In this document: positions 1-64,000 of the stretch, piece after piece
Numbering within the stretch: the stretch's first letter is position 1
Layout of the letters: every line of letters starts with the position of its first letter
Assembly (NCBI GenBank): GCA_951799445.1
Contig: OX637292.1
Span: 17,239,296-17,303,295, forward strand
Origin: Pseudisothecium myosuroides
Taxonomy: Eukaryota > Streptophyta > Bryopsida > Hypnales > Lembophyllaceae
Direction: 5' to 3'
Length of the DNA stretch: 64,000 bases
Position numbers and translations under genes: made by a program
The notes under the pieces: model-generated
What the model saw: only the letters and a program-made list of their open reading frames with translations
What the model was told of the DNA's origin: nothing
Database searches by the model: none

Positions 1-2786
1 TTAAATAATTAAAATTTTACAATTGAAAATTGAAGATTTTCAAATTGAATAATTTGATCATTTCATAAAAAAGGTTGGATAATTTAAATCTACCCAAAGT
101 TAAATTTGAAAAAAAAAAAAGTTTAAGGTAGAAATTAATTTAGATTATTTTTTTATTTCACTAAAAATTTCGGTAGTTAAAAGAATATTTTAAAAATAAA
201 AAAATTATTCTCATAAAGAATAATTTTAATGAAAAAGTCTTTTATTCATTAAATATTAATTAGTGAGGTAAAATATTTTGAGGAGTTTATTTTGTAGGCA
301 GTTGTAGAATCTCTTTGTAAAAAACTTGTAAGATTCATTTTTTAACTCAATTTTAAATGTCTTTGAAAATTGAGAAGTGAATAGGATTTACATAGTTTGT
401 TGTAAATCATGTATAATGTTATTGATTTTTTTTCCAAAAATTTTCAATTTTCCAACATATTGTTAAATTCCTCAAGTTGAAAAACACAAGAATTTTTCTC
501 AAAAGGTTTTAAGTTGAACATTTTCTTTTCAGGAAGGAATTGAAAAAAATTATTTGAATTATTTTTGAGTATAATGATCTTGGAGACACTTAGAAAGTGG
601 GCTCTAAAGATTGATAGAAAAATAGAAACTCAATTTTCAAATAAGAGCTTGTATTTTGAAGTAACAACTTGAAATTATACTTAACTTTATTCATCTCCAT
701 GGCCATTGAAAAGTAACAAATAGATCCTAGACATGTAAGGCCTAAATAAAATTTAACTTAAGGGTCATCATCAAAATAATTTGAATTTTGGGTACAAGTA
801 AATTCAATGAAATTCATTTCTTTAATATAGATTAAATTATAAATCTTGTTGTAAAAATTTAATTTTAATACAAATTTGCTTGCTTCAAGTAGAATAATAT
901 ATGAAATCATCCCCAAAAAATTTCCATTAATTAATTAAAGTTGCTAATTTTATTTCTGTAGCCCCATTCAAGACTCTGCCACAGTGTTCATTTTTCATTC
1001 AAGAATAAAAAATGAGTATAAATATTTAGTAGAAAGTGATTTCAAATCACTTTATTGGTTTATGATGTTTTAATAATTAATTGTAATAATTTATAACTTG
1101 ATATGGATATTTTATTATTTTTTATTATTTTTCAAATCATTTTAAATATCACAAGGAGGGGCTATATTTAAAAGGAATTCAAAATTGAAGATTCTTTAGG
1201 ATTTCATAATTGAAATATAAAAAATGATTTGTAAAATAGTGAATCTAGGCAAAAAATTATGGTAAAATTATTCAATATATATGTATATTTTCTATTGAGA
1301 TGATATTAGCTGCTAAATTCTAATAAATATGAAAATTAAAAATTAAAGAGTTAATAAGTTTTAATTCATCAAATGATTTGACTATATGTGCTCTAACAAT
1401 AACCAATGTTTTTTAAAAATTACTCTCATTTTATTTGTAAAATAGGCTTACTAAAAATCATTTCATTCTTGATTCCTTGGTTCTAGACTAATGTACCCCA
1501 AGCATGCTTATACCCTTTTACAAATTTGCAATCTAAAATAATACATATTATTTATTTCATAAATTATAAATTTTGAAATTACAAATTTGACATTAATAAT
1601 TTTAGAGAATTCAAATTTTTTTAAGAGTTTACATATTTAGGGATATTCAAAGTTGAACTTTTCAAATTTTCAAATTTTCAAAATTGGTTGTCATTAATAA
1701 CAAAAAAATTATGGTGAATCTTATTGTGAATTTATTATTAAATCTTATATCTATACAAGTTATTTAGAAAATGATAAATCTTTTGTGTTATTTCAAATTC
1801 AAAATGACCCTGATGCCACTTATACAATTCAAGGAGTTAATTCTTTTGTTCCTTAAGTTGGCAACATAGAGTTAAAGTTGGGCCAATAATAAAAAAAATT
1901 CCAATGACAACCTTGAAATCAAGAGTCGTTTAGTTAATATTTTGAGTGACAACCTTTAGGATCCTCGCTCTGTTGTAACAAATATAAGATTCAATTTACG
2001 GGCCCTACAATTTAATGCTATGGAAATTTGATGTCACATGACTAAAGCCTCATAATTGAAGCACTAACCACCATAAAGTCATGATTTTTGCGGAATTTTG
2101 ATGCCACACGACTCAAGTGTCATAATTGAAACTACAAATTGCCATTGGCGTTGTAGAGTAACCAATGAGATGTGCAAATTTAATTTTAATTTTTAAAAAT
2201 ATTTAAAACAATACTATTGTAATCACTAGGGTCAATTGCTCTCTTTGCTACCAATGGCAATTGACTAGAGGTGTACAACTTTGAGGGTTTTGTTATAGAT
2301 TTTCAATGCGTGTGTGGAATTTGAAGTCAATATTGAACTGTTGTTGGAATTGGCTATGGGAACAATGCGAGCATTTTGTTGTCCATGCACTTTGCACGTG
2401 CGGCCTCATCATTGAGATTACTTAAACCAATGTCTAGGGTGGGATGATGAATGCAAAGTTTGTGGCATATGATCTCTCACAGAGTCCTTGAAAATCTATT
2501 GATATATTGTATGATGTTGACGTACAAATATAGTACACCATCTCAAGCAGGCAACAACTCCACAATCTCGTCTTGATGTTGAGAGGCAACCCCATTGTGT
2601 GTGTCATCAAGGAGTCATAAATTGATAGTGTAGGAATTGTGGGCGTTATCAACATTGATTCATGAATCATGGGCATGGCACAATCTCTGGAACAACATAG
2701 TGCGCGGCACACTGTACTCACTACCAATGCCCCTAGTAGCTTTGCCTTTTTAATTTGATGTTGTACAAAACTTTGAATTTGCGTTC
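1..2786. other. AT-rich intergenic DNA, no gene seen
   Basis: Strongly AT-rich sequence with many short poly-A and poly-T runs. I read both strands and found no ORF with recognisable protein similarity, no RNA gene and no clear terminal repeats. The only sizeable minus-strand frame (2434-2727) has no recognisable motif. Probably decayed repeat DNA. Confidence 0.6.
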
Positions 2787-3834
2787 ATGATTGAATGGAG
2801 AACTAAGTCATATCTGCTTAGTAGAAAACTTTGTTCGTCTTCTATGTACAATAGCAAATCCTCTCATCAAAATTGTGGGCTATCATCATTTGAAAGAGCA
2901 GTAGTAAAAACAAAGGGCATGGGTAGGTCAATGCCTCAATTTAACATCGAGATTGGCAAGCTGCAAGAGCTAGAACAATCGTGTTTTTCGTTCCACTTTG
3001 GAGGGACATTGGTGGAACCAGGATGCGTTGTATTTTCATGGCAAGGACTCCTCCTCACACGACACCAACCGCTTTTTTTCAGGCTAGAATCAGCATCATT
3101 CACTCCCACTCTCTCACCAGCATGCTCTCCACTTCTTTGTCTTTATTTGCTAGGATAGCTGCTCTTATTTGTTGGAGATCACCAGAAATATTGAAGATTT
3201 TGTACAATGGATCAAGTGATTTGCAAGAATGGTGAACTTTCACCGTCTGTAGATGCTATGCTTGCCAATCTGTTATGCTTTGCTTGCAATTTTGTGTATA
3301 TCCAATTGTACTTAGGGCTGCGATATTTCTTGTTTTCAGTTGTGTGACTGACTGAGTACTTCCCTGTCTACTAAATGTGAGTTTGATGTGCGCCAAAGGT
3401 GCATCTTTGCCTCAGGATTTAGGTTTGGTGTGTGGAATTTTTGACAATACCATGGTTTAAATTCTTATTCAATCGCCAAGGTGCTTGTAGGCGTCAGGGT
3501 TTGCGGTTTGGGGTTAGGGTGTGTTAAAATTCAATGTTCCTTTATTTTCAAATCATCATGCATGATGGGGCCGGATACATTATAGGTCTAGAAGCTTTGG
3601 ATAGCATCGTCAGAGATGGGCCCGACCTTCCTTGTGGTCTGTCCAACGCTGAGTTTCCTCACGTCGATATGCAGATGGAGGACGAGTGGGCGCACTACAG
3701 CGACCCTTGCCACTTGTTGAATCAACCTCCTTTCGAATACACCTCCCCAACGGCTTCTCTTTGGTAGCCATGACTTTGTCATGAGATAATGTGAATTTCA
3801 AAAAGAACTTGCACGTAGGTTCGCCGCTTCCCAA
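2787..3834. other. unassigned stretch upstream of the GAD pseudogene
   Basis: Less AT-rich than the preceding DNA. It holds two overlapping plus-strand frames (2787-3158 and 2981-3235) and one at 3534-3767. None shows a domain I recognise. It may contain decayed exons or the upstream region of the GAD pseudogene that follows; I cannot decide. Confidence 0.3.
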
Positions 3835-3840
3835 CCAGCA

Positions 3841-3849
3841 CTATAAATA
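3841..3849 (+). promoter_or_regulatory. TATA box of the GAD pseudogene
   Basis: A clean CTATAAATA lies about 135 bp before the first ATG of the glutamate decarboxylase-like exon 1, in less AT-rich sequence, so it stands out. Position and orientation fit a core promoter retained in the duplicated gene fragment. Whether it still works cannot be judged. Confidence 0.45.
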
Positions 3850-3975
3850 TGAGTCTCGAAGCAGGACAAAACATTCAATCGTATTTTTTCAAGCATAGTG
3901 AAGCATTGATCTGAAGGAGAAGCAATTGCACTGGATCTAGGCTTACACCGTTGAGATCATTCTCGGAACTGCAGG

Positions 3976-4870
3976 ATGATGTTGTCCCAGGCTACTACCT
4001 GTGTATTAACTCTGTTTTCTTCTCGCTATCATGAGCAGACTCCGGTTCCCAAGTATGTGCTCACAATTTCTATTTACAATTTCTTTGATTAATTACTTTC
4101 TTTGTTGTACATGTGGTTAGTCATTTGATTAAAGCGCAGTAGTTTTATTTTGAAGGGCATGAAATAAGGCAGATTTACACAAATGTTGACATTGATATGA
4201 CTTGAAATTAACAAAAGAGTACATGTGGTGACATGTATAGTTGATTGATTTAGGTAGAGGCTGCCATTGAAAGAGATACCGAAGGATGCTGCTTATCAAA
4301 CAATCAGTGATGAGCTCATATTGGATGAGAATCCCTGTCTGTCCTTCTGCACGAAGTGGATGGAGTCTGAATGCGACAAGCTTACAATGTAAGTGCTCAG
4401 CAAAAACTGCATCAACATGGAAGAGTATTCCATCACTACCGGGCTGCAGGTAAGAACGAGTTTCCAGACAAGATTGCAATGGTATTTCATAGCTGAGTGA
4501 TTTACCAATTCAAAAGAGATTTGTATTGCTAATGACAAATCTAGCTTATATGGAGTTGGCACTAACCGAGATTCAAGTTTTTATTTAAAATATCTTTATA
4601 AGTTTGTTGATAGTTTAATCAGTGATGATCTTTCTCAGGACCAGTGCATGAACATGATAGCTCACATGTTCTATGTGTCGTTTCGTTGCGATTTGATGAC
4701 GTTGTACAAGCCATCGGAGCTGGAACAATGGGATCTTCTGAGGCCGTCATGTTGGGAGGCTAGGCCATAAGCGCAAGTGGCAACTTCAATGCAAGGCAGC
4801 TCAAAAGCCATATGAAAAACCCAAATTTGTCTATGGTGCAAAATTCCTACATTGTTGAAGTCATAATTTA
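3976..4870 (+). pseudogene. glutamate decarboxylase (GAD) 5' fragment, pseudogene
   Basis: Plant GAD is a cytosolic, PLP-dependent enzyme converting glutamate to GABA. Three blocks match the N-terminal part of plant GAD in order. Block 1 is 3976-4052 (start MMLSQATT, then FSSRY, matching the usual FASRY). Block 2 is about 4258-4449 ([27 protein letters not shown], then SKNCINMEEYSITTGLQ). Block 3 is about 4639-4865 (CMNMIAHMF, then GAGTMGSSEAVML, then HKRKWQ and KPYEKP). Blocks 1/2 and 2/3 are separated by introns with GT/AG-like borders, so this is a duplicated, unprocessed copy. It is broken: TAA at 4390-4392 inside block 2, a small deletion before KWME, a stop after VMLGG and frame changes in block 3. 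The PLP-lysine and calmodulin-binding parts are absent; similarity ends near 4870. Confidence 0.85.
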
Positions 4871-5842
4871 CAATACATTGTGACAAACTGTCACAATGAG
4901 CTCCCCCAAAAAAATTTAATCAAAATTAAATTTTTTTCGTACCTCCTCCCCTGGTGAGCTCAATAAAGAATTTAAATTAAATTTTATTCTTATACCCCCT
5001 CCCCCCTCCCCCCTCTTCGTAATTTTCAAGTAGAGGTGGGGGTGGCATTTGATATGGGATATCCTTCCCTTACCCGTATCTTGTACTCGTACCGTAGTTG
5101 TACCATATCCATCTCTATATCATATCCGTAGTTGTACTGCAGTTGTACCATATCTATATCGTATTTGTATCCGTACCATACTCGTATCTATATCCAAAAT
5201 TGCTTTTCAAGATCAACGGCAGCGGGGGAGGGGGGAGGATTTAAAAAAATAAAAAAATAAATGGCTCTCAATTTTTCAGGCCGGGGGGGGGAAATGGAGG
5301 GTTTGCCACTTTTGGGTACATTGTTTTATTGGCAAAAGCCATATATTTGCAATGATACAGAAGAACATGTTGCCCAAAAAACATCTAGTTCAAAGGTAGG
5401 GTTGCCAAAAAATTGCTCAACGTCTCGCAAAGGTTCCCACATTTTTACACAATGTAGAATTTGTCTTCACCTAAATTACCCACGTAGCTTTACACAACGT
5501 AGTTAGGATTCAAAAATCAAGCCATGACAATTGCCAAAACACTTTCATCCATAAAAATTGAAATAGAGCTTATTTGTTACTACAATGAAACTTTTTGTTG
5601 CTACCTGGCTTGCCAACAAAAAAACAAAAAAAGGGGTTGCACAAAACTCTTCACCTTCTTCTCAGACACCCACGTGGGTTCCTTCATTCATAGAAGTCCT
5701 GTCCATTACTTTGTAGCATTGGATCTAACAATGAATGCAGCATGATGATTGTGTTTCTAAGGATTTGCTAGCATTAAAGTATCTCTTTGTTCAAGTATTT
5801 ATTATGATGTAAATCTTTACAAGCCATAGATTCTCTTGAATC
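4871..5842. other. intergenic, low-complexity rich
   Basis: Contains C/T-rich and G-rich runs (4990-5030, 5225-5300) and the GTACC/TATCC degenerate repeat listed separately. Short plus-strand frames at 5261-5745 show no recognisable protein motif. Confidence 0.4.
5049..5198 (+). repeat. degenerate GTACC/TATCC simple repeat
   Basis: Roughly 150 bp made of variants of a short pyrimidine-rich word (ATATCC, GTATCC, GTACC, TTGTACCATATC) repeated about twenty times. It creates an artificial ORF rich in Val, Tyr, Ser and Pro. It reads as an expanded, decayed microsatellite. Confidence 0.6.
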
Positions 5843-6064
5843 CACTACAAGAGAAAGGGGTGTTTTAAGCAAGCTTTTAAGTAAAATCCTAGACATAAGA
5901 TTTTAAGTAGTGACCTTTAAGGACATTTTCAGCAAAATTTTACTTAAAACACATGTGTTTTAAGTAAAATTATGCTGAAAATCTCCATAAAGGTCACTAC
6001 TTAAAATCTTATGTCTAGGACTACACTTAAAAGCTCACTTAAAATACTCTTTTCTCTTGTAATG
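5843..6064. mobile_element. CACTA-type MITE, copy 1 (222 bp)
   Basis: Starts CACTACAAGAG and ends CTCTTGTAATG, the characteristic terminus of CACTA (En/Spm) DNA transposons, and is flanked by a perfect 3-bp target duplication ATC (5840-5842 and 6065-6067). Almost the whole element is one imperfect palindrome: each half carries the same AAGTAGTGACCTTTA-type sequence, so it would fold into a long hairpin. It has no coding capacity, so mobilisation must come from a transposase elsewhere. A second copy lies at 20201-20421. Confidence 0.9.
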
Positions 6065-7142
6065 ATCAATTTGATGAAAACAATAAATTTAAATGCACCA
6101 TACTTATTTGTTGCAAATTTGTCTAGGCTAGATTATAACCTCAATTGAAATTGCATTAATCTATCAATGTTCTATTTGAAAGAGTATGTATAATAAAATG
6201 AAATATGAAAATACGGACCAAGACAAACAAACACATATATTTTAAATATGATGTCTTAATTGGTAACATCATTGATATACGGACACAACTTTTTTTAAAT
6301 TGTTTATCATTTGCAATGCTTTAAATTTTCAGTAGTGAAATTATAAATATATATAAACAAGCATGCACATCAAAATTCCATGGCTTCAATTGTGTGTCTT
6401 CAAAGTCCGTAGCTTCTGCCATGTCTATTTACTCTTATTATTTTCCATTCTAGTACGTCACTATAATTTTTTTTAAATACCATCATTTTGAACTATAGTT
6501 TCAATAAAAAATTTATAAATAAATGTGCCTCAAAGGTCCCTATTTTTTCAAGTATTTATTTTGATGTGCACATAAGTATAATGTTAGAAATTATTAGAAC
6601 GTCCGCCTCGTTGTTTATGGATGAAAATATAAATAATTACTGCAAATTAATGTATATATATACCTACAACTAAAGAAGATGGTTAGTTCCACAATATAAT
6701 ATTCATCCTAGGGGGAAATTTTTAGATATTTTCATTTGCATTATGTAGTTGGAATAATTTTTTTTCACCTTTTAAAAAAAAATCGATACAATTTCAAATC
6801 TATACGAAAGATTGGAAACTTTCTTACTCATAGAAGTTGGGTGATTTCATCTTTGAGATATTTTGTTGTAATCATACATAGATAATACACACCATAGAGA
6901 AAAAGATTAAATGTTTCTAGATATAGATTGAAAAACTATAGAGGCTACAATATACCATATCGAAGAAAATAAATTTATATTAAATTATGGAACGTCACAT
7001 TGAATTGTAAATTGGACCAATTCAGAATCAAGCTAAGACCTAGTTTAAATAAGTGGACAATTATGCCCTTGTAGTAAGAAAACTAATTGATACTAGTCAC
7101 CGTTATCATGGCCTTCATCTAGAAAGATCATTCAATAAAAAT
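6065..7142. other. AT-rich 3' flank of the receptor kinase gene
   Basis: AT-rich, without recognisable coding sequence. The part nearest 7142 should include the 3' UTR and terminator of the minus-strand kinase gene, but I see no unambiguous poly(A) signal among many AATAAA-like words. Confidence 0.4.
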
Positions 7143-10100
7143 TTACACCAACGAAGTAGGAGAAGGTGCAACTAAAGTGTCCACAATAGAGCTATGTGAG
7201 AACTCCAATGAATGATAGAGTCCAGGAGGCTTGGTAGATGGCAATGACGGCATTAGTACCGTTGTGATGAAAGATCCATTTCCTATGTCTTGAATCTGCT
7301 CCAACAGTCTATTTACTTCTCCCATAGAAGGTCGAGCCTTGGGATTGGGAAGGCAACAAAAGAGTCCCAATTGAAGTAAACTCACAATTATCACCGTTTC
7401 AATTTCCAAGTCCACATTTGCAACTATGGATCCTGAAGTGGCATTACAATTCAAATGTTCAAACTTGCTTGGTAGTTGAGGTGTCCCAAGCATTCTTGGA
7501 TCTGCCATACTAAAGAGTGACCCACCTTCATAAGCACGCCAAACCGCAAATAACAACACAAGATCCTCAGGTTCCACGGTTTGCAAATCCAAGGGATGCC
7601 TTCCACACATCACTTCCAACACCAAGATGCCAAAACTGTACACATCTGATTCCCTTGTGGCTTTGCCCGTGTATGGCAACTCAGGAGCTATGTAGCCAAA
7701 TGTGCCCGCTGCCAAAGTGGTCTTCTCCAATTTGTGGTGGTCCGTCAAACGAGCAAGTCCAAAGTCTCCAATATACGCATTGAAATCCGCATCCAACAAC
7801 ACATTACTAGACTTGATGTCGCGGTGCAAAACACAACTCAAGCAATCTTCATGCAAGTATTTTAGGGCTACACCCATCCCTTCAAGAATAGAAAGCCGCA
7901 TTTTCAATGATAAAACTTGTTGGCTACGATTTTTGTAAAGCCAATCATAGAGAGTTCCATTGGACAAGTATTCATACACCAATAACAATTTGCCTTTTTC
8001 TTGACACCATCCTAGCAACTGCACCACATTTCGATGTCGAATTTGGCCTAGACTTGCCACTTCAGCATGAAATAGGGATTCAGCTTGTGCGGATTCTGAC
8101 ATGTTGATTTGTTTTACAGCAAACAAAACACCACCACCTAGATCAAAGATGGATTTCAACAACATTAAATTGAATTGAAGTTTGTTTTTGATTGGACAGA
8201 AACATCTTACAAAGATTGTATGGGTGAATGCAAAAAACACCTGTCGATTTTGTTGCGTTTCACAGTACTCATGATTTTTTTTTGGAGTACTTTAAAATTA
8301 GAAAAATAATTTTAAGAAAATTTAAAAAAATATGGCTAATGTATGTACCTTGAAGATGAAAGTAACCACCAGAGGAAATGCATACAAATTTTTTCTAAGC
8401 AGGAGAACTAGAAAAGTGTCAAATCTCAAGAAAATGGATACTTTGATGTTTTAATTAGTTAAAAATAGGAAAAAAAAAGTAAATACATGAAATAAAAATT
8501 GGCCATTCTAAACAACTCTATGGAGATGGTCATTCATCCAAAGAAACTCCAAATTAATATTTTATATGTTATAAAATTGCAAGCACAAAGAAACGCACTT
8601 TGTGGACTTCCACACCACATAGAAATTAATTATTTTTAGAATTCCTTTGGAAATAGCTACAAGTCTAGTAGAAGACCATCCTCTTCAAATTTCAGCTCAA
8701 AATTCGTTTTTTCATTAGAAGAAAATAAACCCTCGGAAGGGCTGGGAGTTTCCGGACAGCCTAGAATGCTAGCCAAAAAGGCTGGAAAAAAAATCGAGAA
8801 AAAAAAAAAAAAAATTGGCCGGCAAACATCAAGGCCTGCTCTACATAGGACGGTTCAATATTATAATTTAGAAAATATTAGAAAATATTTAAAAATTATT
8901 ATTTTTAAAATAAATACAAAATTTCAAAATTCTAAAATCTGATGTGGTTGAAATTATCCTTGTCAACCTGAATTATTATTATTTTATTATTTTAATGATT
9001 TTAATGATTTTTTAAATATTTTAATTATTTTTTTTTATTTTTTTTATTTTTTTAATGTTTTTTATTGTGATCACTATTCATCATTGATGATGAATAGTGG
9101 TCATTGTCCCTCAAAAGGGCTGTGAGTTCCATTGCGGGGAACTCACAACCCCTTTGCAAACTTCCAAAGGGCTGATTTTTTTTCTAATGTGGGTACTAAA
9201 TAATACTAAAAACCTCCAAATTAGCAAGTGGGACATGAAATTGGGGGTTATTTTTGGATAGTAAAATATTTTTGAAAATTACAAAAAAATTAGGCAAGGT
9301 GTATAATAGACATGAGTACCTTACTTGTAAATCTTGAGTCATTTGGAGCCCAATTGCAAAAGTTATGGCTAAAAAACAAAACAGAATGTAAGGTATGACA
9401 CAAAATAGTACAGGTGTTTCTTGCATTCACCCGTATATAAAGAGGTAATATGACTACCTAAGTTTATGAATGCAATTCATGAACAAACTTACATGTACTA
9501 TTTGGAAGGAGCTTTTGTTGTTGTTTAGGACTATTATTAGATGCAAATTTCACAACATTGTCAAACAACGAACGCGCACAAGTCCCGGAGTCCACACATG
9601 ATTGACTATTTAGTGCCCATCCCACCAAACTTCATGATTGATGTCCAAAATTCACTACAAAATCTCACTGTGGAAAACACTCCTCAATCTCACCTTCCAA
9701 AGTGCCTTTGTAAACAACTCCCGATCCGCCACGTCCCAGCACAGTTCTTTCATCAAAGTTGTTGGTTGCCTTGCACAGCTCATTATACGAGAAGACACGA
9801 GGTCCTGTGGAATAACCCAAAGCAGTGTAACTGGTGGATGGCGATGAAAATGTAAAGACGGCCCAGAGAATCACCAAGGCAGCAAGCGTTCCAAACAGAA
9901 CTCCTGAAGTGACACCAGCCCACGTTTTGGACTTCAAATAATGAAGCATCAGTTGGAGCTTGGACTCCCGCTTAGACTCTGATATCCCGGTGCTGAAGAA
10001 GCTCCAGGACAAGAGCTCATGCTCTTCCAAATGGTTGACATCTGAGCTTCCCGTGAACAAGAGCATTATCTCATCTCCGATCCCGTCCGGAAATTTGTAA

Positions 10101-10864
10101 TTGGAAATGAGCAACTGAGGCTGAACGGGCTTGGGATTTGATCCGTTGACCATTCTGAATTCCAGAGTCTGGGATGGGCTATTGAAATCAATCCAAGCAG
10201 TGAAAACTCTCCCATTGGAGAAATACGAGCAATGCATGTCATTACCACAAAGGTTGTGAGTGTACGCTTCGACATCATATTCAAAATCAAGGTTTCTGGA
10301 AACCCTGATGAAGTTATTGCTGGGCTCCTCGTCGCGACTTGGATTGTAATCTGTGTCAAATTCGACATTACAGCGTGGAGGATTCACTCGAATGTTTTGT
10401 ATTCGAGCTAACCTGCATGCACCGAACTGTGAATAATAAGAGAAACGCTCTTGATGGTCAGCCATGGTTTTGTACGAATCTATGCTAACAATGAATCTGC
10501 TCCCATCCAAGGTGTTGTTCATACTGTCCCAAGGCACGCCATGCGTGGTGAAGGTGAAGGTGAAAGAGGAGCTGAAGGAAGCCACCCTCCCAGTTGCTAC
10601 ATCCTGAATGCGGACCGGTTTCCCATACACCAGAATTCCACAAGACCCTCTGGAAGCAAGCGTTTTGGCACCTGCGTTGATGATGTAAGAACGATGGTCG
10701 GGGTTGTAAGCAACATCTCCAAGTGTATAGAAATCGTCATGAGGCAAGAATTTGGGGAAGGTGATTAGCGTGTCTGCAGTTGCAATTGGGTTATGGAACA
10801 CAAACAGGACGATGAGACGTAGAACAGCCGTTATGGACAACATTGAATTTGTCACTGTTTGCAA
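7143..10864 (-). CDS. L-type lectin receptor-like kinase (two exons)
   Basis: Predicted plasma-membrane receptor kinase with an extracellular legume-type lectin domain and a cytosolic Ser/Thr kinase. Exon 1 is 10864-9694 and exon 2 is 8137-7143; the splice GGAAG|GTGAG ... TAG|GTGGT keeps the frame and gives 721 aa, a normal length for the family. Order: hydrophobic signal peptide (1 to about 30); lectin domain with FSSSFTFTF, VEFDTDY and LLSWSFF (about 32-275); transmembrane helix (about 316-339); kinase with glycine loop GRGGSG (377-382), Lys399 in FAVK, Glu416, HRD (495-497), DFG (515-517) and APE (541-543). All catalytic residues are present, so it looks active. A second Met at residue 8 could be the real start. 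The ligand is unknown; members of the family act in defence and stress signalling. It is the only apparently intact host gene in the window. Confidence 0.9.
8138..9693 (-). other. intron of the lectin receptor kinase gene
   Basis: A 1556-bp intron placed between the ATP-binding glycine loop and the invariant Lys. The donor is GTGAG and the acceptor TAG. Inside are AT-rich sequence and two hairpins: a perfect 12-bp-arm stem at 9072-9099 (CACTATTCATCA) and an imperfect 14-bp-arm stem at about 9116-9152 (GGGCTGTGAGTTCC), which suggest a decayed MITE. Confidence 0.75.
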
Positions 10865-12540
10865 TTGTAATGACTGATCTCAATGTTGCTCCCACGACAC
10901 CCCCAGGGCCTCCGCTCTTAATTACCACGGTGCGGTGATTATTTCTGGTTCCCGGATTGCTATCCAATACCGGTTTAGGGTCCAATGGGAGGTTTCCCTC
11001 GATCTTCGCACCTCTGAAGGCGTGAATACAGTTACTGACGTTTCCGAAGACGAAGAGGACTCGTCATGCCCAATTCAACCGGTGAATTTCTTTTGCAGTA
11101 GCTAGTACCTCTCTTTGTTGGCTGCTTCGTTGTTGCCCTCAAGAAACTCTGAAAGGAATGACAATCTGATCTCTGTGCTTTGAAGTATCTAGATCTAACC
11201 TTCCATTCTGATGCAATCAGGTTCCTCCACAACGATACAACTAGCGAGGCTGGCAACCTCATGACCAAGTTGGTGGTGAACTGCGACTAGGAGTACCCAA
11301 ACCATTCATTTCCATGACCTTGCGACAATATATGTGCCCATGTTGTGTGAGCCGGCAACTTGGACAGTACTGCCGTACACCGTACTAGCCTCAGGTCACC
11401 TCAGGTTCATTTTTGCCAAATAATTATTTAAAATTGGAAGGGTTGAATCGGCAGTTCATTTTTTATTAAGAAGTTATTTGGTACTTATTAGATATTTTTT
11501 AATAACTTCTAAAGAACCAAGTGTCTGTTCAACATGTGCAAGAAATCGCGAGTACGATTCTACAAAGTCAACCTCTGATCAAGTTAATGATGAACTCAGT
11601 GCTTCCCAGTTCAAGAACTCACCACAGTACGAGCATCTCCACCAGTTCGCTGCAAATTGACACATCAAAGTTCATTTGAAGAACGACAGTTTGAGAGCAG
11701 GCCCCTCTCGCAAACCACTCCTCCCACCAACACACCCTAAAGGTCCAATTCCCAAGGCCTGGAGGAATCCCGAGGTTGACAGGATGTCTCAATTTTTGAT
11801 TGAAGCTTGCTTCAAGAAGGTTAATTTTAGAAATGCATTTACTGCCTGGCCACTCTTCCCTTAAAATAACAAGAAATGCTTCCCTTTTTGCTAGTAGCGT
11901 GACCCAAGTCAAATGGGGCCACCACTGCAAGTTGGGGTGTTGGGAGAGATTTTTCCTAGGGCCTCGGTTGACAAAACTCAAAACCTGCAACTGGTGGGTC
12001 GACTTTGCGCTTCCCAGGCACGCCAACCCATTTGCCGGGGCAGGGTGGTGTGCCCCAGTGCAGATGCTCTAAGTTATGTGCACATCAGGCAGGTTGACCT
12101 CAGTACCACACACACAGCCATCCACATGAATGGAGCTTCAGGCACTTTAGCAACATGCCGAGTCAAATTCACTCTTCAAGGCCTTTAGTTTGTCCCAGGC
12201 TCACAGCTTACCGTACCTGTTTCATCATCAAAATCACTTGTACTTGCTATCCACCAAAATCTTAAGAACATCCACAGAAAGTAAACCATACATCACAGCT
12301 GACCAAGGCACAGCACGTGTAAGTCAGAAGATGTGCATGAATATCAGACTACGTGCAAATTAAAGTGCCGGCCTGCAGATGTGCATACCTATCAGGGCAT
12401 ATGTCCTTGAAGCCAATTAATTAAAGTTTGGTATTGATGTCCCATGTTGCTTGCTGTGGTGCCCTTTGTTGAATTGCCTCTCAGGAGCTCTCCATGTTGC
12501 CAGTTCACAGTTCACACACAAAGTGGGCATATGAATTCTC
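10865..12540. other. 5' flank of the receptor kinase and unassigned DNA
   Basis: Moderate GC. Minus-strand frames at 10791-10985 and 11032-11268 and overlapping frames at 11619-12188 on both strands show no recognised domain. The first few hundred bases should hold the promoter of the minus-strand kinase gene, but I see no convincing TATA box. Confidence 0.35.
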
Positions 12541-12850
12541 ACTCTCTTGGAAAAGGTTTGGGTTGCCGGCCGCAACAACTGAGCCTATTTGTACCATTCA
12601 AAGAATTTTGTGTAATGTAGAATGGAATTAGCATTCGGGGGGTTTGCATAATTATCGTTACATTCTTATACAATGTCAATCAAGTATACCAAGTTTCAAT
12701 TTCAGAAACCCCAACCTTCATTTTGGGTGAAGTTTCAAAGTCCATTTTCATGATGTTACATGATAATTTATTGAAAACAACTAGTCATAAATTTTCAAAA
12801 ATTGGTTGCGGAGATATGTAGGAAACATTTACATACTTATCTTCTTTTTT
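12541..12850 (+). repeat. interspersed repeat, diverged relative of the 24.5/43.9-kb arms
   Basis: The order of words (ATTCAAAGAATTTTGTGTAATGT, TTTGCATAATTAT, TTTTGGGTGAAGTTT, TTATTGAAAACAA) follows the sequence at 24490-24770 and, inverted, at 43815-44100, by eye at roughly two-thirds identity. This is an older member of the same interspersed family. No coding capacity. Confidence 0.55.
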
Positions 12851-15129
12851 TTCAAAAAAATCTAAAAAATGATTCAAAATTCATACCAAAGAAAGTTCAA
12901 AATGTTGGGATGTTGCATGCCCAAAATTTGTAATATGAATATTTATTATGAGCAATTCAAGATAAATCCAATCAAGGTAAGTCTAGGCTTAGAGCAATGT
13001 TTATTTTGATAGGTTGAGTTTGATTTTCTCTTTATCTATTTAAGAATTCAGCAAGGTACTTTGCATTCACAGAAAGATGGAAGACATACATGGCTTGTTA
13101 TAAGTTCAAAAGCTAGGACATTGCTTTGATGTACTTCTCCCAATGTCTCATTTAAGGCAAGGTATTCTTCAACAAATTTTGGCAAGTTACACACCTAGAA
13201 ACCTTTGAGCAGACTACACTTCAATGGCAAAGACATTGCAAGCCCTTATTCACATAGTGATCAAAGTAAAAGTTGTACTATACATTGTTGGTTTCTTAAC
13301 TTTCAGTTGGAAGTAACTTTAGTTAGTGAGCAAGTATACTGTAGTTTCACTTTGCACATTGCTACACGGTCTATTACACTATTAAAGCAAAGTCTAATGC
13401 TAGGAAACCTGACTATTAAAGCATCGGTAGTCTCTATTCAAGTTCTTGCTATTTGAGGTTTTGCGGTCTAGCTTAATAGAATGCTTTTATCCAATGTTTT
13501 ACCTATGCAAAACTTGCTGTAAAATGATGATTAAAGCATTCAGACAGAAATTTTGAAACTAAGGTGGTATATGTTCATTCTCAAAATCAATGTGCAATTT
13601 TTTTGTAGAATTTGGAGTGTTGTAATTTAGTGTAGTTCCCTTGTTTTCAAGGATATTATTTCCCTAATTTTGATTTTGGTGCTTGTAATGCAACAATGAT
13701 CCTACCTTTGTAGGTCAATACAACAAAGGACGCACAAGAAATTCACTAAAAGACCAATGATTGCTTGAGTTCTCTCATCCATCCAAATGTTGCATGGAAA
13801 ACAAAAAACTCTGTAATTATCACTACCTTTCTCGAACAACAATACACACCTCCAGAGTTTCTACGTCCGAATCGCATTAGATTTACTACAAAAGATGATG
13901 TATTCTCCATATTTAGACTGCTGTCAAGTATCAATAATAAAAAGAAAATCTAATTTGGCAAATGTGGAAATTTTATTTATAAATATTATAGATGGAAAAT
14001 TTTGTTAAAATGGCAATATTCCACGTAGGACAAGTATAGATTTCAGACTGCCCAGTTTGAACTGTAACAGTGCCAAAGTTGCAGACTGGCGCCATTTTAA
14101 TGAAATTTGCCATGTAGACAAGGGTGGTTGCAAGAAACACTTGTCCTATTTTTTGTCCCCTTGTCCCCAATCGGGTGCTTTATTTCTCATAACTTTTGCA
14201 TCCCATGCTTGATCAACGTGAAATTTGAAATGAAGGTACGTGGGATAGTTAGCATCATTCCTTAATTTTTTCAGAATTTTTAAAATTAATTTACTATTTT
14301 TAAATTGCCCCCGATTACATGTCTACCTTGGCCATTTTGGGGGTTTCCAGTACTATTTTCGAACCAAAAATGCGAATTTGACGCCGTAAATTGGTGATGC
14401 TGGAGGTGAAGTACCTTCACATGCACCCCCTTAGAATTTTCTTCAAAAACCATTGTCTGATGTCTCCAGGTGGGGTCAAAGTGCCCTTCCTTTGCATACG
14501 CGACATGGGGAGGGAAAATTTTTGCTTCCAAATCTACTTGGTGCATTGTGAGCACGTGATTCTCAAGAAAAATGGCTTTTTTTTTTCAAATTTTCTGAAT
14601 TTTCTACGAATTACTAAAAATGAAAAGGTTCGGACAGCAGTTTTCTGCTATTTTCTGCTCTCAGTCTCCGACGTAGTACTCCGCAGCTGCCTGTAGCAAT
14701 CTGTAGTGATCCGTAGTACTCAGTGACGGGGCGCCGTTTGGAACACCATTACTGCTTCTGCCGTACACGTGTGAAAATCCGTTATTGGCAGTTGAACCTC
14801 CCTGACCTCTTCGTGAAATCAGATCTTCTAGTGAATTGAGCGCCGCCGTTGTCATCGACGTCGACCAGAGAAGCACTTCCCGGTTCTGTGTCGACGTTGC
14901 CATGCGACGTTGATACTCACCTTCGGTTTGTGGCGCCGTGGTCTTGTCATGCATCGCAGGTTGTCGGGGCCGCCGAGACCTGGCCCTTCCACGAGGTAGG
15001 CATAGGCGCTTGTAGCAAACAAAGATCAACGTCAACGATGGCGAGAGAAGCAACAGCGATACCGCGAATGATGTCGAGAGAGGCGCCAAGCGGAAGCCAA
15101 CGACGTCCGAAGGCCACAGGAGGACGACA
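12851..15129. other. intergenic, nothing convincing
   Basis: Mostly AT-rich up to about 14640, then GC-richer. Opposed frames overlap at 14661-15089 (minus) and 14849-15280 (plus). Neither has a recognisable motif, and the GC-rich composition alone could leave both open. It may be the decayed 5' part of the ORF remnant that follows. Confidence 0.35.
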
Positions 15130-15720
15130 ACGGCAGATTTGCGGCGACACTGAAGAGGCGGGCGGCGGAATTCTCACGAGACCTGATCTGGCACCTGGAG
15201 TGACTAGGGGACGACGATATCAGGGTTGCGGTTATGGACATAGTGTTCAAAAACCAGACCCTCAGGTTGCTTTTGCCTGACTATTATCCTTCCCCTCAGG
15301 ATGTCCGAGCGCAGCGCGACATCCTCCAGAACATTCGTATGGACTTGCAAGCGATGAAAGTGCCCCACTGCAGTGGAATGTTGGCCAGGAAGCACTCAAT
15401 TCTGGAGGCCGTGGTGTCGGATATGGACACTGATTCCACGCGATTTTCCCGCATTCTGGGAACACGGAGGCAGAATTTCGAAGCAGCAGTGCGCAGGCTT
15501 GAGGACACAGGCACGGAGACTTCGTCGCGATTCAAAGTGCCGGGTAGGAAGAAGCGCGAGGGGGGGATTTTGGAAGAGATACGGGAGCTCGTACTAGGCT
15601 TCTGGACGGAAGAAACTAGGGTGTGCCCAAACCGCAAGCAAGTGCGCAAGAAATGACTGGGTCGCCTCCTATATGATAGGCACGCCGCACATCTTCTGCT
15701 AGAATCCCAGGTACGGTAGT
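15130..15720 (+). pseudogene. unidentified ORF remnant (transposon-like), interrupted
   Basis: A plus-strand frame has protein-like composition from about 15130 to 15720. The longest open part is 15234-15656. Visible pieces: LRLLLPDYYPSPQDV, DMDTDSTRFSRILG, NFEAAVRRLEDTG, a basic GRKKREGG stretch, FWTEETRVCPNRKQVRKK, then, after an in-frame TGA, a stretch containing LYDRHAAHLLLESQ. A further in-frame TGA lies just before the open part, near 15211. I do not recognise the family. The mix of a helical region, a basic linker and a His-rich tail recalls DNA-binding transposon proteins, but that is a guess. The two nonsense codons without frameshift suggest decay by point mutation. Confidence 0.45.
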
Positions 15721-15913
15721 GCGGCGTACTCGCATTCCTGGTGCTCGACTGTTTTAGCATCTTGTACTCCGTGTAATGATTTCTAGTGCCAAACGTTGGT
15801 CGTCGAATATTTCGATGGTCGAGGCAGATTTATGTGCGGAGAATTTGGGCATGCCAGCAACCGTTACGAATTACTGTTGTGAGATGCGACACATGCGACG
15901 TTCACGTCGTCCT

Positions 15914-17860
15914 TGTGTGAGTGCTTGTTTACCCACCCTTGGTAAAGAAGCGAGCACAACCAGGCTCTCGGTAATTAACCGTTCTGACTCGATCTATGGG
16001 TGTCTAGCGCCAATCCATTGTGCCTTCCAAGAAATGGATCTTTTCTATGCTCCTAAGACTCGCTAATTCGGATAATGAAGAAACTAAAACAAAACCCTAA
16101 TTGGAATTGCTATAACTGCTAAGTCTGAATCAAAACCTAAGAGGGCTTGGTGGTTGTGGGAGAAGAGTTAATCTTAGTCTAACTTATCTATTCTAAATGA
16201 AAGAGCACCTCATGCCATTTCTAAAAGTATAAAGCTTGGTTGATTTGGACTCTCCTAGAGAAAGTTATGGACGGATGAAGTTTGACCGCCACTCGGTTCC
16301 TCAAACTTCATCCATGCTTTTCTATGGACTACGGATTTCGATTTGACTTGGGGTTTGGGCTATGAGCCTGACCCCCTAAGGTTAACTTAATTACCAAGTC
16401 TTGACTCAAATGGATGAAATCTTCTAGGGTTCATCCATTACTTGTTCCAAACTTCATCCCTCCCTAACTGCTTTGGATTTAGGTCTTTCCTTAAGTTAGG
16501 TTTAGTTTTGGGTTACCTTAAGCTTGGCTTAAGAGTTTCTAAATTTATAATTATCCTAATTTGATCCTAAAAGTTCCTAATCCGCCTTCTAACCTTGTTT
16601 AAGGATTTTAAGTGTGGTCACTAATGTACTAATCTTAAAAAAACTTAAGACTGGGTTAGAAGAGATCCTGATTTTAGCTTTCTAATTTGACTAATCACAT
16701 TAGCTTTGGGGTTTCCTATCAAAAGTTATCCATGGATGAAGTTTGACCACTAATCGGTCTTTCAAACTTCATCCGCTAATTATGGCTAGCCCTAATTCCA
16801 AAACTAACTTCTATTTTAACTTTTGGGTCCCAAATTAATCCCCCTTTCTATATTCTACTCATGGTTCCTTTTGGATGAAATTTGCTAAGTTTCATCCGAC
16901 ATGACCCCCTAACTTCATCCGCTTATAACTTCTTCGTCCTAGCTTGGATTTGGATGAATGATGACTTTTTGGAACCCCGTGGAACTCTACTACAAGGTTC
17001 TAAGCTTAATTTAACCCTGAATTTGCTTTTTTCCTACTCTAGTTCTCGGCTCTATTCTAATTATCTGGATCAAACAAAGTTAAACAAGGAAGAGTGGGGT
17101 TTTTAGGGGCCCACCTCATATTGGAGGTCCTGGATCAAACGGTCGAGGTTCCCCCCTTTGGCCATGTCCCTTCCTCTTGGATTCTTGGTTCCTTGAGGGA
17201 TTCTTGAATCGGAGAAGATTTTAGAACGAAACGGAAGATGCGGTGGAATTTCTTTCTCCTCCTTCTTTACATCCCCCTCTTACACCAACCGACTTTGTCT
17301 TCCAAAGTTCTTACACGTTGACTTCGTTCTTACGTATCTTACACCTTGGCCTTCCCAAGTGCTTACGCATTGACCTTTCTCTTACACCCTAAGGGCACGC
17401 TCTTTGTTACTCTTACGCTCACCCTTTCAGTGGTCCAAATTTGTTAGTTGAGATTTCCCCCAATCCATCCACTAACACACTCCTCTCCTATTTCATCTTC
17501 CTCCTTGCTTGTGATGCTCAAGGTTTTTGGTTATGGTGTGTGGAGAGCTTGGGTGAGTTGTGCGTGGAGTGATTGTGTGAGCTTTTGCAGGTTTTTGTGT
17601 ACTTTAATGACAATTCCTACTACAATGTGTACCTCCGAATCTACCTTCCTAATTTTCCTCCTTCTACTTTGAAGATATCTCTACTACTACTATCCTAATT
17701 TCCTACTTCTACTATCCTAATTTCCTATTTAGTCTACCCCTTTTTTTCCTACCTCTACCACCCTAATTTCCCCATTTAGTCTACCCCTTTTTTCCCCATT
17801 TTTCTTCCTAAAAAGGAGAATCAAAAGGAAACAAAAAAAAACCCAACACGAACTGGCCGG
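15914..17860 (+). mobile_element. LTR-like repeat, family B, copy A (ends approximate)
   Basis: The left end matches the sequence beginning at about 54760: a TGTGTG start, then TTACCCACCCTTGG, AAGCGA, ACCAGG and TGTGCCTTCCAAG-AATGGATC in the same order. Further in, both copies share a C/T-rich tract, a GTGTG-GGTG-rich block ending in TTTGCAGG (17525-17600 here, 56810-56860 there), and then an A-rich GGAGAAT stretch. No protein is encoded. The right border (about 17860) is only where the resemblance stops. Between 16265 and 16970 it carries several inverted pairs of GGATGAAGTTTG, absent from copy B. Probably an LTR or LTR remnant of a Ty3/gypsy element; no target duplication could be assigned. 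Confidence 0.5.
16268..16960. repeat. dispersed GGATGAAGTTTG inverted pairs
   Basis: At about 16271-16316, 16411-16438, 16733-16774 and 16873-16898 the word GGATGAA(G/A)TTTG is followed 5-25 bp later by its reverse complement, giving four potential hairpins; single extra copies lie near 16450, 16910 and 16950. The words are confined to LTR-like copy A in this window. Confidence 0.7.
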
Positions 17861-18109
17861 AGGCGCGGCTGCAAGCACGGGGACGGCTGTGGGTATCGGG
17901 CGCGGGTATCGGGCGCGGGCAGGGTTGTCTTGTCTAACACGTTTTGGGGTTTGGTCGTCGTGTTGTTCGTCTGACGTCCGATGTCGCGTATGACAAATGT
18001 CAAGTGTGGGTGACAAAGTCGTCGAGTAAGGTTTTAGGGTTTTGATTTTTTTTACCCCTCGGTAAAAAAACTGTCTTACGTGGCTGGCTCCCAAGACTGC
18101 CATGTCCAC
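17861..18109 (-). pseudogene. possible 5' end of an ORF truncated by copy A
   Basis: A minus-strand frame starts with ATG at 18109, directly next to the GC-motif array at 18119-18370, and runs into copy A. The first part (MDMAVLGASHVRQFF) and the Arg/Pro/Ala-rich remainder match nothing I recognise. I include it because array plus adjacent start codon on the same side repeats the arrangement seen at 23.3, 47.8 and 53.9 kb. Low confidence. Confidence 0.2.
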
Positions 18110-18118
18110 GTCATGAAG

Positions 18119-18370
18119 GGCGACTTTGGGTCAAGGCGCGTGCGGGTGCTGCCTGGGCGACTGCGGCTTTTAAAATGAGGGCAACCGCGGGTAAAAAACA
18201 CTGGGCGATTGCGGGTACCAAATCCGTGGGCGACTGCGGGTCCCAGGTCTTGGGCGACTGCGGGTCGCAGATACAAGGGCGACTGCGGGTCCCACGTCCG
18301 GGCGACTGCGGGTTGCACATACAAGGGCGACTGCGGGTCCCAGGTCCGGGGCGACTGCGGGTTTAGAGGC
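18119..18370 (+). repeat. GC-motif array 1 (GGCGACTGCGGGTC)
   Basis: About eleven copies of a 14-bp word, GGCGACTGCGGGTC with few changes, spaced roughly 20-27 bp apart. The spacers differ, so it is not a simple satellite. The composition is sharply GC-rich against AT-rich surroundings. It creates artificial ORFs on both strands. The same word occurs in arrays at 23.6, 48.1, 50.2 and (inverted) 53.6 kb. Confidence 0.85.
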
Positions 18371-18381
18371 GACCACTGAAC

Positions 18382-18695
18382 TAAGGTAGGAGGTCCAAAA
18401 ATCGCTAATTTAAGAGCTGAAATTGAATATTGGGGAGGTGAAACATCTCAAAATATTTTCAGTAAATTTTCTTTGAAAAACAAGAAGAATTGACATGTAA
18501 CCCAAGTCGTTTCATATTTTTTGGAGCTTTTTGGAATTACTTGTGAGAATTTGAAGTTTAAGTGGCATAGGGCTCTGAATTCGCCCACTCCCTAAAATGT
18601 ACACTATTTGAACACTAGTGAAGGCTATGAAAAAGCGACATGTACGAGCAGTGTACATTTGAGTAGCATGGGCGATTTAAGAACCTCCTACCTTA
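18382..18695. mobile_element. TA-flanked MITE with TAAGGTAGGAGG ends, copy 1
   Basis: The 314-bp segment starts TAAGGTAGGAGGTCC and ends with the reverse complement CCTCCTACCTTA; the terminal inverted repeat extends to about 24 bp including an AAATCGC block. If the outer TA is the duplicated target, this is a Tc1/mariner-like or PIF-like MITE. A relative with the same ends is at 48342-48707, also next to a GC-motif array. Superfamily uncertain; no coding capacity. Confidence 0.65.
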
Positions 18696-18761
18696 TTGTT
18701 GTCCGCGCTTAATATCTTTGAAATATACATATATATATTTATATTTATATATATATTTATA

Positions 18762-18836
18762 TATTTTAAACAAACGGTAACCCCACTGCTTTAAAAGAAA
18801 AATACAAAGAGGCCATGCCCTAAGGCTGGACAATGA
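18762..18836 (-). repeat. shared A/T-tailed repeat end, copy 1
   Basis: Shares AACAAACGG..., TTAAAAGAAAAATACAA and AGGCTGGACAATGAAGAG with 50594-50676. Both lie beside a very T/A-rich stretch on the plus-strand left. Read on the minus strand this looks like the 3' end of a retroposed element with an A-rich tail (LINE or SINE), but no coding part is visible. Confidence 0.45.
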
Positions 18837-19787
18837 AGAGAATTTTTATTTATTTTTAAATGAGCCCTAGATTTAATGTCAGACTTTTCGAATTCCAATT
18901 ATGGGGTTTAGGACTTTAGGAATTAGGATACATAACATTATTCAAAGAAATAAATTTGGAAATGAAGTTTGGAAGAAGTGGTTCACTTTTAGCTATTCTT
19001 AAGAGGATTTCTAAAAAAAAGTAATAAAGTGTTGTATACAAGTCCAAAAAGTGAGTTTAGGAGAATTTCCATTTCAAAGAATGCAAATAATTATTTTGGT
19101 GCTTTACTTGGTAATTGACCATCATTTCATAAAGCAATTACAAATGACCTTCTTCAATCCTTTAATTCCTTTTTTTGCTTTTTTCTCTAGCCATAATACC
19201 AATCTTTATATTATTGTGGAATTTGGCACTGCTATTTTTTTCCAACAGTCCAAAATACAATATTTGAAAAAGTTAAAGACTCTTTTTCTAAGTTCCAAGT
19301 ATTCCAAATACAAAAAAGCACGAGTAGAGTCCTCTTAAATTATGCAGCTATTTGGTACAATCACCTTGATAAAGTTTAGAAAATGTTCACTTTTTTCTTC
19401 TGGTCCAATTTATAGCCCAGAACTAATATAACGATGCAATTCAATAATATCAATAGAAATTAAAGAAATAAAAATAATAATATTTATAAAAACAATAATA
19501 ACTCATACATATTAGCAGGAGGCAAAACGTGGATTTCAACACTCACATGAACTTCCACATCTCCGTTATATTCAACACTCCAACGCTTCTGAAAGTCACC
19601 ACACCAAACTTGAGACATTGCTATGTAATTAAGACATTGCCATGTCTAAGTAGACACTACATAGAACCCAACCATAAGCTATTTGGTTGTATACTTTAGC
19701 TATAAGTATATATGCATTGGAAAACAATTGTTGATACTAACAATACTACTTACTGCTTCTACATGTATAATGTTATAATTCTATTAA
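18837..19787. other. AT-rich, no gene seen
   Basis: The plus-strand frame 19051-19338 is AT-driven with no recognisable motif. The last few hundred bases are the 3' flank of the hAT-like pseudogene. Confidence 0.45.
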
Positions 19788-22700
19788 TTATAGGGTGAAT
19801 GTATCATCGCTAGACACTTCATCAGCTTCAGGATCCGTGTCTTCACGCGGTGAATCCGTGCGCTCGTAATCGCCAGAGCTCTCGTTCTCGTCCTCTTCTC
19901 GTGGTACTGGCATTTGTTGTAGCTCACGTTCTACCTCGGAGTTTAGGTTTCGCACCTGAGTGTCTATACCACCGGGTACTTGAGTGGACACCAAACGTTT
20001 CACCAGCCTCAATGTATCAGTGATTCCATCAATGTTAGATGCAGGGTGTCGCGCAGTTTCTCCGCTTGGTTGTCCAAGGTTTAGGGTGGAATTACTTGCG
20101 CCTATAATAAACCGCTGGACAACTTGGTTGGGTCGTTTAGGATTGTGCTGTCTCTTGTCATCCGTCTTCCTAAAGCGTTTCTTTGATTTACGTACACGCG
20201 CACTACAAGAGAAAGGGGTGTTTTAAGTGAGTTTTTAAGTAGTGTCCTAGACACATGATTTTAAGTAATGACCTTTAAGGAGATTTTTAGCAAAATTTGA
20301 CTTAAAAACATGTGTTTTAAGTCAAATTTTGCTAAAAATCTCCTTAAAGGTCATTACTTAAAATCATGTATCTAGGACACTACTTAAAAACTCACTTAAA
20401 ACACCCCTTTCTCTTGTAGTGGCGTTCCCAATGACGATTCTCCAGGGCCAGACCTTGATGAAGGCTGAGTGGCTTGAGGAGCTGAGCCTCGGACTTCCTC
20501 ATCAACGCTCTGCACTGGACCTTGACTCAGATCCGGCCTTGTCGAAAGGGTTGGAATAGACCTCCTGGTCCTAGCAACGTCCCTGGTTGCTCCTCGATTA
20601 GAAGACGCATTACGATTCCTGTTCAAGAGAGTTCCCAATGGCAAATCGTCATCATCGTCTTCATCTACTGTTGCTGGAGTGCTATGGGCTGCAGAAATTG
20701 GACAGCCTGCAGGCAAAACCTCTTCTTCGTGTGTTGCCTCTTCTTGCCCTTCACTTTCTACGGTAACTGGCATGGTAATTGCTGTAACGGCCTGACGAGT
20801 CACTGGTCTACTGAAGGACGGAAGAGTTGATATGGGAGACGTGGCATGTTCCACTTCCTGTGACATTGGAATATCTACACCTTCATTGTTGTCCTCAGGA
20901 GTTCTTGCCCTCAATGACAGTGAATTTATTATTGGAAATGCATCCCAAGCAGAGACATGGGGCCGGTGAGGTGTGCGTCGATCTTCCTCCTCTGACGAAT
21001 TGTTTTCATCAGCACCACCCACAAATGTGTTTGCGTAAGGTCGTCGTCGTCGTGGAGGACTGTCTCGTGGAGGAACCAATCCAGCCCATCTATTTCCGTG
21101 CAAACGCTCCTCTACCTCCCTACGATTTTCAGCCTGTCGTGCTGCCGTTCCCATAACTTCATCTTCGGATCCTGAGGACAATGGCTCCTCGTTCTCTTCG
21201 TCTGTATCTGCATCTTCCAAATACTTTTCGTAAAATTCAGCAGGATTTTTCCCACGTTTCTCCCGTGCTAGTTTGCTATTGGTGTAGATATACACCAATG
21301 CTTTAGCCTTAGATGTAGTCAAACGGTTTCGCACTTTACTGTGCACAAACGAATACATGCTCCAATTCCTTTCGCATGATGATGCTGAACATGTCAAGGA
21401 CAAAATTCTCCTAGCAATTTTTGGAAGAGCATTGCCACCCACACGATTCCACCACTGATGAGGCAGTAGTTTACATCGGGTGATATCGGGAGCCTCCTGT
21501 AAGGGGTCGAATGGGCTTGTCTTTTCTTCAAATTCCGTCAACTCGCTCATTGCATCATCCTCCGACACTCCCAATGGCTCGCTTAGTTTTCGTATAACTC
21601 GATTCAAGGCTCGCTTGGCCTCGCCATTGTTGTGAATGACTGCTACTTCGGCCAAATACGGGTTAAGTAGTGCCCCAGCAAAATGGAGGTCAGTATGCAT
21701 CAATTTCCATCGAGCGTCAAATTGCTTTCTGAACTTTGCCGCTGTTGCGTCATCTAGAAAATACGGCTCATCATGGAGAGAGTAAACATGGAGCTTCAGG
21801 GCGTGCATTACCATCCAAGCTTGGGGCATTGCCGGAATTTTTCCATCAAACACTCGAAGGGCTAAGAGAGCGGGCTTCATCAGGTACTGATAATTGGCAC
21901 ATTCTTGCCAAAACGCTCCCGAATGGATGTCTTCTTGAGCTTTACGTGCTCGCATTTTGACCACTTGACCATTGTTCCGATAAAACAAACTACTCTCAAA
22001 CGCTTCGTACAACTCGTCTGAAATCACGGATAACAATGCTTGCTTGCAATCCACCAAACGGTCTATCATGAAGAAGTTCACTGCAAAGCGTGTTTTGGAA
22101 GGAAGTCACAATGACAATTTTGGTGAATACTTCCGAAAGAGAGCCAAGGTATGATGGTACTTCTTGATGAACTTCACGATAGCTTGGCACTTGGTCACTA
22201 GATCCGAAACCCTCTTTTCCTTATCCCAATCTTCCATAAGTAAATCCATAATGTGCGCTACACATCCCTGCCTGAACATGTGAGGATACTTTTCTTCCAA
22301 TTTTGCCAGGGTCCCCGTCATCACTGCTGCATTATCCGTACATAGTTGGACAATGTTCTTAGGTCCAACTTCCTCTATGTACTGCACCATCGTATTCGTT
22401 GTATAGGCAATGTCCTTTCTCTCTCCAATGGTGTCAACAGATCCCAAAAATACATCGCCGGCAGGACACACAAGCATTATATTCAACAACGGACGAGAAT
22501 TAGTATCAGACCACCCATCTGAACAAAAGGTCGCTCCATAAAACTCAATAGACTGCTTCGTCCGCTCTAACACCATCTTCGAAACTGCAACCTTCTTCAC
22601 ATCTATCATTTTGGTACGCACCGCGTTGTATGATGGCGGTTGATATACTAATCCAGCTACCGCCGTTTCCTTCACTGCTTTTACAAAGGCTGGATGACGC

Positions 22701-23272
22701 ACGACATTGAAAGCAATGTTGGCCTCGTAGAAGAAAGAGGCCCACATCGTATCCAACTTTTGTCTGACACCCACCTATAACGCCTCATCCATGCTCATTT
22801 GGCGAGAAATGGAAGGAGTATTCCTCCTTCTCGCAACCGTTGTTGGAGTAGAATCAACCGAATCTGGATTAGAAGGCCGCATTTTGCTCGTGTCAATAGG
22901 ATCTGCGGATTCTTCTGCTGACAAGGCCACAATAGGCTCAACAACGGGCACAGCAACGGACTCACCTTCCTCAATCACCCCAAACATCTCTTCATAGAAC
23001 ATTTCTTTTGGGACGATCCCCTCACAGTTCCTAAACTTCTCCAACACTAACCTCGGAGCATGTTTACAACGATCCGATGAGGGGTTGCCGCCATATCCAA
23101 AGTGCATGAGAGCCCTCTTCCGTACAAAGACATTGTTCCATCCACAAAAAACGCATGTCCTCGAATTTGTGGCTTTATTAGGATCAGTTTCCAAAACCAA
23201 CCAAGGGTCCCATTCCCTTGTGGCCCTCCGTGTATCGTTACCATTGGACCTCCCAACAACTCGATTAGCCAT
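19788..23272 (-). pseudogene. hAT-superfamily transposase pseudogene
   Basis: One frame runs the whole length. The N-terminal part (23272-22775) has a BED-type zinc finger (CVFCGW, then H and C in ALMHFGYGGN...RCKH). The middle (22774-22106) is a DUF659/RNase H-like core with ATFCSDGWSD, CTDNAAVM and QGCVAHIMDLL. The next part (from about 22090) holds TRFAVNFFMIDRL and the hAT dimerisation motif CSASSCERNWS...HSKVRNRL. A long acidic C-terminal extension follows. It is broken by TAG at 22777-22775, TGA at 22108-22106, and a CACTA MITE at 20201-20421. Removing the MITE and one target copy leaves a frame of 1087 codons divisible by three, so the MITE hit an otherwise in-frame gene. No frameshifts seen. 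A GC-motif array lies about 300 bp upstream. Terminal inverted repeats were not found. Confidence 0.85.
20201..20421. mobile_element. CACTA-type MITE, copy 2 (221 bp), inside the hAT gene
   Basis: Starts CACTACAAGAG and ends CTCTTGTAGTG, with 3-bp target duplications GCG at 20198-20200 and 20422-20424. It is nearly a perfect palindrome: the left half (AAGTAATGACCTTTAAGGAGATTTTTAGC) is mirrored in the right half. It is clearly the same family as 5843-6064 but with cleaner ends, so probably younger. Its sequence adds a spurious short tail to the interrupted transposase frame. Confidence 0.93.
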
Positions 23273-23565
23273 ATTGGTGATTGTCCAGAAGGTCTTTCAC
23301 TCCAAAAAAATATAATCCAGCAACGTGTAGTATCGAAAAAAGTAATGACAAAGCAACCCGCTTCAAGGGGTCTTTCAAACCCCTCAAAGCAAGGTTGTTG
23401 CCCTCCAAAGATCTGAAGTCCGCAGGAAGCCTCTTTAGAAGTTTCAAGTCGTGAGTTCGTCAACGAAGCAAGGTGGGAAGGAAATGGTGGCCCTCTGGGC
23501 TTTATAGTTACTCTTACTTGCACCAGAGGTCGCCCAATCAACGACTACGGCTCACTATAGGCGAC

Positions 23566-23716
23566 CTCAAAACACCAACAGTCTTACACTGGCCGCACGC
23601 GGGAGCACGTCGAATGGGGCGACTTCGGGTCAGGAAGGGGGCGACTTCGGGTCAGGGAAGGCGACCGGCGGTCCAGCAAGGGCGACCTCGGGTACGAAGA
23701 GGGTGACCGCGGGTCC
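23566..23716 (+). repeat. GC-motif array 2, upstream of the hAT gene
   Basis: Five to six variants of GGCGAC(T/C)TCGGGTC in the plus orientation, about 300 bp upstream of the minus-strand hAT start. Relative to that gene the word reads ACCCGAAGTCGCC, as in array 5 before the plus-strand ORF at 53909. Confidence 0.75.
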
Positions 23717-23719
23717 TTT

Positions 23720-23755
23720 TTTATTTATTTATTTATTTATTTATTTAAATAATTT
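23720..23755 (+). repeat. (TTTA)n microsatellite
   Basis: About eight TTTA units directly after the GC array. Array 4 at 50 kb is also followed by T/A-rich simple sequence. Confidence 0.85.
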
Positions 23756-24542
23756 TTTCCTGTTTCCGCCCCCTTCCCCTTAACCCCTAAATGCTGTAGG
23801 CACCAAATTCTGGTGTCGACAATACTTTGAAGTTAAATAAAATCTAACAAAGTTGCTATTTTTAGTAGTTTATATTTTTGTAAAATTCTTTTTGAAGTCT
23901 ACTTTTAGTATCAAAAATTCGATTTTAAAAATGATTGATTATGATTTTTCTACTCAAGATTTTGTGCAAGGGTACCCAGTGTAATCTTGACTTTCCATTC
24001 TGTTGACAGTTCTTGAATATGAGCTTCAAATACACTAGATCTTGAAGAAAAAATCACACTACAAATTCATTTTAAAAAATGGTAGAGTACATTTTCAGAA
24101 GCCATAAATTGATTGGGGTTATGCATGTTAGGCCCTTTGACCTCATATTTTTTTGGTGATCAACTTCTTAGATTTGATATGTGAAAAGAGGATTGAAATA
24201 ATTTCTCAGTTTTAACACCCTCATATTCAAACATTTTAATCTTTCTATTCATAAGTGATATTGTTGTGTTTTCTTTTCCTATGTGATCTCTAACATGTCT
24301 AGTTTGAATTTGTACGGTTACAATTATAAAAAAATTGATACAATTTATCAAAATGTTGACCTTTTCTTCAATTTGGAGGAAATTCCTAGAGGCTCAACAA
24401 AGGCCTTTGGCATTTACGGGTTCAAATATGGACACGGGTTCAGATTTTTTAATGTATACTCTTGGGACTGAAAGCGGAGAAACTGCATTTTTTATCCATT
24501 CAAAGATTTGTACATAATATAGAATGAAATAGGCTTTTTTTA
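23756..24542. other. AT-rich, no gene seen
   Basis: No recognisable coding sequence. From about 24490 the sequence belongs to the interspersed family described at 24543-24777. Confidence 0.45.
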
Positions 24543-24777
24543 AGCTTGCATAATTTTTACTCAATTATTACCCAATCCCAATGAAGCATACAAAATTTCA
24601 GTGTCAAAAATGCAAAATTGGATTTTGGGTGAGTTTTTGAAGTCAATTTTTGTACTTTAACATTATATTTTATTGAAACAATTGATGGTGACTTCTCTTA
24701 ATTTAATTGCATGGATACGTAGGGAATATCCATACACACACTTTTCATATTAAAAAACACCCCCTTACGTAACAAAA
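24543..24777 (+). repeat. left arm of a long inverted repeat
   Basis: About 235 bp, by eye about 95% identical to the reverse complement of 43815-44049. The two arms flank the LTR retrotransposon. With the element and one target copy removed, they would be some 230 bp apart, and the intervening sequence is itself partly palindromic (TAACTACATTTTGGCA against TGCCAAAATCTAGTTA). So the retrotransposon jumped into an existing fold-back locus. Confidence 0.85.
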
Positions 24778-24952
24778 TCATGATCAAAGAAGAGTTCAAT
24801 GAAAAGTGTTGTATGACCAAACTTTGAAGAAATGGATATCTCTATATTTTAACTACATTTTGGCATTTCACTCTCACACTATAACTAATTCTGTACATTT
24901 CAACATGATGGTATAATTACTTGCCAAAATCTAGTTAAAATACAAAGATATC

Positions 24953-27589
24953 TGTAGTCTCTTGAAATTTTCAATTTTTTGACAATTTGCTGTGAATAGT
25001 GTAAATAGAGACAAATTGACGAAGAGTTCACACAATAGAGTAGTAATATGGACAAATTGCCAGATTAGAAAGGATTTAGAAGAAAAAAACACATAAAAGG
25101 TTTAAGATGGCAAAAGACAAGTTGACTCTACACTTCGGGTTTGAATAGTTGTCTTTAGTTTTGCATATAGCCAGGCAATTTGTCATTTTTCTCTCTCTCA
25201 CTTTCTCGGTTATCAAATATCTTTTGTCAAATTGTCTCGTCTTCATGTACTCTGAACTTCTTCAATAATATAATATTTCTTATAAACAATTTGTCTATAA
25301 GCTCTAAATTTAGATCCAGGGGTTGGACTAAATTGAGCATTCTATAATTTCCAGTCAAGATCCAGTGATTGGATCCTCTGAACTGTGAATTAATTTAACA
25401 AATTGTCTTGAGTATCCAGTGATTGGATCTCTTCGTTTACTTGTGACTAATTGTCTTCCTGGTGCTTGTGTTTTGATTGTGGAATTTATAAAATTGTGAG
25501 CTTGTTTGTGTTGATCCAATGAGTAGATTGTAACACTAGGCAACTTGTCGAATTCTTTTGCGAACCAGTGAACAGGCTCTGCTACTGTGAGAGACGTCAA
25601 GGTGATTGTAAATTCTTTGTGTAGAATTGTGTGCAGATTTCTTGTGATGAATTTATGGTTGTTGAAATGATTTGTGTAACAAATTGTCGGTGAAATTATG
25701 TGTGTGCTTACTCTGCTGGAATTATGGGTCGTGATTTATGTATTGAGTTGTTGAAACTGTGTGGTGCAAATTTGTGCGAATTATGTGGTTGTGAATACAT
25801 GTTAAGACAAATTGACTGAATTAGTTTTTGTATCATGAGTGTATGAGTTGAATTGTCGGAGTGTTACTGTGAGGAAATGGATGGCAATTTATCGGGATTG
25901 GAAGTCAATTTGTCTGTGTTGCTCTCGTAAAACGAACGAAGCAGACGATTTGTCAACCAGTCTGTCAATGGTGATGCTGCGGAGGCTGTGAGCAGACCAA
26001 GACAATTTGCCAAGCCAGGGATGCAGAGAGGAAGATCAACTGACTTCCAGCTAAGTTTTTAAATCCTTCTAATTCATAAATTTGACAAATTGTCTTGATT
26101 AATTTATATCTTTGTGTAGTTAAATTACATCTATTACATGAGTTAATAGTTTTGAAATGAGTATCAGAGATTCAGTATAGAATTGGACTTAGACAAATTG
26201 TCAAAATAGTAGAGGTGATTCATAAGAGAGAATTAGATCAAGTTTCTAATACCTGGCAGAGATATATGAAAAGTTGTCTAAAATGGTCACAATGAATTTA
26301 AATAATTGAATTATGTTGAATGGTATAACTGGGAGTGTGTGTGATTGAAATCGGGAGAGCTGAGTATGAAGCATTGAATCCAGGTATGACAATTTGACTT
26401 AGTCTCATGTGCTTGATGTATGAAATTAAATTGTATCAAATTGGTGTATGTGTGATTGAATCCTGTGTTGTGAGTGCATAGTTAAGTTGTCTAGAATTGA
26501 ATTGAATTCTTCATGATTGAAATTCTGAGATGATAATACAATAAGTAGAATAAAAACGAATTGTCTGGATCCCTGGGTGTTAGCCTGGATTTAGATTAGG
26601 GATCTAACAGACAATTTGTCTTGGATATGGTGACACTGTTTAAACAATTCAGTCACAGTGGGTCGGGATTACAGGACAAATTGACGTAGTACCAAACTGG
26701 GCCGCAGATAGTGTAGTAGTGTACAGACAACTTATTGATATAAATTTAGTTTACTGAAAATTGATTTATCCCTGAGATTAGTAGGATCAGGAGATACTTA
26801 GTGAGACAAATTGACTGAGTATTGAGTGGAGTATTGTCCTGATTGATAATTAGGTCAATTTGTATGAGTAGCGGTGAATATAGAAATGCTGTGGTTATAT
26901 GAATGGTGTGTTGGATAAATTGCCTTGTTGTTGTTGATGTTATAAATTGTATTGCATTACACACTCATTCCCCCTGCATTAGTATAGGGACAATTTGTTG
27001 TAGAGGACTGGGACTGTTTTGATACTCATTTAAAATTAGTAATTTGGCTAGCTAAGTAGTGACTGGACAAATTGTTATGGTAAAAAAAACTTTATGGTAA
27101 TTAAGGAATCTATATATTATATATAAATATATATGCGAATTGTTGCATTTAAAAGTCTAGATCATGCATGACAAATTGTTGAACAACCTGACAAATTGTC
27201 TTGAAATACCCCTAGCATACTAGACAGGACCGAGACAGCAATCATGCGTCCCATAGCATTATTTAATGGACTGGCCAACAAATTATTCCCTTGGGTATAA
27301 GAGTGTACAAATTGTCTATTAAGAAATAGTATGATAGTTCATATTGAATTCCTTTCCATCCTAGGAAACAAGTGACTATTTGACCATTCCCAAGATTTTA
27401 GAACTTCTCTACTATTTCCTGGGGTTGTTGTCTATAAATCAAACTACAAAACAAAGTAAACAAGTATCCACCATACAAAACGAGTGACTTTAGTCATAAA
27501 ACATCAGACTTATTGACCTTTCCTAGAGGAATTACCCCCCTATATTTATTGTCTTGGGGTTTTGTCGAGTAGGCAAAATCTACATTACA
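24953..27589 (+). repeat. 5' LTR
   Basis: 2637 bp, TGTAGTC...ATTACA. Contains about thirty variants of GACAAWTTGTC (exact at 26084, 26192, 26610 and 27190), roughly one per 85 bp. Has a candidate TATA box at 27120-27128. No gene; the minus-strand frames at 25355-25600 and 26746-26964 are chance frames duplicated in the 3' LTR. Confidence 0.97.
27120..27128 (+). promoter_or_regulatory. candidate LTR TATA box
   Basis: TATATAAAT lies about 470 bp before the end of the LTR, a suitable place for the U3/R boundary. The same site is at 43284-43292 in the 3' LTR. The neighbourhood is AT-rich, so this is a prediction only. Confidence 0.45.
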
Positions 27590-27592
27590 TTT

Positions 27593-27610
27593 TGGCGCCG
27601 CTGCCGGGGA
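27593..27610 (+). promoter_or_regulatory. primer-binding site (tRNA-Asp type)
   Basis: TGGCGCCGCTGCCGGGGA starts 4 bp after the 5' LTR. It matches the complement of the 3' end of plant tRNA-Asp(GUC), ...CCCCGGCAACGGCGCCA, at all but one base. This primer is typical of Athila-type Ty3/gypsy elements. Confidence 0.9.
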
Positions 27611-27959
27611 AAGGTCCTGGCTAATGGTGGCTAAAATGTAGAGTAGAAATACCTTTATTTAGATTTTATCCATATTCAGAGAAAATAAATTTTAAGAAAA
27701 ATTATCTAAAGAAATTAGATTATGTATCTTCCATTATAGAATTCTAAGACTAGAAATGGAATGACATGTATTTTCTTTATTAGAAAATTCTTAAAATTGG
27801 AACTTTTGATTTTGGATAAACTTTAGGAAGGTAAGGGATACTTATTACTTATAAAAATTTAGAAAATAAAATTTAGAAAATAAAAATAAAAATAAAAAAA
27901 TAAAAAAATAAAAAAATAATTATTATTATTATGGTAGATACCTTATTAGAGCCGTAAAC

Positions 27960-28532
27960 ATGGGTCAATGCACGAAAATAACCCAAGAAATCATAAACGA
28001 GGTTTTAGCAGATGTCTTCCCTAAAGAGGACAAAGTAGAACAACCCCCAATTCCAAATTGTTGTAAAAGGACCATACCTATAGAAACATTGTTAAGTTAT
28101 AATCGTGCTACCAACCCCTTGAAACCACCCACATCAACTTCTAGAAACATAAACTTGACAGAAAGTAGGGCATACACTAAAGCAAAAATCCAAGGTCGTA
28201 GAGAGGGTCATAATTGTCATTTTTGTGGAGAAACTGGTCACATTAAAAACACCTGTTTTAAGAAACAAGAATTTGATAGTACAAGAAGAATTCCTCCTAC
28301 CCCTTTTTCTAGACCTACAATTCCAATTCAATTTTTCAAACCACCTCTTCCAACACAACAGTATGTCTCATATGATTCAGGTTTTGAAAATATACTTAGA
28401 AGTTTGAATCATTTAGGAAATCCTAAAACGCCCATAGGAAATTTACTTCAATTAAGAACTGTTATTAACACGTTAATTTATTTTCACCCATCACAAAGTG
28501 TAATTCGTGAAATTAGGTCAAATTTACACTAG
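27960..28532 (+). CDS. leader ORF 1 with one zinc knuckle
   Basis: A 190-aa ORF between the primer site and gag. It has a single CCHC zinc knuckle, CHFCGETGHIKNTC (about residues 88-101), flanked by Pro/Thr-rich sequence, so it probably binds nucleic acid. It starts MGQCTK; a Gly at position 2 followed by Cys might be lipid-modified, but residue 6 (Lys) does not fit the usual N-myristoylation consensus. Ty3/gypsy elements do not normally have a separate zinc-knuckle ORF before gag, since those motifs sit in Gag (where this element has four more). It may be an extra nucleocapsid or a captured protein. Confidence 0.6.
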   Translation: MGQCTKITQEIINEVLADVFPKEDKVEQPPIPNCCKRTIPIETLLSYNRATNPLKPPTSTSRNINLTESRAYTKAKIQGRREGHNCHFCGETGHIKNTCFKKQEFDSTRRIPPTPFSRPTIPIQFFKPPLPTQQYVSYDSGFENILRSLNHLGNPKTPIGNLLQLRTVINTLIYFHPSQSVIREIRSNLH

Positions 28533-28555
28533 AAATTATATGTAAATGAATTACA

Positions 28556-29074
28556 ATGGGACACTTGTTTCCGTGGGAAGCTCCAGAAATAATAGACGAC
28601 TACTATTCAGGACCTTGTCTTTTTATGGCCCTTTACCGTTTATATAAAAACGCATATTTTGGGCAAGGTTTCCAGTTAAGTGGAATCCATATAAAAGACA
28701 AGCAGTTAAAAGAAAACATAGACCAACTACCTTTAGACATAAAGAGGATTATTTTTAGTAAAGTTTGGCAAAAGCTTGAACTCAAGAAAGGATTTGCTGT
28801 GAAAAGTGGAGAATTGCTTTTTGATTTTTCCCTACACTATTTAATTAGTCAATACGGGAAATTAAAATCTCAAACTAAAAGCAAAGTACCTAAAGCATAT
28901 GCTGCTTGGACTGGCACTCAAATTATAAATAGAATTTATATATTTACTTATGGACCCATGAATCCAGCAGTAACTCCACTTATCCCAGACTTTATGTGTA
29001 AAGAGAAAATAAATCCTTTAAGTCCATCGTTTAGTCTAGTCTGCCCGACTAGTTTTAGTTACCTCCGTCTGTAA
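28556..29074 (+). CDS. leader ORF 2, unknown
   Basis: A 172-aa ORF, 23 bp after leader ORF 1, starting MGHLFPWEAPE. Composition is protein-like (aromatic and hydrophobic residues well mixed) but I recognise no domain. It is in the same frame as Gag-Pol; the roughly 200 bp between them has few stops (TAA at 29072, TAG near 29138, TAA at 29279). The stop context CT|GTAAGAG could also be a splice donor, which would remove that stop; I saw no clear acceptor. An N-terminal extension of Gag on a spliced RNA is possible but unproven. Confidence 0.45.
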   Translation: MGHLFPWEAPEIIDDYYSGPCLFMALYRLYKNAYFGQGFQLSGIHIKDKQLKENIDQLPLDIKRIIFSKVWQKLELKKGFAVKSGELLFDFSLHYLISQYGKLKSQTKSKVPKAYAAWTGTQIINRIYIFTYGPMNPAVTPLIPDFMCKEKINPLSPSFSLVCPTSFSYLRL

Positions 29075-29281
29075 GAGCAATATCCCATATCGATTGTCCC
29101 GACCCGAAATCTCTACTATAAGAACCCAAGTCAAGTATAGAGGGATAACTTCGGGAGCATTGGGAGCTCGTTACCTCGACATGTTGTGATAAAGGGTCCC
29201 CAATGTTTCCCGGGGTTTTTGTTGCAAAAACTTGGACTTAACCTTTTACCTAAAAAAATTCTTTCTCTATGGCCTCTGTAA

Positions 29282-32200
29282 ATGACTGGCAAAAAGCCTG
29301 ATCGTTTATTAAGAGACGCCACACGAAAAATTCAGGCAGAAAGTAAACCAAAACATAGAAGAACAGCGGCTACTTACATTAATCCTTGTTTTTCACCACC
29401 TAAACCTCCTCCTAGTCCTGTAGATCCCACTACTGCAGAATCATCTATCAGACAATTTCAAAGATTAGTTACAGATTCTACCCAGAATGAATCTCAAAGT
29501 GATATAACTGAATCAGAAATTGATTTTGAAGTTAGTGCTAACCTATTTAAAGGATTTGAGGAATCTACAAGGGGAGAAATAGCTGCTCAAGGAACTCCCT
29601 TAACGGATACTGCTACATCTTTAGAAAGGGAAGAATTTCCTTATCTCATAACTGAAGATTCTGTAAGTCAAGTACTGCACCAATCTTCAGTTAGTCCACA
29701 AAGAACGTCTATTAGTCCTTTAAGAACACCCACACCAGTATCTCCTAGAACACCTAATCCAGTTGAAAATTTATTTTCCACACCAAAACAATTTAATCTT
29801 TCTACACCTAGACCAGGTGATTATAGAACTAGTGCTGCTTTAACAGAGTATTTAAGAAATACATGGAATGAAGAAAGTCCTAGTGTGTTAGATAGATTAG
29901 AAAATTATTTATCACCACTTAGAGACGATAGAAGAGCTTCTTCCTCTGGTTCGGCACAACCAAAGAGAATTGAATCTCCACCTGAATCTCTACCTCATTT
30001 GGAAATATCTTCAGGACAATTTATAAACTATAATTTGGACGAAAATATTAACCCTTATAGTTTGCAAGGATCACCTTTTGCATTAAGCTTAGAACCTTTT
30101 CAACCGTTCCAAAGTCTTCCACCTTTGCAACCTTTTCAAATTCTTCAAACTCTTCAATCAGAATCAGAATTATCTGAAGATTCTGATCTAGATTTAGAAA
30201 ACCCAGAATTTGAAGAAGATACGTGGGTAGAAGACTATAACATGGCACAACGTCCTTTTAATTTGGTCACTTTGCCTCAATATTATGGTCAAGCAGGCAC
30301 TGATCCTGACTACCATATGAGTAGATTCGAAATAGTATGTGCAGCCAATATGATACCTGAAGCCAATTTCCTTGTAACATTTCCTGCAACACTGCTAGGG
30401 ACTGCTCAGGAATGGTATCAAACACATAACCCATTTGTCAATTGGCAAGCATTAAAAGATGCATTTTTGACCAGATTTCGACCATTAGCTTTTACAGAAA
30501 GTCTACAGGAACGTTTAAGAACCATAAGAATGATGTTAGGAGAAACTGTTGATAGCTATTATGGTAGAATGGACTATATTTTGCAAAGATGGCGAGGTCA
30601 TGGGATTCCTGATGCCTATTTAACTGGAATTTTTGTAGGAGGTTTATATCCTCCTGAATTTAAAATATCCATTAAGGAAAAGAATCCTGTTGACCTAGCC
30701 ACTGCATTAACCTATGCTAAACATTATGAAGAAGCCAGAATAGGGGAAGATCAGATGACTAGTATAGATCTTGGTATGTATCCCCCAAATCTAGCATATC
30801 CTCCCTTGGGAAATCAAGGAGTACCCTATCAACAAGTTGTTTATCAGACACCACCCCTAAGAACATATCCTGCACAAACAATCCAACCTACCATAGCAAT
30901 ACCTCCTAAACTTGAGGTCAAAGACCCAAAGACAGATCTCTTAAGTAAATTAGTAGAAAAAATGGCAGACCTAAGGGTTCAAATCACTAATGCCCCAGTT
31001 AAAAGGTCAAAACCTAACAATACCAGGACAAATGTCTGGTGTACAAATTGTCAAGGGCATGGTCATTTACCTTCCGAATGTCCATCACCTACTACGGGAA
31101 ATACTGATAATAGATCTCGTTGCACTTTTTGTGGAGGAAATCATCCCACTGAAAAGTGTTGGAATTTAGCAGCAATGAAAGAAGATTGGAGAACTGTAAA
31201 ACAAGTCTTGCAAGTTGATTCTACTAAACCTTGGGTCAACAAAACAAATATTAATAAAAGACCTTTTTCTAGACCCAATAGTGGATCACCCTATAAGTCA
31301 AATGACAATCGACCCCGTTGGGGTGATAATTATAATGAACCTCCCGTTTGGAATGGACCTCCATCTAACCCTAACACCCACCGTTATGGTCCACCAGAAA
31401 GGGGAAAGCAAGTGGTGTGTTATAGATGTGGGGAATTAGGTCATTACTCTAATGAATGTCCCAACCCTAGAAAACAAGTAGGATACTCACCATTTTGTGG
31501 CAGATGTCATCAACAAGGTCATTTACCTGAAGACTGCACTGCCCCACCTAGAAAATTTCCACCTTCTGAGAGAGATTATCCTAGACCTAAACAAGTCCAA
31601 TTCCAAGCAGAAGGAAATACCAGACCTTCAAATCATATTTCCCATTCTATTTTTGAACCAAACTCAGAAAATGTCTTTGTAGCCACAAGAGCTACAATAG
31701 CTCAACAAAATTTACTAAACAACCAAATTTCTGATAATTTTGAAAGTGAATTTGAAGTACCTAAAATTATAATGCCAAGAGCATCTTTACAACCAAATTT
31801 AACACAAGAAAAAGAAGTGATACCTCCAGTAAAAATCCCTTTAGATTCCAACCATCCTAATAAAGAAATGACTTGGAAGGAAATGCAAGAAAAATTTCTT
31901 AAACAACCTAGTCAACCCCAATCAACTATACCACCACAAGTCATAAATCCACCAGTAAATTTACCAACAATTTCTACTAATACTATCCCTAGTTTTTATC
32001 AAATTCCTGCAAAGAGAATAAATTTAAAAAGTCAAGTTCCACCAAAACGTAAAATGCCTAGATCTATGAAATTAACATCTGGCATGGAACCATATGATGT
32101 TTTGGCTAACCTTGATAAACTTCAACCTGAAATTAGTATGAAACAATTACTAGCAATTTCTCCTAAATGCAGAAGTGACTTGAGTACAGCATTAGTGAGA

Positions 32201-35200
32201 AAAAGGGTTAAACCTTTGGAAATTCATGAAATTTCCATGGATCCAGGAGCCCCTACGGTAGATGTAATAATTGATGGATCTTTAATAAATGGAGTTCAAA
32301 TTGATAGTGGATCTAGTGTTAATCTCATGAACTTCGAAACTATGGAAGAATTGGGATTAACCACTATGACCTCAACTCCAATTATTTTAAGAATGGCTGA
32401 CCAAAGTAGAGTTAAACCTATGGGAATCCTAACACAAATTGTGACAACCATAGGTGGGATAGACTATAAAGTTGATTACATAGTGTTCAAATTCACAGAG
32501 TCTATTTCCTCATATCCCATTTTATTGGGAAGACCATGGTTATACTCAGCAAAAGCGAGAGATGACTGGGGCAAAGGAACCTTAACCATAGGTAAAGGAC
32601 TAAATAGAATTATTTTGCCTCTTTTTCCCACAAAATATGGGGGTGAAACCCAAGAGGACGGAACTAGTGTCACCTCAGAAAACCAAACGGATAATGAGAG
32701 TGAAACTAGTGAGGAAGAACAAACACAAAAAGTTAATAAAGAAATGCCTTATAAAAGTATTGGTTTAGGTGAATATTTCACCCCACTAGCAAATATAGAA
32801 GATTCAGATGATGCTATTTTGGCATGGGAAAATTCTGAAGTCCTAAATATAGGTATTGATGAAAATTCAGAATTAGAACCCGAATCCCAATCTGAGGAAA
32901 GAGAAATAGATGACATGTTTGTTCATAGTGATACCACTCCTTTACAAAGAAAAGACTTTAAAGAATCTTTAAACACACCATTACAAGACATGAATTTAGG
33001 AACTAATGAAAATCCTAAAATTATCAGAGTTTATTCTAAAATGACCAAAGTCGAATTTAAATATTGGTCTAACTTCTTTAAAAGACATAGAAGTTCATTT
33101 GCATGGAACTATACGGATTTAAAAGGTGTTCCACCTGAAATTTGTGAACACAAAATAATGCTAGAACCTGATTCTAAACCAGTGAGGCAAAGACAATATA
33201 GGATGAACCCCAAATATTCCTTAATGGTCAAAGAGGAAATTGACAAGCTTTTAGCTTGTGGATTTATCTTTGAAGTACCATATAGTGAATGGGTATCTCC
33301 AATTGTCGTAGTTCCTAAAAAGAATGGAAAACTTAGAATATGTCAAGACTATCGAAAATTAAATAGTGTGACCAAAAAGGATTATTTTCCTTTACCATTC
33401 ACAGACACCTTATTAGATGGTGTGGCTGGTCATGAATGTTATTCCTTTATGGACGGATTTTCTGGATATAATCAAATCCAAATTGCTCAAATTTATAGGC
33501 TATTAACTGCCTTTACTACTGACTGGGGTATTTATGCCCATACCAAAATGCCATTTGGTTTGTGTAATGCCCCAGCCACCTTTCAAAGGTTAATGACCAT
33601 AGCCTTTCAATTATATCTGAGAAAATTTATGGAAATATTTTTAGATGATTTCTGCGTCTATAGCACAAAAGATAAACATGCAGAATGTCTAGAAAAATGT
33701 TTTGTCCAGTGTGAGAAATATGGTATATCTATTAATGCAGCTAAGTCCCAATTTGCTGTACCTTTTGGCAAATTGGTAGGTCACATCGTCTCTAGCCAAG
33801 GCATTGCCACAGACCCAGATAAAGTTGCTATTATAGTCCAATTATCTCAGCCTAATACCATTACAGAAGTTAGAGCCTTTTTAGGTCATGTTGGGTATTA
33901 TAGGCGATACATATACAAGTATGCTAATATAGCAATACCTCTGACCGAATTAACTAAAAAGACTGAAACTCCTCCTATTTGGACAGAAGCTTGTACAAAA
34001 GCATTTGAAACTCTAAAACACAAATTAACAACTGCACCTGTCTTAATTCCCCCTGATTGGAATAAAGATTTTGAGGTATATGTTGATGCATCTAATGTTG
34101 CAATAGGAAGTGTGTTAAGTCAAAAAGATGAAAAAGGACATGATAAACCAATTTATTTTGCAAGTCGCCAATTGGCGGCTGCAGAAAAGAATTACACAGT
34201 AACAGAAAGAGAAGCCTTAGGAATGATCTTTTCTGTTCAAAAATTCAGACACTATTTGTTGGGTTATAAGTTTACTTTTCATGTAGATCATGATGCATTA
34301 AAATACATGATAAATAAACCCCAACTTAGTGGTCGAATAGCTCGATGGGTTCTATTACTACAAGAATTTAATTTCACTATTCAAGTGAGACCTGGAAAAA
34401 GTCATGCTAATGCTGACCATCTTTCTAGGATAAACCAAGAATTAGGAAGTGAACCTATAAATGATGAATTTCTTGATGCTGCCTTATTTCAAGTTGAGGT
34501 TATACCTACAGAATATGCAGACATTATTCATTTTCTTTCCACAGGACAATTCCCTTTAGAATATTCTGATAAACAAAAGAAAATGTTAGCCTATAAAACT
34601 AGCCCTTATACCCTAATTGGTGGGATGCTTTATAAAAAGGGAAAAGATGAAATACTAAGACGATGTATTAACCCTAGTGAAGTACCCTTAGTCCTAGAAG
34701 GCTGCCACACCGATGTTTGTGGAGGGCACTTTGCAGGATTAGTCACTGCCCAGAAAGCATTGCAATCAGGCTATTGGTGGCCCACAATGTTTTCTGATGC
34801 AGCAGTATATACACGAAAATGTGATCCCTGCCAGAGAGTAGGAAAACCCACACCTACTACTGCTATGCCCTTAGTCCCAATTTTAGCCCAAATTTTATTT
34901 GAAAAATGGGGCATAGACTTTGTAGGTCCAATTAACCCACCAAGTAGAGAAGGAAGAAAAAGATACATTCTTGTGGCAACTGAATATGTAACTAAATGGG
35001 CTGAGGCCCTTGCCACAAGAAATGACGATGCCAATACAGTGGCTAAATTCTTATATGAGAATATTATTACCCGATTTGGTTGCCCCAAAGAATTGGTTAG
35101 TGATAGGGGTACCCATTTTATAAATGACACCATTACAAAATTAACAGAAAAATATTTTATAAAACATAGAAAAACTAGTCCTTATCATCCAAGAGCAAAT

Positions 35201-35761
35201 GGACAAACTGAAAAGACCAATGGTATTTTGTGTAAAATTATTACCAAAACAGTCCAAAGGTCTAATATAGATTGGGATGCAAGAGTCCTAGATGCTTTAT
35301 GGGCTTATAGGACTGCTTACAAAGTTACTACTAAAAATACTCCTTTTCAACTAGTCTATGGACAAGAAGCAATTCTACCAATTGAATTGGAAGTACAATC
35401 TTTAAGAATTGCCCTAGATCATAGACTAGGTGATATGGAATCTTTACAAGAGAGAATGGTCATGTTGGAAAAATTAGATGAAACTAGACGTCAAGCCTAT
35501 TTAAATACTTTGGCTATTCAAAATCGAAGAAAAAGTTACTATGATAGTAAACTAATACCCAAGAATTTGTTACCGGATGATTTAGTTCTTTTATTTGATA
35601 GTCGATTCCAAAAATTTCCAGGCAAATTCAAAATGCGATGGTTTGGCCCGTATAAAGTTTTAAAATCATATTCTAATGGGTCTGTCGAATTGCAGGATTT
35701 TGCCGGTAATATTCATTCTACAAGGTATAATGGTTATCGTTTAAAACCTTACATAACTTGA
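29282..35761 (+). CDS. Gag-Pol polyprotein (2159 aa)
   Basis: One uninterrupted frame. Residues 1-320: low-complexity Ser/Pro/Glu-rich. About 320-500: retrotransposon Gag (LGTAQEWY, LKDAFLTRFRP). About 587-755: four CCHC/CCHC-like zinc knuckles (CTNCQGHGHLPSEC, CTFCGGNHPTEKC, CYRCGELGHYSNEC, CGRCHQQGHLPEDC). Protease: IDSGSSVNLM with catalytic Asp1008, and ILLGRPWL. RT: Asp1391 (SFMDGFSGYNQI) and Asp1455-Asp1456 (FLDDF). RNase H: Asp1602 (VDAS) and Glu1644. Integrase: HHCC finger from about 1809, then Asp1879, Asp1941 and Glu1977 (D,D-35-E), then the GPY-type motif. All catalytic residues are present, so it is probably functional. Gag and Pol are fused without a frameshift. The frame holds hardly any GACAAWTTGTC words (nearest: TACAAATTGTC at 31042). 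Confidence 0.97.
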   Translation: MTGKKPDRLLRDATRKIQAESKPKHRRTAATYINPCFSPPKPPPSPVDPTTAESSIRQFQRLVTDSTQNESQSDITESEIDFEVSANLFKGFEESTRGEIAAQGTPLTDTATSLEREEFPYLITEDSVSQVLHQSSVSPQRTSISPLRTPTPVSPRTPNPVENLFSTPKQFNLSTPRPGDYRTSAALTEYLRNTWNEESPSVLDRLENYLSPLRDDRRASSSGSAQPKRIESPPESLPHLEISSGQFINYNLDENINPYSLQGSPFALSLEPFQPFQSLPPLQPFQILQTLQSESELSEDSDLDLENPEFEEDTWVEDYNMAQRPFNLVTLPQYYGQAGTDPDYHMSRFEIVCAANMIPEANFLVTFPATLLGTAQEWYQTHNPFVNWQALKDAFLTRFRPLAFTESLQERLRTIRMMLGETVDSYYGRMDYILQRWRGHGIPDAYLTGIFVGGLYPPEFKISIKEKNPVDLATALTYAKHYEEARIGEDQMTSIDLGMYPPNLAYPPLGNQGVPYQQVVYQTPPLRTYPAQTIQPTIAIPPKLEVKDPKTDLLSKLVEKMADLRVQITNAPVKRSKPNNTRTNVWCTNCQGHGHLPSECPSPTTGNTDNRSRCTFCGGNHPTEKCWNLAAMKEDWRTVKQVLQVDSTKPWVNKTNINKRPFSRPNSGSPYKSNDNRPRWGDNYNEPPVWNGPPSNPNTHRYGPPERGKQVVCYRCGELGHYSNECPNPRKQVGYSPFCGRCHQQGHLPEDCTAPPRKFPPSERDYPRPKQVQFQAEGNTRPSNHISHSIFEPNSENVFVATRATIAQQNLLNNQISDNFESEFEVPKIIMPRASLQPNLTQEKEVIPPVKIPLDSNHPNKEMTWKEMQEKFLKQPSQPQSTIPPQVINPPVNLPTISTNTIPSFYQIPAKRINLKSQVPPKRKMPRSMKLTSGMEPYDVLANLDKLQPEISMKQLLAISPKCRSDLSTALVRKRVKPLEIHEISMDPGAPTVDVIIDGSLINGVQIDSGSSVNLMNFETMEELGLTTMTSTPIILRMADQSRVKPMGILTQIVTTIGGIDYKVDYIVFKFTESISSYPILLGRPWLYSAKARDDWGKGTLTIGKGLNRIILPLFPTKYGGETQEDGTSVTSENQTDNESETSEEEQTQKVNKEMPYKSIGLGEYFTPLANIEDSDDAILAWENSEVLNIGIDENSELEPESQSEEREIDDMFVHSDTTPLQRKDFKESLNTPLQDMNLGTNENPKIIRVYSKMTKVEFKYWSNFFKRHRSSFAWNYTDLKGVPPEICEHKIMLEPDSKPVRQRQYRMNPKYSLMVKEEIDKLLACGFIFEVPYSEWVSPIVVVPKKNGKLRICQDYRKLNSVTKKDYFPLPFTDTLLDGVAGHECYSFMDGFSGYNQIQIAQIYRLLTAFTTDWGIYAHTKMPFGLCNAPATFQRLMTIAFQLYLRKFMEIFLDDFCVYSTKDKHAECLEKCFVQCEKYGISINAAKSQFAVPFGKLVGHIVSSQGIATDPDKVAIIVQLSQPNTITEVRAFLGHVGYYRRYIYKYANIAIPLTELTKKTETPPIWTEACTKAFETLKHKLTTAPVLIPPDWNKDFEVYVDASNVAIGSVLSQKDEKGHDKPIYFASRQLAAAEKNYTVTEREALGMIFSVQKFRHYLLGYKFTFHVDHDALKYMINKPQLSGRIARWVLLLQEFNFTIQVRPGKSHANADHLSRINQELGSEPINDEFLDAALFQVEVIPTEYADIIHFLSTGQFPLEYSDKQKKMLAYKTSPYTLIGGMLYKKGKDEILRRCINPSEVPLVLEGCHTDVCGGHFAGLVTAQKALQSGYWWPTMFSDAAVYTRKCDPCQRVGKPTPTTAMPLVPILAQILFEKWGIDFVGPINPPSREGRKRYILVATEYVTKWAEALATRNDDANTVAKFLYENIITRFGCPKELVSDRGTHFINDTITKLTEKYFIKHRKTSPYHPRANGQTEKTNGILCKIITKTVQRSNIDWDARVLDALWAYRTAYKVTTKNTPFQLVYGQEAILPIELEVQSLRIALDHRLGDMESLQERMVMLEKLDETRRQAYLNTLAIQNRRKSYYDSKLIPKNLLPDDLVLLFDSRFQKFPGKFKMRWFGPYKVLKSYSNGSVELQDFAGNIHSTRYNGYRLKPYIT

Positions 35762-35776
35762 GGACAAGTTCTGAAT

Positions 35777-35795
35777 TAAGTAGAGGGCAGGCTAT
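35777..35795 (+). promoter_or_regulatory. second polypurine-tract-like site just after pol
   Basis: TAAGTAGAGGGCAGGCTAT, 16 bp after the pol stop, resembles the sequence at the 3' LTR border, TAAGTAGGGGGCTATGTA (41103-41120). It may be a relic of the 3' end of an ancestor lacking the extra ORF, or a second plus-strand primer. Confidence 0.45.
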
Positions 35796-38166
35796 ACTAA
35801 TTGGATATTTAGCAAGTAGTGTCTATATTTCTTTATAATTTTTGAATTTATTTTTTTGAAATTATATTATTAAAAATATATTATTACAAAGACAAATTAA
35901 CATAAAATAATAATCAAAGGAAATGATTACATAAGCATTACAAATTAATGAATAAGTAATGTAAGTACAATTTGACGGGGTATTAATTTTTGGATAAGGA
36001 TATTGAAAATAATACCCTGCATTAAATGAAAAGAACAATTTGAAATTTAATAATGAGCTACCGGCTGTACCGGTAACTCAGATCTTCACCCGATTAGCGA
36101 ACAACAATTTGTCCAAAGTAAGATTAGGGCAAATTGTTTGTGCGCATTGCGGCCGGTATGCGAGTGATTAAGCGGCGGACAATTTGTTGAGGTGTGTACA
36201 ATTGGTAAGCTTCTTATTTTCGGTTGAGTGAGAAAACGTGTTTTGAGAAATTGACGAGAGCAAATTGCCAAATTGAGAAGATTTAGTAAAGTTATTAACA
36301 ATTTGTCTTGGAAAACTAAGCCAGGGTTTGAAGAGCGCAAGAAGGGGAGTTTTCAAACATTATGCGAGCAATTGTTGGTTCCTCATTCTCTGAGCAAGAC
36401 ATGTTGTTTGCATTAATCAGGTTTGAATTCTTTCCATCAAACAAATTGTCAGTCTTTTAAAGAATCATGAAGCGTGACAATTTGTTTGCGGGAACTTTGT
36501 AACCCTAATTTCATGATTAAGTTATTGTAAAGAAGAACCTTAAAACACTAATCTTGAAGTTCTCAAATTGATTTAATAAGAGGATGAAATGAGAGACAAT
36601 TTGCCTAATTCTTTGTTCTGGAAAGTATTGATAGTCAGAACTCAGACAGGATTTGCCGAAAGCACGTTTAAGTTAACTGGTTGTTGTAAGATTGAGAGGT
36701 GTATGTAGAATCGACTTTGACAAATTGTCCTAGAGTTTTTGGTGGTGCTCAATTAACTGACAAATTGTTCAGAAAAGAAACTGTGCTAGTTAAGTTAAGA
36801 ATAATTCAAGTTTGCTGCAGTTGAAAATGAGAAACTAAAATCTTAATGCTTCTTGCTAATCGAATTGGAAATAATAACTAATTGTCGTCAAAGAAAAGCA
36901 AGTGGACGAGTTGTCATCTGATGAAGACTGTGAGTTTTAAAACCAGTCTCTAGTTTCAACTAATAGGGTTAAATTGTTATTGGATCAGTTTAGTTGAAGA
37001 AGGCCATATAGACAATTTGTCTAGGAGAAACTGTTTCCAAGAGAAGTGAGAATAGCAAATCGTTATACCTACTGGTAAGTCTTACAGACAAATTGCCAAT
37101 GACTGAGTAAATTACCGAGTGAACTGATGGTTTTCGAATAAAATAGGGTGCAAAACAATTTGTCTATAGAATGGCTGCTTACGAAAGATATAGACAATTT
37201 AACAGTTGTAGATCCAAGAGTTAGAATAACTGAAGGATAATTGTATTAACCAAGACAAATTGTCAGTGCCTGTTGTGAAAGGAAAATATAAAGAGAAAAT
37301 ATAAATAATTTGAGTGAAATTCTTGAAAGATGATAAAACATGATAAACTGAAAACTTGGAAACATGATAAAAAGAACAACAAGACCAATTGACTAAATGG
37401 AAGAAGAAAAGAAAGGCTGCAGCTTTGAGATTCAGAAGCCTGAGGGAGCAACTTCAGAATCAGTAAAACAATTGGTCGTGTAGATAGAATACTGATAATT
37501 TGATAATTTACAGACAAATTGTTATACCAAACTAAGAGTGAAAGTGATCAAGAATAATTCGTAATAAATCAAATTTGTTTTCCAAGAAGTGAAGTGGATA
37601 ATATGAGAATAATTTATCGAAGCATGAGGAAGCAATTTAAAGAGTGATTAAGTGAGAATTCCGAGTTGGACTCAGGAACTGCTTTCGTGAGGAATCAGAC
37701 AATTTGACAGGAAGTAAGAAATAAGTCGGTTAGCTCAGAGAAAATGAGAGCTGAGAGAAAATGAGCATAATGCGAGTTGAGAGCTGAACCACTTGAGAGA
37801 GAGATTAGCAGTATAGAGTCTAAGTCAAATTGTCAATGTGAATTCAAATTGCTTGTAACCACAGTAAGAAGACAAATTATTGAAGTATAAGAAGCTTGAA
37901 GGAGTAAATTATTCGAGAGTAAAGAAAGTTTTCCGAGAGATTCAGGGTATGACTCCCGTGAGCTTTGTAAGACAACTTGACTGAAAGTGAGACTAATATA
38001 AGAACATAATGAGAGAAAATAAGTGTGAAAGAAAATGAGAAACTTGAAAGAATGAGTGTTGAGTTATGAAATCTATGAAGAAGAGAAGCATTGAATTGAG
38101 TGACTAAGGCTGAGTGTTAAGAGTGTATTCTTTGTTTTTCTCATACTCAAATACTGAGCTGAGGTG
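35796..38166 (+). other. post-pol spacer rich in the GACAAWTTGTC word
   Basis: About 2.4 kb with no credible ORF. Exact words at 36719, 37011 and 37254, plus some two dozen near-matches (e.g. 36104, 36299, 36440, 36476, 36760, 37086, 37156, 37513, 37698). Purine-rich with many GAGA stretches. It may hold a promoter or splice acceptor for the extra ORF; I found no unambiguous site. Confidence 0.6.
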
Positions 38167-41085
38167 ATGACAAATTGTCAGATGGCTCCACCGAAAGAGC
38201 TGAAGGTCTTCCCTATTCCGCTGTTCCAGATACTAGAGGAGGTCCTTCAACAAATTGTCGAAGAACGGAAAACCCACCTCCGCTCTACAGGTTTGTGGGA
38301 GTATGTTCAAAGAGAATGGGACCAGCCTAACATGGAATAGGTGCGACAATTTGTCAAGGCCAGTAGTTTCGGACAAGTTGTTGACAAATTGATGATCCAA
38401 GGGAAACCCTGCCAATTCGATGGAGGAAGAATAGGAGAGTTGTTGGGATTTTCCCCCGAAGGAAAAGGACTCACCGCCATTTCCCCCGTGTCTAAGGAGT
38501 TAAAAGAGCAACTTTTTGGAAAGAAGTTTCAAGCTGCGAAGAAGGCAGGAGGATGGGATTTGTTGCGGGTAGCTGCTCCGCTGAGTCACTGGTTACAATT
38601 TGTCAACCAACGTCTTTTTATGGCAAGTCGTCCAGACCTAGCCACACTAGATGCTTTGTCAGCCGGATTGGCCGCATGGAGAGGACAACCGTTGGACTGG
38701 GGACAAATTGTCTACATGCAGATCAAGATGGAGCTGGCTTGTAAAAAGTCTAGAAATCCAATGGCGTTGATCTCCGCTACCTACATTTCTGAGATGGCCA
38801 GATCCACTGCCAAGCAGGATTTGCACGTGCAGCCCATTGAAACAAAATTGCTGGAGGCTGAGAGCAGCCGAGCCACGAAGACAACTTGTCAAGAGAAAAG
38901 GACCGCAGAGCACGCGCCGAGTTCAGGACTAGCGACTCCAGTCGAATCTTCTTGTGACAATTTGAAGAAAAATCCCATTCCCAAGTCAACCAAGCAGTAT
39001 AAGGAGCTGCAGACTCAAAATGAGGTGATCCTCACGGAGTTGAAGAACGCGTTGGCCAGCGAAGACAAATTGCAGCAGGAGGTCAAGGTCATCAAACAAG
39101 AGAAGGACGATTTGGCCAAGAGGGCAGAAGAACTCCTGAAGAATAATGAAGATCATGCAGGCAATTTGTTAGCATTGCAGGTTACTATGAAGAGGGATCG
39201 TGATTCATGGGAGACAATAAAAGCCCAGCTGCAGGAGAGACTTCATCTCCAAGAGCAGAGACATTTGGCTAAGCTGCAAGAAATAAAGAGTCAACCATCT
39301 CAAGACAAGGAGATAGCTGAAATGAAGACTCAATTGGAGAGCCACAAGAGGGACATTAAAGTACATCAGGAGAATATGAAATTATTGAGGCACAATGCGA
39401 GAAAGGAGAAGGAGGAATTGGAGCAGAGGCTGAAGGAAGCGGAAGACAAATTGTCGTGCGTTAAGGACCCGCGAGTACCACAGGTGGGCGAGGCCAGTGC
39501 AAGAGACAATTTGTCTAAGGAAGATGAGACTGATATACAGCTTCTCATCAACTCCAATGATGAATTGCATTCGAAAGTAGAGCTGCTAGAGAAGGAGAAG
39601 GAGCAGTTACATGAGATGATGTGGGAAAATCAGTTAAAATCACCTCCGTCTTTCTCTCTTTTCCGTACCTATGAGCTCCAGCGGGATGTTTTTCTACAAA
39701 TTGTTGAGGTTGAACAAGCAACAGTTTTGTCTCTCGAGATGTTCGAGAAAATTTGGCTTATCAGTGAGACAGGGGAGAACCAGCGTAACTTACTCTGCGA
39801 AATGATCGTGAGAGGTGATTTGATTTTGGAAGACTGGTCATCGTTATTTTTCCCCATTGTGGATATTGGAGCGCGAGCTTTGCTGTATTACGTTGTCTTG
39901 GAGAAGCAGCATCGCCGTCAGAGACAAATTGATGTTGCTGAGGAGACTGAGCGGCGGGTGCGTATTGCAGACCATCGCTTGACAATTTGTCCTGAGGAAG
40001 TCCTTCCAGACCATTTGGCCAAAGCTCGGATGATGGAGCTGAGAGAGCTAAAGGATGCCATTAAAGTTCCGGGTAAAGGACATGTAATTCACGAAGTTAT
40101 GACAAATTGTCTGGAGCGGGAGCAGATATTCCAGCGGGGTGAGCTTACTAACAGCCACTACGTTTACAATTTGCATCAGACATTTACTCGACTGGAGAAG
40201 ATTATGGATAGAGCAGCCCAGTACGACTTGGTGATTCCTGATACTAGGGACTCCAGCCAATTTGTTTTACCACCGCCCGACTACAAGCCGGCTAGCTGGA
40301 TGAAAGTCACTCCTCCAGTGCAAGGTTCTATTTTAACGAAGCAGTTTTTAGGGAAATACTACAATTTGTTTAATGACATGAATGAAGAACTGCCTATCCC
40401 ATCATGGAAAGCATTGGAGTGGCTCACGGAAGATTATGGGCAAACGGTGAAGGAGGAGCAGTCGTATGATCAAGTCTATTTGAATATTTCAGGGGACTGG
40501 CAAGTAAATCCGCCACCTGCTGTTTTGACAAATGGTCATTTTTGTAATTGCCCTAGGAGGCATAAGTGGGATCCCCATGCCACCATCGACTCCGTGGAGT
40601 ACAACTGGCCCATTATTGGAGGGAGATTCAACACGCCTGAACAATGTTCAGAATCTTATGAAGCTTTCTATGAGGCGCACCAGACTCATACCGATCCAGT
40701 CTGTTTCAGAGCTGCGGTGTTTTGCAAGTTTTTGGCTGAGATGTGCAGGCAACACAAGATTTTGGCCAACATTAATCACTTTGACCGGCAGCGACCTGAA
40801 TTTCATCTCTGCCTTAAGATCCAGCACCAGGGGACACGTTGGCACCGGATTTTGGAAGTTATGGCCATTACCCATTTTTGGGCGGGTATTCATTTATGCT
40901 TCATCAACAAATTTCCATGCACTCGCTACTGGACGTGGCAATATTGGTACGAGTCGCAAGGTGACAACAATCCAAGACTACTTGCCAGAGATCCACAAGT
41001 TGACAAGGCAGTGGCCAAGGCAAAGCGGCAGCGTCTGAATCGGCAGAATCAGAATCGTAACCAGAAGCGACCAAGGAAATATTGA
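38167..41085 (+). CDS. extra ORF downstream of pol: coiled-coil, basic-tailed protein
   Basis: Starts at ATG 38167 (MTNCQMAPPKELKV) and has one in-frame TAG at 38338-38340; the open part after it gives about 914 aa to 41085. An internal ATG at 38392 is an alternative start. The N-terminal third has a W-x-F/GF...G-GL segment (LLGFSPEGKGL) and WLQFVNQRL...TLDALSAGL...WGQIVYMQI, a pattern I associate with the putative plant transposon protein domain of gypsy elements. Next comes a long coiled coil (KELQTQNEVILTELKNAL onward), then a C-terminal domain of unknown type with Trp/His/Cys-rich parts, and a basic tail (KAKRQRLNRQNQNRN...KRPRKY) resembling a nuclear signal. Seven exact GACAAWTTGTC words lie in its coding sequence in all three frames. 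I infer a nuclear, nucleic-acid-binding protein; it does not look like an envelope (no signal peptide or membrane helix seen). Confidence 0.7.
38338..38340 (+). other. in-frame TAG in the extra ORF
   Basis: The frame is open for 57 codons before this stop and over 900 after it. In an element with seemingly identical LTRs this could be readthrough, splicing that bypasses it, or a fresh mutation. The context (GAA TAG GTG CGA) does not match the plant-virus CAA-TTA readthrough signal. Confidence 0.6.
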
Positions 41086-41102
41086 CGAGGGCGTCAATAA
41101 GC

Positions 41103-41116
41103 TAAGTAGGGGGCTA
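41103..41116 (+). promoter_or_regulatory. polypurine tract at the 3' LTR
   Basis: TAAGTAGGGGGCTA directly before the 3' LTR start TGTAG; the expected place for plus-strand priming. It is short and interrupted by pyrimidines, but its echo after pol supports its role. Confidence 0.6.
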
Positions 41117-43753
41117 TGTAGTCTCTTGAAATTTTCAATTTTTTGACAATTTGCTGTGAATAGTGTAAATAGAGACAAATTGACGAAGAGTTCACACAAT
41201 AGAGTAGTAATATGGACAAATTGCCAGATTAGAAAGGATTTAGAAGAAAAAAACACATAAAAGGTTTAAGATGGCAAAAGACAAGTTGACTCTACACTTC
41301 GGGTTTGAATAGTTGTCTTTAGTTTTGCATATAGCCAGGCAATTTGTCATTTTTCTCTCTCTCACTTTCTCGGTTATCAAATATCTTTTGTCAAATTGTC
41401 TCGTCTTCATGTACTCTGAACTTCTTCAATAATATAATATTTCTTATAAACAATTTGTCTATAAGCTCTAAATTTAGATCCAGGGGTTGGACTAAATTGA
41501 GCATTCTATAATTTCCAGTCAAGATCCAGTGATTGGATCCTCTGAACTGTGAATTAATTTAACAAATTGTCTTGAGTATCCAGTGATTGGATCTCTTCGT
41601 TTACTTGTGACTAATTGTCTTCCTGGTGCTTGTGTTTTGATTGTGGAATTTATAAAATTGTGAGCTTGTTTGTGTTGATCCAATGAGTAGATTGTAACAC
41701 TAGGCAACTTGTCGAATTCTTTTGCGAACCAGTGAACAGGCTCTGCTACTGTGAGAGACGTCAAGGTGATTGTAAATTCTTTGTGTAGAATTGTGTGCAG
41801 ATTTCTTGTGATGAATTTATGGTTGTTGAAATGATTTGTGTAACAAATTGTCGGTGAAATTATGTGTGTGCTTACTCTGCTGGAATTATGGGTCGTGATT
41901 TATGTATTGAGTTGTTGAAACTGTGTGGTGCAAATTTGTGCGAATTATGTGGTTGTGAATACATGTTAAGACAAATTGACTGAATTAGTTTTTGTATCAT
42001 GAGTGTATGAGTTGAATTGTCGGAGTGTTACTGTGAGGAAATGGATGGCAATTTATCGGGATTGGAAGTCAATTTGTCTGTGTTGCTCTCGTAAAACGAA
42101 CGAAGCAGACGATTTGTCAACCAGTCTGTCAATGGTGATGCTGCGGAGGCTGTGAGCAGACCAAGACAATTTGCCAAGCCAGGGATGCAGAGAGGAAGAT
42201 CAACTGACTTCCAGCTAAGTTTTTAAATCCTTCTAATTCATAAATTTGACAAATTGTCTTGATTAATTTATATCTTTGTGTAGTTAAATTACATCTATTA
42301 CATGAGTTAATAGTTTTGAAATGAGTATCAGAGATTCAGTATAGAATTGGACTTAGACAAATTGTCAAAATAGTAGAGGTGATTCATAAGAGAGAATTAG
42401 ATCAAGTTTCTAATACCTGGCAGAGATATATGAAAAGTTGTCTAAAATGGTCACAATGAATTTAAATAATTGAATTATGTTGAATGGTATAACTGGGAGT
42501 GTGTGTGATTGAAATCGGGAGAGCTGAGTATGAAGCATTGAATCCAGGTATGACAATTTGACTTAGTCTCATGTGCTTGATGTATGAAATTAAATTGTAT
42601 CAAATTGGTGTATGTGTGATTGAATCCTGTGTTGTGAGTGCATAGTTAAGTTGTCTAGAATTGAATTGAATTCTTCATGATTGAAATTCTGAGATGATAA
42701 TACAATAAGTAGAATAAAAACGAATTGTCTGGATCCCTGGGTGTTAGCCTGGATTTAGATTAGGGATCTAACAGACAATTTGTCTTGGATATGGTGACAC
42801 TGTTTAAACAATTCAGTCACAGTGGGTCGGGATTACAGGACAAATTGACGTAGTACCAAACTGGGCCGCAGATAGTGTAGTAGTGTACAGACAACTTATT
42901 GATATAAATTTAGTTTACTGAAAATTGATTTATCCCTGAGATTAGTAGGATCAGGAGATACTTAGTGAGACAAATTGACTGAGTATTGAGTGGAGTATTG
43001 TCCTGATTGATAATTAGGTCAATTTGTATGAGTAGCGGTGAATATAGAAATGCTGTGGTTATATGAATGGTGTGTTGGATAAATTGCCTTGTTGTTGTTG
43101 ATGTTATAAATTGTATTGCATTACACACTCATTCCCCCTGCATTAGTATAGGGACAATTTGTTGTAGAGGACTGGGACTGTTTTGATACTCATTTAAAAT
43201 TAGTAATTTGGCTAGCTAAGTAGTGACTGGACAAATTGTTATGGTAAAAAAAACTTTATGGTAATTAAGGAATCTATATATTATATATAAATATATATGC
43301 GAATTGTTGCATTTAAAAGTCTAGATCATGCATGACAAATTGTTGAACAACCTGACAAATTGTCTTGAAATACCCCTAGCATACTAGACAGGACCGAGAC
43401 AGCAATCATGCGTCCCATAGCATTATTTAATGGACTGGCCAACAAATTATTCCCTTGGGTATAAGAGTGTACAAATTGTCTATTAAGAAATAGTATGATA
43501 GTTCATATTGAATTCCTTTCCATCCTAGGAAACAAGTGACTATTTGACCATTCCCAAGATTTTAGAACTTCTCTACTATTTCCTGGGGTTGTTGTCTATA
43601 AATCAAACTACAAAACAAAGTAAACAAGTATCCACCATACAAAACGAGTGACTTTAGTCATAAAACATCAGACTTATTGACCTTTCCTAGAGGAATTACC
43701 CCCCTATATTTATTGTCTTGGGGTTTTGTCGAGTAGGCAAAATCTACATTACA
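41117..43753 (+). repeat. 3' LTR
   Basis: 2637 bp, same length as the 5' LTR and identical in every stretch I compared. It ends ATTACA and is followed by the ATATC target duplication. Confidence 0.97.
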
Positions 43754-43814
43754 ATATCTATTTCACAAAGTTAGGGCATATGGCACCTCATATTGAATTC
43801 TTAATAGATTATAT

Positions 43815-44049
43815 TTTTGTTACTTAAGGGGGTGTTTTTTAATATGAAAGATGTGCGTACGGATGTTCCCTATGTATCCATGCAATTAAATTAAGAGAAG
43901 TCACCATCATTTGTTTCAATAAAATATAATGTTAAAGTACAAAAATTGAGTTCAAAAACTCACCCAAAATCCAATTTTGCATTTTTGACACTGAAATTTC
44001 GTATGCTTCATTGGGATTGGGTAATAATTGAGTGAAAATTATGCAAGCC
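43815..44049 (-). repeat. right arm of the long inverted repeat
   Basis: Reverse complement of 24543-24777 with about 95% identity by eye. See the left arm. Weaker similarity continues outward on both sides. Confidence 0.85.
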
Positions 44050-44750
44050 AAAAAAAAATTTATATTGCACATTGCCCAGAAAAATGTGAATGGTTCAAAT
44101 TGTCCGGTTGTAAGATTACAATCCAATACTGTACCTTGCAAGATAATAGCGGGTGAATTCACAGAACCCTTCTTCATGGCCTTCCGAAAAAGCAGGCAGC
44201 TGCAATTTACAAGCTCACATTTATATGAAAAAAAGTGGTTTAGGTATGGATTCATTTTTCAAAGCAAGTTTGCTACATTCTTGGAAAAAAAATTAGATCT
44301 TTGGAATTGTACAACATGTAGGAATAAAATAATAAAGAGGAAGAAGTAGCCAATGATTCAAAACACTGAATTGTTCTAAATTCAGTTTTGATATTGGAAA
44401 ATGACAATTCCGATGGTTATAATGTTGTAAACTTGTAATAAACAATCTACACCTAGTGGTTTCATTTTTCTTCCAAAATATTGAAATCAAGCCAAATAAA
44501 GGACTTCAAAGTTTATTTTTTAATAGAAAGTCGATGACTACCTAGAAAATTTGAATTTCATCTCATTAATCAAAATGGTATGATCCTAAACTTTCCATGT
44601 ATCTAGAAATTGAGGAAACCAATTTCAATTTTTATTTCTTAGGTAAAAAAAAAACATAACTCTTTCAATCTTTGAATTACCCACTAACCAATGAAAGTTA
44701 TATATCATGAGAACACCTTTTTATTCATATAGTCAAAAGTTTTAAAAATT
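44050..44750 (+). repeat. interspersed repeat, inverted copy at 52290-52990
   Basis: Shared words in the same order include GGCAGCTGCAATTTACAAG, AATTGTACAACATGTAG, GATTCAAAACACTGAATTGTT, AATAAAGGACTTCAAA and ATATATCATGAGAACA-TTTT. Translations of 44172-44349 and of the reverse strand at 52765-52965 also match in places (SHLYE, WNCTT, then K-rich ends), but frames break elsewhere, so I take it as a non-coding or long-dead repeat. It abuts the inverted-repeat arm and may belong to the same family. Confidence 0.65.
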
Positions 44751-46262
44751 GTTGTGCATTTAAGTTCTTCCTTGGCCGCAAGTTCTTTGAAAATTTCAAA
44801 GAAATATGATAATTTCATTATTAGGGAGCCCCTCAAGATTGTTATACTGCCACAAAATGTTGTTTGGTCTTTTAGGGGTCAATTCTAAAAATTGAACGCA
44901 CCTGGCTACTTTACATATTTCTTCTACCTTTAATGCCTGCAGAATTCAACTATTTTGAATTGAAAACTCATTATTTGAAATTAAATGATTCATCTTTTGG
45001 AAAAGACGTATTACTCTACACAATTCCAAACAAATTCTGATTTATTTCTTCATTGACTTCATTTCTATCGCCTCTCTGAACACAATCTCTGGAAGGTCAC
45101 TAGTTTAGAAGTTTAGTATATACATGAGATCGGGGGATATTTTATGGGGGGCTACTTTTTCTAAAATTTAATAATTTAATATATCCTATTATTAAAATTA
45201 ATTATAAATTGCCATTTATTATAGCATTCTATATTATTTATAATACACTTTTGAGTCCAATATTTTGGCCCCTATATTAGGTTTAAGATTTAAATTTATT
45301 AGGTGTTGTATGATTTTTGGTTCTATTATTTTTTTTTATCCTTTCTTCTTTCTCCTATGTCCCTTCTCATTCAAACTATTTTTTTATGGTACTTAAACAA
45401 CTAGTACAATATGTTTGGAAAAATGTACTATGGCCAAACACATACATTCGTACACCATAATAAACAATGGACTCTAATTGTGTCAAACAACTTACTGCTA
45501 ATCATCTACAAATTGGAGTGAACAAATAAGAGTATAATAAAGCAAAATTTAAATTCTAAGTGACTTCAAAAAACTTTACAGATAATTCTTCAAACAACTA
45601 GAGTCCCTCTAACAAGGTTCATGGATAATTTGAGACAAATAATGTGTCATTTTTCATACATCTCTTCTTTAAGGACATCAAATACCCACTTTACAAAATT
45701 ATTTTTTACACTTACTATTGCCCCCCTATATTTGAACTACATCAAATATAATACATGATATTAAACATAATCCTATAATAGTTATAATACCGTACATGTA
45801 ATTTTACACACTCTATATTAGATATAATGATTTTTAAAATTTTAGATACAAGGAATAAATAGTACTCTATATTAGATCTCACATAGTTCCTAATATGTGC
45901 ACTAAGTGACCTTCTCGTGAACAAAATAATTAGAAAAACACTGCTAATTTATGCAATACTCATAGGAATGACGTAAACAAAGCTTCTATCCACATTATGG
46001 TGAGTACTGTCCATCCTACAAAAAATGGCTCCAAAACTCTTAATTCTCAAGTCAATAGAATTTGCAAATCATCACAACTTCCAAACATGGCAATGAATCC
46101 AATGATAGCATTTATAAGAATTTAGATTTTCATTCATATACAAGCAACATAGAATTCATAGGTAATTGCATTGGAAAGTTTAAAATGTAGAAAAAAACTT
46201 TTCATACACATATGTTCAGAGAACCACATATACACCTCTACAAAAAATTATAGTCCCTGAAA
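44751..46262. other. AT-rich, no gene seen
   Basis: Very AT-rich sequence with no recognisable coding or structural feature. The last 100-200 bases are the 3' flank of the minus-strand ORF at 46263. Confidence 0.5.
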
Positions 46263-47804
46263 TCATGCAACATCCATATGGCCCTCTTCTTCTCTTTTCT
46301 TCTTTGCTAACTCGGCTTCAACCACTTTCTCCTCCTCCGCTATATTCTCATGGTAGGGGCCACAGGTCCACAGTTTATTCTGGAGCCATACTTTCTTGTG
46401 CAATTTCCGTATATTGATCTTTTGCTTCTCTTGTGATATGCTTTCCTCATACTTTGCTTCCAATCTCTTCAAAGAAGCTAACTTCTTTTTCAAGTCAGCT
46501 ACCTCTAATGCAGATATTTGATGTTGCACATCCCCATACGCCGCATTCAAATGCAAAGCCCGGTCAACGGTTGCATAATCCTTCATTTCTTTGAGGTGAT
46601 TCAACCTTAATTGTGCCTCCTCCACACTTTTCCTTTCTTCGATTCCTTGATTCTCTTCCATTCTGCAGTCTTCCATAATTTTGTGAAGATGTTCCTCCAC
46701 TAGTGGGTTGGCATTTGAGCTTGACCCTCCATCTTGCCCCTTCTTGAATTTAAGGTAAAATTCTTCCAACTCTTCCATCTCCTTTTGCTGGACCGACAAA
46801 TGAATTTGCCCGCTTTGAATTAGTGCTTCAAGAGTGTGGACATCGTCACCCTCAACATCCTCCGCCATCCGGTCTTGCAAAATCTCACACTCTTGTTGTT
46901 CTTCTTCTAAGTCTTTTAGAAGCTTCTTCAGCACCTCTTTATAAGACTTTTTTGTTCGCCGAATACTGTTTTCCGGAATTACAACATCACGTTCTTGTAG
47001 CAAGGAAGGCACAATCCTTTATTGCGTTATAATCTCATCCTCAAATCTATCCTCCACATTTTCATGCATCTGTGCATGCACATCCCCAGGTACTTCGTCC
47101 AAATTTGCTTGAGTGCCTTGCACTGGTCCAACTGCTACGAGTGGTTCCTTGTAAATCGCTAGGGCACCTCCTATGACCCCTTCTTCCGGTACTACTAGTG
47201 ATAAATTTCCTTCCACTGGTGGGTCTTCCATCGTGTCCACGGGGTCGGGACCAACCTCATCATTTGAGCTGTCTGCGTTAGATGAATCTGACCACTGATA
47301 GTTTACATCAGCCACTAGGTCTTTGATATTCTTCTTTGGCCCTAGCCCCTGCCGTGGATTAATAGAAGGGCCCGCCCTCTGGATGTCTCTGGTTGTTGGA
47401 ATGGAGATTTTCTTTGATGCCTTTATGGTCCTCCAATCCATCGTCCAATTCAACTGTACTTCTACGTACACCATTTGACATATGTTCATTCCAACTTCGC
47501 TTCGTGGAATTTTTTGTGCTCCGTATAAAAATCTATACACCTCAATACATCGTTGCACGAATGCGTCATCTTTGCAATAATGTAGGTTTGCATAATTCTG
47601 GTTCAAATGGCGCCTGTGCCGATGGTAAGGGAACAACTTGTCGATATGGCACCATCCCACAAATGCCTTGCAAGTTGTCAAGGTCCAATATGCTTGGATG
47701 CTACGCCAACCTCGGAATGCCACCATCGTTGGGTCTATAAGGACGAGACGCCGCCTGTGGTGGCGATCTCCTTTTGGTTTTTTCTTCTTCAAGCTCGGAT
47801 CCAT
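46263..47804 (-). pseudogene. transposon-like coiled-coil ORF with one nonsense codon
   Basis: One frame of 514 codons interrupted by a single TAA (47021-47019) after EDEIITQ. The N-terminal part (from MDPSLKKKKPKG, very basic) includes FRGWRSIQAYW, a His/Arg-rich LFPYHRHRRHLNQ and ICQMVYVEVQLNWTMDWRTI; then an acidic linker; then, after the stop, a long coiled coil (YKEVLKKLLKDLEEEQQECE and onward). No family recognised. The plan (globular N-terminus, acidic linker, coiled coil) resembles the ORF at 59860-61761 and loosely the extra ORF of the intact retrotransposon. GC-motif array 3 lies about 215 bp upstream of the start. Confidence 0.55.
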
Positions 47805-48019
47805 CGTGAATGTTTTTAGTTATGCACGTAGTCAATTAAAATAGAGTTTTATCCAAAGTACAATAAAACAGTAGAGTGTAAGCCCACGGAAAAAAATTGC
47901 AAGAGTTCCAACCCCAACCTCCCACACAGGGGCACGCATCCAGACGCTTCAAGGCGGTTGGAAGACGTTGCACAGCGCAGGAAGTGTGCAGAATGAGGGC
48001 CAGTCAATTCTTAAGTACC

Positions 48020-48245
48020 CGAAGTCGCCCTAGGGCGAGTGCGGGTGATGGAGACCGCGGGTCTGACACTGACTCGAGGTTCTCGGGGCGTGTGCACGTT
48101 GGGGTGACGACCTCCGATCAGCAACAACCCGAGGTCGCCAAAGGGCGCGTGCATAGGTCCTAGGCGACCGTGGGTTCGAGGGCGCATGCAAGTCGGGTGT
48201 GTCCAGCGCGAGCAACGGAGACCGCGGGTCTAGGGCGACTGCGGG
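48020..48245 (+). repeat. GC-motif array 3
   Basis: Some eight variants of the word (GGGCGAGTGCGGGTG, GAGACCGCGGGTCT, GGGCGACTGCGGGTC) mostly in plus orientation, upstream of the minus-strand ORF starting at 47804. Two copies (GAAGTCGCC, GAGGTCGCC) are inverted. Confidence 0.75.
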
Positions 48246-48341
48246 TCAGAGTCTGTTTACTTGAAAATCACAGGCGCTCTAACACCAGCATCCATATCAG
48301 AGGGCAGTTGGCGTTGGTTCGGCAACAACCCATAAATGCAT

Positions 48342-48707
48342 TAAGGTAGGAGGCTCATAAATTGACCTTGTAAGGGCTGGTCCTCCTTTTTCACGTATTT
48401 CCTTGGATGAAAATATTTGTAACTAATGTTTCAGACAAAGAAAAATACATGACGAATGTAACACAAGTGCTTCTGTATTTTTCAAAGCATTTAAGACCCC
48501 ATGTTTTCCATGAACTCTTCACTTGCAATTCTAAAGAATGATGAAGAAAGCAAAGAGAATGATTGGCTCTTTCAATTAATAATACTTTTTTCCTTCAAGT
48601 CTTTCAAGGACTATAGAGGTCAATTTTAGAACCATTCCATGTCCGTGTTGCAACTATTTATAGCAGCGGTTAAAAAGGCCTTAACACAGCTCCGGCCTCC
48701 TACCTTA
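48342..48707. mobile_element. TA-flanked MITE with TAAGGTAGGAGG ends, copy 2
   Basis: Starts TAAGGTAGGAGGC and ends GCCTCCTACCTTA. The terminal 13 bp match copy 1 at 18382. The inside is only weakly similar to copy 1 (a TGTAACACAAGT-TTTC-TATTTTT block is shared). No coding capacity. Confidence 0.6.
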
Positions 48708-48792
48708 GGCACCCAATTTTTGTACACATCATACTTCAAATTAAAATAAACAAAAACCTTCTTGCTATGAATTGTAATAATTATTTGAGAAG

Positions 48793-49689
48793 GAGGCCAT
48801 GGGCATTAGGAATTCTCCACCTCAATTTTTGCACTCCCAATTAAAATCAAGACACCGAGGCACGCTTGAGGAAGTGGAATTAAAAAGGAGGTTCTATGTT
48901 AAATCTTTTAAAAAATTGTAACAAAGCCCTTCCACTTTTTTTTTTTAATTCCCTCCCCATTTTTTTGGGTTTCATCCTCTACACTTATCACGTGCCACAA
49001 ATTCCAATTACCACGGTCATTTCAAGAATAAAAATAAAAGGAAGAGGCCATGGGCTTTAGGATTTCTCCACCCCAATTTTTGCACTCCCAATTAAAATCA
49101 AGACACCGAGGCACGCTTGAGGAAGTGGAATTAAAAAGGAGGTTCTATGTTAAATCTTTAAAAAAATTGTAACAAAGCCCTCCCACTTTTTTTTTTTTAA
49201 TTCCCTCCCCATTTTCTTGGGTTTCATCCTCTACACTTATCACATGCTACAAATTCCAATTACCACGGTCATTTTAAGAATAAAAATAAAAGGAAGAGGC
49301 CATGGGCATTAGGAATTCTCCATCCCAATTTTTGCACTCTCAATTAAAATCAAGACACCGAGGCACGCTTGAGGAAGTGAAATAAAAAAGGAGGTTCTAT
49401 GTTAAATCTTTAAAAAAATTGTAACAAAGCCCTCCCACTTTTTTTTTTTTTAATTCCCTCCCCATTTTTTGGGTTTCATCCTCTACACTTATCACGTGCC
49501 ACAAATTCCAATTACCATGGTCATTTCAAGAATAAAAATAAAAGGAAGAGGCCATGGGCATTAGGATTTCTCCACCCCAATTTTTGTACTCCCAATTAAA
49601 ATCAAGACACCGAGGCACGCTTGAGGAAGTGGAATTAAAAAGGAGATTCTATGTTAAATCTTTAAAAAAATTGTAACAAAGCCCTCCCA
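48793..49689 (+). repeat. 252-bp tandem repeat, about 3.6 copies
   Basis: Units start with GAGGCCATGGGC at 48793, 49044, 49296 and 49548 (periods 251, 252, 252). Each unit carries AAGACACCGAGGCACGCTTG, a poly-T run and CTACACTTATCAC. Copies differ at few positions. The last unit stops at about 142 bp. No ORF. Confidence 0.95.
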
Positions 49690-49713
49690 CTTATTGTTTA
49701 AAGGTTATGGTTT

Positions 49714-49752
49714 TAAGGTTTAGGGTATAGGGTTTAGGGTTTAGGGTTTGGG
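49714..49752 (+). repeat. interstitial telomere-type repeat (TTTAGGG)n
   Basis: Four to five degenerate units of TTTAGGG/GTTTAGGG, the Arabidopsis-type plant telomere repeat, start about 25 bp after the 252-bp array. Far too short for a telomere; it may mark an old break repair or be a telo-box-like site. Confidence 0.85.
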
Positions 49753-49939
49753 AGGACTTTATACTTTAAACTAAATTGTAACTAAATTGTAGTTCACTTT
49801 TGACACAATATTTGTTCACAAGGAATTTACAGCGCTCATTTAATGCAAAATTCCTTTACAGAACTATGGAATAGGGAGCACCCACACAACCTCGGATTAG
49901 GAAATCCTGCAGCTGTTACCTTACTGTCTGGCTTGGTGG

Positions 49940-50533
49940 ACCAAGGGCGAGTGCGGGTCCTTGTCGACCGCTGCTGCAGAAATTGGCACAGAATGTGCCC
50001 ACAATTCGTTCCTCGGTGAGGGCGACTTCGGGTCACAGGGCGAGTGCGGGACTTGTCGACCGCTGGTGCACGAAGTGCCACAGAAATGTGGACACAATTT
50101 GTTTATGGCATGGGGCAACTTCGGGTCACAAGGCGAGTGCGGGTCCTTGTCGAACGCTAGTGCAGGAATTGCCCAAAAATGTGTCCACAATTGCTCTTTC
50201 AAGGGGCGACTTCGGGTCACAGGGTGAGTGCGGGTCCTTGTCGAACGTTAGTGCAGGAATTGCCCAAAAATGTGTCCACAATTGCTCTTTCAAGGGGCGA
50301 CTTCGGGTCACAGGGTGAGTGCGGGTCCTTGTCGAACGCTGGTGCACGAAGTGCCCAAAAAAGTGGCGACAATTGCTCTTTCAAAGGGCGACTTCGGGTC
50401 ACAGGGCGAGTGCGGGTCCTTGTCGAACGCTGGTGCACGAAGTGCCACAAAAAAGTGGCGACAATTGCTCTTTCTAGGGGCGACTTTGGGTCACACAGCG
50501 ACTTCGGGTGGGCGATCAAGGGCGACTGCGGGT
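49940..50533 (+). repeat. GC-motif array 4: 91-bp tandem repeat
   Basis: Units of about 91 bp starting GGGGCGACTTCGGGTCAC at 50018, 50112, 50203, 50294, 50385 and 50477. Each unit contains two GC words (GGCGACTTCGGGTC and GGCGAGTGCGGGTC), then CTTGTCGAACGCTAGTGCA and ACAATTGCTCTTTC. It creates long artificial ORFs on both strands. Here the dispersed word has become part of a true tandem array. Confidence 0.9.
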
Positions 50534-50593
50534 CCATTCTATTTAGTAAATTTTTTTATTTTTTATCTTTATTTTTTATTTATTTTTATTTTT

Positions 50594-50676
50594 GAACAAA
50601 TGGAAGGAGCCATTGCATTAAAAGAAGAAAAACACAATACAAAACAGCCAAGCCACACAGGCTGGACAATGAAGAG
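50594..50676 (-). repeat. shared A/T-tailed repeat end, copy 2
   Basis: Matches 18762-18836 (AACAAATGG, TTAAAAGAAGAAAAACACAATACAA, AGGCTGGACAATGAAGAG). On its plus-strand left is a T/A-rich run (50545-50595). Read on the minus strand this resembles the A-tailed 3' end of a retroposon. Confidence 0.45.
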
Positions 50677-52289
50677 ATAAGAGCAAAAAGGAAAAAAAAA
50701 AATTGGATTTTTCTTAATAGATTATGACCTCAGATTTTTATCATAAAAAGTCCCCCAAAAAATATTTTAGTAATCCAATCAAATTTAGTTCAGATGATTG
50801 AAAGCCAAAAAATCTAGTCTTAGAGGGTGTAAAAGAATTTGTTTTCTTCACTTTGGATGGAATGCTTTTTCAATCTCCATGGTCAAAGTTTTAGAAATTT
50901 TGGCCATACATATTTAAACTACTGTAGTATAAGATATTACGGTTAGATGTGAATTTTTTTATTTTTGCACTTGGATTTCTTCCTTTTGCAATAGAAATTG
51001 CATTTTTGACTATTGGGGAGGTAATAAGCCTGGTTCGTTAGGGATTAAAGTACAAAACTTCTGAGTATGCCATTTTTATTTACATCATTAGCAAAGCGTT
51101 TATTGGTTGTTGACTTCAAATCCCTATATGTAGAAGTTAATTTTAGGTCTTCTATGAATTCTTACCAAATTTAATCTCAAATGTGTTGCTTGACAAGTTC
51201 TATGAATATTCTTTAAGGCAAAAGGCAAAAGCATACAACCTAAAACAAGACATGTTAATGATTATATGAGCCAAAAACCCATGACAATATCACTTATTGA
51301 AATGTTATTGGGGTTGGCTGGTGGCCATGAGGGTGTTAAATTAGTGAAAAGGATTTAGTTCTTGATATACTCGTTTTCGGTTTTGATACTTACAAATTGG
51401 TAACCACAAAAATTTGAAAATGAAGTGCATAAACTACGTAAGCCTAATTTCATTGAAAAATTATCAAATACACTATATAATTTCAATAACCTAATTCACA
51501 AAGACATTTGTTTACTCTAATCTTATGAATTTGAGGCCTATTTTTGAGAGGCTTAAATACTAGAACATGAAGGGTTGCAACTCTAAATGGGTATCAAATC
51601 ATCAGGAATACAAAAACATAATCATTGAATTTTCAAAATTGAATAGAAGATGCTCACACAATATCACTTGAAAATGACTTTAGGAGAAACATAAACTCGA
51701 GCATAAACTACTGCAAACCAGAATTTGATTACGGTTCTTTTCACTTCAAAGTATTGTGGAATGGTGCCTTTTCTTCTAAATGCCAAAAGCCTCTTTTAAG
51801 TTTGTAGGAATTTTAGAAAATTCATGAAGAACCTAAGCTTTGATAAGTGCTTCCACTTCTTGTAATTCTTAACCTTAGGAATTCGAACTTGAAATGTTAG
51901 AACCCACAAAGGATGAAGAACAACAACAATTTCACTTATGGGTTTAGGATTTATTATAAGGTTTTATCATCAAGGTGGTGGAATAGTGAACGGGATTTTA
52001 GTTCTTTCAGTAATCATTTCACATGTAGACTGATAAGCTCGGGAAATTTGACATACTAGTGGTTTAGCGGACATTATTGACATAAAAATGTAGAATTATT
52101 TTATGGGAGAATCTTGAAAATGGGAGTGATTGACTTTCACCCCTCAAAATTTAGGAAAGGAAAAAAAGCGTAGAGCTTCAAAAACCTAGGCCCCGACAAA
52201 TGTGACTGACTCACTTTCACCTTGACCCCTAAAGGTCCAAACACCGTTTTTTGACAACATAGTGATTTTGGGCAGCTCATTACGAGTGG
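50677..52289. other. AT-rich, no gene seen
   Basis: No coding feature recognised. Parts look like other interspersed repeats here, but I could not align them with confidence. Confidence 0.4.
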
Positions 52290-52990
52290 ATTTTATATTT
52301 TTTTTCTTTGAAATTTTCACACAAGATGTTCCCCAGGAGTAGCTTTAAGGCCCAACAATTTTAATAACTTTTGACTACATGGTTAAAAAGTTATTGTATG
52401 ATATGTAATTTTTCGTGTACGCCAGGCAATCCGGGCAACTCAAAAAATTTCTTTAAAAATCATTTTTTTTAAAAATAAAAATTTGAAATTGATTCTTTAG
52501 ATTTATATGTACGTAGAAAGCTTCAAATCATTCCATTTGGATTAATGAGTCAAAAGTTATGAGGATTCTTAGTTTGAGGGTAGTTATGGAATCTCTACTC
52601 TAAAATAAAATTTGAAGTCCTTTATTTCACTCAATTTCCAATATTTTCGAAAAAAATTAACAAAATAGGATTTAGATTTTTTATTACAACATTACAACCG
52701 TTGGGATTGGCATTTTTCAATTTCATAAATAAATTCTTAACAATTTAGTGTTTTGAATCATTCTCTACTTCTTTCTACTTACTATTTTTTTCCTATATGT
52801 TGTGCAATTCCAAATGATCTCAAATTTTGCAAGCATGTAGCCAACTTGCCTAGAAGAATGAATCCAAAGAATGACCACCATTTTGGGCATTCTTTCATAC
52901 AAATGTGACCTTGTGAAATGCAGCTGCCATGATTTTTGAAGGGACCAAAAAAGGGGTTTTGTCAATTCAAATGCTCATATTTTCCAATCC
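52290..52990 (-). repeat. interspersed repeat, inverted relative of 44050-44750
   Basis: Reverse complement matches 44050-44750 through several blocks (see there), by eye roughly 70% identical. The frame 52765-52965 is part of this similarity and is not supported as a gene. Confidence 0.6.
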
Positions 52991-53534
52991 GCACGGCGGA
53001 AAATTCTGAAATTTGTTCCACATCTTCTCAAACCAGTGTTCTATAAGATCTTACGGTTACATGTGTCCAAAAATGTTTTTTTTCTAAAGTTTGGTACTTA
53101 TATTAGAAATGGCAGTTTTGGAGTGGTTTTGGTGAAAACATAGTCTCTGACCTTTAGGGGTTAAATATTTAATGACGGGCGACAAGCCGGAGGTCTTTTC
53201 TAACCCGAGACTAAAAATGGGAGTCATTGCTTGAGGTGGTAAATTGATCCTTCTGGAGTTTGCGCACCTGTTAGCCTTTTTTTAAGTAGTTTGCTCAATG
53301 TATTCGGCCAATTGGAGATTTTTTCACCTGAAAACTCCGACCTACAAAAAAAACTTGTACAAAATTGCCAAGTGGTGGATGAATATAGAGTTATAGACAT
53401 GTAATATGTGCAAATTTGATATTTTCTTTCCAATATGTGGATTAATGTTGAAATTTGGAGCACCACTCTAACATTTTATACCGCCACTTTGGCATGAAGT
53501 TCAAAAAATGAGAAAAGGCCCTCCAGTACCAGAG
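52991..53534. other. intergenic, no gene seen
   Basis: Contains one short minus-strand frame (53224-53466) without recognisable motif, leading into GC-motif array 5. Confidence 0.4.
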
Positions 53535-53770
53535 GTCTCCCTTCCCGAAGTCTCCCTTCTCGAAGTCTCCCTACCCGAAGTCGCCTAGTGCCGCACCCGA
53601 GGTCGCCCACTGTCGCAGTCGAAGTCGCCCAGTCTCCGCCGAAACCCGCAGTCGCCCCTTGGCACGGGAACCCGCGGTCGCCCAAACCCGCGGTCGCCAT
53701 CAGACCTGCACGCGCCCCAGTGCGAACTCGGGTATTTAAGCGGTCGCCTGGACCCGGAGTCGCCACTCTT
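53535..53770 (-). repeat. GC-motif array 5, upstream of the kinase-like ORF
   Basis: Ten or more copies of the word inverted on the plus strand (ACCCGAAGTCGCC, ACCCGAGGTCGCC, ACCCGCGGTCGCC). It ends about 140 bp before the ATG at 53909. Orientation relative to the downstream start is the same as for arrays 2 and 3. Confidence 0.8.
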
Positions 53771-53908
53771 GGCCCTGCGCAACGGCTTTCACCCACCTCG
53801 AAGTCGCTGAATGCGTGCCCGTGGGCCAAGGGGGGAGTTGGGGGGGGGATTTTTTGCAGTTTCTACGCCCAAAGTTGAAGAAAGCGATCACTATCACTAA
53901 CAACAACC

Positions 53909-54759
53909 ATGTCTGATCTATGGGAAGGGAGCAGTACATCACGGATCTCTATTTGGAATAGGGACCTTGACCATCCTAGTCAGTTTCTTCCGGATATATC
54001 TGCAAGTGGGCAAATGGGGGGCGCAGGTCCATCAAAACCAAAGAAGCCAAGGACAGTAAACAAGAAGGATCCGGATTATCCTCCGCCCAGATATACGACC
54101 TTCGTATACATGATGGCCTTGCAATGGTACGAGGAAAAAAACACCCAGTATTTGGAGAAGAAGTACTTGAGAAATAAAGGGCCAGGCATTGAGAAGTTGA
54201 AGGATGATTTCCTGGCTCTAATTACGGAAAAGTGCAATGAGAATGCGGAATATAAAGACGTGCAAGATGTGTACCATAACCGAATTCACACTTGGATATC
54301 AAACTGTCAGCAAGCATGCATATTCAACACTAAGAGATTGATGCTTGAGTTGCGCCCTCTTGTGCCCGGATTTCCAGAGGGGGAGGCGGCAAGGGAGTTT
54401 CGCCAGAAGATGGATTGGTGGCAAGATGCAGCAAAAAGATTGTCAAGACAACAAACTAGGGGTATCGGATGGCTTGCTACTGCATTGAAGGCTCAATTGT
54501 CTAAGGATGGTGCATCATGTGTCACGTGGATCTCTAGAGAGGCTCAAGTTGTTGCCCTCACTGGATACGACAACCAGGGTGGATACGGGAAGGTGCGCAA
54601 AGTACGCATTGAAGGAATGGATATAATCCCGCGACATGTACATTTTGCAGGGAAAGTGTCAAAAGCAACAAACCCGCGTGAGGCAAGGGTGGATCGTTCC
54701 ACAGAGGCCCTTGCCTGTCCATTGAATCATCTAGCTATTATTAAATTCTTGGCTGTCCA
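53909..54759 (+). pseudogene. kinase-like gene truncated in the N-lobe by LTR-like copy B
   Basis: Starts at ACCATGT with MSDLWEGSS. Residues 1 to about 190 form a helical domain I do not recognise (YTTFVYMMALQWYEEKN, FRQKMDWWQDAAKRL). From about 212 it reads as a protein-kinase N-lobe: glycine loop GYDNQGGYGKV (219 on), Lys249 in FAGK, a Glu in the STEALACP helix, and LNHLAIIKFL. The similarity stops at about 54760, exactly where sequence shared with copy A (15914) begins; the remaining codons to 54838 come from the inserted repeat. The C-lobe, including HRD and DFG, is missing, so no kinase activity is possible from this copy. Whether this is a host gene family or a transposon-carried kinase is open; the upstream GC array links it to the transposon-like ORFs. 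Confidence 0.65.
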
Positions 54760-55139
54760 TGTGTGGGCGCTAGATTACCCACCCTTGGTAATAAAGCGAA
54801 CACCGACCAGGTTCTATGCCTTTATCCACATTTTTTAATATATGGGGGTGATGTGAGCGCGGTCCACTGTGCCTTCCAAGCAATGGATCTTTTTTGCTAA
54901 CGTTTCCTAAGTGTCGTGGATGGCAGCGAATAATTAGTAATGCATGTAGTAACTCACAAGTTAACTGCGATGTTCAGAGTGATGGTGAAATCCTAACTCC
55001 CTAACTATCTATCCTATGTCGAGGGTCGACTGGGTAGTTGGTGTCATTTCTAACGTCCCTAACTACGTAAAAAGGGGACCCCTATGTTCCTTCTATGAAC
55101 CTCTAAGACTATCGTGGGGTTTTAAGACTCCACCTAGAA

Positions 55140-56060
55140 GTTCTACTTCTAAAGACTAATTCTAAAGTTCAGCTCTTACTCTAATTTTCGACCTCTAAAT
55201 GAAACTCTAGATTTTACTCTTAATTTAACTCTAAAATTTATCCTCGGAATTTAACTCTAGGTTTAACTTTTAACTCTAAGTTTTTACTCCTCTATTCTAT
55301 TCTAAATTTACCCTTCTAAATTTAACTCTACGGTTTTGATTTTTAACTCTAGGTTTTTACTTCTAAATCAACTTCAACTCCTAACTTCCAAGTTTTAACC
55401 TTCTAGGGTAATTCTAAGTTTCACTTTTAATTCTATGTTCTTATTTCTAAACTACTCTAAGATTTACCCTCTAAAGTTAACTCTAACTTTTCACTATTTA
55501 CTGTAGATTTTTACTCCTAATTTAACTCTAGGTTTCTGACTTTTAACTCTAAATTTTTACTTCTAAAATTAATTCCCAATCTTAACCTCCAGGTTTAACT
55601 CTACGTTTTCACTTGACTCTAGATTTTTTCTACTTCCAACTAACTCTAAAATTTAACTTCTACCTCTAAGTTTTAACTTCTACTTTTAGCTTTTGACTCT
55701 AACCTTTTACTCCCCAATTGACTCTAAAATTTAACCTTTAAATTTAATCTAAACTTTTGACTTTTGACTTTTGACTTCTACTTCCAAATTTAATCCTATC
55801 GTTTTAATCCTGGATTAACTCTAAATGTTACCCTCCTAAATTTAATTCCAACTTTTAACTCTAGGGTTTTGACTTCTAATTTTAACTCTATTCCTAACTC
55901 AACAATCTACTTCCTAAGTGGATTCTACTTTTGACTTCTATTTCCTACTCTACTTTTTACCTCCCAAAGTTAACTCCAAATTTCGACTTTTGAATTTTAC
56001 TTCCCTAATTAAATCTTAATTTAACTCTAGGTTTTTAAACCGCCATTTGATCTTTAATTT
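55140..56060 (+). repeat. dispersed CTCTAA/TTTTAACT words in copy B
   Basis: Nearly 900 bp built of variants of AACTCTAA, AACTCTAGGTTT and TTTTACTTCTAA, far too regular for ordinary intergenic DNA yet not periodic. It occupies the same position in copy B that the GGATGAAGTTTG pairs occupy in copy A. Confidence 0.75.
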
Positions 56061-57170
56061 TAATCCTAAATTCTCCTTCTAATCTAATCCTAATTTCCAT
56101 CCATTGTTCCTTGTGGATCAAATTTAATTAAAATTCCTCCGTTCTACCCTCTACCGCTTGACTTAGCCTAAAGTGGTCAGTTTACGGTCAAATCTTAATT
56201 ATAAGATGTTTTTGGAAACCCCTATCACTAATCTATAGACTTGTGAATCTAAACTTCTAATTTGCACTAATCACGGCTCGCTAATCACACTTTTAGGGCT
56301 GATTAAGGAAATCAATGCTAATTAGGGAAAATACCAAGGGTTAATTTCAAAAACTCACCTCTTCACTACCGGTTTCGGAAATCACTTCGTCCACGTCCAC
56401 GTAGACATCTTCGTGCTCCATAGCAAATCCTTTGTTTTGTTTGATTTTTCCCAAGCTCATCGCTTAATTTGAGAAAATATTACACCTTTGCAATCTAACT
56501 TCCTTCTTTCCCTTCCTCCTTCTTTTTCTTTCTTCCTCCCTTCTTCTACACTAGTACTATTCCACCTAAGCCTTTATGAGTCTTACACTATGGTCTCCAA
56601 TTTCAAGGAGGTTTTTAAGATGCCAACTATCCTCTTACACAATTTTGCCTTTGTGTCATCCTAATCCTCCTTCCAACGGTCACCACGAATTCTCGAGATT
56701 TCCTTTTCTAAGCCTACCTAAGCCTAAGCCTAGGTCACTATTTATCGTCTCTCTTACCTCTCCACCTATTTCAACTTCTTCTCACTAATCTCCTTCCATT
56801 CTTGCTTGTATTGTGTTGGTGGTGAGAGAGTTGGGAGGGCTTGTTTGCAGGTGTGTGCGTGGAGGTGCTACTTCTCTTCCCCCTCTTCCCTTTTTAGACT
56901 CTTTTCCCTAGTTCCTACTCCCCTACTCTACCCCTAGCCCATCTAATTCAACACCTCTTTTTTGTTTAGGAAAGGAAAAATTCAAAAAAAACAAGGAGAA
57001 TGTGGAGCCCGGGGCCCTGGACCAAGCCTGCCGAGCCAAGCTAGGCCAAGCCGACCTCTGCTGGCCGGCCTCTTGCTGGCTAGAGGGGTCGGTTCAATAA
57101 TTAATTTTTTATTAATTTAATTTTTTAATTAATTATAATTTTTTGTTTTGTTTTGTTACGTTCTGTTTTT

Positions 57171-57345
57171 CTGAACTGGACTTGTGACTGGACTGTGATT
57201 GGATTGTTGACTGGCTGTGAACTGGACTGTGACTGGCTGTGAACTGGACTGTGACTGGTTGTGAATTGGACTGTGAACTGGCTGTGAACTGGCTGTGAAC
57301 TTGGACTGTGAACTTGCTGTGAACTGGACTGTGAACTTGGACTGG
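57171..57345 (+). repeat. CTGTGAACTGGA tandem repeat
   Basis: About fourteen units of 10-13 bp, variants of ACTGTGAACTGG and CTGTGACTGG. It produces artificial Ser/Gln/Val-rich minus-strand frames (57133-57435) that I do not regard as genes. Confidence 0.9.
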
Positions 57346-57605
57346 TTTTTTTCTTGCAAACTTTGGGTAGGCTAGGCTAAAAAAAATAACACAAAGGAAA
57401 AGAGAACTAGGGGGAAAACTAAACCTTGGGGACACTTAAACTCACTATCTTGGGGGAAACTAGAACTTGAGGAACCCTAGCCTAACTAAAACTTGGAACC
57501 ATGGGACTTGCCAAACACAAAGAAAACCTACATATCTTGGAAGCTAAACTCTGGACGTTTCCACAAAGGTCTTGGAAACTAGACTTTGGAACTAAACACG
57601 GGGGA

Positions 57606-57940
57606 GGTTCAAAGCTTCGCCGTCAAGTTGGGTTTAACACCAACTTTAGGACTTGATAGCACTCCGAGGGTTCAAAGCTCCGCCGCCTAAACTTTTAACA
57701 CTTACTTTAGGACTTTGACCTTATCACAAGTTCAAAGCTTTGCCGTTTCCAAGGGGGGCCCACACAATGGGAGGGACTTTAGAAGAGGGTAAAGACAAAA
57801 CTTTTAAAAGGAAACGTACATAGGGTCAAAGCTTCGCCGTCCCGGAGGGGGGTCCACTCGACAAGAGAGAAGTTAGAAGAAGGTTAGACCAATACTTAAG
57901 AGAAACCCACACCACAAAGTCAAAGCTTCGCCGTCCCACA
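57606..57940 (+). repeat. GTTCAAAGCTTCGCCG repeats
   Basis: Five copies of (G)TTCAAAGCTTCGCCGTC near 57606, 57669, 57730, 57834 and 57919, spaced 60-105 bp, some followed by GGGGGGTCCACTC. Another private dispersed word of this element. Confidence 0.85.
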
Positions 57941-58824
57941 AGGGGGGGGGTCCACTCAACAAGGGAAACGTTAGATCAAGGGTAAGAGCGCACTTAGAGA
58001 CCTCACAAGTTAGAAACAAGTGACAACATAACAATCTCACACACTAAAGGCCCCCCAAAGCGGCATCGCCAAGGTACGGTGGGGGGTTGCTTTAGGGTTA
58101 GTGTAAGACACCACAAGGCCTCTAAACCACACAAACTAACTCTCAAGGACACAACAAAGATACACACAAAAAGAGAGGGTCTCTCAACTCAAAACAAGAG
58201 CACTAAAAGTACACGAAGAATAAACAAGGCAAGATAGAAGGACCCCCAAGGACTTTCAAAGCTTGAAAATAAGCAACAATGGAGCCAAAAGTGCTCCGAA
58301 AACACCGTAGAGGTTTTTGGCTTCAAACGCCAAAATATCCAAAATAACTTGGACCCACGGACCCAAAACAAGAATTGGAGGTGTTCTAGAGAGAGAAATG
58401 GGGCCCTTATATAGGTTTCCAAGGGCTCACCCCTCCCTCTAGAGTTCTAAGGTAACCTTATCAACGGGGATTTTCATCCTCATCCTCAAAGATTTTCATT
58501 CTACATCCTAAATTTTTACTTCTACCATCTATGCTGGACCAACATCCTAACTTTTGGAGATTAGCTCTAATCGCCGAACAGATTGCGCCGTTGGATCCAA
58601 AACGCCGTGTTTAGTCCTAGACCTCCCTACCCCCCGTACCAAGGCCAAAAACCCATCGTAGGCTAATTTAGTTTAAAAATCAAATCGTGGTAAAATCCTA
58701 GAGCTTGGGGGTCTTCTATTTTGAGAAATGTGAATAGCCTAGGGTCTCCGGTTGATGCAAGAGAGTCGGGAAGGACTTTTGGTTGACTTCGTTTCGCCAT
58801 CGTATGGTCCCGGAATGCCGGTCA

Positions 58825-58847
58825 ACGTGGCGGGGACCCCGCCACGT
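58825..58847. repeat. 23-bp perfect palindrome with G-box
   Basis: ACGTGGCGGGG-A-CCCCGCCACGT: 11-bp arms around one base. The right end overlaps CACGTG, a plant G-box bound by bZIP and bHLH factors. It lies about 410 bp beyond the TATA-like site at 58409. Confidence 0.7.
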
Positions 58848-59692
58848 GGTTAATTCCCGAGGAATCTCGCCGGTTCGGGTACTTGCCGCTATCGGAATGT
58901 CGTGAAACTTCACGGAGCGCATTATTAACATAAAACAAGCTAGTCTAATTTTTAGTGAGATTTTATTGTAACCTGGGTAATTTCCATGAAATTCCCGTTG
59001 GAGGTTAGGAGGGTTGACCACCCGGAAAAAGGTTCTTCTGCAAGTCGGAAGATGCCGGAATTTTTCACGTGACCTCTCAGGGAGTCGCATGAAAGACGTG
59101 CGGGTGCGTTTCCGTACCTGGCACGATTGGTCAATGGAGATTCAAAACTGGCCATCTCCTCGAATTAGCGACGGTGCGGGAATCTTCTGCAGGTGGAGGA
59201 ATCTTGGCGAACCGATTTTGCCGTTGGACTCCTGGCATGGGATTCATCCTAGAACACCATCCTTGGGCTGTAGATTCCTCCATGGGCCCGGTCTTGCGTG
59301 AGTGGCTCCTACATGCTAAGAATCGGGATTCTGGGAATTCGTCAATCTAATGGGGAACTCTAAATCTAACTCTAGGACCTGACCTAGTGGCCTCGCTGTG
59401 GATCCCTCGGACCGACCTAGCCATGAATCGCCACATTTATGGTGGGATTTAGCCCTTTTGGGGCTGTGTGACTCGAATCTTCCAAATCTAACCTTTTCGT
59501 TATTTTTATACTATTTTTAGGCAAGGTTTGGGGGATTCTAAGTAAAAAACACAAATCTAGACCAAATACTATAATGGGTATGACACAACCCTATTTTGGT
59601 TCTACACTCTTTTTATGGAGTTTTCTATACTTTTATCAACTTTAAATTGCAAATTTCCAAAAAAATAATTCTACGAGTCCCAAGTGACAAAT

Positions 59693-59708
59693 TGGGAGCT
59701 CACAACCG
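59693..59708 (+). promoter_or_regulatory. possible primer-binding site
   Basis: TGGGAGCTCACAACCG starts with TGG, 3 bp after a CA end, the usual position of a primer site next to a 5' LTR. I could not match it to a specific tRNA. Confidence 0.25.
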
Positions 59709-59859
59709 TCGCCAGACCTAATCTTCGTCATTCTTCCCTTTGCTGATTGTCTTGCGCACTTAGCTGAGAGAAAGAGTGGTGAGTTAGAGATCGCGACAGG
59801 GAGAGACGGGTGAGGTCGGTGCCAATTGCACCGGATTTAGTGGTCGGTGTTGGTAAACT

Positions 59860-61761
59860 ATGGCGGAGTCTAGTAATCCGGTAGCGCGTCGACCTTCTGT
59901 CACAGCTCAAATGGTTAGACCGGCTATTCCCACCGACCCAACGCACCGGAAGGAGTTAGAGACAGATCTGACCCGGATGGGGTGCGTAGGTTTGATCCAC
60001 CGACCATGGAATGTTAAGGACACGGAGATGTTGGAGCAGCTGATCTTGGGAGTCCCAAATCAGTTTGAGTTGACTGTGAGAGGCCAACCCGGAGCATGGA
60101 CGGCGGATGTATGGGCTGACGTATACGGGTTTGAGAAGAACGGGACCGGATTAGGTTCTCGGGTAGAAAAGTACGGGATTGGGAAGTTCCGTAATCCGGT
60201 TACCACTAAGGACGGATACCCAGTGAGTGACTGTAAGGACACTAGGCAGAAACGGATGTTGGAATTTTTGATTCCGATCATGTATCCGGAAAAGCCCACC
60301 CGAGTTACGGTTACGGTGGCCAACACTATCTTTGGGGCTTTAGAAGATAAGGTAGTCCACTGGGGGAAAGTCCTAGCCTGTATAGTGAAGAAACTGGTGT
60401 CGCACGTAGGGAAGGGGAAGCCGAGTCTTCTCAGTCCGTATCTATTTCACCTGTACCACCATCAGGAGGTGCTGACTAGTGAAGAGATGGTGATTTACAA
60501 CACCGGATTGGAAATAGTGAAGTACGGTCTCACGCACGAAATTCCACCGGATACTCCAATCGAGGGAGAGGAGGAGGAAGAAGAAGAAGACGACGACAAG
60601 GAAGAAGAACCGCAGCAGTAAGACCTGGTCGACAAACGGGAGAAGAGAAGAAAGTCGACCAATCCGAACTCGAGGGTGGAACAGTCGACCCCGGAAAAAG
60701 GAGAGTCAAGTCAGCCTCCCGGATCGGAAATGCAGTCGGACTTCTTCGATGTCGGGACGCAGTGGATGGAAGAGGCTAAGCACATGCACTTTGGCATGTC
60801 GGATATGATCCTGGGGATTGCGGCCGAGCTGAAGGTGGAGCCGGAAGATATCATAAATCAGATCCGAAAACTACCGAGCCCGGATCTGATTTTTGAGAAG
60901 GACGAGCGGATCAAGAGCTTGGAGAAGGAAAGGGATGACCTGTTAGGTCGGGTGAACTGGGCAGAGACGGATGCCGCAGTTGCACGGCAGAAGGAGACGG
61001 AAGCTCTCCAACTCGTCCATAATTTGACCGCGTTGGTGGAGCAGCCCGCGGAAGCTGTGATCAAATCCCGACTCTTCAGCAATCAGCTGAGTGGCATAGG
61101 CCACTTATCCGGGTCCAAGGTGGTAACCATCTTGGTAGACTTCCAGGCCCGGATGGAAAGAATTTTGAAGGAGATGGCGCAAATGTTGGGGCACCTCGAC
61201 CCGAACAAGCCCTTGGACTTCACCCACTTTCTGGAGCTGCCCAACGTCGACTTGTTGAAGACGCCCCAGAAGCCGGGGCCAGGGATCAGTCTACAGCCAT
61301 CCCCAAGACCTACTCCAAGTCAGGCACGGATCCAGACGAAGACCACTAAGTTCGGCCAGACGAGGAGTATCTAGTCGATTCCGGTAGTAACAGGAAGTAC
61401 TGTTCCGACATCCGGAACATCCGTCCAGAGCGATTTAATCCACCGGATGGGGGCCTTGTCAAACCCGGCTCGGACCAATCCGGTCGACTTTATTCATATG
61501 TAGAAGGCATCGCCCAAGAAGAATACAACACCGATTCAGCTGGACGATTCACCAGAGAGAGAGGCCAGAGTGGAGATGATCCAGGAGTCCGAGAAGGGGG
61601 AATTCACTTCCGGGGATGAGACGACCTCGGATGACGACCCGCCGCCGGTCCAGCGGAAGATTCCGACCCGGGCTGCAACGAAGTCGACTCCACCGAAAGG
61701 GAGCAGGAAACCACCTGCAGGGCCGAGTAGCAGCTCGAAGAAATCAAAGCGGGGAAAGTAG
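59860..61761 (+). pseudogene. retroelement coiled-coil ORF with three nonsense codons
   Basis: One frame of 634 codons from ATG 59860 (MAESSNPVARRPS) to TAG 61761, interrupted in frame by TAA at 60619-60621, TAG at 61372-61374 and TAG at 61501-61503, with no frameshift. The N-terminal domain has WADVYGFEKNGTGL, then LEFLIPIMYPEKPTRVTVT and HWGKVLACIVKKL, the same spacing of Trp, GF, GL, P-x-T and WG as the extra ORF of the intact retrotransposon (LLGFSPEGKGL ... WGQIVYMQI). An acidic Glu/Asp run, a coiled coil (DERIKSLEKERDDLLGRV) and a basic, Pro/Ser-rich tail follow. Probably the same protein class, decayed. CCGG-containing words are dense throughout. Confidence 0.65.
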
Positions 61762-62875
61762 TTAGTATGTTTGCAGTATTAGAATTTTTAATCTAGAGCG
61801 GATTTTCCGTGCGTGGGGCCTGGTTCCGGATTCTTAGGAGTAGTTGACTTTGAACTTTCCGGATTTTACGGTTGGTTACTGATTGGTCACCTGGATTTTC
61901 AGGTGTTCTTTTTTTGGCTTTTTGTTTGGGCTTTATACGTGGAGGGCAGCTTGTTGCCCTTTCATTCCAGCCTTGCCCATTTTGTGTGCATTAGTTTATG
62001 TTCATATTCTCTTTTCTCTAATCTGAGCCACTAAGTGGACATTCGGATTTCTGGCTATGTGTGCGTTTTCTTGAGTCGTTTATGAGTGTTGAAAGTGTGA
62101 GAGAGGGCGGATGAGGGGGAATCCGGGTTGAGAATTAGTTGGATCTAATTTGAGCGAGTAAGTTTGTGAGGAAACTTTACTAGACTTGTGAGTAAGGACT
62201 TGTGCGTGGTACCTTTAAATTGCCGTAACGGTGATCCGGTTCTAAGGAGTGGTTCGGATGCGAGTCCGAAATCTAGGGAGGGTTCCGAGCGGAGATAAGC
62301 AACCGCCAACGGAAAATCCCCACTCACCAGAAGGTCTGCCAACCATAGGATCAGTCTGGTAGATAGATGCACGAATCTCTTTCAGTTCCGGTTGTCTTGA
62401 TCTGTCGTTGTAGTAGAAGTGGAAGGATGCAATTCTGAGTGACCTGTTTTCCGGGCAAGCTACCCGGGGAATTGTGAGTATTATTACTTCTTCTACTCTG
62501 TAATAAAAACTTGGTTAGGACTGTCTTGTGTGAAGTTTTGTGCAAAGAAATAGATGTCTATGAGTGGTGCGTTCCTACCCCTCTAAAAGATCAAAGGCGG
62601 ACACCCTGAGGGTAAAACAGGGGGATAGAAAACCAGTCGAAGTTAAGAAGTGAGACCCGGAATCCGGATCAAATCGGAAACCGGAAAGGGATAGATCCGG
62701 ATTGGGATCCGGAAGACCATTGTGTTAGAAATAGGAAGAGAAAGAGGTGTTGCTTGGGGTTTTGTTGTTTGGATTACAACCCGGATACTCCTTAGCTTGC
62801 TGAAACACACTAGAATCTCCTGGGACGATATTTCGTGTTATCTTATCATCTTTTTGGTGTTAAGGATACTTACGC
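61762..62875. other. non-coding part of the 59.9-64 kb element, CCGGAT-rich
   Basis: No credible ORF. TCCGGA/ATCCGG words recur (about 61830, 61858, 62238, 62388, 62655-62720, 62780). Possibly a spacer or the junction of two elements in opposite orientation. Confidence 0.45.
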
Positions 62876-64000
62876 CTAGATTGCGCATACGACAAGTTTA
62901 CTAAGGTAAAAACTCTTGTTGGGTTCAATACTCTCCTTCTCATACTCAGTGGGTGAAACAACTGGTTTGACTTTTTCCTCGTAAACTTCCTCAGGAAAAG
63001 AAGCCAGATTTGCCCAACCGGATTCTCCTGTTTCACTCTGACTAGCCGGTAGATTTCCGGTCCTGATTTGTTGAGCGATCCACTCGGCTGTGAGCGGAAC
63101 ACTCGACTCTCCCAGTGATCGATCTTCTACCACTGGTTTCTGGATTTCTTCCGGATGATGCTCTAACACAGCATCGGAAAATCCATAGTTCGTCTCGGAC
63201 TGGTGCTCGAATGGATCCACGAAATAACTGGTGGCGGAATCTTCCGGTTCCGACCAGTCCGTCGTGTAGCCATCCGAATCACTCGTCTCTCCTAAATGCT
63301 TCTCACTGGTCCAGGGAATCCGGTTGGAAGGTTTCCCTACCACCAGTTCCTTGGCTCCCCAATCCACAAGTACTTGAGCGGAATATAACCAGGGTCTACC
63401 GAGTAACATCGGAAAAGGTCTACCTTTATGAACACGTATAATAACGTAATTCAGCAGGTAGTCTTTTCCTCCAATCCGGGTTGGAACTTGTGAAAGTTTC
63501 CCGACCGGATTTACTCGTGACTGGTCCGCCATTCTGAGGACTTGTTCCGTGGCTTCGAATGTGGTGAATCCCAAGTCAAATGCTGTATCCTCCAGCATTA
63601 AGTTCACTCCCGATCCGCCATCGACCGGAACCTTGGGAATAGCACATCCTTCTATTTCCACAGTGACCTCTGGAGCTCCGGAATCTTCCGGTTGAGAGAA
63701 GTTGACTGCAACCGCTGGCAGCTTCACCTTCTTCTTCCGCTTCCGGGTCCATGCGTCTTAGATCAGCTTCTGATACATTACATTGTCATGTAGGAGTTGT
63801 CCGATTGTGACATTCGCCTTCTGATCCTTTATATCCTGGATGATGTTATACTCATGCGTATTTACATCCGGATTAATGATCACTGGTGTGTCACTAAAAC
63901 TAACCTTCTTCTGATTCCATAATATATCCGGTCCAGAGATTTCTGTTCATATCTTTGCGCTGATATCTATCGGAATCCGGTTACTGCCTACTCCTTCCTC
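62876..64000 (-). pseudogene. Ty3/gypsy Gag-protease fragment, continues beyond the window
   Basis: Minus-strand frame open from the window edge except TGA at 63949-63947 and TAA at 63760-63758. Upstream part: TIGQLLHDNVMYQKLI then a basic TRKRKKKVK. Then an aspartic-protease domain: VDGGSGVNLM with catalytic Asp, VLRMADQSRVNPVG, and MLLGRPWLYSAQ, closely parallel to the intact element (DSGSSVNLM, LRMADQSRVKPMG, ILLGRPWLYSAK). The frame ends at TAG 62878-62876 before any RT. It is either a truncated copy or a gag-protease-only non-autonomous element. Its relation to the opposite-strand ORF at 59860-61761 is unclear; some Tat-lineage elements carry an antisense ORF downstream of pol. Confidence 0.75.

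What the first reader, a model, noticed from the sequence alone, without database searches (positions are those of the whole stretch)
24953..43753. A near-palindromic 11-bp word, GACAAWTTGTC, saturates an intact LTR retrotransposon
I count at least 18 exact copies (26084, 26192, 26610, 27190 and their 3' LTR equivalents; 36719, 37011, 37254; 38169, 38345, 38702, 39445, 39505, 39981, 40101), plus dozens of one- or two-mismatch copies, about one per 85 bp in the LTRs. With equal base frequencies fewer than 0.01 exact copies would be expected in 18.8 kb. The copies are not periodic, so tandem duplication is not the cause. A palindrome suits a dimeric DNA-binding protein. Inference: these are binding sites for an element-encoded or host protein controlling transcription, silencing escape, packaging or integration. 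Closest precedent I know: VANC-type anti-silencing by Arabidopsis VANDAL transposons.
Basis: partly seen in the sequence, partly recalled or inferred. Interest (0 to 1): 0.88.

Follow-up and report, generated by a model that had tools for sequence, protein, structure and literature searches.

The report
Retrotransposon families with private DNA passwords
A plant-type jumping gene, and several of its relatives in the same genome, are each peppered with their own short palindromic DNA word, which changes together with an accessory protein that they carry, as if each family marks its own DNA for its own protein.

Summary
Confirmed. GACAAWTTGTC occurs 18 times in the window, always inside a Ty3/gypsy LTR retrotransposon (0.06 expected). 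Sites fill the LTRs, 3' spacer and extra 3' ORF, there in all reading frames and beyond what its codons explain; gag-pol and 5'UTR are nearly free. LTR sites change at about half the rate of flanking DNA. Family B shares 94-96% of A's integrase end but only 38-40% of the ORF's N-terminal domain, and has a different word: word and ORF travel together, apart from pol. Another copy's LTR, mostly unalignable to A's but beside a 96% identical ORF, carries A's word. Best reading: a dimeric, element-encoded DNA-binding protein (the 3' ORF) recognising its own family, most likely to activate or un-silence it, as VANC does in VANDAL DNA transposons. Binding and function are inferred. The ORF is not detectably VANC (no DUF1985 hit), and the words are dispersed palindromes, not oriented tandem arrays.

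The parts
24953..27589 (+). 5' LTR (2637 bp, TGTAG...TTACA), with 32 word sites at <=2 mismatches between 24981 and 27384
   Evidence: exact repeat with 3' LTR; site list; EM on the LTR alone gives GACAAWTTGTC
41117..43753 (+). 3' LTR, identical to the 5' LTR, same sites
24948..24952 (+). target-site duplication ATATC (left)
   Evidence: read
43754..43758 (+). target-site duplication ATATC (right)
   Evidence: read
27593..27610 (+). primer binding site TGGCGCCGCTGCCGGGGA (tRNA-Asp type by recall)
   Evidence: read; tRNA assignment recalled, not tested
29282..35761 (+). gag-pol ORF, 2159 aa: gag, zinc knuckle, protease (weak), RT, RNase H, integrase; almost word-free
   Evidence: Pfam; 1 site at <=1 mismatch against 0.42 expected under synonymous shuffling
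35762..38181 (+). word-rich spacer between integrase and the 3' ORF (sites 35891-38179)
   Evidence: EM 121 against 14 in shuffles
38182..41085 (+). extra 3' ORF (env position): N-terminal domain weakly like PF20167, coiled-coil-like middle, conserved C-terminal domain, basic tail; this copy has an in-frame stop near the start and is open 38341-41085 (914 aa). Proposed reader of the word
   Evidence: words in all frames, 9 against 1.83 under synonymous shuffling, max 6 of 1000 (counted on 38341-41082)
41081..41098 (+). hairpin ATTGACG-AGGG-CGTCAAT containing the ORF stop codon, with counterparts in relatives with and without a word
   Evidence: four loci folded
41104..41116 (+). polypurine tract AAGTAGGGGGCTA next to the 3' LTR, similar in relatives

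Best explanation
The words are dense binding sites for a dimeric DNA-binding protein that the element itself encodes, most likely in the ORF between integrase and the 3' LTR. Protein and word change together, so that each of several retrotransposon families owns a private palindrome (A GACAAWTTGTC, B GTCAAWTTGAC, C about GGCNAWTNGCC, E GWCWAWTWGWC, F CCAANTTGG, G CWATWG). By binding the LTRs and the 3' region of its own copies the protein would keep them open or switch them on against host silencing, without touching host genes or rival families. Shown: the enrichment, the palindromic symmetry, constraint on the sites in family A, an excess of sites in the coding sequence beyond codon-preserving shuffles, family-specific words, and co-inheritance of word with ORF rather than with pol.
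For: Unsupervised palindromic EM: A 90-146, A2 140 and 153, B 114-243 (4 of 4 loci), C 68-100, D 92, E 85 and 121, F 154, G 86-87 (even width), against 11-24 for shuffles of the same loci (one to three per locus, dinucleotide, mononucleotide). Word-by-locus matrix nearly diagonal, E's degenerate word also matching A and B. Base next to the CAAWTTG core: A 92/128 A, B 39/70 T, C 19/26 and 18/24 G; chi2 112, p 8e-22 for window, L031 and L050; C in family F. Same nucleus, near-same pol: integrase end 94-96% identical between A and the three B elements whose ORF lies within 3 kb, yet ORF N-terminal domain 38-40% identical (L031, L036) and word different. L056: first 1600 bp of LTR almost unalignable to A, ORF 96% identical, 13 A words there, EM on the whole 2263-bp stretch 107. 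LTR sites change at 0.068-0.088 against means of 0.147-0.186 for shifted positions, 0 of 58 shifts as low in 4 of 4 comparisons. Codon-preserving shuffles: A 9 vs 1.8, B 7/5/8 vs 1.1, E 10 vs 2.4, C 7-8 vs 1.4-1.7 (relaxed word), F 8 vs 0.7, G 23 vs 5.7, p <= 0.001 each. Palindromes with a 0-1 nt centre cannot form hairpins, which points to duplex DNA.
Against: No binding, expression or methylation data. The ORF has no recognised DNA-binding domain; both structure models were useless (mean pLDDT 38.7 and 42.4). Nine of 21 ORF-bearing loci of the A-E/x group (window included) have no word that I could see, so the ORF can persist without one. The EM score alone is not proof: on six of these nine without masking it also reached 51-119 by fitting AT-rich or GC-rich stretches, and after masking two (L034, L051) still gave 38-79 at the palindromic widths with formless GC-rich matrices. 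In A-E against x the word follows the N-terminal domain, but family F has a word and no detectable N-terminal domain, so the reading domain is unknown. Site conservation in family B is mixed (3, 8, 0 and 13 of 58 shifts as low). Family words C-G were derived partly from the loci on which they were then counted; with the strict word GGCAAWTTGCC the excess in the C ORFs is weak (2 vs 0.25, p 0.02; 1 vs 0.24, p 0.22).
Confidence: 0.57

Rival explanations
1. Host transcription factors bind the words; the elements have recruited different members of a host TF family, and word differences reflect niche partitioning among host TFs (as ONSEN uses heat-shock factors; recalled).
For: LTRs often recruit host TFs (recalled); word cores are similar across A-E, as for paralogous TFs; nine ORF-bearing relatives lack words, so ORF and word can be uncoupled.
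Against: Sites inside the ORF in all frames and in the 3' spacer, kilobases from the 5' LTR; word changes go with ORF changes while the integrase end stays 94-96% identical; the single relative read in which no ORF was detected has no word (3.5 kb read); the listed part of the genome-wide hits is near background outside the family.
Confidence: 0.2
2. The element-encoded protein binds the words, but for a replication-cycle step (cDNA compaction or nuclear retention, self-recognition for integration, template choice between co-packaged families), not for chromatin or transcription.
For: Sites are spread over LTRs and the 3' third rather than clustered at a promoter; the protein sits where env or accessory proteins sit.
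Against: 5'UTR and gag-pol, over two fifths of the element, are almost free of sites; VANC, the closest studied analogue, acts on chromatin (PMC5735166, sections read).
Confidence: 0.15
3. The words are RNA signals (packaging, dimerisation or RNA-protein binding).
For: Sites are transcribed if the whole element is; intermolecular RNA duplexes through palindromes are conceivable.
Against: Sites avoid the 5'UTR, where packaging signals usually lie (recalled); a hairpin with a 0-1 nt loop cannot form; palindromic words are what duplex DNA recognition predicts.
Confidence: 0.04
4. Neutral origin: words spread by slippage, gene conversion or mutational bias and have no function.
For: Recombination among these elements is plain: LTR matches are mosaic and the last 177 bp of a B LTR are 97% identical to A's; in family B constraint on sites is weak or absent in three of four tests.
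Against: Sites are dispersed, not tandem; in family A they diverge at half the rate of their surroundings; they exceed codon-preserving shuffles in coding DNA; different families have different words.
Confidence: 0.04

Closest known systems
VANC anti-silencing proteins and their motifs in Arabidopsis VANDAL (MULE) transposons (Hosaka 2017, PMC5735166, results and discussion read; Sasaki 2023, PMC10398659, abstract read)
   Same: Many copies of a short motif within the element, different motifs in related families (VANC21 YAGTATTAY; VANC6 AGTTGTCC/AGTTGTAC), an element-specific extra gene with conserved and variable parts, low motif density elsewhere.
   Different: DNA transposon, not LTR retrotransposon; motif arrayed in one orientation, often as tandem repeats, mainly in non-coding DNA; proteins carry DUF1985/DUF287. 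Here words are palindromes, dispersed, also inside the ORF's coding sequence, and no such domain is detected.
TnpA and its subterminal repeats in En/Spm (recalled; one search found no paper holding all five terms)
   Same: Element-encoded DNA-binding protein with many short sites in its own element, linked to demethylation.
   Different: Sites lie at the ends of a DNA transposon and serve excision; as far as I recall an unrelated protein, not compared here.
Additional ORFs of plant LTR retrotransposons (Athila/Tat; PMC6317226 and PMC7264820, passages read)
   Same: ORF between pol and 3' LTR, plant-specific domains, proposed regulatory role.
   Different: In the passages read neither paper connects such an ORF with a DNA word; here several families have one each.
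Foamy-virus Tas-type LTR transactivators (recalled)
   Same: Transactivator encoded near the 3' LTR that binds its own LTR.
   Different: Few sites, animal retrovirus; protein not compared here.

Membership tests
VANC-type anti-silencing system | VANC protein domains DUF1985/DUF287 | tested here: not met
   Pfam scans: whole window ORF up to E=0.1, no family; four ORF pieces of families A, B, C up to E=10, only PF20167 (below its cut-off) and chance hits of coiled-coil type
VANC-type anti-silencing system | Carried by a VANDAL/MULE DNA transposon | tested here: not met
   LTRs, TSD, PBS, gag-pol with RT and integrase
VANC-type anti-silencing system | Dense short motif in the element, different in related families | tested here: met
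VANC-type anti-silencing system | Motifs in same orientation, often as tandem repeats, mainly in non-coding DNA | tested here: not met
   palindromic, dispersed, also in coding DNA
VANC-type anti-silencing system | Protein binds the motif and removes DNA methylation | not testable with these tools
   needs binding and bisulfite data
Ty3/gypsy LTR retrotransposon | LTRs, PBS, PPT, gag, RT-RNaseH-integrase order | tested here: met
Athila/Tat (OTA) clade | RT phylogeny in the OTA clade | not tested
   no reference RT set at hand
Athila/Tat (OTA) clade | Athila: no second (archaeal-type) RNase H; eORF and large non-coding regions | tested here: inconclusive
   only one RNase H stretch found, no chromodomain hit, eORF present; PF03078 Athila ORF-1 not found
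PF20167 (putative plant transposon protein) | Score above Pfam's cut-off of 45 bits | tested here: not met
   15.3, 20.3 and 21.8 bits at the ORF N-terminus in families A, B, C: a distant resemblance

The most novel reading that the evidence does not exclude
A whole lineage of LTR retrotransposons runs a diversifying self-recognition code: each family encodes a DNA-binding protein and rewrites its own LTRs, spacer and even coding DNA with that protein's palindrome, and new families arise when word and protein switch together on a nearly unchanged pol backbone. All four bases are used at one symmetric position of a shared CAANTTG core (A in family A, T in B, G in C, C in F), and one family (G) has moved to a different core.
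Probability: 0.45. Interest if true: 0.93.

Novelty: new variant of a known kind. Interest (0 to 1): 0.86.

Why it matters
As far as I know, only DNA transposons were known to use sequence-specific anti-silencing with co-evolving motifs. Finding the same logic in LTR retrotransposons, the main component of many plant genomes, with an apparently different protein and a cleaner (palindromic) code, would suggest that private recognition codes are a general way for transposons to escape silencing while sparing the host. Six words in one nucleus also offer a natural series for working out how a new DNA-binding protein reads its site and how transposon families split.

Tried and rejected
Protein homology: a single-sequence search found nothing at E <= 0.001 among 7991 scored candidates; the profile found two JGI metagenome proteins among 7992, 35% and 32% identical over 25% and 32% of the query, without informative names. 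Solved structures: 31 matches at E <= 1, best 0.13, mostly coiled-coil proteins. Structure models: two, both useless, so no fold search was made.

A is 35-40% identical to B, C and D there but 22-29% to x, whereas in the C-terminal domain A is 46-49% identical to B, C and D and 47-50% to x. The C-terminal tree, however, also puts the three x rows together (97/96, 8 rows). I gave the idea up as a firm claim when family F showed a word but no detectable N-terminal domain.

Regular spacing: significant only in A's LTR (CV 0.42 against 0.81, none of 4000 draws as low), not in the spacer, ORF or family B; no helical phasing seen. Words in x families: widths 10-12, palindromic and free, gave nothing beyond composition that I could recognise. 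An apparent second word in L048 is a tandem array. Host identification by photosystem genes did not complete.

Literature: 8 searches; in the titles and abstracts listed I saw no paper on an LTR retrotransposon with family-specific palindromes or its own anti-silencing DNA-binding protein. This covers the open-licence part of PMC only, and long result lists were cut.
Full report
Observation. All 18 exact GACAAWTTGTC copies in the window lie in the element (shuffles 0.06). Up to two mismatches give 132 against 26.9. Densities at up to one mismatch are 8.7 per kb in the LTRs, 6.6 in the spacer, 3.4 in the 3' ORF, 0.15 in gag-pol, 0 in the 5'UTR, and 0.04 and 0.00 per kb left and right of the element. 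An EM motif search that is told only 'palindrome, 11 bp' returns the same word from LTR, spacer and ORF taken apart.

The element. Two identical 2637-bp LTRs, 5-bp target duplication ATATC, a primer site next to the 5' LTR, gag-pol with RT, RNase H and integrase, a polypurine tract, and an extra ORF in the env position. The ORF of this copy is interrupted near its start; 8 of 64 listed matches in the genome have an open frame of 975 aa without stops. The window lies in a 388-Mb eukaryotic genome. The host was not identified; legume-lectin and kinase ORFs nearby and the plant transposon domain suggest a plant.

Constraint on the sites. In LTRs that are 82-87% identical to the window's, site bases changed at 0.068-0.088 per base, shifted positions at 0.147-0.186 on average, and 0 of 58 shifts were as low in each of 4 comparisons; random placement was as low in 2.4, 1.6, 0 and 2.3% of 2000 draws. 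These LTRs are related, so the four are not independent. Sites also come and go: some are lost in the relatives, and one exact site appears where the window has none. In the ORF the word exceeds a codon-preserving shuffle (9 against 1.83, maximum 6 of 1000) in all three frames; gag-pol does not (1 against 0.42), though its count of the bare core CAAWTTG is slightly raised (6 against 3.1, p 0.04).

Other families, other words. I read 20 further loci with the ORF. With the window, 12 of 21 have a palindromic word and 9 have none. Family B (L031, L036, L038, L040) has GTCAAWTTGAC; C (L037, L039, L050) about GGCNAWTNGCC; E (L048, L055) GWCWAWTWGWC; D (L042) a degenerate GNCNAWT; A2 (L032) GNCAAWTTGNC with A preferred. 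The nine without: L033, L034, L035, L041, L049, L051, L052, L053, L054. Of these, L034, L035, L051, L052, L053 and L054 gave EM scores of 51-119 without masking, L033, L041 and L049 of 21-25; the high ones fit AT-rich or GC-rich stretches, not a word. After masking, seven gave 14-26 at the palindromic widths (shuffles 12-30), and L034 and L051 38-79 with formless GC-rich matrices. Three more distant elements were chosen only by their integrase. Two have quite different words: F (L063; integrase 65%, ORF C-terminal part 29% identical) CCAANTTGG, 18 exact in 4.9 kb, none in the window's element; G (L064; 67%, 25%) CWATWG, 11.4 per kb against 0.9-3.6 per kb in the other loci. The third, L065 (integrase 52%, no ORF detected in the 3.5 kb read), has none. 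The matrix of words by loci is close to diagonal, E's degenerate word excepted. For A, B and C the base beside the shared core differs with p 8e-22.

Word and ORF travel together. The integrase end is 94-96% identical between A and the three B elements whose ORF lies within 3 kb (C5, C6, C11), 80-83% for two C and 82-90% for eight x elements (paired and the loci by position), while the ORF N-terminal domain is 38-40% identical to B's and the word differs. For E the nearest integrase is 8-12 kb away and I do not pair it. Conversely, the LTR of L056 cannot be aligned with A's over most of its first 1600 bp, yet its ORF is 96% identical to A's and it carries 13 A words there. Six further LTR stretches of this type (L057-L062) have A's word too; their ORFs were not checked. 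In comparisons of this LTR group, site bases change less than shifted ones (0 of 58 in 4 of 5 tests, 1 of 58 in the fifth), but in family B the outcome is mixed (3, 8, 0, 13 of 58).

Coding DNA. Each family's own word exceeds codon-preserving shuffles in its own ORF: A2 6 against 0.8, B 7, 5 and 8 against 1.1, E 10 against 2.4, F 8 against 0.7, G 23 against 5.7, C 7-8 against 1.4-1.7 with the relaxed word. With the strict word GGCAAWTTGCC, C gives only 2 against 0.25 and 1 against 0.24.

Mechanism. A palindrome with a centre of one or zero bases points to a dimer on duplex DNA. The ORF has a coiled-coil-like middle and a basic tail, compatible with a nuclear dimer. Since the word follows the ORF and not pol, the ORF product is the best candidate reader. 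That it opens or activates its own copies is inferred from VANC21 and VANC6, which bind family-specific motifs and remove methylation (PMC5735166, results and discussion read; PMC10398659, abstract read). Inside the words of A, B, F and G no cytosine lies in a CG or CHG context; this is read from the words, a remark and not a test. In the 16 ORF ends looked at, with and without words, much the same end recurs: ORF stop in an inverted repeat, polypurine tract, LTR start, with variation (four folded).

Limits. The reading domain is unknown: in A-E against x the word follows the N-terminal domain, but F lacks a detectable one, and the C-terminal tree groups x as well. Several relatives are damaged copies. 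The words of C-G were found partly on the loci used for counting. Genome-wide counts exist for A's word only (774 against 35 for its reversal, roughly 360 by extrapolated shuffling).

Verdict. Real, strong and more general than the finding claimed; an analogue of VANC in LTR retrotransposons, with an apparently different protein and a palindromic code. Function unproven.

Noticed in passing
window 24535-24826 and 43766-44057: The retrotransposon sits inside a 292-bp inverted repeat (90% complementary), so it was probably inserted into a fold-back type element whose arms lie about 130 bp apart without it.
   Followed up: no
window 41081-41098; L031, L039, L053 and others: A 7-bp-stem hairpin ATTGACG..CGTCAAT contains the ORF stop codon next to the polypurine tract and has counterparts in families with and without words.
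   Followed up: partly
window 5843-6064 and 20201-20421: Two long hairpins (arms 111 and 107 bp, 89% and 99% complementary), related to each other.
   Followed up: no
window 20396-22774 (-): hAT transposase pieces (DUF659, hAT dimerisation domain).
   Followed up: partly
window 48685-49699 and 50109-50452: Tandem repeats of about 252 bp and 91 bp; the first may explain a CG-containing palindromic signal in a control stretch.
   Followed up: no
window 7146-8291 and 9668-10879 (-): Protein kinase and legume-lectin domains on one strand, perhaps one lectin receptor kinase gene.
   Followed up: no
L031:7198-7374 against window LTR end: The last 177 bp of a family B LTR are 97% identical to family A although the rest gave no further match: recent recombination or strong constraint.
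   Followed up: no
L048:112-671: Tandem array of TTTCATCCA-like units in a family E spacer.
   Followed up: partly
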